Assembly (NCBI GenBank): GCA_007618135.1 | Contig: PHFX01000015.1 | Location: 1-41,101, forward strand | DNA from: Candidatus Brocadia sp. WS118 | Lineage (GTDB): Bacteria > Planctomycetota > Brocadiia > Brocadiales > Brocadiaceae | Direction of reading: 5' to 3' | Length of the DNA: 41,101 bases | Shown here: positions 1-41,101 of the stretch, piece after piece | Numbering within the stretch: the first letter of the stretch is position 1 | How the letters are laid out: the number at the start of each line of letters is the position of its first letter | The notes under the pieces: generated by a model | Database searches by the model: none | The model's input: the letters and a program-made list of their open reading frames with translations, nothing else | What the model was told of the DNA's origin: nothing | Program-made: the position numbers and the translations under genes

Positions 1-317
1 TTGCCGTTACCATCATAAAGGTAAGCGTAGCTGCCGACACCATCAAACATGGTGAGCAGGCCGCCGATGCCTCCGGCTCCTTGTAGGGATTGAGATAAAT
101 CCAATCCCCAGACGGACTGGACGTTGCCAAATTGCCCGGGTATGGGATTTTCGAGTCGTATATAAGTGGAAGGCATATACAAAATCGTGGGATTCATTGT
201 GACAACCGGAATTGTCACAAGATTAACGTACGGCACGACCTGCGCCTGTACCGCAGGAATGGAGACTTGAGTTACCAATATTAGAACAGCCAGAATCGTT
301 CGGAGGAATTTACTCAT
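1..317 (-). CDS. secreted RHS/YD-repeat protein, N-terminal part, cut by left edge
   Basis: The reading frame starts with ATG at 317 and runs off the left edge (105 complete codons visible). Residues 1-26 form a signal peptide: MSK, basic residue, hydrophobic stretch, then a VQAQ cleavage region. After about 40 residues of low similarity the protein enters the RHS core at WGLDLSQSLQGAGG, then LLTMFDGVGSYAYLYDGNGN. The same passage occurs inside the RHS gene at the right end of the window (minus strand, about 40055-40167), about four-fifths identical at DNA level by eye. A normal RHS protein has hundreds of YD-repeat residues before this point; here the secretion signal joins almost directly to the tip of the core. 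This suggests a truncated or recombined orphan copy. No clear Shine-Dalgarno precedes the ATG, so start confidence is moderate. Confidence 0.75.
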   Translation of the reverse strand, partial: MSKFLRTILAVLILVTQVSIPAVQAQVVPYVNLVTIPVVTMNPTILYMPSTYIRLENPIPGQFGNVQSVWGLDLSQSLQGAGGIGGLLTMFDGVGSYAYLYDGNG

Positions 318-437
318 AATTTTTCTACTGTGATTTATTGCACAGCCCACAATCTTGAAAGGTTGGAATTGAGTTTAGCGAATAGTATTATAGAGTGCTT
401 GCCAAAATGTTCAATTACTCTTTGATTGGTCGGCTGA

Positions 438-1364
438 TTAGCTGTCCCGCTCACGGGGGTGGGTTTTTTCGTGGGTCTTTTTTAGGTCAGTGATGTTGAG
501 TTTTACATAATGTTTCAATGTCTCCAATGACTCATGCCCCAAAAGTTCTTTGACATGGTATATATTCGCTCCAGCCCGGATCATCTCAGTAGTGCAACTG
601 CGTCGGAACGTATGACTTGATATTCGAACGTCAAGGTCAATTCTATCTGTATATTTCTTCAGCCAGTTTTTGATTACATGGTATCGGCATCTATTACCCC
701 GCTCAGTAACGAAAAAGGCCTGCTCTCTCGGATCGTGCACCAAGAATGGACGTACACCAACAAGATAGCTTTGGAGGTAACGTAAAGCCGTCTTTCCGAT
801 AGGCACGATCCTGTCTTTATTCCCCTTACCGTGTACAAGAGCCGTGCCATGATCAAACTGAACGTCACCTACATTCAACCCCAACACTTCCTTGGCCCGC
901 AAACCGCATGAGTACATTAGTTCCAGCAATGCACGGTTTCTATAGCCCAATGTATTTGACGTATCTATGCTATTGAAGAATTTCTTGACTTGAATATGTG
1001 TTAGCACACTCTGTGGAAGAAACATCGGCATCTTCGCTCTTTGAAGTATCTTTAATAAATTACTAAGTACATAACCCCGTGCGGACAGGTATTGTAACAA
1101 GCCGCTCACGCTGTTAATGCGAACATTCAGCGTGCTGGGCTTAAGTGGTAATCCTTTGACCGTGCGCCAGTTTAATAGGTGTTGTTGCCAGCTGTCTATA
1201 TGACGAATATGCAATCTGTCCGGAGTCTCAACGTCACACTCAAGATGTAACCATTTTGTGAATCCGTGCACAGCCAGATAGATCTTTTTGATAGTCTGTT
1301 CGCTATAGTACCGAGTACGAAGGTATTGCACGTAGTCATTAACATGTTCATCCATTGTCTTCAT
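438..1364 (-). CDS. tyrosine recombinase/integrase (second of a tandem pair)
   Basis: 308 aa, full length for the XerC/XerD-like family. An N-terminal SAM-like DNA-binding domain covers about residues 5-105 and the catalytic domain about 115-295. The catalytic set is complete: Arg156 (GLRAKE), a Lys in GKGNK near 180-183, His251 and Arg254 (HTFRR), His277 (LGHES) and nucleophile Tyr286 (HYVKL). The ATG at 1364 overlaps the stop of the upstream recombinase in an ATGA arrangement, so the two are translated together. Paired recombinases of this sort usually act as heteromers that cut and rejoin element ends. It lies next to the interrupted RHS gene, as expected for the integrase end of an element. 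Its site cannot be assigned from sequence alone. Confidence 0.95.
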   Translation of the reverse strand: MKTMDEHVNDYVQYLRTRYYSEQTIKKIYLAVHGFTKWLHLECDVETPDRLHIRHIDSWQQHLLNWRTVKGLPLKPSTLNVRINSVSGLLQYLSARGYVLSNLLKILQRAKMPMFLPQSVLTHIQVKKFFNSIDTSNTLGYRNRALLELMYSCGLRAKEVLGLNVGDVQFDHGTALVHGKGNKDRIVPIGKTALRYLQSYLVGVRPFLVHDPREQAFFVTERGNRCRYHVIKNWLKKYTDRIDLDVRISSHTFRRSCTTEMIRAGANIYHVKELLGHESLETLKHYVKLNITDLKKTHEKTHPRERDS

Positions 1365-2296
1365 CGCCCGAGCCTCGTTTTGTGGTGGGTCTGCATCAGT
1401 TCTCTAATTCCAATTTGAAGATACTGTGATAATGATTCTAACGAGGCGTGTCCCAAGAGCATTTGCAATTGGACTGGATGTGCCCCGTTCATTAGCATAT
1501 GTGTTGCACACGCCCGACGAAGACTATGTGCTGAGATGCTTTTAACGATCCCTGCCTTTTTGACATACCCACGAATCATCTGATCGACACGAACGCCGCT
1601 TACTGCGGTTCCATCCTTAGAAACCCATAGAGCGTGCGTATCAACCCGGGTTTTGACCAATTTGTTCCAAGAATCCTTGATATATTCCTTAAGCCAGTAC
1701 AGCGCATGTTTACCAAGTGGTACTACCCGTTCCTTACGACCCTTGCCTACCACGCGGATCATGCCCCGCTCAAAATCCGGATCGAATATTTTCATCCCAA
1801 GTAGTTCGCCACGTCTGACCCCACTCGCATACATGACTTCCAGAATTGCTCGATCACGAACTCCCACTGGAGTTAACACATCAGGCACGCTCAAGAGTTG
1901 TTTCATCTCTTGTTCGGTAGGCACCGGCTGCATGCGTCGGTTTGGACGGGGGATGAGTAACGAGTGCGCCGGGTTATGAAAAATCAGTTGGCTCTCATCT
2001 AAAAATTCAAAAAATTTTCTTATGCTCCATAGATAGCTATTTACACTGTTGATATTGAATCCGCGGTCCATTATGTGCGCGCGATAGTCGTCCAGATCGC
2101 TCAATTGAACATCGGCCAGCCGATCCAGTCCCCTAGCCCTTAGGTACCAGAACAAATCCACAATTACTCTCTCACGGATTTCTACCGTTTTTGGGCTGAA
2201 TTTCTTCTTTCGAAGAAAATCCGAAAAATCAATCAGTTCCCGTGCTCCTAATCCGGTGTACGCCGGTTTGCGTTTGCGTAGTGTGCGTTTTGACAT
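1361..2296 (-). CDS. tyrosine recombinase/integrase (first of a tandem pair)
   Basis: 311 aa. The N-terminal SAM-like domain spans about residues 17-105 and the catalytic domain about 125-305. Active-site residues are all present: Arg161 (GVRRGE), Lys in GKGRK near 185-188, His257 and Arg260 (HSLRR), His283 (LGHAS) and Tyr292 (SQYLQI). It shares the overall plan of the following recombinase but is clearly diverged, so this is an old pair and not a recent duplication. The start at 2296 is an ATG preceded by a weak GAGAAG. The 184-bp gap upstream carries three TAAAAGGT direct repeats (2426-2465) that may be recombinase or regulator binding sites. Confidence 0.95.
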   Translation of the reverse strand: MSKRTLRKRKPAYTGLGARELIDFSDFLRKKKFSPKTVEIRERVIVDLFWYLRARGLDRLADVQLSDLDDYRAHIMDRGFNINSVNSYLWSIRKFFEFLDESQLIFHNPAHSLLIPRPNRRMQPVPTEQEMKQLLSVPDVLTPVGVRDRAILEVMYASGVRRGELLGMKIFDPDFERGMIRVVGKGRKERVVPLGKHALYWLKEYIKDSWNKLVKTRVDTHALWVSKDGTAVSGVRVDQMIRGYVKKAGIVKSISAHSLRRACATHMLMNGAHPVQLQMLLGHASLESLSQYLQIGIRELMQTHHKTRLGR

Positions 2297-2425
2297 TATC
2301 TTCTCACTTATTACTATTCAGCTACCATAAGTTGTTTTCTATCCTTATATACACTTTTGGGAGAAAAATGTTGATGGTTGTGGTAACCCACGAACATTCA
2401 TCGTGTTGAGTTAGATTTATCGATG

Positions 2426-2465
2426 TAAAAGGTTGGTGAAAGCTGCCTAAAAGGTACTAAAAGGT
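2426..2465. repeat. three TAAAAGGT direct repeats between primase-like gene and recombinase pair
   Basis: TAAAAGGT occurs at 2426-2433, 2448-2455 and 2458-2465, spaced 22 and 10 bp start to start. The 184-bp gap holds no other gene. Short direct repeats next to a tyrosine recombinase operon can be arm-type binding sites or a repressor site; which applies here is not known. Confidence 0.5.
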
Positions 2466-2480
2466 TCTCGCTGGCAACCG

Positions 2481-4808
2481 TCATACTTCCAGTTCTTTGA
2501 TGTCTTTTAACCCGAGCATAAACTTTTCTCCATTCTTCCCCTGCCCTTCATAAGCAAGCCGATATCGGTACGGCAAACCATTGCGGCCCGATTTGACGAC
2601 TAAATACTCAAATTCTACAAGTTCCTTTAAGTGAATATGTAGCCTCGTATTGCTCCAACCGGTGAAATGACGAATATCCCAGCGGCTAAACGTTATTGTT
2701 GTCCTATTAAGCGTATCATCCCGACGATCCAGTATCATGACTTCGAGCATTTCATCAAGCAGGATAAGAAGGTCACGAGTGGGACGTGAAAGCTCGTCAA
2801 GAGATCGGCCCAATACTTCATGAGCCAAAGTGTTCGTGATCTTAATATCTTCAATATCGACATCAATATAGGGGAGCGCGGTGCCGTTTTTTTCCTCGTA
2901 CCGCAATGGTTTAACCATTTGTCGTAAGAACGCCACCGTCTTAATGAGATTGAGATATTTCGGTTGATCCCTTCGGCTCTGCAACCGATCGTCACCATAT
3001 GTTAACTTGTCGGCAAACGGATTCTTAACTGCGACATTTCTTAACAACCGTTGAAAATTACGGTGTCGTTTAATCGTCGAATCACTCTGTATTCTCTGAG
3101 CCGGGGCATCGGAGAGATGCTTCTGCCGCTGGGATAAAAGAATTCTTTTGGTTTGTTCCTTACTTTCATCAATGGACGTCACAAAAAATCGAGACTTCGT
3201 TTCCGGGTCAATTTGGGGATTGGTTGTAGTCAGGAATACCGCCGTAGGTCCCTCAACCTTATTTTCCATAGTAGTGAGTTTTCCCGTAGTCAAATCCTTG
3301 ATCGTGGATTCACTGATCAACTCGCCAGCACTGATGAGATTTCTTATTGCATAGGTCGCCTGCACAACGCCGTCACCCTCTTCCAGTGCCAGAACTTTAT
3401 GCTTGAGTGAGAGTGTATCTTTGTAGAATAACGCCTTGCCTGAAAGGGTAGTTAACTTTTGTAAATCTTCTTCTGGACAAAATGCGCATACCGCATCCTG
3501 GACGGCTGTCTTTCCCGCACCTGAACTCGACATGAATAATAAAGACAGTGGTGCATCTCTTTTGCGACTCGTCATCACCAAATACCCTAAAAGTTTATTC
3601 GGCTCCTCTCCGACAAGTCCACATACTTCAAAATCCTTTATGATCTGTTGAATCAAGTCAGTCCGCTTACCAAAACTCTCTGCCTCATCTACCTCCTTGC
3701 TTGACATGACGTTGGTTACGCATGATTCAATCTTTTGTTCAGTCTGTTGACGTTTTTCGCAATCAATCATTAGCCGTGTAATGTCGCTTTCAATTACTTC
3801 CGGAGTCTGGGCGAACACCCGGCAGATGTCCTGGACTAAAGCCTTTCGCGCCTTTGCGGAATAGAAGTCAAGTGTGTCTACGTGCAATTTTCCTGCATGC
3901 TCGATACGAACTGTGGCTCTTAGTTTTCTGGCTCCCTTATCAAGCCCCATAACTTGATATTTTCGTAATCCATAGCAGATTAAAAAACTATCTTTGAATT
4001 CCCGAACAGGCGAATCTTCTTGATCAACCGGTGTAGGACTGGCCGATTCCTTAGTTGCCTCATTGCTTCCCTCAATAAACATGGCGAGCTTGTCAACACC
4101 ATGTTCCATCATGTAGCTGTTTAGACTGTGATGTTGCGGCAATTCCCTGAATTCACGACTAATGGAGTATTCACTCATTTTTTCAGCAAATTCTTCCTTA
4201 TTAACTTGAGCTCCCTTCTCGTCAGATGTGCGACCATTGGAAATAGAAATGATATGCTGAACGCCGTAGTCCTTCATTAGTCTAAAGTTATCCTCGCTGA
4301 ACACATGGCCTCCAAAGACCGCCACAACATTACAAAAACCGGCCATTGCAATACTCAAACCATCAATTATGGACGTAACCAGCACAATCTTCGGGTACGT
4401 TTTTATGATACCAATATTCCATAGCCCATTAAACGATGCCGACAATAAGACACGCACCCCTTCGTCTGCACCAAGTCCATAAAGCGTACTTATATTGCCA
4501 TCTAGGTCGTAAACTGGAACTATCACGCAATTGGCAAAGTATTCACTTCCATTCTCTTTTAAAATACCTACATGCTTTAGTTCATCAATAAGTGCACCCT
4601 TTCGTGGAAGAATTTCATTTAGCCGTCCGTTTGAAAATCCCAGGTTATACTGCCCCCATACTCCGGCGTCATTAATCCCTCTCTTTTCCAGATAGTCTCG
4701 TCCTTCCATCCCATCTGCAAAATTCTTCGTATACACCGAGACAACCTTATCCAGTAATTGCCGGACTCTCTCCTTTGTAAGCTTTGTCGCCTGTTCTTTT
4801 GTTTTCAT
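2481..4808 (-). CDS. primase-like TOPRIM/AAA ATPase protein with degenerate TOPRIM site
   Basis: 775 aa from the ATG at 4808, which has AAGGGGAAATTG before it (a TTG three bases earlier also opens the frame). The N-terminal part resembles DnaG-type cores: YLEKRGI near 39-45, FANCVIVPVYDLDG near 91-104, and a TOPRIM-like segment near 139-205. There is no CHC2 zinc finger. The conserved TOPRIM glutamate (EGYxD in DnaG) reads VTSIID and the acidic DxD reads SISN, so primer synthesis by this domain is doubtful. The C-terminal half has a Walker A motif SSSGAGKT (427-434) and Walker B-like KVLALEEGDG (471-480), followed by a probable winged-helix region. A helicase or replication-initiator role for the mobile element is a reasonable inference. 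It sits upstream of two recombinases on the same strand. Confidence 0.75.
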   Translation of the reverse strand: MKTKEQATKLTKERVRQLLDKVVSVYTKNFADGMEGRDYLEKRGINDAGVWGQYNLGFSNGRLNEILPRKGALIDELKHVGILKENGSEYFANCVIVPVYDLDGNISTLYGLGADEGVRVLLSASFNGLWNIGIIKTYPKIVLVTSIIDGLSIAMAGFCNVVAVFGGHVFSEDNFRLMKDYGVQHIISISNGRTSDEKGAQVNKEEFAEKMSEYSISREFRELPQHHSLNSYMMEHGVDKLAMFIEGSNEATKESASPTPVDQEDSPVREFKDSFLICYGLRKYQVMGLDKGARKLRATVRIEHAGKLHVDTLDFYSAKARKALVQDICRVFAQTPEVIESDITRLMIDCEKRQQTEQKIESCVTNVMSSKEVDEAESFGKRTDLIQQIIKDFEVCGLVGEEPNKLLGYLVMTSRKRDAPLSLLFMSSSGAGKTAVQDAVCAFCPEEDLQKLTTLSGKALFYKDTLSLKHKVLALEEGDGVVQATYAIRNLISAGELISESTIKDLTTGKLTTMENKVEGPTAVFLTTTNPQIDPETKSRFFVTSIDESKEQTKRILLSQRQKHLSDAPAQRIQSDSTIKRHRNFQRLLRNVAVKNPFADKLTYGDDRLQSRRDQPKYLNLIKTVAFLRQMVKPLRYEEKNGTALPYIDVDIEDIKITNTLAHEVLGRSLDELSRPTRDLLILLDEMLEVMILDRRDDTLNRTTITFSRWDIRHFTGWSNTRLHIHLKELVEFEYLVVKSGRNGLPYRYRLAYEGQGKNGEKFMLGLKDIKELEV

Positions 4809-4836
4809 CAATTTCCCCTTGTAAATTATACATTAT

Positions 4837-4873
4837 TGATATATATTTTATATCATATTATTATATTGTCAAT
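4837..4873. promoter_or_regulatory. AT-rich divergent control region with two inverted repeats
   Basis: The 144 bp between the divergent primase-like gene and the XRE gene are very AT-rich. They contain TGATATA-N5-TATATCA (4837-4855) and the centred palindrome ATATTG-T-CAATAT (4863-4875). This is the expected place and form for operators of the adjacent XRE regulator, which would control both directions. Binding is inferred, not shown. Confidence 0.45.
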
Positions 4874-4952
4874 ATCTAATTTTAGTTCAGTTGTGTGTAC
4901 TTATATTCTTTTCCATATGCTAAAATATTCAAAATCAAAAAATGGAACCTGT

Positions 4953-5279
4953 ATGAAACTTGGAAAAAATATACGTCTGATACGCCTCAAAGCCGGTCTA
5001 TCACAAATTGAATTTGCCAGACTGCTTGAGACATCCCAACCGAACATTCATCGCTGGGAAAAAGACATTGTTTCTCCATCCATCAAATCCATTATTAAAA
5101 TGGCCAAACTCTTAAACGTTCCCACAGACAGCATATTGTTATCACCCGATGAACGGAATACTCTTAATTCCTCCAATACCTTTCTTTCCAAACGCCTCAA
5201 ATCTATCGAAAAACTCACCTACAAAGATCAAGAAACATTGTTCCAAATTATCGACGCTTTCCTCAAATCCAAAAAATAG
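4953..5279 (+). CDS. XRE-family HTH transcriptional regulator
   Basis: 108 aa from the ATG at 4953. Residues 3-58 form a Cro/CI-type helix-turn-helix: IRLIRLKAGLSQIEFARLL, then TSQPNIHRWEKDIVSPSI, with the usual spacing. The C-terminal 45 residues (about 64-108) are helical and basic, probably for dimerisation. Longer frames exist upstream (in-frame ATG at 4917), but the MKLGKNIR start fits the family. The gene is divergent from the primase-like/recombinase operon across an AT-rich gap with two inverted repeats. It is therefore probably the repressor that keeps the excision and replication genes silent, as in many integrative elements. No peptidase or cleavage motif is visible, so induction would be by another route. 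Confidence 0.9.
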   Translation: MKLGKNIRLIRLKAGLSQIEFARLLETSQPNIHRWEKDIVSPSIKSIIKMAKLLNVPTDSILLSPDERNTLNSSNTFLSKRLKSIEKLTYKDQETLFQIIDAFLKSKK

Positions 5280-5290
5280 TCGCGCCCTAC

Positions 5291-5325
5291 ACTGGTAGTT
5301 ACGATAGTATTATCAAAACACTACC
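5291..5325. terminator. possible bidirectional terminator between convergent genes
   Basis: GGTAGT and ACTACC form a stem enclosing a smaller GATA/TATC hairpin between the XRE gene (plus) and the zinc-ribbon membrane gene (minus). There is no strong T-run, so a terminator role rests mainly on position. Confidence 0.3.
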
Positions 5326-5369
5326 CCGCCCCTTTATAACTTGTTAATTTTCATTACTATAGAGATTAT

Positions 5370-5786
5370 TTAATCAAATCCTATCCCCCGACTTATTCTT
5401 CTTATTTGAGTCCACAGATACTTAAAAATGCTTCTAGGTATTTTCCTCATATGTGGAGGCATAAAGAGAAATCCCACCGCCCATAACCCGTATATAATCA
5501 AAAAAGAAGCTAGAATCCCTAAATTGCTCATAAGTCCTGTTATCAAGAGAAAAACCAACGCGAGCATGAAAAACCATAGAATGAATTTGAGAAAATTTAT
5601 CCACAAGGGAAACGGTCCTGAAGTTTCCGATAATTCAGTACTAACACAATTCCTGCATGTTAGTGCCTCGAGAGGATTAGCCTGCCGACAATGGCGGCAA
5701 ATCCTGACCCAAAAAGTCCGGCCGCAATATTGGCAGTAAATAGGTTTCCCCGGATTGATTCTTTTGCAATAGGCGCAGTATTTCAT
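5370..5786 (-). CDS. double zinc-ribbon membrane protein
   Basis: 138 aa from the ATG at 5786, chosen because GGAG lies 9 bases before it and it begins 2 bases after the stop of the preceding gene; a longer frame to 5837 would overlap that gene. Four CxxC knuckles in residues 4-48 (CAYC, CQYC, CRHC, CRNC) make two treble-clef zinc ribbons. Two hydrophobic helices follow at about 65-85 and 90-110, then a basic tail. Last gene of the Ub-like/mobilisation operon. Zinc-ribbon membrane proteins often act as adaptors; here it could recruit the coupling ATPase or a modified substrate to the membrane, which is inference. Its coding sequence contains a perfect DnaA-box match (TTATCCACA, 5597-5605), probably by chance. 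Confidence 0.75.
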   Translation of the reverse strand: MKYCAYCKRINPGKPIYCQYCGRTFWVRICRHCRQANPLEALTCRNCVSTELSETSGPFPLWINFLKFILWFFMLALVFLLITGLMSNLGILASFLIIYGLWAVGFLFMPPHMRKIPRSIFKYLWTQIRRISRGIGFD

Positions 5787-5788
5787 TT

Positions 5789-6613
5789 CTAAGTCTCCAG
5801 AAGTGAGACTAAAGATTCTTGATGTGGCCGCTGCCAAATTCTGCTCAAGATTTTCTCAGAGGTAATGTCGTCCTGAACGGCCAGCCAAAACATCTTATTG
5901 GTCTTTCTTTCAATCAATTTTCTTATGTTCTTTAACCTTGCTTGGCTCTGGCATACAAACAGAACCTTAAAGAACTGAAATCCAAATTGCTTTTGATAAT
6001 AACCGTCAATGCCATATTCCAGATAGTTGTCCACCTTTTCCTCAATACGCTTATTGGTTTCTGTGGATCGGTCTACTTCTAAGAAAAGGCTGTAAACTTT
6101 GTTACGGTAGCTATAGGTAAGGTAGAAATCAGGAAAGAATTCTCTTTCGTCAAGACGCAATGGAATTTCCTTCTCGGTTTTCCACGACTTGGGGACTATC
6201 TCAGGTTTATTCTTTGAGGCAAGATAAAAAGCCAGCCTGAATTCATTAATTAAAAGAAAGTGTGGCAGGGAGGCATTCTTTATTTCCAATAGCTGTTTTC
6301 TTCTTTGTTTTATCTTCAACAGATCTATGCCAGATTGCTCCGAAATCAGCTCTACCCCTTTGGGCCCTGGGAAATAAAGAATCTTCGCCCTGCCTTGATA
6401 TACGGGAATAAACCGTCGAGAGAGATAGCCATTATCAAAAAGCTTTCGCAACCGTATACCTGCCCTTACCTGACAACCAAAATCCAAAAGGAGCCGGATT
6501 TGATCTTGGGTTAAAAAGTGGTATTTATAGCAGAAGGTGACAATCTTTTTATCCCTTTCCTGCAAAACCATAGGGTTCTTTGCTCTCTCAAAATGATTTC
6601 TTCTACCACTCAT
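5789..6613 (-). CDS. replication-relaxation family protein (relaxase-like), copy 1
   Basis: 274 aa. An N-terminal winged helix (about 20-70: QERDKKIVTFCYKYHFLTQDQ, then RKLFDNGYL) is followed by the family core with FFPDFYL (159-165) and the signature FLEVDRSTE (177-185). This matches the replication-relaxation family (Pfam Replic_Relax), found on plasmids and integrative elements beside coupling ATPases. The fold is nuclease-like with acidic metal ligands. Start ATG at 6613 with AGGAGGGTCAAG before it; it overlaps the end of the coupling ATPase gene by 11 bp. A second, diverged copy of this two-gene module lies at 17.3-19.6 kb. The biochemical nicking role is predicted, not proven, for this family. 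Confidence 0.85.
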   Translation of the reverse strand: MSGRRNHFERAKNPMVLQERDKKIVTFCYKYHFLTQDQIRLLLDFGCQVRAGIRLRKLFDNGYLSRRFIPVYQGRAKILYFPGPKGVELISEQSGIDLLKIKQRRKQLLEIKNASLPHFLLINEFRLAFYLASKNKPEIVPKSWKTEKEIPLRLDEREFFPDFYLTYSYRNKVYSLFLEVDRSTETNKRIEEKVDNYLEYGIDGYYQKQFGFQFFKVLFVCQSQARLKNIRKLIERKTNKMFWLAVQDDITSEKILSRIWQRPHQESLVSLLET

Positions 6614-8081
6614 CTTGACCCTCCAATGGATTTTTCGACTTTAATGGATAGCTTTCCCCCATATTCTTTGATTGCAACATAAGGTGTCTTTTCTCAATTT
6701 CATTTCTTACCTCCATCAACGGCCTACTAGAGAAAGAAAGGCAAGATTCTTTGAATTCGTCAACGACTTCTTTGGAAACGTATGGCGACGATGGAAGTTG
6801 AATTTTAACCAGCCTGACTGGCTTGCCCCTTACTTTCACATACGCTTCTCCCGTCCTTAACTTGATCAGGTTTTCAGAAAGTATTTTTTTATCTTCAGGG
6901 TTTAACTCCGGCGCTAATGTCAGCGCGTCTCGATACCCTAACCGGAAGCAATACAGTGTGTTGATATTGCCCAAGATTGCATTTAATAGATCGCTGTTCA
7001 GTTGGCCCAAATTTTGATGGGCCATGGTTAGATTCACACGATATTTGCGGCATTCCGAGAGTAAGACCTCAATGTCAGCGCCTTCCCGAGTTGAGAGAAA
7101 ATTCTGGAATTCGTCCAAGACAACGTGAAATGGTCTACGCCTCGGAAAAGGAATGTCGGCCCTTGAAAGTGCAGCAAGCTGAAGCTTTGAGAGAAATAGT
7201 CCACCCAGCAATGATGCGTTACTTTTTAATTTTCCTTTGGCGATATTAAGAATCACCCAGCGTCCTTCATCCATTGCCTTTCTAAAATCAAGAGTGCTTC
7301 GTGCTTGACCGAGCATATACCGGATGTTTTCATCTGTCAGAAACTCTGTAATCTTATTTAAAACCGGTTCTCGATACTGAACTTCCGATCCTTTACTTAA
7401 TTTGTTGTACCGATCAAGCCAATATGATTTGATTTCCTGATTGGTAAGATTGTGTACCATTGAATTTCTTGCTTCTTTGTTTGTCAGAAGAAAAGGCATT
7501 TCTAATAGAGTGAGTTTGTTCTCACTTAGCGTAACCAGACAGGTTCTGAATAGCTCTTCCATTCTTGGGCCGAAATCCGGCCACTTGGACTTGAAAACAT
7601 TCATCATTTCCAAAGCGCACGAATACGCTGAACTCCCCGTTGACGCCTCAAGTGGATTGAATCCTACTATTCGGTCTGGATTAGACGGTTCAACTAAAAT
7701 TAAACGCCTAGCAATCTCCTCTTTTTGTTTACCTTGCTTCGTCTGCCAGAGGGACGCGAGAAATCTTGTTAGTTTTTCCGACAAGTCTCCGTGGGCATCC
7801 GCAAGACAGAAACCTCGGTTTTGCATGATCTCATCCTGGATGATGGATTCGATAAGTGTGGTTTTTCCTGATCCGGTTCCTCCACAGCAATAACTGTTGA
7901 CCATCCTTTCTTCCATCGAAAGAAAAAGCGGTTCTTCATCCAGACTGTTATATAGTTTCGTGGTATTGCCTAGATAAAATGCGTTGGGTGAAATTTTATC
8001 CTGTCGGTTCAACGAAAAAATGTATTTCTGTCCAGCCTCGAGTATTTCAATAGCCAACCTTTCCAAAGAAGTGATCAGCAT
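6603..8081 (-). CDS. VirD4/TraG-like type IV coupling ATPase, copy 1
   Basis: 492 aa from the ATG at 8081, which has a perfect AGGAGG 7 bases upstream; a longer frame (to 8117) lacks this support. Walker A GGTGSGKT at 67-74, then DAHGDL (95-100), a family feature. Walker B VLDEFQ is at 321-326, followed by the typical SECRKYRVNLTMAHQNLGQL segment. No N-terminal membrane helices, so this is the soluble class of coupling proteins that pump DNA or substrate to a transfer channel. It overlaps the E1-like gene by 7 bp (ATGCTGA) and the relaxation gene by 11 bp, so the Ub-like enzymes and the transfer ATPase are translationally coupled. Compared with copy 2 it has about 30 extra N-terminal residues. 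Confidence 0.92.
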   Translation of the reverse strand: MLITSLERLAIEILEAGQKYIFSLNRQDKISPNAFYLGNTTKLYNSLDEEPLFLSMEERMVNSYCCGGTGSGKTTLIESIIQDEIMQNRGFCLADAHGDLSEKLTRFLASLWQTKQGKQKEEIARRLILVEPSNPDRIVGFNPLEASTGSSAYSCALEMMNVFKSKWPDFGPRMEELFRTCLVTLSENKLTLLEMPFLLTNKEARNSMVHNLTNQEIKSYWLDRYNKLSKGSEVQYREPVLNKITEFLTDENIRYMLGQARSTLDFRKAMDEGRWVILNIAKGKLKSNASLLGGLFLSKLQLAALSRADIPFPRRRPFHVVLDEFQNFLSTREGADIEVLLSECRKYRVNLTMAHQNLGQLNSDLLNAILGNINTLYCFRLGYRDALTLAPELNPEDKKILSENLIKLRTGEAYVKVRGKPVRLVKIQLPSSPYVSKEVVDEFKESCLSFSSRPLMEVRNEIEKRHLMLQSKNMGESYPLKSKNPLEGQDEW

Positions 8082-8908
8082 TTTAAAGCCTCCTGATTTT
8101 CCCCACAGATCAAACACCCTTCTCTTTTTTTGATGTTCGTAGTGCCATCGGGAATGCTACCATCCAGAAAAATGACTCGATAATTCCACGCCCTGTTTCT
8201 TGGCATCATGAGCGTGTCGATGGAGTAAAGAACCGGGCCAGCCACGGTTTTGAGAACGTCTTTGACGGCCGGGGTATTTGGACAGGGATATCGCAGAATT
8301 CCTTTTTGTATCTCTTCAACCACCGAAGGATACAGACAACTGAAGCAAGGGCTGTTTTCTTTCGATTCCTGAACAAAAACGTAACCTGAGTTTCCATCTG
8401 CACTGACCGCGGTGAAGATGACTGGTATCTTTGCCGCGAAAAAATATGCAGAGGCGCGGACCCGGCAGGGGTTGTTGTCCACGCCGACTACTACGACTGA
8501 ACAAGCCATATTTAAATTTAGTGCCTCTGCTTCTTCGAAACTGTACGGGAAACCAAAAATTTCTGATTTTCCAAAGCCGAACCGCGAGAGATTTTGTGCG
8601 AGGGATATGGCTTTATTCTCATAAAGGTTCTCTTTAAAGAAAAACTGCCGATTCAGGTTGGAGGGTTCTACCAGATCCGAGTCAAAAATTTTCAAGTGGC
8701 CAATTCCCTTTCTCACCAACCCCTCCCCGATCTCTCCTGCCAGACCTCCAGCGCCGATTAAAACAATCGTTGCGGAGGAGAGTTTTTCCTGATCAAACCC
8801 AGGTATTTGTGCCTGTCTATCAAAAACATTCTCTTTAAGTGGTTTGGTTCGAAAAACTTTAACGTTTGATTTCACCAAGCTTAAAAATTGTTTCATATTC
8901 TTTTGCAT
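8075..8908 (-). CDS. E1-like (ThiF/MoeB/UBA) activating enzyme
   Basis: 277 aa from the ATG at 8908 (GGAG, spacing 7); an upstream ATG at 8932 is less well placed. Rossmann-type ATP site GAGGLAG (52-58), D76/D78 in IFDSDLV, SNLNRQFF (83-90) with the adenylation Arg, and VGVDNNPCR (142-149). Paired cysteines CFSC (188-191) and CLIC (265-268) would hold the structural zinc of E1 enzymes. Cys209 in YPCPNTP sits where a catalytic thioester cysteine could lie. The enzyme should adenylate the C-terminus of the ubiquitin-like protein encoded three genes upstream and pass it to the E2-like protein. It overlaps the JAB gene by 50 bp and the coupling ATPase by 7 bp. ThiF for thiamine or MoeB for molybdopterin is unlikely: no such pathway genes are near and the JAB/E2/Ubl set is present. 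Confidence 0.88.
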   Translation of the reverse strand: MQKNMKQFLSLVKSNVKVFRTKPLKENVFDRQAQIPGFDQEKLSSATIVLIGAGGLAGEIGEGLVRKGIGHLKIFDSDLVEPSNLNRQFFFKENLYENKAISLAQNLSRFGFGKSEIFGFPYSFEEAEALNLNMACSVVVVGVDNNPCRVRASAYFFAAKIPVIFTAVSADGNSGYVFVQESKENSPCFSCLYPSVVEEIQKGILRYPCPNTPAVKDVLKTVAGPVLYSIDTLMMPRNRAWNYRVIFLDGSIPDGTTNIKKREGCLICGENQEALKC

Positions 8909-9497
8909 ATATTTTCTCCACTCCTTTCCCATAGGTTTCTATTTCAAAATTGAGTTTATTACTGAAAAACCTCACGTACCCATCGCGTGAAAAGATTGCC
9001 TGAATAGTTTTATATTTAGACGACTCCAAATTTTCTTGAAGATTACGGTCTATTCCTGAAGGGCTCGTGCCCGTGATTCCATTGAACGGATGAGAATGGA
9101 ACACCGCCAATAGAAAGTGACCGTATTTCTCTTCCAATTCAATCAGTTTCGCAAAAAGGTCTTTAAAATCTGCCTTGGCAGATGTAATACTCGCTTGATA
9201 GTCCACCTGTATGAGCCTATCAAGGACGAAAAGGTTGTTTTCCACCGCAATGCCGGTGACCATCCGAAGTGCCTCTTCCGGAGCGGAAACGAGACACTTA
9301 AAAGTGTCCATCAGAAAAAGCGAATCTATACGATAGCGCAATTTAGACGTCGGCTCATGAATGTAAATAATACTCTTTGATGCATCATTTAGTTGTGTTT
9401 TTAACTTAACGAGCATTTCTATTTCTTTCTTATAGCCTTCGATTTCCTGACTTACTGTTGCTTCAACCCTTGAAAATAAATTTCTTATCCGTTCCAT
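8859..9497 (-). CDS. JAB/MPN (JAMM) metallopeptidase, predicted deconjugase
   Basis: 212 aa. JAMM zinc motif complete: Glu74 or Glu75 (PEEAL), His134-Ser-His136 (FHSHP), and Ser147-Gly-Ile-Asp150, preceded by TGTSP. N-terminal 45 residues are helical and charged, perhaps a coiled coil. JAMM proteases beside E1 and Ub-like genes cleave isopeptide bonds or mature the C-terminus of the Ub-like protein. Here the Ub-like protein ends in VGKK, so removal of two lysines to expose the glycine is a plausible first step. ATG at 9497 with AGGAGGTAA, the Shine-Dalgarno being encoded by the last codons of the E2-like gene; gap 5 bp. Confidence 0.85.
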   Translation of the reverse strand: MERIRNLFSRVEATVSQEIEGYKKEIEMLVKLKTQLNDASKSIIYIHEPTSKLRYRIDSLFLMDTFKCLVSAPEEALRMVTGIAVENNLFVLDRLIQVDYQASITSAKADFKDLFAKLIELEEKYGHFLLAVFHSHPFNGITGTSPSGIDRNLQENLESSKYKTIQAIFSRDGYVRFFSNKLNFEIETYGKGVEKIYAKEYETIFKLGEIKR

Positions 9498-9502
9498 CGC
9501 AT

Positions 9503-9955
9503 TTACCTCCTTTGAAGACTTTGGGACAGTAATCTTTCAACAGCCATTATCCCGCTGTCCAAATTGTTTGAATTAATTCCAAAATGAATATGAAAACGTC
9601 CGTTCCCGGTAGATGTAAAACAAGCTTTGTGTGCGCCGATGAGAACCTCAGTGGGAGGATTCAAGATATAAAACTTATATTCTTCGTTTGCTCTTTCTTC
9701 AATCTCTCCTTTAAATGCACCAAATCTGCACCTAAAATATCCTCGGTAAATACCAGCATTGTTCTTCCAACCCCGCTCCCTGTGGAAGGGTAACTTATTG
9801 GCTTTGACATCAATCGCACTGCTAGCTTTCTTATAAGTGCCTTTTGGAAATACTTTGGCTTCTTTGTCGATGCTGGGAGAACCAGTTCGGGTAAACCCCA
9901 AGCATGACAATATTGCGTAAACAATTATTTCACTAATACTGGTATTCTTATCCAT
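9503..9955 (-). CDS. E2/UBC-like conjugating protein (putative)
   Basis: 150 aa. The C-terminal half reads like prokaryotic E2 proteins: strand region YRGYFRCRFGAFKGEI (70-85), YKFYILNPP (93-101) in the place of the UBC YPxxPP element, then His109 and Cys112 (GAHKACFTSTGNG), then strand FHIHF (121-125) and a C-terminal helix. Cys112 would be the thioester cysteine. Two other cysteines (18 and 76) exist but lie outside this arrangement. Position between Ub-like and JAB/E1 genes supports the call as much as the motifs do. Pairwise similarity to eukaryotic E2 enzymes is not recognisable by eye; another role as an accessory protein is possible. ATG at 9955, preceded by AGGGGGAAAAGAGA. Confidence 0.6.
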   Translation of the reverse strand: MDKNTSISEIIVYAILSCLGFTRTGSPSIDKEAKVFPKGTYKKASSAIDVKANKLPFHRERGWKNNAGIYRGYFRCRFGAFKGEIEERANEEYKFYILNPPTEVLIGAHKACFTSTGNGRFHIHFGINSNNLDSGIMAVERLLSQSLQRR

Positions 9956-9979
9956 TCTCTTTTCCCCCTACTAGTGGAA

Positions 9980-10010
9980 GACTCCCCCTGACATTCCGAC
10001 AGGGGGAGTC
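9980..10010 (-). other. perfect 11-bp stem hairpin directly after the Ub-like gene
   Basis: GACTCCCCCTG (9980-9990) and CAGGGGGAGTC (10000-10010) form an 11-bp GC-rich stem with a 9-base loop, starting 7 bases after the stop codon of the Ub-like gene. No T-run follows on the minus strand, so it is not a simple intrinsic terminator. Such intercistronic hairpins often block 3' exonucleases or give partial termination, so that the upstream message (Ub-like) accumulates over the downstream enzymes. Confidence 0.75.
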
Positions 10011-10017
10011 TACGTTG

Positions 10018-10251
10018 TTACTTTTTCCCGACTTCCATTGGAGGTGCCGCATAAAGTTTTTGACCATTCTCCACACGATTCCACAGGACTTCGTCAATCC
10101 CAAACGGTGTGCCAGCCGGATCTTGAGTCAACATTAAATTGTGACTCAATCCCAATGCGTCGAGAAGATCGCGGCTTGTCGTCCCGGGATGAATGACCGC
10201 TTCTCTTGGCTCCCCAGCCCCCACTGTTTTAATAACAATTTGTTTTTCCAT
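10018..10251 (-). CDS. ubiquitin-like (beta-grasp) protein
   Basis: 77 aa. Pattern fits beta-grasp: strand KQIVIKTV (3-10), strand REAVIHPG (16-23), helix SRDLLDALGL, strand NLMLTQDP, then EVLWNRVENGQKLYAAPP, where VxNGxKLY is a typical Ub-like turn and last strand. The tail is MEVGKK: a glycine two residues from the end, which would be exposed by removal of KK. ATG at 10251 with GGAAAGGAG upstream. It is the first of four consecutive Ub-pathway genes (Ubl, E2-like, JAB, E1). Size and fold resemble small Ub-like proteins of bacterial conjugation cassettes (for example PRTRC-type or Bil-type systems), but I cannot place it in a named family from sequence reading. Confidence 0.75.
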   Translation of the reverse strand: MEKQIVIKTVGAGEPREAVIHPGTTSRDLLDALGLSHNLMLTQDPAGTPFGIDEVLWNRVENGQKLYAAPPMEVGKK

Positions 10252-10307
10252 TTTCGCATCTCCTTTCCAGGTTTACCGATTCTTTTAGTCATAGCTTCAA
10301 TAAAAAA

Positions 10308-10343
10308 GACCCACTGCCAACAATGAATTGTTGACGGTGGGCC
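10308..10343 (-). terminator. intrinsic terminator/attenuator between zinc-ribbon and Ub-like genes
   Basis: A long stem (17 bases each side with three imperfect pairs; arms include ATTGTTG and CAACAAT) is followed on the minus strand by TTTTTT (10302-10307). It lies between the small zinc-ribbon gene (ends 10371) and the Ub-like start (10251). It could stop transcripts from the leader gene or act as a conditional attenuator of the Ub-like operon. Confidence 0.75.
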
Positions 10344-10370
10344 TCTAGTCATGCCTACGACTCTATACCC

Positions 10371-10559
10371 TTACCTATACCTTAATTGTTTTTTTAAAAC
10401 TTCAATTCTTTTCAACAATTCTTCTAGGTCCATGAATTGTTTACATCTTCGACAACAAGCATGAAATCGACCTCCTTTATACAGTCCTAATAAACTACCG
10501 CATAAACATTTTATTCTACTGAATTCCTGACTATACAATTTTTCTTTCCCCCGATTCAT
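10371..10559 (-). CDS. small zinc-ribbon protein
   Basis: 62 aa from the ATG at 10559, chosen because AAAGGAGGG lies 8 bases before it; the longer frame to 10646 has no such signal. Four cysteines in two pairs, CLC (near residues 19-21) and CCRRC (near 35-39), can bind one zinc. The C-terminal helix is charged (LEELLKRIEVLKKQLRYR). Position at the head of the Ub-like operon, separated from it by a terminator hairpin, suggests a leader gene or a nucleic-acid-binding regulator such as a Com-like translational activator. That is inference only. Confidence 0.6.
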   Translation of the reverse strand: MNRGKEKLYSQEFSRIKCLCGSLLGLYKGGRFHACCRRCKQFMDLEELLKRIEVLKKQLRYR

Positions 10560-10625
10560 TTTTGTTTCCCTCCTTTCTACTTGTTTTTTTCTGCGTCCTA
10601 ACCTTACAAAAATAAGAGGCGTCAC

Positions 10626-10654
10626 GAACTTGCCGTAACGCCTCAATTATGTTA
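10626..10654 (-). promoter_or_regulatory. leader hairpin upstream of the Ub-like operon
   Basis: GAGGCGT (10626-10632) pairs with ACGCCTC (10648-10654), with two further pairs inside; on the minus strand TTATTTTT follows. It may be a leader terminator. Part of its right side (TGCCGTAAC, 10641-10649) can instead pair with GTTACGGCA near 10674-10682, so two exclusive folds are possible, as in attenuators. Confidence 0.4.
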
Positions 10655-10751
10655 ACTTCATAACTAGCATGATGTTACGGCATCTTGCTCAACCTTGTGG
10701 GATGTGATGATCCGCACAAGGACCCGGGGCATATATTGCCCCGGTTTTTTT
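10640..10751 (+). ncRNA. candidate structured small RNA ending in a terminator
   Basis: In about 110 bases on the plus strand there are: the alternative pairing of TGCCGTAAC with GTTACGGCA, a hairpin CCTTGTG-GGAT-loop-ATCC-G-CACAAGG (10693-10721), and a GC-rich terminator. No plus-strand gene ends here, so the terminator needs some transcript; a small RNA, or an antisense RNA started within the Ub-operon leader, would fit. No promoter was identified. Confidence 0.3.
10724..10751 (+). terminator. intrinsic terminator (plus strand)
   Basis: CCGGGGCA (10724-10731), a 5-base loop, TGCCCCGG (10737-10744), then seven T. A textbook intrinsic terminator facing right, although no protein gene precedes it on this strand. 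Confidence 0.8.
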
Positions 10752-11081
10752 CAAAAAAAATCACCAGACCTATCAGAAACTGACAAAATCTGGCGTTAAA
10801 ATTTACTTAACCAATCCCGCGTACATATTCAGGCCTCCTCTTAACTTGGCAAATCAGGGCTATCCCGTAATTCAACCCAAGGAAGGTTATATTCGCGAAC
10901 CCGAAGTAGGTTCACTCAGCTGTAGCGAATTCAAGAAACTGAAGGACTATCCCTTCAATCCCTCGCCACTTTACTGTAATTTGAAATACAAATTGGGGCA
11001 TTAAAGCTATTCCAGTAATCTTGAGTATTTCCATAGAATACCCCATCCACGTGATATATAATTCCATTAGTATTATTGCAC

Positions 11082-11106
11082 ATTCACAAATTCACAAAAA
11101 TTCACA
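11082..11106 (+). repeat. three ATTCACA direct repeats at the start of the TPR-like gene
   Basis: ATTCACA at 11082-11088, 11090-11096 and 11100-11106; the last runs into the preferred ATG. Could be an operator or chance in an AT-rich leader. Confidence 0.35.
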
Positions 11107-12479
11107 TGCAGACTTCCTTGGAAATTAATACCATAAGTGAGACTGCGATCCTGCGGCGTGGTGATCAACAGAAAACTTGCCACAAAGGCGAGTGGATGGA
11201 ATTTTACACTCTCCTCGCATGGCTTCGCTCTGATCCCTCGAAGAAAGATCAATTTCTCCGTCGTGAACTTTTACTGTCCGGAGGTGAATGGAGTAAGAAG
11301 AAAGAAAAAACAGCCCATAAGATTTTGTCTCGACACCTCAAGGAGCTAGAATCGCACAAACTCGATTCACTCCTAAATTCACCGCGCCCCACGCTGGAAT
11401 GGCGACTGACAGTAGACCCAATAAACATACATTGGAATCCCAGCTTTGAGTTATGCGTCAAATGGTTATTCTCACGAGGTTGGAATCCCAATAAAGCAAC
11501 CACCTTGCGCGTAAGCGCTCCCCCCGTTGAATGGATAGTAGCCGTTACGAAGACTCTAATAGCTCTCTACTCTGGAAACATGGAACAGGCAATTGAACTC
11601 GTTGAGGAATCAAAAACCTATACCTCGGATCCTGTTCTTCTAAAAATTTCACAATTAACACGACTTCGGATAGCCATAAGATACCTTCCAGATGATGAAT
11701 CCATCGACGACGTGGAAGAAACAGTAGACTACTGGGGTGACAGTCCTATTGGCCAGCATCTACGCGCGCAGGCCTGTGCTTTATCCGCGTTTGCATCAAT
11801 AGAAGAGCACATTAGCGACAGGTTGGAGTCCTTAACTCAGTTGACCAAGGAATTACAAATTTCAAGCGATATGGGAACATTAGGAACTCTATCCCATACT
11901 ATGGCAATACTATGTCGAAGGTTAGGAAACATAGATGATGCAGAAACCTACTTAAACCAGGCCATTCCGATCATCTTGGCTTCTCGGGATATTTTAGCGA
12001 TTCAAAATGCACTGTTTACTTTGGGTCATTGTCGATATGTCAAGCTTAAAAAAATAGGTCAAAAACCAGATCAAGCAATATTCCAATTGCTTAATTTGAA
12101 CATGGAAATTCGCCAAACTTTTGGTATTGGAAAAGATTCTGCCCAATGCGAAATACTCGGGGCTACACTGGCACTGATAAATGGAGATATTGATCTCGCC
12201 AATAGCTATTTGCAAGAAGCAGAAAAATTTGTATTTAGTGATTATGACCATGCCTGTTTTCATAGGGCTCGAGCAAGAGTTATTTGGAATGAAGCCTTTA
12301 TTAACGATGGAAAAATTAAAGAAAACGTTCGAGAGAAAGTAATACAAGATCTTAAGGTTTCATTAGAAATGTTTGGAAGATCAGGGCGTTCAATACCAAT
12401 GGTGAGAAAAGAATTGGAAATTATTGAATCCGGCGGATTCCCAAAATCTTGGAGAACCCTAAGACTGGCAAGCCCTTAA
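11106..12479 (+). CDS. helical-repeat (TPR-like) protein of unknown function
   Basis: 457 aa from the ATG at 11106; a TTG at 11076 would add ten residues and no Shine-Dalgarno helps decide. The first 95 residues are charged and could form a DNA-binding or adaptor domain. From about residue 135 on, repeated helix pairs of TPR type are visible, for example EWIVAVTKTLIALYSGNMEQAIEL, TMAILCRRLGNIDDAETYLNQA and GATLALINGDIDLANSYLQEA, each with the small-residue and Ala pattern of TPR motifs. TPR proteins are scaffolds or peptide sensors. It stands alone on the plus strand between the Ub-like operon and the papain-like protease; a regulatory or sensor role there is speculation. No enzyme motif seen. 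Confidence 0.65.
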   Translation: MQTSLEINTISETAILRRGDQQKTCHKGEWMEFYTLLAWLRSDPSKKDQFLRRELLLSGGEWSKKKEKTAHKILSRHLKELESHKLDSLLNSPRPTLEWRLTVDPINIHWNPSFELCVKWLFSRGWNPNKATTLRVSAPPVEWIVAVTKTLIALYSGNMEQAIELVEESKTYTSDPVLLKISQLTRLRIAIRYLPDDESIDDVEETVDYWGDSPIGQHLRAQACALSAFASIEEHISDRLESLTQLTKELQISSDMGTLGTLSHTMAILCRRLGNIDDAETYLNQAIPIILASRDILAIQNALFTLGHCRYVKLKKIGQKPDQAIFQLLNLNMEIRQTFGIGKDSAQCEILGATLALINGDIDLANSYLQEAEKFVFSDYDHACFHRARARVIWNEAFINDGKIKENVREKVIQDLKVSLEMFGRSGRSIPMVRKELEIIESGGFPKSWRTLRLASP

Positions 12480-12551
12480 TAAGAATTATTCTTCATGTTC
12501 GAAAAAGCAAATTAAATCCTATTTTCGCTTAACCGACCGAAAATTCTTGTC

Positions 12552-14174
12552 TTATTGATGAACATTGATAAGCTCTGTATGACTGCCTATTTGGGAGGGG
12601 GACGTAACAAGTGGAATTAGTTTCCCAAGTACTTGTGGATACACAAATGTACCAGGAAGTCTTGCAAAAACAAAATTTGAATAATCACCATCTTCTCTTG
12701 ACGCTTTAGTCGCTTTTAACACTATTTCTCCTAACTTTCTCCGATTAGCTGGGAACAACTCTTGAACAGATATTTCAACAATCCAAAAAAAACCCTTCAA
12801 GACCTTTCTCAAATCTTCAATAGTATTCTTATCAATACATTCAATCTGTCTATCATTCCAGCCTCGTATTTCAGCAAGATGGTCAAGATACCTTTCTCCA
12901 GATAGAAACAGACTCCTAAGGACCACAGTTTGTCCCTCAACGGCTGCCTTAAGTCGATTGAACCATAAATATTGCTTCGTATTTTCGAATTGTTGGACCA
13001 TGATCTCGTCAAGACAACAAATAGTAATCGCCTCTGCCTCGACAGGGTCAAGTTCTGCATTATTAGGCAATACAGCTAACACATGAATGGATGTAATGTC
13101 GGGATTATTAATAAGATACCACCTAGGGATGCAGTAGTTCGATCCAAGACTCTCATCATGGCCAATATAGGTACTGGTCCATTCCTCACTTGATACATAC
13201 CGAGCACTACGGCCAACAGTAAAATACTGCGTAGCGGCTCTGGGTACCCAAGTGTCGTCGTTGAACGTATGACCGAATATTGAGATTGCATGTCCTTCCT
13301 GTTCTTCTCCAAATTCTGGCTTTCTCTGCTCCTTCCAAGTAAAGCCTACGAATGCTGGACATCCCACCTCAATACTTTTATAAATTCGACTCTGAACTCT
13401 CATTAGTTTTTGATGATCCCTTTCAGACCAGGTATCGTTATCACTTGTCTTGGTGACATAATCCCGTGTATATCTGATGCCCTTAGCATCCAGTACCTTG
13501 CACACTTGGGGTATGGTTAATGCTTTTGGCTTTCTATCGCGTTGAAACGGAATCTTTATCTTCTCCAAAATTAAATTAATTTCGGCATAGCTTATATCCC
13601 CTACTTCCGTTGCGGCTATTACACTTCGCAGTGCTGTGTGTGCACAGCAATTGGTTCTGCCATTCTGATCACAGTAAAGATTACCTAATATATTGAAATG
13701 CTTTGAGTAAACCAACACGTTGTAACATCGTATTGTATGGCTGTAATTATTCGGTTTCTCAGAAGAACGTATAACTGACTCGAAGACATTCCACTCTTCT
13801 GGGGCATTAGTGAATTGATTCCCCTTAAGAATTGCGTAACCCAAGAAATCGCTATCAGTGCATTCCTGAATTTCTGAAAGATCCTTGAATTGATTTTTAA
13901 AAAAACTAAGTCGTCGGAGATTACTTCCAGAAAAATCCTTCTCATGTCGCCCAAAATCTCTATCCTCCTCACTAGCAAAACCTACGCAATGAATTTTTTC
14001 AACAACCATTGTTTGAAAGCCCAATTGACGAACTTGTGAGAAAATCCTGGGTAGGGACCTGCAATTTCGAAAATCCTCTCCCTCTATATAATCAAAGTTT
14101 GAGAATGGCTGTCCGGTAGGAAAAACAACCCCAGGAAGTGGAACTTCAAGGGGTTGCGAAAGACGTAAGTCCAT
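12552..14174 (-). CDS. papain-fold (C39-like) cysteine peptidase, putative
   Basis: About 540 aa; the ATG at 14174 is given as start, while a TTG at 14189 would add five residues. A central peptidase-like domain is suggested by YCDQNGRTNCCAHTALRSVI (catalytic Cys in NCCAH at the start of a helix, Gln/Asn before it) and, about 120 residues later, EGHAISIFGHTFNDDTW, where the His begins a strand and an Asp/Asn follows. This is the papain/C39-like order Cys-His-Asp. The N-terminal 170 residues and C-terminal 180 are unassigned; the latter is helical. It follows a 63-residue gene by 33 bp, probably one operon. In a neighbourhood with a Ub-like pathway, a papain-fold protease could be a second deconjugase or a toxin, but nothing proves this. 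Confidence 0.55.
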   Translation of the reverse strand: MDLRLSQPLEVPLPGVVFPTGQPFSNFDYIEGEDFRNCRSLPRIFSQVRQLGFQTMVVEKIHCVGFASEEDRDFGRHEKDFSGSNLRRLSFFKNQFKDLSEIQECTDSDFLGYAILKGNQFTNAPEEWNVFESVIRSSEKPNNYSHTIRCYNVLVYSKHFNILGNLYCDQNGRTNCCAHTALRSVIAATEVGDISYAEINLILEKIKIPFQRDRKPKALTIPQVCKVLDAKGIRYTRDYVTKTSDNDTWSERDHQKLMRVQSRIYKSIEVGCPAFVGFTWKEQRKPEFGEEQEGHAISIFGHTFNDDTWVPRAATQYFTVGRSARYVSSEEWTSTYIGHDESLGSNYCIPRWYLINNPDITSIHVLAVLPNNAELDPVEAEAITICCLDEIMVQQFENTKQYLWFNRLKAAVEGQTVVLRSLFLSGERYLDHLAEIRGWNDRQIECIDKNTIEDLRKVLKGFFWIVEISVQELFPANRRKLGEIVLKATKASREDGDYSNFVFARLPGTFVYPQVLGKLIPLVTSPSQIGSHTELINVHQ

Positions 14175-14207
14175 ATATTTAATTCTCAATATCTCGACAA
14201 AATACCG

Positions 14208-14399
14208 TTAATCTAAAATTAAATTCACTCGTTCAGCTTCTTCTTTTTCTTTATCCATTTCTTTTAAGAATTCCCAGAGGTCATTCGATTTTTTTGGCTT
14301 AATGTGAACTATTTTTGCCTCATCGGGATATTTCTTTAGAAAATAATTCGCCAACCATACTCCAGGATGGTCTTCCTGTTCTTTATTTTTATCCGTCAC
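14208..14399 (-). CDS. small charged protein upstream of the cysteine peptidase
   Basis: 63 aa, GTG start at 14399 with AAAGGAGGT 5 bases before it, so real expression is likely despite the size. Composition is strongly charged and helical (KSNDLWEFLKEMDKEKEEAERVN). No recognised domain. The peptidase gene follows closely; it may be its inhibitor, partner or substrate. Unknown function. Confidence 0.65.
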   Translation of the reverse strand: MTDKNKEQEDHPGVWLANYFLKKYPDEAKIVHIKPKKSNDLWEFLKEMDKEKEEAERVNLILD

Positions 14400-14562
14400 A
14401 ATGACCTCCTTTCTAATCTTAGATGAACCAATGATTTAAGAACGTCTTCTAAATATAGAAAAACATAAAAATTCAACAAAAACAACCTGTTTATCAACAT
14501 CCCACCAAAGTCGTCTCACGGTGAAAATTGACTACAGACAACTCAAATATGCCATAAAAAAA

Positions 14563-14580
14563 GGCATCTTATTAGATGCC
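14563..14580 (-). terminator. intrinsic terminator (minus strand)
   Basis: GGCATCT (14563-14569), TATT loop, AGATGCC (14574-14580), followed on the minus strand by seven T (14556-14562). It implies a minus-strand transcript from the 14.6-15.3 kb region. Confidence 0.7.
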
Positions 14581-15052
14581 CCTAAATATAAACTCTAACT
14601 ATTACTAAGGTTTCAAGCATAACATAATTTTTTAGGAATTGCCACAATTGAATTACACCCCCATATTTTTCGAACAACAAGAATATTGTATCAAAAAACG
14701 ATCAGTGTCTTTGAAGAAATATTCATTTTTTTATCAGTTCAAATCTACGCAAAAAAGACCCCATTTATGTTTAGACAAATTGTTTAAAAGATTCTTAAAT
14801 TGTATCACCGAATAAATGCAAAGCATTTATGAAGGTGAAAAAAATCAGGGGGTTCTCCAAGGGGGAAACTGACGTAGTATTTCATACGGCTTCCTCTAAC
14901 CCACTTTCAATATGGTTCGTCATTGAATCGGCTATCAAAGAAAGGTTTGCCTTTTGAGCCTAACTCTCAAAATTTCCTCGATTCATCAATATAACAGTGC
15001 GCTGTATTTGGTGAGGCAATTCCAGCCCCCATGCCATTGCCTGCCGGTAAAC

Positions 15053-15085
15053 GTCGGGATAATATCCCGACCGGCCTTTCGGCCG
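15053..15085. other. two adjacent perfect hairpins in non-coding region
   Basis: GTCGGGAT-AAT-ATCCCGAC (15053-15071) is directly followed by CGGCC-TTTC-GGCCG (15072-15085). An outer ATTGC (near 15036) and GCAAT (near 15088) can close both into a cruciform. The 1.2-kb stretch 14400-15613 has no convincing large gene; besides this it holds the terminators at 14563 and 15333 and the inverted repeat at 15221. A site for replication or recombination is possible. Confidence 0.5.
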
Positions 15086-15102
15086 CAAGCAATAGCAGTG
15101 AG

Positions 15103-15192
15103 TTAGAATTCGATAATATCTAATGTGGCGTCTTCATTCTCTATCCCGAATGATTCCACAATCGCAACGAGTTCAAACTCCTCATCCGGCAT
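15103..15192 (-). CDS. possible small acidic protein (29 aa)
   Basis: ATG at 15192 opens 29 codons ending in TAA: MPDEEFELVAIV, then ESFGIENEDATLDIIEF, very acidic. The frame stays open further upstream to near 15245 and an upstream non-ATG start behind GGGGAAAGGTCGAA is possible. It is too short for a firm call; it may be a remnant or a real small protein with a sequestered ribosome site. Confidence 0.25.
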   Translation of the reverse strand: MPDEEFELVAIVESFGIENEDATLDIIEF

Positions 15193-15220
15193 AGAAAAAG
15201 CAATTTGATTGATAATTTCG

Positions 15221-15274
15221 ACCTTTCCCCTCTTATTGTGTGAGGGAGTCTACAGACAAGAGACGGGGAAAGGT
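15221..15274. promoter_or_regulatory. 10-bp perfect inverted repeat that can hide a ribosome site
   Basis: ACCTTTCCCC (15221-15230) and GGGGAAAGGT (15265-15274) are exact complements. On the minus strand the later arm is a purine-rich ribosome-binding-like sequence upstream of the small acidic frame. A second inverted pair, CTACAGA (15250-15256) and TCTGTAG (15306-15312), interlocks with it, giving a pseudoknot-like layout. Confidence 0.4.
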
Positions 15275-15332
15275 TAAGGTGATAAGAAGCGAGTTCTTTC
15301 TCTCATCTGTAGGCTTCCGGACAAAAAAAAAG

Positions 15333-15353
15333 CCGCAGAATATTTTCCTGCGG
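15333..15353. terminator. bidirectional intrinsic terminator
   Basis: CCGCAG (15333-15338) and CTGCGG (15348-15353) with nine A on the left and ATTTTTATTTTA on the right, so it can stop transcription from either side. It separates the third recombinase gene (ending 15614, minus) from the non-coding region. Confidence 0.7.
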
Positions 15354-15613
15354 ATTTTTATTTTATGTTTCATTTTTGACCAAATATGGCTTAGTTAAGG
15401 CAAATTTGGATAAATTTCATTTCGTCGCTATATACATCTTTTGCGACATTATCCTCCATAAAATGTGGGGAATTACTTCCCCTTTATTTTCCCGCAGAAT
15501 TGGAATTGATTTGCAAAGTGCTCTAACAATCTGAGTATAGCAATCTAGCAGAAGGATGCAACATGTCCCCTGTGAATAATTCTTTGCAAACTTTGAATTA
15601 TTTTTTACTACCC

Positions 15614-16477
15614 TCAGAAAACCCGCCTGTACGTTTCTTCCATTTCGGTTCTGCTGAGTTTTGTATAATCAGAAATCGTATTTGTTGTGCTATGACCCAC
15701 CATGAGTGCGATAACAGCATCCGGCACTCCCTTTTTGGCAAGCCTATGAATAAAGCCATGACGAAAAGAATGTGGACTTATTTTTTCTTCAATGCCTGCC
15801 CGTTGCACTACTGATTTGACCATCCTTTGAATGGAACGTGAGGTAAGTCTTCCCATACAATTGCCTCTCGATCCTACAAACAGCGCTTTTGTGTCCGAAC
15901 ACGTTTCTAGTTCGCTTCGAAGCGATAGAAATAATCTAAGGAATGCGTCCGTTTCTTCCCCCCAAAAAACTCGACGTCTCTTTGTGGTCTTTTCTGTCTT
16001 GATAACTGCCGACATCTGACCGCGAATATCTGTGATATCCAAGGAACACAGTTCGCCAACTCTCATCCCGGTGTCATGCAACAATCTGACGATGCAAAGA
16101 TTTTGGAGAGGCATCGGTACTCTCTGGTTTAATTCAACAAGTATTCTCTGATACTCTTCTTCTGTAATGGCATGATGCGAATTCGCAGAGGCTTTAGGAA
16201 CTCTTATGAAATATAGTGGTATCGATAAGCGGCCCTGTTCGTGAAAAAAGCGAAGGTAATTGCGGACGATAGTCATTCCGTACTGGACGTTTCTTGGTGC
16301 GTATCGCTGGTCTATTGTCCTAGAAAATTCGACTATATCCTCGAGTTTTAATTCCTCTGGAAATTTACTCACAAAGTTCTGAAATCGTTCAACCCAGATA
16401 CGATAAGATTTATGTGCCGACTTTCGATACGATTCTTTCCATTTTAAGTATTGCTCGACTGGATTAGAATTGATCAT
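15614..16477 (-). CDS. tyrosine recombinase/integrase (XerC/D-like), third in window
   Basis: 287 aa from the ATG at 16477, which has AGGAGGAGTCCA before it; the longer frame to 16585 is unsupported. SAM-like N-terminal domain about 5-85, catalytic domain about 103-285. Catalytic set: Arg139 (GMRVGE), a Lys in TEKTTK (163-166), His236 and Arg239 (HSFRH), His262 (VGHST) and Tyr271 (SDYTKL). Followed at its 3' side by a terminator and preceded by a highly structured non-coding region. It may serve the second mobilisation module (17.3-21.7 kb), either as integrase or as a resolvase that keeps the element monomeric. Confidence 0.95.
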   Translation of the reverse strand: MINSNPVEQYLKWKESYRKSAHKSYRIWVERFQNFVSKFPEELKLEDIVEFSRTIDQRYAPRNVQYGMTIVRNYLRFFHEQGRLSIPLYFIRVPKASANSHHAITEEEYQRILVELNQRVPMPLQNLCIVRLLHDTGMRVGELCSLDITDIRGQMSAVIKTEKTTKRRRVFWGEETDAFLRLFLSLRSELETCSDTKALFVGSRGNCMGRLTSRSIQRMVKSVVQRAGIEEKISPHSFRHGFIHRLAKKGVPDAVIALMVGHSTTNTISDYTKLSRTEMEETYRRVF

Positions 16478-16638
16478 TGGACTCCTCCTAGAAACATTTT
16501 GATTGGTTGAAACCCCATCAAGAACAAAATGTCCTGTTGTTGATTGCATAAATTTTTCAAATAAGGCTTGGTAATAGCACACCAACTCTCGGTATGAATA
16601 TCAGGCACTGCTGAATCATTCGAAAAGTTGATTCTGCA

Positions 16639-16925
16639 CCCGCCGTTAAAACAGCGGGAATCATTACCACCTTAGAACTTCGGTTTACCGGCCTCTTGAT
16701 CTTCGGTAGTGAAACAAAACCATCCATCCACCCTTGCTTTCGGTTTACCGGCCTTAGCAAAAGGTGGATGGTACTTAAGATTGTACCACTCCTTCTGCCT
16801 GTTTCCTCATCGGCAGTTGCCCTGTTATCCACAGGTTTATCTGAGAACAAACAAAAAGGCGGCGATGGTGCTGATCGCCGTACTACCGTCTCTTCGACTC
16901 TTGCCAAAGATTCGGACATGTCCGA
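16639..16925. repeat. hairpin array, left part of structured origin-like region
   Basis: Contents in order: CCCGCCGTT/AACAGCGGG hairpin (16639-16658); two direct copies of TTCGGTTTACCGGCCT about 60 bp apart (16679 and 16739); a large hairpin with CCATCCACC (16724-16732) and GGTGGATGG (16763-16771) plus TTGCT/AGCAA and an inner CGGT/ACCG; GGCGAT/ATCGCC (16861-16879); and the 14-bp palindrome TCGGACATGTCCGA (16912-16925). No credible gene lies here. The density of secondary structure is typical of oriT or of plasmid origins. Confidence 0.6.
16825..16833 (+). other. consensus DnaA box
   Basis: TTATCCACA, an exact match to the DnaA-box consensus, inside the structured non-coding region upstream of the second coupling ATPase gene. 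Supports an origin reading of this region. Confidence 0.45.
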
Positions 16926-17021
16926 TTAAGTATACAAAGACGCCTATAAACATAGTATGTAGAGACCATATTTTAAAACTTTCGGCAAACTACCTCTCTA
17001 CTGACTACTGGTTTACTGCCT

Positions 17022-17165
17022 CCCCGCGTGTCGGGCTCGCGCCCGACTTCTGATTCTTCCTGACGGCTACCCGGGTTTGTCTCTGCACTATCGTTTGAAC
17101 CTGCACCAAGAATCAGAAGTCGGCCGCTCGATTGAGCGTCGACACGCGGGGAAAGGTTCAAACGA
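17022..17165. other. nested perfect inverted repeats with pseudoknot, candidate oriT/origin
   Basis: Four exact complementary pairs lie within 144 bp. A: CCCCGCGTGTCG (17022-17033) with CGACACGCGGGG (17140-17151). B: CCGACTTCTGATTCTT (17043-17058) with AAGAATCAGAAGTCGG (17108-17123). C: TCGTTTGAACCT (17091-17102) with AGGTTCAAACGA (17154-17165). D: CGCTC-GATT-GAGCG (17125-17138). Pair A encloses B and D; one arm of C lies in the loop of B and the other outside A, so C makes a pseudoknot. A local GTCGGGC/GCCCGAC hairpin (17030-17047) competes with A and B. The downstream genes encode a coupling ATPase and a replication-relaxation protein, so a transfer or replication origin is the natural guess. 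Confidence 0.7.
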
Positions 17166-17346
17166 CGTTAACCGCTACTCGTTCACTACCTCTAAAGACA
17201 ATTGTATAATTTTCATAGGGTATAATTACCCCGGACTGATTTTGTACATTCCTCAAAGCCATCGGGCTTCAAAACCAGCTTCCACTATCCTTTCGGCTCT
17301 TTCTCACACGGCATGCTCAAAGGGACTGGAAGCTGACTTTGAAACC

Positions 17347-18627
17347 ATGAATAATGAAGTAATTCTCGGAAAACGCATATCGTGGGGTGATAACGAATCG
17401 CATTTCGGTATTGGACCGGAAGACAGCCGCAGACACATCTATATCGTTGGCAAAACAGGATCAGGTAAGACGACGCTTTTGCACAATCTTCTCATTCAGC
17501 ACATTGAGGCCGGTAACGGGATTGGCCTGATCGACCCGCACGGCGATTTGGCAAACGATCTTCTCGATTACATCCCCTCTTGGAGAACCCGCGATGTTGT
17601 CTACCTAAACTCCGCCGATTTGAATTATTTTGTAGGGATCAATCCTCTTTCGGGTGTTTCACCTGACCGGCGTCATCAGGCCGCATCGGGAATAGTCAGT
17701 TCATTCAAAAGCCTGTGGCGGGATTCATGGGGGCCTCGACTTGAATATATTCTGTACAATGCCGTAGCCGCCCTACTTGACTGTGAGAATACAACCATTC
17801 TGGGAATTCCCAGAATGCTCACAGATAGTTCATACCGGAAATGGGTGGTACAGCAGGTACGTGATCCGTTTGTCCAATCGTTCTGGGTCAATGAGTATGA
17901 ACGGTACGACCCGCGTTTCATGCGGGAAGCTATCGCTCCCATTCAGAACAAAATCGGCCAGTTCCTCACGGCTCCGGCAATACGAAATATTCTGGGCCAG
18001 GTGAAAAGCAAAATTGATTTTCGCTTTCTCATCGACAACCAGCGGATTTTCATAGCCAATCTCTCGAAGGGTGCGCTCGGTGAGGATAAAGCGAATCTTA
18101 TGGGGTCACTTCTGGTGACACAATTTCAACTTGCAGCCATGTCCCGCACGGACATTCCCGAAAGCGAACGCAGAGATTTCTTTCTGGTGATTGATGAATT
18201 CCAGTCGCTGACGACTGACAGTTTTGCCTCCATTCTTTCCGAGGCGCGTAAGTTCCGTATTTCAATTGTCATCAGTAATCAATTTCTCGATCAACTTCAG
18301 CTTCCCATTCGTCAGGCTATTCTCGCAAACGTCGGAACCATTGTTTCCTTCTGCATCGGAAACACCGATGCAGAAACGTTGGAAAAGGAATTTGGTCTCG
18401 CCTATTCAGCAGAGCAGTTCACGGATTTAAAGCGATATGAGATAATTGTTAAACTGCTTGAAGACGGAGCTCATCTTGAGCCATTTAGGGGAAAGACTCT
18501 TCCGAAAATGGGGACTCCTTCATTTCGTCGAGAGATTATCCTAGAGCAGTCGAGGCAGAGATACTCTTTGAAACGAGAAGTTATTGAGAAGAAAATTTTA
18601 AAATGGATGCGAAGCGCGTCCGCATAG
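17347..18627 (+). CDS. VirD4/TraG-like type IV coupling ATPase, copy 2
   Basis: 426 aa from the ATG at 17347; the frame is open back to 17077, but that part overlaps the inverted-repeat region and does not resemble the family. Walker A GKTGSGKT (35-42), LIDPHGDLANDLL (61-73), Walker B VIDEFQ (281-286) and the following SEARKFRISIVISNQ segment match copy 1 (6603-8081) along the whole length, although the two are strongly diverged. As in copy 1 there are no membrane helices and the next gene is a replication-relaxation protein. Probable role: DNA or nucleoprotein motor in mobilisation. Unlike copy 1 it is not linked to Ub-like genes. Confidence 0.92.
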   Translation: MNNEVILGKRISWGDNESHFGIGPEDSRRHIYIVGKTGSGKTTLLHNLLIQHIEAGNGIGLIDPHGDLANDLLDYIPSWRTRDVVYLNSADLNYFVGINPLSGVSPDRRHQAASGIVSSFKSLWRDSWGPRLEYILYNAVAALLDCENTTILGIPRMLTDSSYRKWVVQQVRDPFVQSFWVNEYERYDPRFMREAIAPIQNKIGQFLTAPAIRNILGQVKSKIDFRFLIDNQRIFIANLSKGALGEDKANLMGSLLVTQFQLAAMSRTDIPESERRDFFLVIDEFQSLTTDSFASILSEARKFRISIVISNQFLDQLQLPIRQAILANVGTIVSFCIGNTDAETLEKEFGLAYSAEQFTDLKRYEIIVKLLEDGAHLEPFRGKTLPKMGTPSFRREIILEQSRQRYSLKREVIEKKILKWMRSASA

Positions 18628-18675
18628 TTTCAATGCAAACGTCTTCTGAACGGGGCGGCAGACGGCACATTACGA

Positions 18676-19611
18676 ATGTCATCCACGCGAACCCCGCGGT
18701 TTAAACGTCCGAGTAACATAAACACTATCCGTATTACAGAACGTGATTTAAACATTATTCATCACGTCTTTCGGTATCGTCTATTAAATTCCAAACAGAT
18801 TACGATCCTCACAGAAGGCAGTCATCAAAACATCTTAAGGCGCCTCAAACTGTTATATAACAACCGCTATCTTGATCGTCCAATAAGCCAGCTTGAATAC
18901 TACCGTTCCGGTGGCTCACACCCTATCGTGTATGCCCTCGGCAATCGTGGCGCTGATTTGATTCAGGAAAGATTCGGCATTCCTCGGAAAGAAATTGACT
19001 GGACGGCAAAAAACCGTTCTGTTAAACGGCTCTTTATTCAGCATACCTTGGCGGTTTCTGAATTTCTTGTGAAAGTTGAGGCTGATTGTAAGAGAAGTGG
19101 GAACATGAGATTCATTGATAAAGAAGAATCACTGAAAGATCTTTCAAGTCATACATTGAATCAGAGGCAATTCAAATGGGATGTGAAAGCTTCTGCTCAC
19201 GGAGAGAACATACGAATCGGAATCATACCCGACTATGTTTTCGGTCTTCAGTCGTTAAAGGAAAACACCGAAACGATCTATTACTTTCTTGAAGTAGATC
19301 GGGGAACGATGCCCGTGATGAGAAATAGCCTGAAGCAGACTTCATTCTATAGGAAGCTCCTTGCCTACTATGAAACGTGGAGACAGGGACTTCACTCGTC
19401 TCTTTTTAGTTTGAAAAGACTTCGGGTCCTGATTGTTACACACAGTAAAGAAAGGCAGAATCATCTGATCGCCGCAAACAAAATACTTAATGATGGCGTA
19501 GGTTCCGGTATTTTCCTCTTTGCAAACGTACCTGAGATTTATTCTTGCAAAGACATTTTAAAACCATCCTTTGTGGATGGTCATGGGAGCGATGGTATTT
19601 CAATTAGATAA
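18676..19611 (+). CDS. replication-relaxation family protein (relaxase-like), copy 2
   Basis: 311 aa. N-terminal winged helix (about 20-70: TERDLNIIHHVFRYRLLNSKQ, then RLKLLYNNRYLDRP), then the core with IIPDYVFG (183-190) and the signature FLEVDRGT (204-211). Same order of motifs as copy 1 at 5789-6613. It lies 48 bp after the coupling ATPase. The Asp and Glu of PDY/F and LEVDR are the likely metal ligands of a nuclease-like fold. The pair with the adjacent structured DNA suggests that this protein recognises that DNA. Confidence 0.85.
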   Translation: MSSTRTPRFKRPSNINTIRITERDLNIIHHVFRYRLLNSKQITILTEGSHQNILRRLKLLYNNRYLDRPISQLEYYRSGGSHPIVYALGNRGADLIQERFGIPRKEIDWTAKNRSVKRLFIQHTLAVSEFLVKVEADCKRSGNMRFIDKEESLKDLSSHTLNQRQFKWDVKASAHGENIRIGIIPDYVFGLQSLKENTETIYYFLEVDRGTMPVMRNSLKQTSFYRKLLAYYETWRQGLHSSLFSLKRLRVLIVTHSKERQNHLIAANKILNDGVGSGIFLFANVPEIYSCKDILKPSFVDGHGSDGISIR

Positions 19612-19620
19612 CAGGCACGA

Positions 19621-19854
19621 TCAATTCTCTTCGAGAACCGCTACCCTTTTTTCCAAATTTTTGACATCATCCTTTTTAGCCATTTTATCCGCTATATCAT
19701 CGAGGCGCGCTTGGATGCCACTGAGCCTTGAGTTAATTCCAGTGATATCCTTCTTGATAGTAGTAACGTCATCCTTAGTTGCTGTTTGGTCGAATCCGTT
19801 TTTCACCATGACAGCAAGTTCCTCCAGAGTTATTTTTTTATCTTCAGATTGCAT
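19621..19854 (-). CDS. small coiled-coil protein
   Basis: 77 aa, convergent with the relaxation gene (9-bp gap). Residues 25-77 show heptad pattern (VTTIKKDITGINSRLSGIQ, ARLDDIADKM, VKNLEKRVAVLEE). Looks like the many short coiled-coil proteins of mobile elements with no known role. ATG at 19854 with weak AGGT. May be an oligomerisation partner or a small regulator. Confidence 0.6.
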   Translation of the reverse strand: MQSEDKKITLEELAVMVKNGFDQTATKDDVTTIKKDITGINSRLSGIQARLDDIADKMAKKDDVKNLEKRVAVLEEN

Positions 19855-19896
19855 ATACCTACATTATAACCCAAAAGGATATATTCAATTCGTTCG

Positions 19897-19905
19897 TTAT
19901 CCACA
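19897..19905 (+). other. consensus DnaA box
   Basis: TTATCCACA in the gap upstream of the CHC2 primase-like gene. Exact match to the DnaA-box consensus; suggestive, not proof. Confidence 0.35.
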
Positions 19906-19996
19906 CCCCTCCCCTTCCTTTTAACGGATCAGTGAAAGTATAATTTCCAGTGGAACTGTTCATTTGTGAGAAACTCAAATCCAAAGGAGGCAATCA

Positions 19997-20992
19997 ATGT
20001 CTGAATCGGATTGCGGATTCGTAGATTTTAAAACAATCAAAAAGTCGATCTCAATGCTTCAGGTTCTTGAGCATTATGGACTCGCGCAAACGCTTAAGGG
20101 AAACGGGGACTCGTTAAGCGGCCCCTGCCCTCTTCACGGAGGACAGACGAAAGGACAATTCAAAGTCAGTACTTCCAAAAACTGTTGGCACTGTTTCGGT
20201 CAATGCAAATCCGGAGGAAACGTCCTGGACTTCGTGAGTCTCAAAGAGAATATCGGAATCCGCGAAGCGGCAATCTACCTTATGGAACGGATTGGTCTCT
20301 CAACGGTCCCCGTATCAACAATACAATCAGAAGGAAAAGAAGTAACAAGCCCACAAAGGCAAAAGGATGATAAGGAACCGGTCACAACGGCAGAAGAATC
20401 GAAGATAAATAAACCGCTTGGATTTGTACTTAAGTATCTCGATCCGGACCATCCGTATCTTACTGACCAAGGACTTTCCAAAGAAACCGTCCTTGCATTT
20501 GGTCTTGGTTATTGCAAGCGAGGGATACTAGCGGAGAGAATAGCTATCCCGATCCAAAACAAGGGTGGAGAACTTGTGGCATATATTGGCCGCTTTCCGG
20601 GAACACCACCCGAGGGAAAGGAAAAATACAAATTTCCAGAAGGTTTTAAGAAATCACTCGAACTGTTCAATGGTCATCGTGCGATCAAGGAATCATCAAC
20701 GGAACCGTTAGTTCTGGTACAAAGCGTCTTTGACGGCATGCGCATCTGGCAAGCCGGGTATCGTCGCACCGTAGCTCTTATGGGAAACTCCCTCTCAGAA
20801 GAACAGGCTACGCTTGTTAAGGAGATAGTTTCCTCTCAAGGACGAGTTGTCTTGCTCCTCCGTGAGGATGTGACGACAACCGCGAATCAAAGTATACTTC
20901 TACGACTTAGTTCTTCCTGCTTTACCAAACTCATCACGTTTCAGGACAGTATCACTGATCCTGAGATATTAATACAAGCTATTCGCAGTTAG
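19997..20992 (+). CDS. CHC2 zinc-finger primase-like protein with degenerate TOPRIM
   Basis: 331 aa; ATG at 19997 with AAAGGAGG. The N-terminus is a CHC2 zinc finger as in DnaG: Cys44-x2-His47 (CPLHGG) and Cys63-x2-Cys66 (CWHC), then SGGNVLDFV. A linker (about 105-140) leads to a DnaG-like core: GFGLGYCKRG, IAIPIQNKGGELVAYIGR. The TOPRIM-like part reads LVLVQSVFDGMRIW (238-251) where DnaG has VVVVEGYxD, so Glu is Gln; the DxD site reads LLLRED (286-291). The same two sites are also lost in the protein at 2481-4808. The protein may bind origin DNA or prime with a partner and may not itself synthesise primers. Confidence 0.8.
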   Translation: MSESDCGFVDFKTIKKSISMLQVLEHYGLAQTLKGNGDSLSGPCPLHGGQTKGQFKVSTSKNCWHCFGQCKSGGNVLDFVSLKENIGIREAAIYLMERIGLSTVPVSTIQSEGKEVTSPQRQKDDKEPVTTAEESKINKPLGFVLKYLDPDHPYLTDQGLSKETVLAFGLGYCKRGILAERIAIPIQNKGGELVAYIGRFPGTPPEGKEKYKFPEGFKKSLELFNGHRAIKESSTEPLVLVQSVFDGMRIWQAGYRRTVALMGNSLSEEQATLVKEIVSSQGRVVLLLREDVTTTANQSILLRLSSSCFTKLITFQDSITDPEILIQAIRS

Positions 20993-21202
20993 TAGCACAT
21001 TCCGTGGGCTGGGGAGCAATGATCCAAAGGAGCAGTCAAAAAAGTTAAGGGGAATCGAGGGGGATGACGTTTGACTTTCGCTCAATTCCGATCGTCGGAG
21101 CGGGTTTGGGCTGTGCTACCGATGGACCACCATTGCTCTCTGGCCTGCCGTTTTACTTCTCTTCACTCTAAAAAATACCTAACCATCACATGAGGATTGC
21201 AC
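20993..21202 (+). other. structured intergenic region, A-B-A'-B' pairing
   Basis: TAGCACA (about 20992) pairs with TGTGCTA (about 21111) while GAGCAATG (21016-21023) pairs with CATTGCTC (about 21132-21139); the order makes a pseudoknot. Inside are a GGAATcGAG/CTCaATTCC stem and a CGCTC/GAGCG stem. No gene in this 210-bp gap. Could be an RNA element of the following small genes or a DNA site. Confidence 0.35.
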
Positions 21203-21481
21203 ATGGCCTATACACCTGAATTATCCTATGAAGCCAGTTCAACATTACGCAGAATTGCATGGTCGCTCAATAAACCGATGACCAAAACGATGGAATGGAT
21301 TCTAACCGATCTGGTGAAGGTTATTCCTTCCGAAGCAATCTGCGAAGCGTGTAGAGATCAAACAAAATGCGAAACCTGTCCTTTTAACACACAAGGAAAA
21401 CCTACCCTTATGGAGGAACGAAATGACACAACCGAAGTCCGACTTAGGACAGATAGTAGCGACCTCGAATGCTCACTCTAA
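21203..21481 (+). CDS. small protein with two CxxC pairs
   Basis: 92 aa from the ATG at 21203 (TGAGGA 8 bases upstream). The first 45 residues read like a regulator or antitoxin: YTPELSYEASSTLRRIAWSLNKPMTKTMEWILTD, an Arc/RHH-like or helical segment. Then CEACRDQTKCETCPF gives CxxC twice, likely zinc or Fe-S binding. Overlaps the next gene by 59 bp. Function unknown; probably an element maintenance regulator. Confidence 0.65.
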   Translation: MAYTPELSYEASSTLRRIAWSLNKPMTKTMEWILTDLVKVIPSEAICEACRDQTKCETCPFNTQGKPTLMEERNDTTEVRLRTDSSDLECSL

Positions 21482-21695
21482 GCTTACGCAAGATGACATC
21501 TTATGTGCATTGGGCCGTCATGTTTCCGGAGATTGGGGTGACGTCTGTGAGGAGGATCGACAGGAAAACGAGTTTTCGCTAAAGGAAGGATTCAGAATAC
21601 TTTCGGTTTACCGAGGAATCAATGATATCAAATTCTGGATCATCACAGAGGCCGACCGCTCAGTAACAACAGTTTTACTTCCCGAGGATTATTGA
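21423..21695 (+). CDS. plasmid-type conserved small protein
   Basis: 90 aa with GGAGG 6 bases before the ATG. The passage SGDWGDVCEEDRQENEFSLKEG, then FRILSVYRGINDIKFWIITEADRSVTTVLLPEDY is one I recognise as a widespread family carried on plasmids and integrative elements, often annotated as plasmid-related. Its role is not known to me. The terminator follows 6 bp later. Presence supports a plasmid-like origin of this segment. Confidence 0.75.
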   Translation: MTQPKSDLGQIVATSNAHSKLTQDDILCALGRHVSGDWGDVCEEDRQENEFSLKEGFRILSVYRGINDIKFWIITEADRSVTTVLLPEDY

Positions 21696-21701
21696 GAAAA
21701 T

Positions 21702-21740
21702 AAAGCCGCCTTATTCTTTAGAAAAGGCGGCTTTTTCTTT
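21702..21740 (+). terminator. intrinsic terminator shared by convergent genes
   Basis: AAAGCCGCCTT (21702-21712) and AAGGCGGCTTT (21724-21734) form an 11-bp stem, followed by TTTCTTTTT on the plus strand. On the minus strand it could also stop transcripts, though T-richness there is lower. Confidence 0.85.
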
Positions 21741-21761
21741 TTACATCCACGATGGGCATTT

Positions 21762-22427
21762 CTATTTCTTTAGGGGTTCAATAATTGAAGGAATGTTATT
21801 GGCAGGAGAATTCACTAATGTGCTGATTTCATATACCTTCATTTTCTTTGCGTCGTACGGCCTTAAGAGAGACAATCCTACTGTTTCGTCAAGATCCGCG
21901 CTCAACCACTCTTTTTCCTTATTCATCGGTAGAATAACCGGCATCCGGTCGTGTATCGGCTTAATTAGAGTATTCGGTTCAGTCGTTATTATCGAACATG
22001 ACTGTACCTCTTTCCCATCCGGCGCCTTCCAGCTGTCCCAAATACCGGCAAATGCGAAAAGAGCCTCATCTTTCAATAAAATTCGGTACGGGTGTTTCTT
22101 TGCTCCCTCTTTTTTCCATTCATAAAATGAATCTGCGACCACTAAACAACGTTTTCGTTTAAAAAGCCTTTTAAACGTCGGTTTTTCCATAATCGATTCA
22201 CTTCTTGTATTGATCATCGAATACTTATTGATGGTATCCGGCTTTGACCATGAGGGAATTAACCCCCAGCGCACAAGGGTTAATTCTTTCGGGGATTCAT
22301 TGAGGATGACGGGGATACTTTGAGAGGGAGATATATTGTAGTTCCCGGTAAGCACCAGATTAACTGCTTCTATCCCGAATCGTTTGGCAAGTTCTTGTAT
22401 GATGACAAGCGCGTACCGGCCGCACAT
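21762..22427 (-). CDS. yedK: SRAP-domain protein (YedK/HMCES family)
   Basis: 221 aa, the normal length. Starts MCGRY, so Cys2 becomes the N-terminal nucleophile that links to abasic sites in single-stranded DNA. Other active-site residues: Asn73 (INTRSES), Glu103 (DSFYEWKK) and His159 (IHDRMPV). AGGAGG precedes the ATG at 22427. It begins 5 bp after the polymerase stop, so it is the last gene of a four-gene DNA-damage operon. Known role of the family: protects ssDNA abasic sites at stalled forks by covalent crosslinking. Confidence 0.95.
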   Translation of the reverse strand: MCGRYALVIIQELAKRFGIEAVNLVLTGNYNISPSQSIPVILNESPKELTLVRWGLIPSWSKPDTINKYSMINTRSESIMEKPTFKRLFKRKRCLVVADSFYEWKKEGAKKHPYRILLKDEALFAFAGIWDSWKAPDGKEVQSCSIITTEPNTLIKPIHDRMPVILPMNKEKEWLSADLDETVGLSLLRPYDAKKMKVYEISTLVNSPANNIPSIIEPLKK

Positions 22428-22432
22428 AGCGA

Positions 22433-24604
22433 CTATCCTCCTATCGTTTCAAAATACTCTACCTCATTCACTAGATTTTGTCCATTAGCTCCTGTTATCC
22501 GCTCACACACATCAAAATTAAACTCCCCTTGTTGTTCATTGGATATATATTCGAATATTTGCTTCCGCGTAAAACCAAACGGCTCAAAAAGCACAGTCAA
22601 AGCTCTCACGGCAAGTTTCTTATATTTGATCTTATCAGGATTATTTTTGTATTCCTCGGGTAAGACCGGGCCTTCAGTGGAATAAATGAATTCAATAAAC
22701 TGGCCCGGATTAAGATTAACCCCCTTCTTTGCCAATTTATCAACAATAACTTTCTGTGGGATATTATGCTTATACTCCGTTTTACTGATACAAATCAGGC
22801 TTGTTAGTAATGAAGGTTTAAAATTCGATATTTCCGCTAGAACTCGTCGCACATACTCACACACATATGGAATCTTCTCGGAAATACTTTCCTTTGAAGG
22901 ACAATCCCTCATTAGTTTTAATGCCTCTTCTTGAATGACCTTAATTATCTTTGGAACTGCTCTTTGCCGTAACTCGAGACCGCGGACTTTTGTCTCTCCA
23001 TTTAGAAAGACACCAAAATAGGTTGCAGGTAATGTCCGGTCTGGATCAATCCGGCTGGAAAGAAATACAATCCATTTAAACACACCTTCAAACGATACGG
23101 GAATTCCTATTTTTTGTTCAAGTTCTCTGTAAAAATCTTCGACATCTTCCCTTTTCATATTGGGCTTGGTGATATAAATACTGTCCACGATAGCGTGGAT
23201 CACCTCAAAACCTCGCTCCTCAGCCAGATGCAGACAATCTAAAATTGCTTTTCTTGCATATGCACAAATGGCCATGTGACTCGTTGGTACACCCAGTTTA
23301 AATTCCCTGTATCTTAAATATCCATAACAGCTCACCAAAACCCATTTTAAACCTTTTGCCCGTCGCTTATTAATGTCCGAAGGATGTTCTTTATAATACA
23401 TCCGTCGATCAATAAAAGGTTTTAATGCCCTGGGTATGAGACCCTTTTGTTTTCTAGACACCTTTACGGGCAAACACGGAATTTCTTCCAACGGCTCTTC
23501 ATCGGATAACATGCACTCAACAGAAATATTATGATTATAAATCAGCCACGGAAACATGCTGGTAAAGTCCAATTCAGCCACGTTTTGATGAAAGCCTAAC
23601 TTGGGGTCGATGGTTAGTCCTCCCCTGTCTGCTTTTAACATCGTGAACATGGATAGTGGCGGTTCAATGGGTTTCTCCTTAAACGGGATTATCATTCCCT
23701 CTCTCACCATCAACCGCACCAATGCAGTTTGAAATACCGCCCCAAAACTTCGAGATGCCGTCGGCTGAAATAACGTTCCTGATAGATCAACTAATTCCAT
23801 AATGCCTTCCAGGTCACACTCCGAGCCAACAAACGTTGAAGTATCTATCAATAATCTGCCTCGTAGGTGTATTGAATAGTCCTGATAGCGTACCTGGCTA
23901 TAACTCCAATATGAACGGCCACCACGATATTCGATTGGGGCATCATCCCATCGATGAAAATTAATCGGGATGTTATATTTTCTCATACGGCCCCACAGAT
24001 ACGGAATTAATGCGTATCCCCGTCTTAAACTGATGATGTCCGGATCAACACTTTTAAAAAGCAAAGAAAATTGACTTAAAATCTGATGCTCCTGCCCCTT
24101 TAGTTCAACGTCATTGAACATAATTCTTCTAACCGGGGAATCGAACCCCACTCCCATATCAAAAGAAGTAAGAACTTCTAAGGATAACGTTTGTAAGACA
24201 GGTTTCTTATTAGTGGTAACAGAACAAAAATTCCTGTCAGTAAATTCAACCAGACGGAACGGGTAAATATCCTTCTCGTAAAGAAACATCTGCTCCGGTT
24301 TTATATCTGCATTGTACAGAGCAATCTTGTGCCGGGTGATCCGTTCAATCATATGAACGTAATACTCAAACTGACTAAGAGACGGAATTGAAACCTGAAG
24401 AACAGATTTTGCTTCAAAATAGGTTTTCTTTTTAACAATTTTAAACGGGATGCGGTGAGAATTTAGATAAGGAATTCCATCGAGGTGAACATATACGGTC
24501 GATGTAAATGGGTATACCAGTCTCCTATTTTGTCCATCGGTGGTTTTAACCCACAGGACAATAGTATTTTCATGACGATATGAATCAATGACCCATCCGA
24601 TCAA
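22433..24604 (-). CDS. family B DNA polymerase (bacterial PolB, divergent)
   Basis: 723 aa; TTG start at 24604 with GGAG 7 bases before it. N-terminal domain with ALYNADIKPEQMFLYEKDIYPF as in archaeal-type PolB. Motif A LDFTSMFPWLI (Asp346), motif B GLKWVLVSCYGYL (Lys420, Tyr427, Gly428), motif C AIVDSIYI (Asp474). In motif C the first Asp of the usual DTD is replaced, leaving one. The exonuclease I site around 141-150 reads SLEVLTSFDM instead of the DxE pattern, so proofreading is probably weak or absent. Such a polymerase beside RecA/ImuA-like and SRAP genes points to translesion or gap-filling synthesis under damage. PolB2-like bacterial enzymes show similar loss of proofreading. Confidence 0.85.
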   Translation of the reverse strand: MIGWVIDSYRHENTIVLWVKTTDGQNRRLVYPFTSTVYVHLDGIPYLNSHRIPFKIVKKKTYFEAKSVLQVSIPSLSQFEYYVHMIERITRHKIALYNADIKPEQMFLYEKDIYPFRLVEFTDRNFCSVTTNKKPVLQTLSLEVLTSFDMGVGFDSPVRRIMFNDVELKGQEHQILSQFSLLFKSVDPDIISLRRGYALIPYLWGRMRKYNIPINFHRWDDAPIEYRGGRSYWSYSQVRYQDYSIHLRGRLLIDTSTFVGSECDLEGIMELVDLSGTLFQPTASRSFGAVFQTALVRLMVREGMIIPFKEKPIEPPLSMFTMLKADRGGLTIDPKLGFHQNVAELDFTSMFPWLIYNHNISVECMLSDEEPLEEIPCLPVKVSRKQKGLIPRALKPFIDRRMYYKEHPSDINKRRAKGLKWVLVSCYGYLRYREFKLGVPTSHMAICAYARKAILDCLHLAEERGFEVIHAIVDSIYITKPNMKREDVEDFYRELEQKIGIPVSFEGVFKWIVFLSSRIDPDRTLPATYFGVFLNGETKVRGLELRQRAVPKIIKVIQEEALKLMRDCPSKESISEKIPYVCEYVRRVLAEISNFKPSLLTSLICISKTEYKHNIPQKVIVDKLAKKGVNLNPGQFIEFIYSTEGPVLPEEYKNNPDKIKYKKLAVRALTVLFEPFGFTRKQIFEYISNEQQGEFNFDVCERITGANGQNLVNEVEYFETIGG

Positions 24605-24839
24605 CTTTTTTCTCCAGCATGCTTAAGTATTTTTCCTGTTCGATGAGAATGGCTAACAAGATTACTGCCCACACATCAATACTGCTGGCGTTGGATATTG
24701 CTCCTACATGCTTAAGCGGTTCATTGAGCAACTTTTCCAAAATCATCCGCTCATCTTTTCGTAATGCGTGTGAGAAATCATGTAATTCCGAAAGCACTAT
24801 ATCGATGATTTGCCGTTGAGAAGCAACCGTATGTCCCAT
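24585..24839 (-). CDS. small helical protein in the polymerase operon
   Basis: 84 aa; ATG at 24839 sharing one base with the preceding stop (TAATG), GGGGGAACTA before it. Overlaps the polymerase start by 20 bp. All-helical, with a hydrophobic helix near 55-68 (DVWAVILLAILIEQEKYL) and charged ends. Unknown; by position possibly a small adaptor linking the RecA-like protein to the polymerase, as ImuB-type proteins do in imuABC mutasomes. Confidence 0.65.
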   Translation of the reverse strand: MGHTVASQRQIIDIVLSELHDFSHALRKDERMILEKLLNEPLKHVGAISNASSIDVWAVILLAILIEQEKYLSMLEKKVDRMGH

Positions 24840-25276
24840 TAGTTCCCCCTTATTTCTCTACAGTATTTTTGGGCAAAGGTGTATTGTTCAGAATTCGGGT
24901 ACACGCCAACAACAATGTCATGAGAATCTCCGATTTTTCTCATCAGTTCCCAAGCATGAATGTTAATATCTCTATTTTCCTTTTCATTGTGGTAATTCAA
25001 AAGATGATCAGAGGTGGTGACAACAATGATCTTCACTTGCAGTTTTTTGGCATACAGGGGGACACGCCGTAGTACGTCCCGGAACTTATGCAGAAGTTCC
25101 AGCTCAAAAACGTAAATTCGTTGCATTATTTCGAGATTAACTTGAGGATAGTACCTGTGCGGATCGGCAGAATTAGCGCAATCAATGAGAATTGCTGGTA
25201 GGGCTTTAATTGCGTACTGAATTAATTCCTGATTTATACCTCTTTGACTTTTGCCGATAAGCCCGATGAGCGCCAT
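24839..25276 (-). CDS. RecA/ImuA-like small protein
   Basis: 145 aa, first gene of the operon. ILIDCANSADPHRYYP (about 30-45) and KIIVVTTSDHLLNYHN (about 81-96) look like the two beta-strand ends of a RecA/Rad55 core, with Asp and Ser/Thr-Asp at their tips. The Walker A loop at the N-terminus (LIGKSQRG) is reduced and lacks a standard GKT/S, so ATP hydrolysis is doubtful. ImuA and related RecA paralogues of mutasome cassettes are similar in lacking full motifs. Assignment rests on pattern and context. Confidence 0.5.
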   Translation of the reverse strand: MALIGLIGKSQRGINQELIQYAIKALPAILIDCANSADPHRYYPQVNLEIMQRIYVFELELLHKFRDVLRRVPLYAKKLQVKIIVVTTSDHLLNYHNEKENRDINIHAWELMRKIGDSHDIVVGVYPNSEQYTFAQKYCREIRGN

Positions 25277-25299
25277 TTGACTTCCTCACTTTGTTTTGG

Positions 25300-25328
25300 A
25301 TAATACCACACATATGTATGGAAGTCAA
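25300..25328 (-). promoter_or_regulatory. sigma-70 promoter with palindromic operator in spacer (LexA-like)
   Basis: On the minus strand TTGACT (25328-25323), a 17-base spacer and TATTAT (25305-25300) give a near-consensus promoter 24 bp before the first ATG of the operon. The spacer contains CCATACATATGTGTGG (25306-25321), a 16-bp palindrome with one mismatch and core ACATATGT. A repressor bound there would block RNA polymerase. Core and context (SRAP, PolB, RecA-like) make LexA the best candidate. No LexA gene is in the window. Confidence 0.75.
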
Positions 25329-25361
25329 CGAACCTATAGCCATGGGAGTTGAGGAAGAGCG

Positions 25362-25931
25362 TTATGGGGGAGTCGTAAGGTCTGATGTTTGTAAATCACA
25401 CTGTTTTAAGAGTGACAGCGTCCTAAGAACTTCATCATCATAATTGCTTGTCAATATTGCTTTCCGAAGCTCCGGCAAGATTTGATCACGAAAACTTAAT
25501 ACATCAACTCTAAAACCATATTGCTTTTTGTAGCTTACTAGAAACTTCCTTAAAGCTACATCATCTTTTACAGCCCAGGTGACAAATATTCTATTGATCT
25601 TGGAAGGAGCAAATCCAATTCTTTGGTATGCCTGGAGGATACTGTCAAAATATTCCTTCCCCTTTACATAATCTGTTTTCTTTCCCTCACGTTTTGGTGG
25701 CAAACCTCGAAACTTCTTATTAAAAATCTCATGTAAATCCTCTGTTGAATGCCACCAATTCTTACTGTGAGTAACTGAACTTTCAATGTGGTATTGCTTG
25801 CTTGTTTTCAAATTGTATGCCAGCAGATCAACTTGTCGGTTATTACCAGATTTTATTTTTAAATCTGTAATTGTAAAACACTCTTTACAATACCGAAAAT
25901 AGCATTCAACTATATGTTCCACAGCATTCAT
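25362..25931 (-). CDS. PD-(D/E)XK nuclease-like protein, third gene of the Argonaute operon
   Basis: 189 aa, ends the operon 13 bp after the short Argonaute. The N-terminal 60 residues show ITDLKIKSGNNRQVDLLAYN, then KQYHIESSVTHSKNW: Asp in QVDLLA and Glu in HIESS with the spacing of a PD-(D/E)XK core, but the final Lys is Ser (ESS), as in some degenerate or variant members. The remainder is alpha/beta without clear motifs. It could be a nuclease, a nucleic-acid-binding partner or a regulator of the SPARTA-like pair. Uncertain. Confidence 0.5.
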   Translation of the reverse strand: MNAVEHIVECYFRYCKECFTITDLKIKSGNNRQVDLLAYNLKTSKQYHIESSVTHSKNWWHSTEDLHEIFNKKFRGLPPKREGKKTDYVKGKEYFDSILQAYQRIGFAPSKINRIFVTWAVKDDVALRKFLVSYKKQYGFRVDVLSFRDQILPELRKAILTSNYDDEVLRTLSLLKQCDLQTSDLTTPP

Positions 25932-25944
25932 TTCTATTGCCCAT

Positions 25945-27468
25945 CTAGATATAATGTTTAAATGACAAGACCTCTGATTTAATGGATTTACCCGCTGTCA
26001 ATACTTCGCCAATAGAGTCTGCGAATCTCAAGGTTACAGGTAATCCGTCAGCAAATTTACAAGAATTATAATTTAACTTTGTTAGGGCCAGTATATCTCT
26101 ACAAACAATTTTTAGATCGGATATGCCCCTGGTTATTTCGACACTTAGTGGATTCGGCGTCTCGGCCCCCATCTGAGTTTGAAGGCGTGGAATAAAACCT
26201 TTTGTCCAAAGAAAAGCATTTCTTTCACTAATCGTCAAAGTAGCACCTCGTGGTACACAGTAAGTAAAATCGCGGTATAACTTAAATCCACTATCGTTTC
26301 GGATTCGAATACCAACGATTTGACTTTTGTCGGTTGCGGCTTCCTGAAAGCCCTCCCATTCATCATCGTCAAAATAAGTTCGGGCATGTATAAATACTTC
26401 TTCCGGATATTTGTTGTTAGGGGACTTGAGTTTAAATGCTTCAAGCGACTTGCTCAATAAATCAAATGCGTCTTCCTTTGATAAATGAAACTCTTTGGTA
26501 ATAGGATTATACCAAGGTCCGATATTTCCTCTAAACACCATACCATCGCCAGAATCCAAAAACATCTGCGCGGCACAGCAAGCGTTCTTATTCATCATGT
26601 CTGTTTCTGATTTCTTATAGACCAGCCCCAAATAACAAACACCATCCCTCACGTCACCCAAGCGCCAAGGCAAGCCCCCTGATTTGTAATATAAAGCGGT
26701 TGCTATGTTCCACGCTTTGTCCGCGTCAAATTTCCTTTCGTAATCGATTTTCTTATCGGAATTCCAAATGTGATCGTATGCGATTTTGCTTTCACGGATG
26801 ATTTGAGTTACAACTCTATGATTCAACAACTTAGCTTTTAGTTGATTGTGAAAATCAATTTCAAATTGGTAAGCTTCTTTTAGCTGTTTCATGTCATCGA
26901 AAAGAAATTCTTGAGTAGAATATCGGTCTTTCTTACTTAGTGAATACCTGACATTGTCCTCAGAGGCGGGTATGTGGGAATTGGGCCGTCCAAAAGTATA
27001 TATTTCTTCAGGAATTGCGACGAACCAGACGAGAACCGGGATCTCCTCGCTATTGTTGTAATTTATTATCCCATCCACAAACAAGTTGGTAAGGTTGTGC
27101 ACCCTCTGATGACCGTTTGTGTATTTCAGATATTTATCTATATCCGATTTCGGAACATCGATTTCGACAAAATTGTCGAAATTAATATAAATGCCGTATG
27201 CGGCCTCTAATCCCGGGAAATACGGCCGAGCTATGTCTTTTTCACTACTCCATACCGGTTTATGCAGTAACTCGAGATATTTTCTTAGATAACCTCTCTG
27301 CGTTTTTGGGCCGATGACTCCGACACTAATTGGCCCTTGAATTTTGTCTTTTGTAAACGGCCCAAACAGAGTAATCCCATCTCTAGGATCGCTCATTTTC
27401 TGTGAGTACGCAAAGGTCAAGGATGGTTCTTTAGTGTAAAACAATTCTGTTTTTTCTTTAAGTTTCAT
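25945..27468 (-). CDS. short prokaryotic Argonaute (MID-PIWI, SPARTA type)
   Basis: 507 aa from the ATG at 27468, overlapping TIR-APAZ by 11 bp (a GTG at 27501 opens a slightly longer frame). Length and layout fit short pAgos: MID domain about 120-260, PIWI about 270-500 with YYKSGGLPWRLG, CYLGLVYKK, MVFRGNIGPW and EVFIHARTYFDDDEW. The PIWI tetrad is not seen in full, as in the short pAgos, which do not slice. The partner encoded upstream is TIR-APAZ, so this is the guide-binding half of a SPARTA system: guide RNA plus target DNA binding triggers NAD(P) hydrolysis by the TIR partner and cell death. Confidence 0.88.
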   Translation of the reverse strand: MKLKEKTELFYTKEPSLTFAYSQKMSDPRDGITLFGPFTKDKIQGPISVGVIGPKTQRGYLRKYLELLHKPVWSSEKDIARPYFPGLEAAYGIYINFDNFVEIDVPKSDIDKYLKYTNGHQRVHNLTNLFVDGIINYNNSEEIPVLVWFVAIPEEIYTFGRPNSHIPASEDNVRYSLSKKDRYSTQEFLFDDMKQLKEAYQFEIDFHNQLKAKLLNHRVVTQIIRESKIAYDHIWNSDKKIDYERKFDADKAWNIATALYYKSGGLPWRLGDVRDGVCYLGLVYKKSETDMMNKNACCAAQMFLDSGDGMVFRGNIGPWYNPITKEFHLSKEDAFDLLSKSLEAFKLKSPNNKYPEEVFIHARTYFDDDEWEGFQEAATDKSQIVGIRIRNDSGFKLYRDFTYCVPRGATLTISERNAFLWTKGFIPRLQTQMGAETPNPLSVEITRGISDLKIVCRDILALTKLNYNSCKFADGLPVTLRFADSIGEVLTAGKSIKSEVLSFKHYI

Positions 27469-28921
27469 TTGTTTGGTCCAAATTTTCCATTTCCTCGGCA
27501 CTTTTCACATTCAGGATATTTTGTCTAAGCTTATTTGTTGGTTCCATGTAACCAAAATCCGACCAGTACGTTTTTGTATATGGTTCGAATTCTAAGGTAA
27601 ATTCCTGGTTCAATTTGATTGAAATTTTTCCGTCCTCGCTTTTTAAACCGTGCAAATAGGCAATCAATAAATCCCGCCATGCCGCATTATAAATATTTTT
27701 CCCTTTTTGTCGTCTATGGGTATGAATTTTACCCTTATCATTCCAGAGCTGAAAACCATCATTAGTGAAAACGATATGGCTTTTCAAACTGAAGCAAACT
27801 TTCGGATAGAGGATGGTTTGATTCGATACGGCAAAATGCCATTTACCTAAGTTCAAATAGCGCCCTATTAGATTCTTAGTTTTTTCTCTCCCCTCTTTTC
27901 TATATAGGTATTCAAACTTTACTTTTGAGGAAGGTAGTGTTTTTGGCGTATAGTAATAGGCTAGTTTCTTATTGGCTAATGTATCCCAGAAAAGTCCTCG
28001 GTACTTCATTAGTTTGTGAAATACACTACTCAATAGCCTTTTGAGATGATTGGCGGCATCTTTGGAGGTCGGAAAATCTTTTGATTCAAAGCCGTCTAAA
28101 ATATCAGACACCTTGAGTTCAAAGATTGCTTTAGGTTTTACGTTAAACTTTACTCCATCTTTTTCTAATTCCAATGAAAAATCGGAATCGAAAGTGGCCA
28201 GTACATTTGAAATTTTTCCGACAGGAAATGTATTTTCACGGTAGTAAAGTTCTTGAGCTTCTGAGTCGGTATTGAACTGATATAAGTGCAGTTTTTCGGG
28301 GAGGTTGGGAATTTGCCACCAGTTAGTGTAGTATAGTTCCTTCTTTGAAGTAATTTCACTCTCTGTGATATAGGATTTGGCATACCAGTCGTGAAATGAG
28401 GCGTCAAATTGCCCTTCGGGCATTTTCTCAACACCGTCTTTCTCCAACTTTCTTACCAGTTGACGTAAGCCTATTGGCCAACTATCCGCAAAATGGATAT
28501 GATTTAGCCTGTTGGCACCAATAAATAGATCATATACCGAGGCGTCAAGATTTAAAAGAATAATGTGATCCTTCAGGTCGTAACTTTTGGCAATGGATTC
28601 GGCAAGACAAAATTCTTTGTCAATACCATCCTTTAGTTGACCGGGGTTATTAGGTGTACAAATGTTTTTTGAATAGACTAGGAGATATTTGATGGCATCG
28701 TTTCTTAGAACGTGATCGATTTCCTGCCAAGTTTTCTCTCCACCAATGAGATGATTCTTGTCGATCCAAACTTTATATCCTAAAAGCTGTAATCTTGAAG
28801 CAAGCCAAATGGCAAAATTGTTGTCTTCAGGTGTAGCATGGCCAATAACAAGAACGTCCCGTAACTTTATTTGCAGTTCAGTGGTCTGGAGGTCACTAAT
28901 TGGAATGATTTGATTGTTCAT
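27458..28921 (-). CDS. TIR-APAZ effector (SPARTA type)
   Basis: 487 aa. TIR domain about 20-150: VLVIGHATPEDNNFAIWLASRL, YKVWIDKNHLIGGEKTWQEI, KYLLVYSKN, then DKEFCLAESIA with Glu103/Glu108 as possible catalytic glutamate. The C-terminal two-thirds (about 190-470) is the APAZ region that docks on the short Argonaute (ATFDSDFSLELEKDGVKFNV, then KCVFSLKSHIVF-like strands). Expected activity: NAD(P)ase after target recognition, abortive defence against invading plasmids. It overlaps the pAgo gene, as in known SPARTA operons. Confidence 0.88.
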   Translation of the reverse strand: MNNQIIPISDLQTTELQIKLRDVLVIGHATPEDNNFAIWLASRLQLLGYKVWIDKNHLIGGEKTWQEIDHVLRNDAIKYLLVYSKNICTPNNPGQLKDGIDKEFCLAESIAKSYDLKDHIILLNLDASVYDLFIGANRLNHIHFADSWPIGLRQLVRKLEKDGVEKMPEGQFDASFHDWYAKSYITESEITSKKELYYTNWWQIPNLPEKLHLYQFNTDSEAQELYYRENTFPVGKISNVLATFDSDFSLELEKDGVKFNVKPKAIFELKVSDILDGFESKDFPTSKDAANHLKRLLSSVFHKLMKYRGLFWDTLANKKLAYYYTPKTLPSSKVKFEYLYRKEGREKTKNLIGRYLNLGKWHFAVSNQTILYPKVCFSLKSHIVFTNDGFQLWNDKGKIHTHRRQKGKNIYNAAWRDLLIAYLHGLKSEDGKISIKLNQEFTLEFEPYTKTYWSDFGYMEPTNKLRQNILNVKSAEEMENLDQTNET

Positions 28922-28936
28922 GTTCTAAAATGAAAA

Positions 28937-28972
28937 AAACCCTCACGAGGCATAATTTCCCTGTGAAGGTTT
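28937..28972. terminator. bidirectional terminator upstream of TIR-APAZ
   Basis: AAACC-TCAC arms pair with GTGA-GGTTT (one mismatch); seven A to the left become a T-run on the minus strand, and TTTTT follows on the plus strand. It separates the DUF488 operon from the SPARTA operon. The rest of the gap to 29096 contains a 5-bp stem (CGTGG/CCACG) and nothing else clear. Confidence 0.65.
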
Positions 28973-29096
28973 TTATTGTTTCTCGTGGCGGATTTACTCC
29001 TTCGAACTTCACCACGTACTACCCATTGTGTATCCTATTTTTAGTGTACCTCTATATGGTACCATTGTCAAGCACGTTCTAAGCCTGAGGTGTGGG

Positions 29097-29765
29097 CTAT
29101 ACCTGAATCACCGATGCGACAAGTTTAAAACAAGCGTTGTCCTGACCTGTAAAGGGTTCTGATAAACTGATACACAAGTATACGTGACCACATTTTAGGC
29201 TGTGCTTGCCTACATTTTTTTTGAGATATTTGTCTTCAACTTCGATATCAGTTACACGAAAGTCATAATCAGTATTATTATAGGCAAATACTCCTCTAAC
29301 TTTCTTCTTTATGTTCCCATTCGGATAGGTATAATCTTCACGCACCAAATGAAATGAGGAGGGTTTAATTAAATAGAGCGAAGATTTTATCGTACTGTTT
29401 TTCCAATACGCTTGCGGCACCCTATCTTGCCTCTCATCGACCAACCATAAATTGCTTGGGTGATCACAAATATTGTCTAATTTCTTGACATCATACAGGC
29501 CAACCTTTTTCCACGCGGTTGTTTCACTGTTCAAATAGTTCTCTGGGTGACACACTGACGGTTTAGTTGATTCTAGTTTTATTTGAATAATATCGAGGAC
29601 TCGCACCTGATTCCCGTCCGAATATGTAATGTGGTCTTGAGATAACCCCTCGTCGTCGCCCTCACTTACAGGCCTAATCCACTTTTTGCCATCCTCAGTT
29701 TTCCCTGCGACACATCGTCCCTGATGTTTCCTAGAATTTGCTAAGCATATGATTGTGTAATTCAT
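29097..29765 (-). CDS. probable dual-OB nucleic-acid-binding protein
   Basis: 222 aa from the ATG at 29765, 8 bp after the preceding DUF488 stop; the longer frame to 29846 would overlap that gene. Begins MNYTIICLANSRKHQGRCVAG, then KWIRPVSEGDDEGL; ends GHVYLCISLSEPF near the C-terminus. I recognise the opening CLANSxKxxGRCVAG and the WxRPVS motif as those of proteins regularly encoded next to DUF488, described as dual OB domains. Third gene of the operon. Likely binds DNA or RNA; role unknown. Confidence 0.6.
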   Translation of the reverse strand: MNYTIICLANSRKHQGRCVAGKTEDGKKWIRPVSEGDDEGLSQDHITYSDGNQVRVLDIIQIKLESTKPSVCHPENYLNSETTAWKKVGLYDVKKLDNICDHPSNLWLVDERQDRVPQAYWKNSTIKSSLYLIKPSSFHLVREDYTYPNGNIKKKVRGVFAYNNTDYDFRVTDIEVEDKYLKKNVGKHSLKCGHVYLCISLSEPFTGQDNACFKLVASVIQV

Positions 29766-29773
29766 GTCCGTAA

Positions 29774-30211
29774 TCAGGTTAAATGTATGATGTTGATATT
29801 GCCTAAATGATTGGCAAGATAATTTGCCAAGAGCGACCGATGGCAATGCTTGGGTAAGTGTTCACTACACAAAAAGCAGGCGTCTTCTAGGAGTTTCGAG
29901 TCAGATGTGTTCAATACTTTTCTATTCTCTAGTAGTGCCAAATACTTCTTTGAGTATTCCTCCCAACTCATTAGTTTATTCTTAAATCCTTTGAGAATGT
30001 CCTCAGTCGGTGCAAATTCGGGCATATAGATATATTCAATGCCGCTAATTTCAGATAGAAAATATTTAAGATCATCTTTTTTTGCAAATCCCGCCAATTG
30101 TGACTTATTGTTTAACCTGGTATCTATTAATCGTTTCACTTTGTTACGCATCAACAATTCGAAAAATTGCTGAGCTGATTTACCGGTAAAGCCAATTGTG
30201 TATAAATTCAT
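29774..30211 (-). CDS. DUF488 family protein (second copy)
   Basis: 145 aa. Family motifs: YTIGFTGKSAQQFFELL (start), LIDTR (27-33 region), and CSEHLPKHCHRSLLANYL near the C-terminus, where the C(S)E..HCHR cluster is the DUF488 hallmark. ATG overlaps the upstream stop by 4 bp (ATGA). Two DUF488 copies and the OB protein form a tight three-gene operon. Biochemistry of DUF488 is not established to my knowledge; nucleic-acid or metal-dependent chemistry is suspected from the Cys/His cluster. Confidence 0.85.
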   Translation of the reverse strand: MNLYTIGFTGKSAQQFFELLMRNKVKRLIDTRLNNKSQLAGFAKKDDLKYFLSEISGIEYIYMPEFAPTEDILKGFKNKLMSWEEYSKKYLALLENRKVLNTSDSKLLEDACFLCSEHLPKHCHRSLLANYLANHLGNINIIHLT

Positions 30212-30846
30212 GCTTCTTCTTTTACCCTTTCGGCACTATAGGCAACTACTTTGTTCCGTTCTATGTATGCTTTTTCCAAAGCCTGCTCTTGTGAAAGATT
30301 CGCTTCAAAAAGTCGAAATTGGCTCATCTCATTTTGGTACTTCTGCAAAAGCAAATTCTCCAAGTCCCTTTGATCTAGAAACTCGCCATCATCTAGAATA
30401 TGTTTTATCCGCACGCCTTGTTCAGATAGGGCTTTTGAGACCAACAAAAACCTATGACAATCCAACGGGTCTTTTTCAGAACACATTAACGATATGTTAA
30501 ATCCCTTTTTAATATTGCGAATTAAGGTTTGAATACCCTCCTGAAATACGTCCTTCTTCATGACTTTGCTATAATCAACTACCCCGTCAGCGTATAGTAG
30601 GTCCGGTTCAAAATATCGCCCCCCAAGTTTGTCCCCCATGTAAATATAGAGGATTTGATTTTTTTTCAATTCCCCCGAGAGGTTTTCTTTATTGAATTGT
30701 GGAACAAACTTGCTATAGGGGGAACTTCTAACATCTACCAAACAATTTATGCTGTGTTTTCTTAGAAGCCCTAGAAAAACCTCAGTAGCAAAATTAGAGT
30801 GTCCGATTGTAAAGCATTTCATTTGATGGTTATTCTTTGTATCCAT
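30208..30846 (-). CDS. DUF488 family protein (first copy)
   Basis: 212 aa from the ATG at 30846, preceded by AAAGGA; upstream ATG (30852) and TTG (30873) are alternatives. Core motifs FTIGHSNFATEVFLGLL, CLVDVRSSPYSKFVPQFNKE, YMGDKLGGR and LMCSEKDPLDCHRFLLVSKAL are all typical. Longer than the second copy by a helical tail (about 165-212). The two copies are diverged, so a heteromeric pair is plausible. Confidence 0.88.
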   Translation of the reverse strand: MDTKNNHQMKCFTIGHSNFATEVFLGLLRKHSINCLVDVRSSPYSKFVPQFNKENLSGELKKNQILYIYMGDKLGGRYFEPDLLYADGVVDYSKVMKKDVFQEGIQTLIRNIKKGFNISLMCSEKDPLDCHRFLLVSKALSEQGVRIKHILDDGEFLDQRDLENLLLQKYQNEMSQFRLFEANLSQEQALEKAYIERNKVVAYSAERVKEEA

Positions 30847-30925
30847 TACCATTTTCCTTTTGACTTTCGACAATATTATAACCGAAACGTCTTGAAAACC
30901 AAACCATTTCTATATGATTCCATTT

Positions 30926-31402
30926 CTAATCACCCCCTATCTCTTGAGTTGAAGTAGAAATGGAGGATACTACCCCCTTTGAGTCAAAACTAACAGTCAC
31001 ACTCTCCGCGCTGACCGTCATGGGTGTATTTACCATCTTGCCCATTGCTATAGTTCCGATGATAGGTCCGGCAAACGGTATTAAATATCCTGATACCGTG
31101 CTCGCGCCGGCAATAGCTGTCATGGCCCCCGATCTTTTTGCCATCTTTTTATTAAAATCACTGCTGGAATATGTCCACATTTCGGTACTATCTGAATTTT
31201 TGTACGTTCCACTAGGATTTCCAAGGATACCCCGGACTTCGTCCTTTGTTGTTGTGCCTTTAGTGATCTGACTCATTGCCTTCCCCTGTTTGCTCATTCC
31301 CTTTGCCCCTCCTGTTGTCGCACATCCGCTAAGAAAAATAAGGGAAACGAGTAACAGGAATACTTTACGATTTTTGTATTCTTGAACAACTTCCATCTTC
31401 AT
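30926..31402 (-). CDS. BamE/SmpA-like lipoprotein
   Basis: 158 aa from the ATG at 31402 with GGAGGGAAG before it; the longer frame lacks this. Signal peptide with lipobox LSGC (Cys about 27), so an outer- or inner-membrane lipoprotein. Then ITKGTTTKDEVRGILGNPSGTYKNSDSTEMWTY, the characteristic SmpA/OmlA/BamE fold pattern, and a glycine/alanine-rich membrane-like stretch (GAMTAIAGASTVSGYLIPFAGPI) that is unusual for BamE. Presence of a lipoprotein implies a diderm cell. Separate function from BAM is likely because of the extra hydrophobic part. Confidence 0.75.
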   Translation of the reverse strand: MKMEVVQEYKNRKVFLLLVSLIFLSGCATTGGAKGMSKQGKAMSQITKGTTTKDEVRGILGNPSGTYKNSDSTEMWTYSSSDFNKKMAKRSGAMTAIAGASTVSGYLIPFAGPIIGTIAMGKMVNTPMTVSAESVTVSFDSKGVVSSISTSTQEIGGD

Positions 31403-31452
31403 TTGTACTTCCCTCCAAAATTTTTTTAAAATATAATTGCGCTCGTTTATTC

Positions 31453-32259
31453 TTAAAGCGCATCCAGTTGTTCTTCGCCTTCTCGAATCCACTCATGAAG
31501 AGTATTAATCCAGCTTTCAATACTCTCGATCTTGGTTTTACCTTCCTCAATCCATTCCGTATAGAGTCCTATCCATTTATCGCTCGTTGTTTCCTCGAGT
31601 TTGCTTCTGTTTTCCCGGACACTGTCACGAACCTTCTCAAGCCGTTCCTCGGCGGTTCGCAGTTTTTCGCGGTTGGATTCAAGATTGGCCCGAATTTTAT
31701 CCTTCTTCGATTCCCTTGCCTGCTGACGATCGGATTGCCGCTCTGCCGAAGTTTCCTTGTATCGTGACCACCACAGATCATGGCTCTCCCGTACTTCTCT
31801 TAACCGTTCATGACATTGCTGCTTGTGTTCTCCAAGCATCTCTTCTTTGTAAGTGCTCAACATTGCAAATGCGTTTTTGAGTTGTTGAGCTTTGACCTTC
31901 ATGCCTTCCACAGTGGTACGATCAAAGAAAAACAGAGCATCCTCTATTGCCCTATGCTCGGCTGAATTTGCTTTGGATAAAATATCATTGCGGTGTTCGA
32001 GGGAACGATCAAGCATTTGGTCTTGTTGTTCCTGGAATACTTGAGACGCTTGATCACGCAGAGTTCTGAAACGCTCCCATGCCGCTTGTCTCATTTCGAT
32101 TGTGGGGAATCTGACCCGGCTGTTAAATCCACCCTGTATCTCCCTTGCCATATCCCATACTGGTCTGAAATCGTGCAGGATCATAACGAATCCTTGCCGC
32201 CTAGAGTCGATCATCCGCTCAAATTCGTTGATTGAGTTTTGAAGTTCATGATTGTCCAT
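31453..32259 (-). CDS. long coiled-coil protein of unknown function
   Basis: 268 aa; AAGGAGGG precedes the ATG at 32259. About 45-240 is highly charged helix (for example RQSDRQQARESKKDKIRANL, EKLRTAEERLEKVRDSVREN) with heptad character; Trp-rich ends (WIGLYTEWIEEG, WINTLHEWIREG). It overlaps the recombinase by 14 bp, so both are translated together. Could be an accessory DNA-binding or structural protein of the recombinase. Not recognised. Confidence 0.7.
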   Translation of the reverse strand: MDNHELQNSINEFERMIDSRRQGFVMILHDFRPVWDMAREIQGGFNSRVRFPTIEMRQAAWERFRTLRDQASQVFQEQQDQMLDRSLEHRNDILSKANSAEHRAIEDALFFFDRTTVEGMKVKAQQLKNAFAMLSTYKEEMLGEHKQQCHERLREVRESHDLWWSRYKETSAERQSDRQQARESKKDKIRANLESNREKLRTAEERLEKVRDSVRENRSKLEETTSDKWIGLYTEWIEEGKTKIESIESWINTLHEWIREGEEQLDAL

Positions 32260-33001
32260 CGTCTGGCCCTCCTTGCAGATAATGGTTAATGAAATAATTA
32301 GAATTATTCCGTTTCGATGTAAAAGTTAATAGGTTCTCCAATGCCTTTCTCGCTTGTTGTTCCACCACACCGGCGTAAACCTGTGTTGTTCGTAAAGATG
32401 AATGGCCTAGCTGTTTTTGAGCGAAACGGTAATTGTTGTTGCTGGCCGTCAATAAAAGCGTGGTAAATGTGTGCCGCAGACAATGTATGTGATAGTGTTC
32501 TGGCAAACCTGCTGGTTCCAGAATGTTCTTAAAAAACTTTTGTAATGAGCGTTTGGATATCCTTCTCCCCTTCAGATTATTGAGTGCATAATCATCGGGA
32601 AGAATGGAGTAACCAAAATCAGTCTTATGATTGAAATACTTAAGGCAGACTCTCCTAAAAGCTTTGCTTATCAGTACAGACCGTCGTTTTGCTCCCTTCC
32701 CTATCACAACAATGGATGACTTTCCGTTATCAAGAAAAAACTGGCTTTGCTGCAAGGAAGCCATCTCCTCCACTCGCAAACCTGTGTTTAGGCCCAACTC
32801 AACCGTGAACCAGGTACGGATTAAGGAAAACTTCCTCTTTCTAATACCTTGCTTCTTAATTTCTCCGCAGTATTTACGCAGAATAGTGACTTCTTCATTG
32901 CTGAGGCATTTACTTTCATCAATAGTCCACGGTGATTTTATGCGTTTGTGATGAATTGGTTCACTTTTCATCAGTTTGGTGAACCATTTGAGGGGTGACA
33001 T
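32246..33001 (-). CDS. core-only tyrosine recombinase, fourth in window
   Basis: 251 aa, all in the catalytic domain: Arg76 (GLRVEE), Lys in GKGAK (102-105), His173 and Arg176 (HCLRH), His200 (LGHSS), Tyr209 (QVYAGV). Only about 30 residues precede the catalytic domain, so the usual SAM-like DNA-binding domain is missing or encoded elsewhere. Its first codons (residues 6-16) contain one of two 28-bp inverted-repeat sites, the other lying 200 bp upstream. The following gene is a coiled-coil protein that overlaps by 14 bp and may supply the missing DNA-binding part. Confidence 0.9.
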   Translation of the reverse strand: MSPLKWFTKLMKSEPIHHKRIKSPWTIDESKCLSNEEVTILRKYCGEIKKQGIRKRKFSLIRTWFTVELGLNTGLRVEEMASLQQSQFFLDNGKSSIVVIGKGAKRRSVLISKAFRRVCLKYFNHKTDFGYSILPDDYALNNLKGRRISKRSLQKFFKNILEPAGLPEHYHIHCLRHTFTTLLLTASNNNYRFAQKQLGHSSLRTTQVYAGVVEQQARKALENLLTFTSKRNNSNYFINHYLQGGPDDGQS

Positions 33002-33213
33002 AGCGTGAGTGGATTTGAATAAATTAAGAGGGGAAACAGGAGCCAGGAAGCTCCTTTTTTGCTTGCATAAATAACTAAAGAGGAAATTGATATTGATCCA
33101 AAAAAATTATAAATTAATCAGTATACAAAGGGGGATGTTCCGACGAGAAAAGATCAGTTTTGAAGAACTATTTGTGCTTGGGGAAGGTTCACTTTTCTGA
33201 TGAAAAGTGAACC
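32958..33213. repeat. pair of 28-bp sites in inverted orientation around 200 bp
   Basis: Site 1 at 33186-33213 has perfect 12-bp arms GGTTCACTTTTC and GAAAAGTGAACC with a 4-bp centre. Site 2 at 32958-32985, inside the recombinase start, has arms GGTTCAC and GTGAACC. The 17 bases CTGATGAAAAGTGAACC are identical in the two and run in opposite directions. Both are followed on their GTGAACC side by ATTT. They enclose 200 bp with the recombinase start codon and a terminator hairpin. Confidence 0.65.
33038..33060 (+). terminator. intrinsic terminator in the segment between the 28-bp sites
   Basis: AGGAGC (33038-33043) and GCTCCT (33050-33055), then six T. It faces right, away from the recombinase gene; no plus-strand gene ends before it. 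The rest of the 255-bp gap 33002-33256 holds only the 28-bp site and an unconvincing 21-codon frame at 33135. Confidence 0.6.
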
Positions 33214-33256
33214 ATTTCTATTTTAGCCGATGGGTGCAATGAGTCAAGAAGAATGT

Positions 33257-34081
33257 TCAATGGGTATTGAATGTAATTACTTCCACAAAAGGCGAAATAA
33301 TTTCACTCGGCAGTGCATAAGACATAGGCTGTGGAATGCCTCCCTGACTGTGAACACATGAAGTTACCATCCCAAGAATTTTACCCGTTTGAGGATCAAA
33401 CACGGCTCCCCCACTCATGCCGCCTGCGCTTGGAATACTAACTTGTAGAATTCTGGTTTCTTCTGAATTTGTGGCTGGCAGGATAGCACTAATGACGCCA
33501 CTGTAAAAAGTTGGCTGGATTATTCCGCGATTAGATTTAGTAAAAAGGAACATTTGTTCCCCATAAGGGAATCCGCCGATTATGACCTGATCGCCAACTC
33601 CCACTTGACCTGAGTCGCCCCAAGCAACGTTTGGCGTTTCATAAGGAATTTTCTCAGTGCTTTTCGCGGCACAAATCAGAACTGCCAGGTCAATCTTTTT
33701 ATTCACCTGATTAGTCCTCGGATCAACAAAATGCAGTGCTTTTTGAATCGGATACGAAATATAAACAACCGTATTATCCCTATAAACTCGTGCCAGTATA
33801 TATCCATTCTTTTTTTGCTCTAACAATGCCTCAACAACATGGGCGCAAGTCACCAATTTTCCGTTACCTGCTTGAATTGCAGTACCGACTATATTCATGA
33901 GGAACTGCTCTGCATTTTGTTCATTCAATGAGATAGCTGGTAAATAATCCGTAGTTATCGGCTGTGGATCGAATGGCAAAATTCCCACAGGAACAATGCT
34001 ACGTCCAACTTGCGAAGTTATGGTTTCCTTTCCGAAGGATTTCCACGGCAGATTTTTCGTAATGTCTTGATACTTACCCAT
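33257..34081 (-). CDS. trypsin-like serine protease
   Basis: 274 aa from the ATG at 34081 (a TTG at 34093 also opens). Catalytic triad: His81 (TCAHVVEA), Asp131 (KKIDLAVL), Ser223 (GGMSGGAVFD). No signal peptide or membrane helix, so probably cytoplasmic. Soluble trypsin-like proteases occur in bacterial conflict systems, where they cut and activate an effector. Here the next genes upstream on the same strand encode a TIR protein and membrane proteins. Gap upstream is 238 bp, so it may have its own promoter; no motif seen. Confidence 0.88.
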   Translation of the reverse strand: MGKYQDITKNLPWKSFGKETITSQVGRSIVPVGILPFDPQPITTDYLPAISLNEQNAEQFLMNIVGTAIQAGNGKLVTCAHVVEALLEQKKNGYILARVYRDNTVVYISYPIQKALHFVDPRTNQVNKKIDLAVLICAAKSTEKIPYETPNVAWGDSGQVGVGDQVIIGGFPYGEQMFLFTKSNRGIIQPTFYSGVISAILPATNSEETRILQVSIPSAGGMSGGAVFDPQTGKILGMVTSCVHSQGGIPQPMSYALPSEIISPFVEVITFNTH

Positions 34082-34319
34082 AGCAGAATTCAAATATACA
34101 AGTTAATGGCTGAGATTAGAAAAAGATGCTGGGGTGTGAACATGTAAATCCCATTTACACCATTCTGAGCCTTTTGGTAATTTATTATGGTTCTTGTTCA
34201 TTGTTGTCATACTTTAATAGTCGAGAAATTGGCAGAAAGACCTTTTTTGAATTTTCCCTTAAGCCTATCTTCATTGTGAATTGGGTCTAACGTTTGGAGT
34301 ATAATTTCCTTAGCTTGTT

Positions 34320-35075
34320 TTATTTTTTTTGATCTCCTTCTCCATTACTCCTCTCCTCCGGTATTAATCTTGCTTTCGTTAATTTATCTCTAATCGTGCC
34401 TTCATCTAAACATCGTAAATAAGCGCACTCGTCCTGACAAAGATCTTTATCCGACAAGAAACCAAAAAAGAAAAATAAAACCGCAAAGCCGGCTAAGCCC
34501 AGAAGATTTAAATTAACCACACTCTTTAAGAAATTGTAGGAAAAAGTTAAGTCTTGTACATTTTTTATGAAATTGTGAGTCGCAATTGTCACTGAAGCGA
34601 TCAGAAAAACTGTAGCCGTTTGATATAGAACATGAATTCCTGAATGACGAATGTAAAATATTCCTTTAACATCTGAAGAAAAACCACAACCTTCACTGTC
34701 CCGAATTAACCTATAAGCAGTTACCATCTCAGATGGTTGGACATTAAATTTCATATTTAGGTAATGAAATGCACATTTATCTTTGGAATGCTTCCAAAAT
34801 AAATGAGGGAACTGAAGATGAAGATTGTCTATAATCCATTCACTTATTAACGTTTTATATAAAGCGTGAAAACCTGTACCCACTGCAAAGACCGAAAGAA
34901 TAACCAACAACCCTGATCCGAGCAATCCCTCTTTCCCACCCAAGTCTTTATATAAATTCAACGATTCCGTTCGAAAAATCAAAAGTACACTTAAACATAA
35001 TATGAAGCCACCATAGATATACCGAAAAAAAGAATTAAGATTTAATTCTATCTCCCCGATTTTCACATTACTCAT
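34320..35075 (-). CDS. multi-pass membrane protein, unknown
   Basis: 251 aa, AAGGAAACCTTT before the ATG. Hydrophobic helices about 20-35, 50-70, 145-165 and 185-207 (FLKSVVNLNLLGLAGFAVLF), with a cytoplasmic-looking middle (80-145) and a charged tail. Four Cys cluster near the end (CQDECAYLRC). Not recognised. In the same strand and spacing as a TIR-protease cluster; a membrane effector or sensor is a guess. Confidence 0.65.
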   Translation of the reverse strand: MSNVKIGEIELNLNSFFRYIYGGFILCLSVLLIFRTESLNLYKDLGGKEGLLGSGLLVILSVFAVGTGFHALYKTLISEWIIDNLHLQFPHLFWKHSKDKCAFHYLNMKFNVQPSEMVTAYRLIRDSEGCGFSSDVKGIFYIRHSGIHVLYQTATVFLIASVTIATHNFIKNVQDLTFSYNFLKSVVNLNLLGLAGFAVLFFFFGFLSDKDLCQDECAYLRCLDEGTIRDKLTKARLIPEERSNGEGDQKK

Positions 35076-35150
35076 AAAGGTTTCCTTGGTAATCTGTTTT
35101 CACTGATTCAAAGGTAGAAGTTTATACTTTTGTAGACATGGATTGTATCT

Positions 35151-35996
35151 TCAGTCCGAAATTTTATCTCGGTTTCGTTCCCACCAATTTAATAAAGCAT
35201 CAATATTGAATGGTTGCCATTTTAAATCAGCATCCTTGGATTCCTTTACAAAATACTTTCCAGCATAATATTTAGCATTCATACTGTTACTACTATTCAA
35301 TATTTCTACATAAAATGACATTTTCTCGTGTCTTGTAGCACTTTTATTTTTATCCATTTCAGTTACTAGGCCGGGATGCGTCATGTGTAGCGAGCTAGGA
35401 TAAACCTTCACAAAATCATTATAAGTTGCTTTAGTAAAGTCAATCGTATCATTTTTCTCCAGAGACATAAATTTTGGCTCTATAAATGGATTGATGTATT
35501 GACCCCTAATCTTCACTATTGCATTATCTGATATGGTCTTCACATTTGGGTCCTCACTCTTCGTGTACTTTATTAACTCCGTATATGCACTCCAATCGTC
35601 GTTCTGAGCTAAGGAAATGGTTCTGTAAAAATCCTCGGATTTCTTCATACGCGCCAAACTGGAATCATATTGTTCCAACCTCTTATCAATCAATTCATTC
35701 TTCTCAACGATTTGAGACAACTGAAGTTTAGCCATTTTTAAATCCTCGTTAACAATCGCGGCTGCTTCCTCTATGTCTTTCCGCCTGTCGCTTATTGCAT
35801 CTGCATCACCCTGTATTTGCTGCCAAATGGGTGAGTATTGAAACAAACTTTCAATGTTTAATGCGCCACCAAAAAATATCATTAAGGAGAAAATCACAAC
35901 CCAGGTGCCCTGATTAATATGCCTTTTCCAAAATAACCACACGGAAATAAGCATGCCAAATGTTGCGGCACCATAAGCCCAAACTTGTAAATTCAT
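35151..35996 (-). CDS. two-helix membrane protein with coiled coil
   Basis: 281 aa; GGGGGAG before the ATG at 35996. Two membrane segments at about 5-22 and 32-47, then a coiled coil about 65-115 (IVNEDLKMAKLQLSQIVEKN), then a globular domain to the end. Starts 13 bp after the TIR gene stop, so in one operon with it. Unknown; may anchor or sense for the TIR protein. Confidence 0.7.
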   Translation of the reverse strand: MNLQVWAYGAATFGMLISVWLFWKRHINQGTWVVIFSLMIFFGGALNIESLFQYSPIWQQIQGDADAISDRRKDIEEAAAIVNEDLKMAKLQLSQIVEKNELIDKRLEQYDSSLARMKKSEDFYRTISLAQNDDWSAYTELIKYTKSEDPNVKTISDNAIVKIRGQYINPFIEPKFMSLEKNDTIDFTKATYNDFVKVYPSSLHMTHPGLVTEMDKNKSATRHEKMSFYVEILNSSNSMNAKYYAGKYFVKESKDADLKWQPFNIDALLNWWERNRDKISD

Positions 35997-36009
35997 GAAA
36001 TTCTCCCCC

Positions 36010-37353
36010 TTATCCTATTTTAGTATCACCTATAAGCACTTCAGCATCGGTGACATTTTTTGTGAGGAACTCTCCCACCGGAGTCTCCTCATAAGAAATA
36101 CCTTCGCCCTTGGGAAATATGTAAAGATTCTTTATGTCATCCATAATTTCCCGATAATTTCGGACGTCAACTGACCCGGCATTCAGACTGTGCCTCTCAG
36201 GCTTCAAAGTTTTCATTTTTAGATTAAGTTCTTCAACTTTCGAATAAATTTTATTAATTCTGTTGAAAATCTTTGGGTTAGTAGAAAACACTTCGAGTTT
36301 GACCAACTCTTGCCACATAGCGCGTTTATTCTCGGTATTAAAGTCCTTGTAGTTTCCAAGTACATAATAGTGCTCCATATGCAAGTAAGGATAAGGCCCG
36401 GTAAAAAGAACATCATAATATTCCTTCAAATCCTCACTGAGTGTTGAAAGAAAGTCACGGGCCATCCGAAGCTCTCTAAAATCTATGTCTTTTTTTGATT
36501 TTGAATATTTTTCAGTTAGCACTTGGAATTCAGCCATCTCCTCAGCACTAAATTCTGTGGTAACCAATTGAACACCCAAATCTTCTCCTATCATTTTTAA
36601 AGTATCAACAAATTCTTCTTTAATGAAATATTCTCGCCCCTGACTGACCAACGTCAAAGGAGCACCAAAGTCTTTTGGTGAGATGTTAGTAAACAGTGGA
36701 TGAATTTTATATCCTCCTGCCCATACTGCTGCGGCTTCCCACCATAGCCAAGTAGACAACTTTGATTTTGCGGAACATATAGGAATTACAGCCCTTGCAT
36801 TTTTGAGCTTCTCTTCCAACATAATTTTCAAAGGATTATCTCCAGATGGAATATCGCGCTTGGCAACAAAGGCGTCAATCCTGCTTTCTGTCCAGCGAAT
36901 TAGAATTCTTCGTACGAATTCAGCAAGGGGAACTTCGCTCGTTGCATAGCTTATGAATACAATCGGTTTTTCTTGCTCTGGACACATATCTTTAACAAAT
37001 TTCAAAAATTGCTCTGCCGTTTCTCTGGTCGGAGCCATTACGTTAATATATCCTAGCCTTTTTGCAGGTATATAACTGAAATTACATCGTGGACTACCAT
37101 TAACACTACCTTGTATATGAATATCATATGTCAACTTCTCTGTGTAGGCCTTAAGTAGTTGGTCTATATTACTTACGTGCCGACTAGCACCGTCTTCCCC
37201 CCTCCAAAATGCACTTACCCCTCCGATAACTTTCGGATATCGAGGCAGAACCCGGTTCGACTTACCCCATAAGGCATCAAATACTCCCAATATTTGATCT
37301 GGCGTTAATATTGCCTTTGAGAAACCCTGATATTCAATGGTAATCTGATTCAC
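36010..37353 (-). CDS. TIR-domain protein
   Basis: 447 aa, GTG start at 37353. TIR domain about 129-270: KPIVFISYATSEVPLAEFV, IDAFVAKRDIPSGDNPLK, ARAVIPICSAKSKLSTWLWWE, with Glu206 in the place of the catalytic glutamate and WLWW before it. An N-terminal 120-residue domain (two alpha/beta parts, FSYIPAKRLGYINVMAPT) and a C-terminal helical region (280-447) are unassigned. Likely an NAD-consuming or signalling enzyme triggered by an unknown sensor. Adjacent genes: EEP-family protein upstream and membrane proteins downstream on the same strand. Confidence 0.82.
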   Translation of the reverse strand: MNQITIEYQGFSKAILTPDQILGVFDALWGKSNRVLPRYPKVIGGVSAFWRGEDGASRHVSNIDQLLKAYTEKLTYDIHIQGSVNGSPRCNFSYIPAKRLGYINVMAPTRETAEQFLKFVKDMCPEQEKPIVFISYATSEVPLAEFVRRILIRWTESRIDAFVAKRDIPSGDNPLKIMLEEKLKNARAVIPICSAKSKLSTWLWWEAAAVWAGGYKIHPLFTNISPKDFGAPLTLVSQGREYFIKEEFVDTLKMIGEDLGVQLVTTEFSAEEMAEFQVLTEKYSKSKKDIDFRELRMARDFLSTLSEDLKEYYDVLFTGPYPYLHMEHYYVLGNYKDFNTENKRAMWQELVKLEVFSTNPKIFNRINKIYSKVEELNLKMKTLKPERHSLNAGSVDVRNYREIMDDIKNLYIFPKGEGISYEETPVGEFLTKNVTDAEVLIGDTKIG

Positions 37354-37377
37354 AGCGGTTTTAAATATGCTTGTTTC

Positions 37378-38337
37378 TTAGAAATCTATTTCACTTACAA
37401 TCATCAAATGATCGGATAACCCTGATTGAATTGTTCCCGAATTCTTAAATTCCTTTACTCTTTTTCCAATCATCCAATCTATAATGCGATCAGGTTTTTC
37501 TGATGGAAAAGTATAATTTTGTGGTCTTATTGGTGTGTTTACGTAAGAAGTAAAGCCTCCTTCTCCCAAAAGATATTCTATTGTATTCTCACCTTTCGTG
37601 CTTTTCATTGACTTTTGAGCACTCGTCGGTGAAGAATTGAAATCTCCTACGGCAACAACCGGAATCTCAATATTATTGGATAAATCGTTTAGAATCCTAC
37701 CACTAGCAACCCGCGCATCTTCATTTCTGTACTCTAAATGAACAACAAACAGACCTAAATCACCTGCGGGAGTTTTAATTTTACAAAAAATTCCATCATG
37801 ATCTCCAGCCAATAAATCTTCCCTTTCGGATAAAGCTGGAAAATTAATAAATGAACAACTTTCCATAGGATATTTGCTCAAAACAGCGTTCCCAAAAATA
37901 TAATTTAGGAAGGGAATAGAAATTAACATATTGGTCTGCTCACTTCTGTGGGTAAAACCGCATTTCTCCATCAAATATTCTGCTTGATTAACATTCTGAC
38001 TCCAGGTTGATGAAAAATCGGCCTCATTTAAAACAAGAATATCCAAACTGGCATTGTTAATTTGAGTAACAAGCAAATCCAAATGGCGATACAAATCTTG
38101 GCTACTTCTTTTTTGCCAATTGGTGGCCCCAAACTCACCACCCCGCCCGTGGGCAATGTTATAAGACCCAATTCTCACTGACTTAGTTTTTTCGTACGAT
38201 AAGGAAGTTATTGAACTTTCCCTAGAGTAAATCCTAATTGGATACAATTTGTGAATCACTCTTGAGCAAATATACCACCCGCTGACAAAAACCAAGCCAA
38301 TAACAAATAATTTTATAACTCTAATCCAAATCTTCAT
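37378..38337 (-). CDS. membrane-anchored endonuclease/exonuclease/phosphatase family protein
   Basis: 319 aa from the ATG at 38337; a TTG at 38355 lies within the U-tract of a terminator and is less likely. A single hydrophobic helix (about 5-25) anchors it. EEP motifs: GSYNIAHG (Asn60), LVLNEADF (Glu105), FVVHLEYR (His200), VAVGDFNSSP (Asp232, Asn234), IIDWMI, and LSDHLMI (Asp309, His310). Complete active site of the Mg-dependent DNase/phosphatase fold. Membrane-bound EEP proteins cut nucleic acid, lipids or phosphoesters; target unknown. 24 bp before the TIR gene. Confidence 0.85.
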   Translation of the reverse strand: MKIWIRVIKLFVIGLVFVSGWYICSRVIHKLYPIRIYSRESSITSLSYEKTKSVRIGSYNIAHGRGGEFGATNWQKRSSQDLYRHLDLLVTQINNASLDILVLNEADFSSTWSQNVNQAEYLMEKCGFTHRSEQTNMLISIPFLNYIFGNAVLSKYPMESCSFINFPALSEREDLLAGDHDGIFCKIKTPAGDLGLFVVHLEYRNEDARVASGRILNDLSNNIEIPVVAVGDFNSSPTSAQKSMKSTKGENTIEYLLGEGGFTSYVNTPIRPQNYTFPSEKPDRIIDWMIGKRVKEFKNSGTIQSGLSDHLMIVSEIDF

Positions 38338-38351
38338 GATCGCTTTAAAAA

Positions 38352-38385
38352 ACAATAGACCACGATAATTATCGGGGTCTATTGT
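38352..38385 (-). terminator. long intrinsic terminator after the lipoprotein gene
   Basis: ACAATAGACC pairs with GGTCTATTGT (outer 10 bp), then one mismatch, then CGATAATTATCG in the middle: 34 bp nearly palindromic. On the minus strand six T follow (38346-38351). Ends the RHS-lipoprotein transcript just before the EEP gene. Confidence 0.8.
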
Positions 38386-38481
38386 AGGATGATGCTATAA
38401 ACTTTTTTTCTATTTTTTATAAAAGTTTAAAGCGAGGACCGATTTACACACAGTAAGAAAAAATATTAATTTTAAGATTCA

Positions 38482-38949
38482 TTACCTGCCCTTCTTTAAG
38501 TAGTGCACATAATCCGGAAACTCTTTTTCAAAAGATTCCACCATTTTATCCGATGTAGTTATTTCAGGATAAGCGGAACGGTCCGGTAAGTGCGTAAAAT
38601 CGTTCATATCAAGAAGCATAACAATCTCTTTGGGATTTTCCTGATTGTAAACCCCAATAATACCGCCATTGGTTTTTATGAAACCATATTTTGGCGCTGG
38701 CTCTTGGCTAGGTGAAAAATAATCTATAGTTGCTGTACGGATGGGTGGTTTTTGGTATCTGTGAATTATTGCATCTACACCTGCCGACAATTCCCAACTA
38801 TAATCCCTCACAAATTCCAAGGATACATCATCGGTAATGTCAATTTTATAAAAAGTTTCACCTTTTCGTAGCTCCTTAATACCTGCGCTACAAGCATAGA
38901 CAAGCAACCCAGTTGCTAAAATCAAACTGATAATTATCCGCTTTCGCAA
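38482..38949 (-). CDS. lipoprotein, probable immunity protein for the RHS toxin
   Basis: 155 aa, TTG start with GGGA before it, beginning 3 bp after the RHS stop. Signal peptide with lipobox-like VYAC (Cys20), so it is exported and membrane-attached. No known domain. The gene directly after a polymorphic RHS toxin is normally its immunity protein; a lipoprotein would neutralise the toxin outside the cytoplasm. Call rests on position and export signal. Confidence 0.6.
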   Translation of the reverse strand: MRKRIIISLILATGLLVYACSAGIKELRKGETFYKIDITDDVSLEFVRDYSWELSAGVDAIIHRYQKPPIRTATIDYFSPSQEPAPKYGFIKTNGGIIGVYNQENPKEIVMLLDMNDFTHLPDRSAYPEITTSDKMVESFEKEFPDYVHYLKKGR

Positions 38950-38952
38950 TTA

Positions 38953-41101
38953 TTAGTTCCCTATGGGTTTACCATTATTTTCTAAATAGGTAGAAACACC
39001 CTTACTAGTCGGTTTATATTTCTGAAAATATGCCGGGAATGTCGGTTCTCCAAAGATTTTTCGATATCGTGGAATTATTTGTTGAGCTGTTTCATGATCC
39101 CACTTTTCATCAAAATTATAGTACCTATCGCCACCATTGGGAAACGGTACTAATAAGAATTCCTCGTGGTCAAAGTATTGAGGCGTCCACGTTGCCGTTC
39201 CTTTTGACGGCTTCAAGGCATTTCTCCAAATAGCTCGCGAAATAATTTTCTCATCATCAACGGTAAATCTAGCGTTAAACCTACCAGCGTATTTATTTAC
39301 TAAAGCCTGATAGTTTGTATTGTCCACTGTTGAATAGAAACTCACGAGATTTGAAACTAAATCTTCAGTTGAAAATCCCGATGCTCTTTTATCAACTTCA
39401 CCTGTGAGACCACCAAAAATCGTATTAACCAATTGACTATCTTGAATGCCAGAGCCTTGAAGCGATTCAAAAGCTTCTGAAACCTGCATCCAAGCATATA
39501 ACAACTGTCCTTGTCGCCTACTTTTATCTACATTGATACAAAAATATCCATCAGTTACTTTTCCCACTCTGATGTTAGTAAGCGGTATCGAAACAGGCGT
39601 TTGATCTTGGGTTAATAAAATCAATACAGATGTACCATTACTAACACGGTTGATTTTCTTCCATGCCTCATCTAAAGACCGATTACGTTCCATATGAAGA
39701 ACATCCAACCATCCCATATGCCAAGTATAAAAAAGTCTTCCAGAGTCTATGTCGGTAAACGATGTATTCCCTAGTAGATCAATCTTATTGATGGAATTAT
39801 TAACAACAAAAGACTGAAGGTTAATTCCCCCCTTTTCGCCTATGGGATCCCTACTCAACCATCTCCCAGTCAGAGGATCATAGTACCGATACCCATAATA
39901 ATACAAATTGTACTCGGTATCAAGGTACTTGGTACTGAAGCGGTAGGGATTGCCTGCGGCTTGTGAGCCGGTGGCGAGGATTGAATTGCCATACGGATCG
40001 TACTCGTAGTGAGCAGAGATGGCACCGCCGACATTGTTGATCATCTGGCCAACGTTGCCGTTGCCGTCATAAAGGTAAGCGTAACTGCCGACACCATCAA
40101 ACATCGTCAACAGTCCACCGACACCTCCGGCGCCTTGTAAACTCTGGCTTAAATCCAGACCCCAGACATAATACTTGCTGGTCCCGGCTACAGTTTGTTC
40201 CTCAATGACGTTCCACCCATCGTAAACAAAACGTTTGGTGGATTCAGTCACCCAAGCTACACCCGCCCAGTTGGAGACAATCTTCTGGACTCTGCGCCCT
40301 TGATAATCATAAACGAAATCCACCTTCTTGTTATTAAGGACAGGTGTCGTTGGCTGTGTCGTGATCAGTTGGTTTTCGGCGTTGAATGTGTAAAGTACAT
40401 TCTTCACGCCTGAGATGGCGGTCAAATTCCCATCATCGTCGTAGGTGAAGACATTGGCACCGCCGCCCGGCACAGTTTCCCCTGAATACTGATTCAGGTT
40501 GTTGGGCGTGTATGTTCCACCATTGGTTCCTACGGTGATAGCGGTTCTGTTTCCGATTGGGTCATAGGTATAATTCCTTAACTCACTCGTGACCGGACTG
40601 GTGAGGATATTAATATCCGTCCCGAGATAACGCGCGGATTCGTTCAACTCGCTCCTGTCATTGTAAACAAAACGGTTGAATGCGGCGGCCGCAAAGGCAC
40701 TTCCGCTATTCTTAACGGAAGTCCGTCTGCCGATCGCATCATACGCATAATCGTATTGGGAGATCAGCGTTGAACTAAACTGGTTGTTGATCTGAGTGCG
40801 CAAGTTGCGGTTGGTTTCATAACTATACGTTGTTGATTGTCCGGAACCGGTTGTTAATGTACCGATCAAGTCGGAATTTGAGACATAAGTGTAAGTTGCC
40901 GACCCGCTGAGTGCGTTCACCGTCCATCCGGTGAAATTGTAACGCCCCTTGGTATCATAACCGTAGGTTTGCGTATACAACGCTCCCGTGGTCAGCCCCG
41001 TCGGCCGTCCAATGACGCCGCTTATTGCATAGTTGCGCGTGATCGTTGCGCTGTACAAACCGCTGATCGTTTCACTTAACGGCTGAAGCGCTGCGTTATA
41101 A
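38953..41101 (-). CDS. RHS/YD-repeat protein with variable C-terminal domain, cut by right edge
   Basis: The frame is open through the right edge, so the N-terminus lies outside (716 codons visible). YD repeats run from the edge to about 39840 (YDAIGRR, YDPIGNR, YDDDGNLT and others), then the core end YGYRYYDPLTGRWLSRDPIGE. After IDLLGN the C-terminal domain (about 275 aa) has LFYTWHMGWLDVLHMERN, LLYAWMQVSEAFESL and GFSTEDLVSNLVSFY; these remind me of DUF4056 proteins, a tentative match. Such domains are swapped toxins or cell-surface enzymes. The downstream lipoprotein would be its immunity partner. Confidence 0.9.
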   Translation of the reverse strand, partial: YNAALQPLSETISGLYSATITRNYAISGVIGRPTGLTTGALYTQTYGYDTKGRYNFTGWTVNALSGSATYTYVSNSDLIGTLTTGSGQSTTYSYETNRNLRTQINNQFSSTLISQYDYAYDAIGRRTSVKNSGSAFAAAAFNRFVYNDRSELNESARYLGTDINILTSPVTSELRNYTYDPIGNRTAITVGTNGGTYTPNNLNQYSGETVPGGGANVFTYDDDGNLTAISGVKNVLYTFNAENQLITTQPTTPVLNNKKVDFVYDYQGRRVQKIVSNWAGVAWVTESTKRFVYDGWNVIEEQTVAGTSKYYVWGLDLSQSLQGAGGVGGLLTMFDGVGSYAYLYDGNGNVGQMINNVGGAISAHYEYDPYGNSILATGSQAAGNPYRFSTKYLDTEYNLYYYGYRYYDPLTGRWLSRDPIGEKGGINLQSFVVNNSINKIDLLGNTSFTDIDSGRLFYTWHMGWLDVLHMERNRSLDEAWKKINRVSNGTSVLILLTQDQTPVSIPLTNIRVGKVTDGYFCINVDKSRRQGQLLYAWMQVSEAFESLQGSGIQDSQLVNTIFGGLTGEVDKRASGFSTEDLVSNLVSFYSTVDNTNYQALVNKYAGRFNARFTVDDEKIISRAIWRNALKPSKGTATWTPQYFDHEEFLLVPFPNGGDRYYNFDEKWDHETAQQIIPRYRKIFGEPTFPAYFQKYKPTSKGVSTYLENNGKPIGN

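Follow-up and report, generated by a model that had tools for sequence, protein, structure and literature searches.

A covarying DNA hairpin beside a coupling ATPase and a Replic_Relax relaxase as a probable MOBC transfer origin

The stretch of DNA analysed here (the window) is an entire 41.1-kb contig (G000:C223) of a 5.0-Mb genome. Its structured DNA sits in a divergent 0.87-kb gap, with the gene of a tyrosine recombinase (integrase) on one side (15614-16477, minus strand; ATG start, AGGAGG ribosome site) and a three-gene plus-strand set on the other. On that plus-strand side are encoded a coupling-type ATPase of 426 amino acids (17347-18627; TrwB/VirD4-like; TrwB_AAD_bind, DUF87; E = 7e-11), which by its own sequence is without the N-terminal membrane domain, a Replic_Relax (PF13814) relaxase of 311 amino acids (18676-19611; E = 1.8e-21; 77.5 bits against a cut-off of 25.3) and a DnaG-type primase (19997-20992), syntenic in several relatives, with a small frame between the relaxase and primase genes. 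This arrangement, a coupling ATPase and Replic_Relax pair downstream and a recombinase opposite, had been recognised in a first-pass annotation of the letters and is confirmed. The element also codes for a family B polymerase. The window genes scanned included no type IV channel gene, so that the element appears to be mobilizable and not self-transmissible.

The relaxase places the locus in a known family. One study equates PF13814 with MOBC and describes integrative mobilizable elements (IMEs) that pair a PF13814 relaxase with a VirD4-type coupling protein (PMC5357655); since oriTs of this family are known from CloDF13 and pAD1, the earlier premise that no oriT has been characterised for Replic_Relax proteins was wrong. 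MOBC enzymes are related to PD-(D/E)XK nucleases and include pAD1 TraX and CloDF13 MobC (PMC12857230). In the window relaxase, residues P185, D186, E206, D208 and K227 (PD...ExD...K) are invariant in seven sequences. Its AlphaFold model has a pLDDT of 75, in which Foldseek recognised a winged helix, while the nuclease part gave a weak BstEII match and none convincing in the PDB. Of the features of a MOBC module, a Replic_Relax/MOBC relaxase and an adjacent VirD4-type coupling protein are found in the window.

Several other features of the window deserve mention. A second coupling-ATPase/Replic_Relax pair (6603-8117 and 5789-6613, minus strand) is 34% and 29% identical to the first; its module (438-8117, minus) also holds a primase-like protein and two overlapping tyrosine recombinases, and is without the hairpin described below. 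Likely defence cargo includes TIR-domain proteins, a trypsin-like protein and a DUF488 protein (27458-28921, 36010-37353, 33257-34093, 30208-30873). An RHS-repeat protein is encoded at the 3' end (38953-41100) and a piece of this region recurs at the 5' end (1-350; 31-50 / 40085-40104), and the island may lie within an RHS gene or between such genes. Perfect DnaA boxes occur on the plus strand at 5597, 16825 and 19897, one of them beside the second relaxase gene and another beside the gene for the primase, and a perfect 22-bp palindrome, CATTCTGGGAATTCCCAGAATG, lies within the ATPase gene (17796-17817).

The central feature of the gap, which we call structure 1 (17021-17152, plus strand) and propose as a MOBC oriT hairpin, is a nested fold: stem A (17021-17033/17140-17152), with perfect 13-bp arms, encloses stem B (17039-17058/17108-17127), in which 19 of 20 positions are paired around a perfect 16-bp core (17043-17058/17108-17123), and a 49-nt loop carries the motif CGGCTAYCCGGG. 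Seeds with 11-bp arms within 150 nt number 23 in the whole window, against a mean of 2.6 and a maximum of 6 in simulated windows, and three of their 11 clusters fall in the structured region. The single-stranded DNA fold of 16600-17200 lies 6.6-8 standard deviations below shuffles (z = -6.6 on the plus and -7.95 on the minus strand), and RNA folding gives z of -5.7 to -7.3. A structured region with perfect inverted repeats, as proposed in the first pass, is therefore confirmed, with the first arms 13 rather than 12 bp long; so is a local hairpin, GTCGGGC-TCGC-GCCCGAC (17031-17048), which competes with stems A and B and is conserved in sequence. What was taken for a 60-bp direct repeat proves to be 16 bp long: TTCGGTTTACCGGCCT occurs at 16679 and again at 16739, at a spacing of 60 bp. 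Both copies (16679-16694, 16739-16754) contain the palindrome CGGTTTACCG and adjoin the recombinase gene; might they be operators or recombinase arm sites?

Homologues of the locus were reached with an alignment of ATPase relatives as the query, scans of genomes and viral contigs with a single ATPase or relaxase protein having returned nothing. Three loci were retrieved, with ATPases 60% (L055, Limisphaerales), 57% (L056, Verrucomicrobiales) and 55% (L135, an IMG/VR contig) identical to that of the window. Compared with the window's, the L135 hairpin has one additional, inserted pair and compensatory changes on both sides of six others. A covariance model built from these two sequences (R1) found four more copies: one in L056 (3058-3205), one in G611, a genome of L056's phylum, and one each on second contigs of the L056 and L055 genomes. 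E-values, resting on a short calibration, are rough. The resulting six-locus set (window, G611, G415:C166, G415:C306, G416:C121 and L135) includes two loci from one genome.

In all six loci structure 1 lies upstream of a coupling ATPase on the same strand, at distances of 191, 363, 367, 1044, 1157 and 3792 bp. A Replic_Relax gene and then a primase gene follow the ATPase in four (window, G611, G415:C166, G416:C121), while tblastn found no homologue of either in the available DNA of L135 and G415:C306. Double compensatory changes affect 13 of 36 pairs (20 cells), a level reached by none of 500 shuffles, and 94% of cells are paired across the six loci; shuffles reach 85%, and slid controls no more than 49%. 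The conservation of pairing, which the first pass had named as a check, is in this way borne out. Covariation favours stem B over the local hairpin at 17031-17048; a compensatory change at pair 26/142 in G416 suits the long stem and not the hairpin. A third pair, C (17091-17102, TCGTTTGAACCT; 17154-17165, AGGTTCAAACGA), with perfect 12-bp arms, does cross other pairs, and the pseudoknot read into it is geometrically possible, but its complementarity is at chance in the five homologues. As pair C is specific to the window, the suggested switch between two exclusive folds falls with it.

R1 matched the window alone among 392 genomes of the window's phylum and two of 388 genomes in the phylum of G415; a second model (R2) found no further copies in the loci of about 100 relatives, among them Patescibacteria and the second ATPase/relaxase pair of the window, and a DNA-level plasmid search with 16400-19700 gave no match. 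Genome scans with a third model (R3) are weakly powered, few candidates having been scored per genome. Patescibacteria are rich in coupling-ATPase relatives of 45-50% identity (L059-L134), and a home-made Replic_Relax profile found almost none within their fetched flanks. Two further lines were set aside: of three matches in viral contigs to the loop string CTGNCGGCTACCCGGGTT, two are chance occurrences within coding genes, and a coding reading of the region fails, as covariation dominates and no frame stays free of stops, at consistent lengths, through every homologue.

Upstream of structure 1 lies a palindrome, P0 (16944-16962, plus strand; consensus ACAWACAtGGTATGT), a candidate protein-binding or nicking part. 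It is found 67-71 bp upstream of the hairpin in six of six loci, and this constant spacing indicates a unit of about 0.2 kb, window 16944-17155. The interval first singled out, 16639-17165, contains this palindrome, then unnamed, but misses a second structured element, structure 2 (17265-17346, plus strand; model core 17273-17338), an RNA-like leader that runs up to the ATPase start codon. A TATAAT at 17221-17226 (plus strand) is a candidate -10 box for the coupling-ATPase operon, and a perfect TATAAT stands upstream of structure 2 in five of eight loci. Structure 2 is kept in six further loci, with double changes in 11 of 24 pairs; its model found the seventh member blind, in G133. Characteristic features are a bulged A, an adjoining conserved U-G wobble and a CCAA loop, and the seven members correspond to no Rfam family.

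Wobble pairs distinguish the two structures. G-T cells make up 3 of 201 standard pairs (1.5%) in structure 1, against 14 G-U of 133 (10.5%) in structure 2 (Fisher p = 4e-4, a value which is only indicative because helix cells are not independent observations). A-C cells are as rare in structure 1 (four), so that there is little wobble on either strand. No consistent promoter or terminator was found around structure 1, and Rfam 15 produced nothing above its gathering score in the window and nothing convincing in L055, L056 or L135. The near-absence of G-T pairs and the want of a promoter or terminator lead us to read structure 1 as working as DNA. Judged by these sequence patterns, the simplest reading is that structure 1 acts as DNA and structure 2 is the leader RNA of the ATPase gene; structure 2 is probably an RNA separate from structure 1, and possibly a regulatory leader of the transfer operon. 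The contrast between the two offers a case for telling DNA from RNA constraint by wobble pairs.

In L056, a CBASS-type cassette (SMODS CD-NTase; STING plus CAP12-type TIR effector; L056:3361-6051) lies between structure 1 and the ATPase, which argues that the hairpin is independent of the ATPase promoter. A type III restriction gene is found near structure 1 in G611 and a DNA methylase near it in G416; with the CBASS-like cassette, these suggest that the elements are probably defence-carrying islands.

An independent test was provided by CloDF13, the prototype MOBC plasmid, which a survey of oriT regions also assigns to that family (PMC7755788). R2, trained on the six loci alone, matched CloDF13 (NC_002119) at 9647-9784 on the minus strand with 29.4 bits, compared with 14.2 bits for the next-best site (leaving aside the opposite strand of the same place) and a full-model background maximum of 10.4 bits over the 41-kb window. 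The coupling-ATPase frame follows 0.39 kb downstream of the match, on the same strand. Among 34 comparable pairs, 28 are kept (15 identical, 13 doubly changed) and six are broken, with none changed one-sidedly and no G-T. Motifs common to this match and structure 1 are GGCTCACGCCCGAC, CCGCTCG and GGCTC-CGCCCGAC (GGCTCxCGCCCGAC). A literature search for the CloDF13 nic sequence yielded none. We take it to be GGGTG/GTCGGG, a string which occurs once in CloDF13, at 9752, inside the hairpin and within the complement of arm B; its GTCGGGC half is kept in five of six loci (alignment A9). The position of this presumed nic is a lead only.

Covariation, the fixed orientation and gene context, and the CloDF13 match together make a MOBC oriT the best explanation of the structured DNA. 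In our assessment, the window carries at 16944-17155 what is probably the oriT of an IME whose relaxase is of the MOBC (Replic_Relax) type. The earlier idea of an oriT-type site, present as folded DNA and tied to the ATPase and Replic_Relax proteins, gains support from the covariation and from CloDF13. Under such a scheme, the relaxase, probably with the coupling ATPase, would bind a site made of P0 and the long hairpin and nick one strand within or beside the latter, and the single strand would be passed on to a mating channel that another element provides. The hairpin, extruded as single-stranded DNA or as a cruciform, would position the nick, and the extruded form may later serve re-closing or priming by the element's own primase.

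The most serious competitor is a single-strand initiation site. Hairpins are frequent among known ssi and sso sites, and structure 1 could be one of these: once transfer or rolling-circle replication has left a folded single strand, the DnaG-type primase of the element, or else host RNA polymerase, would recognise it and start the complementary strand. Such sites initiate complementary-strand synthesis on single-stranded DNA (PMC5714925). The large size of the hairpin, its imperfect pairing, its conserved loop motif (TTCCT-CGGCTAYCCGGG) and its fixed orientation would suit that role, as would a primase syntenic in four of six loci. However, CloDF13 keeps the stems and not the loop motif, the primase was found neither in the L135 and G415:C306 pieces nor, as a significant match, in CloDF13, and an oriT is expected at exactly this place. 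We consider a site of this kind unlikely as the explanation, though the role could coexist with an oriT. That the helices covary and the RNA fold is far below shuffles would also agree with a structured RNA, either a small RNA in mobilization, as sgm-sRNA is for SGI1, or part of the ATPase mRNA leader; mobilization of SGI1 does require an sRNA adjoining oriT (PMC9299015). Yet G-U pairs are nearly lacking on either strand, there is neither a consistent promoter or terminator nor an Rfam family, and in L056 the complete CBASS-type cassette separates hairpin from ATPase, all of which renders an RNA distinctly improbable.

The two remaining readings fare worse. The first pass had noted a consensus DnaA box and spoken of an origin. 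The perfect box exists (TTATCCACA, 16825-16833, plus strand), the window has three where 0.34 are expected, and a primase and a family B polymerase are encoded; but only this single box is near the structure, its position is not kept in relatives, and CloDF13 carries a ColRNAI-type replicon. A vegetative origin bound by DnaA is thus very improbable, and that part of the earlier reading is unsupported. It is hardly credible, finally, that structure 1 is the recombination site (attP) of the neighbouring tyrosine recombinase or holds its arm-type sites. The recombinase gene is 0.54 kb from structure 1 in the window, and a 48% identical relative is 0.39 kb away in G611, but in the remaining four of the six loci no relative was detected next to structure 1, and the G133 relative has a serine recombinase and the ATPase leader with no match to structure 1. 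This pattern argues against attP, as does a site orientation that always follows the ATPase.

The oriT reading bears on how such sites might be found. OriTs are hard to predict from sequence and MOBC is little studied; the hairpin offers a testable recognition element; supported by covariation, it ties uncultured, defence-gene-carrying islands of Verrucomicrobiota type to CloDF13. A search model could, moreover, call mobilizable elements that are now typed as non-mobilizable, such as CloDF13 in PLSDB. More tentatively, MOBC oriTs may all belong to one ancient family of DNA hairpins, which are recognised by their shape: the relaxase would cut an extruded nested hairpin and tolerate any change of letters that leaves the pairing intact. 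Were this true, one site would have been kept from Verrucomicrobiota-type islands to enterobacterial CloDF13, and oriTs generally seen as diverse sequences (PMC6414798) could, within this family, be found by covariance model.

Comparison with known systems yields likenesses and differences. Typical oriT repeats are much smaller than structure 1, which counts against the oriT reading. The mobilizable island SGI1 resembles the window in having a GC-rich oriT with inverted repeats near its transfer genes (PMC6414798), but its main repeat is 7 bp, as opposed to a nested hairpin of more than 30 pairs, its relaxase is the tyrosine-recombinase-like MpsA, and its sgm-sRNA is essential. Enterococcal pAD1, with TraX and oriT2, resembles the window in having a coupling protein and a relaxase of the MOBC family, whose active site is of PD-(D/E)XK type (PMC12857230). 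In pAD1, five direct repeats at 70-120 bp from nic are bound by TraX, which counts against a likeness here, as 16600-17350 contains no such array; described for pAD1, the array is not taken as defining. Streptococcal Rel_PF13814/MobC IMEs likewise combine a PF13814 relaxase with a VirD4-type coupling protein and carry a serine integrase where the window has a tyrosine recombinase; the passages on them report no oriT structure (PMC5357655). CloDF13 differs from the window element, an IME, in being a plasmid, in showing no P0 palindrome at the corresponding spot and no CGGCTAYCC motif in its loop, in that no dedicated primase was found, and in its MobC frames, which in the record used, where the mob frames are broken, have no PF13814 match and no detectable sequence similarity. 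Its mobilization region (mobB coupling protein, mobC relaxase and oriT) presents the same plan as the window, a nested two-stem hairpin followed on the same strand by a coupling-ATPase frame.
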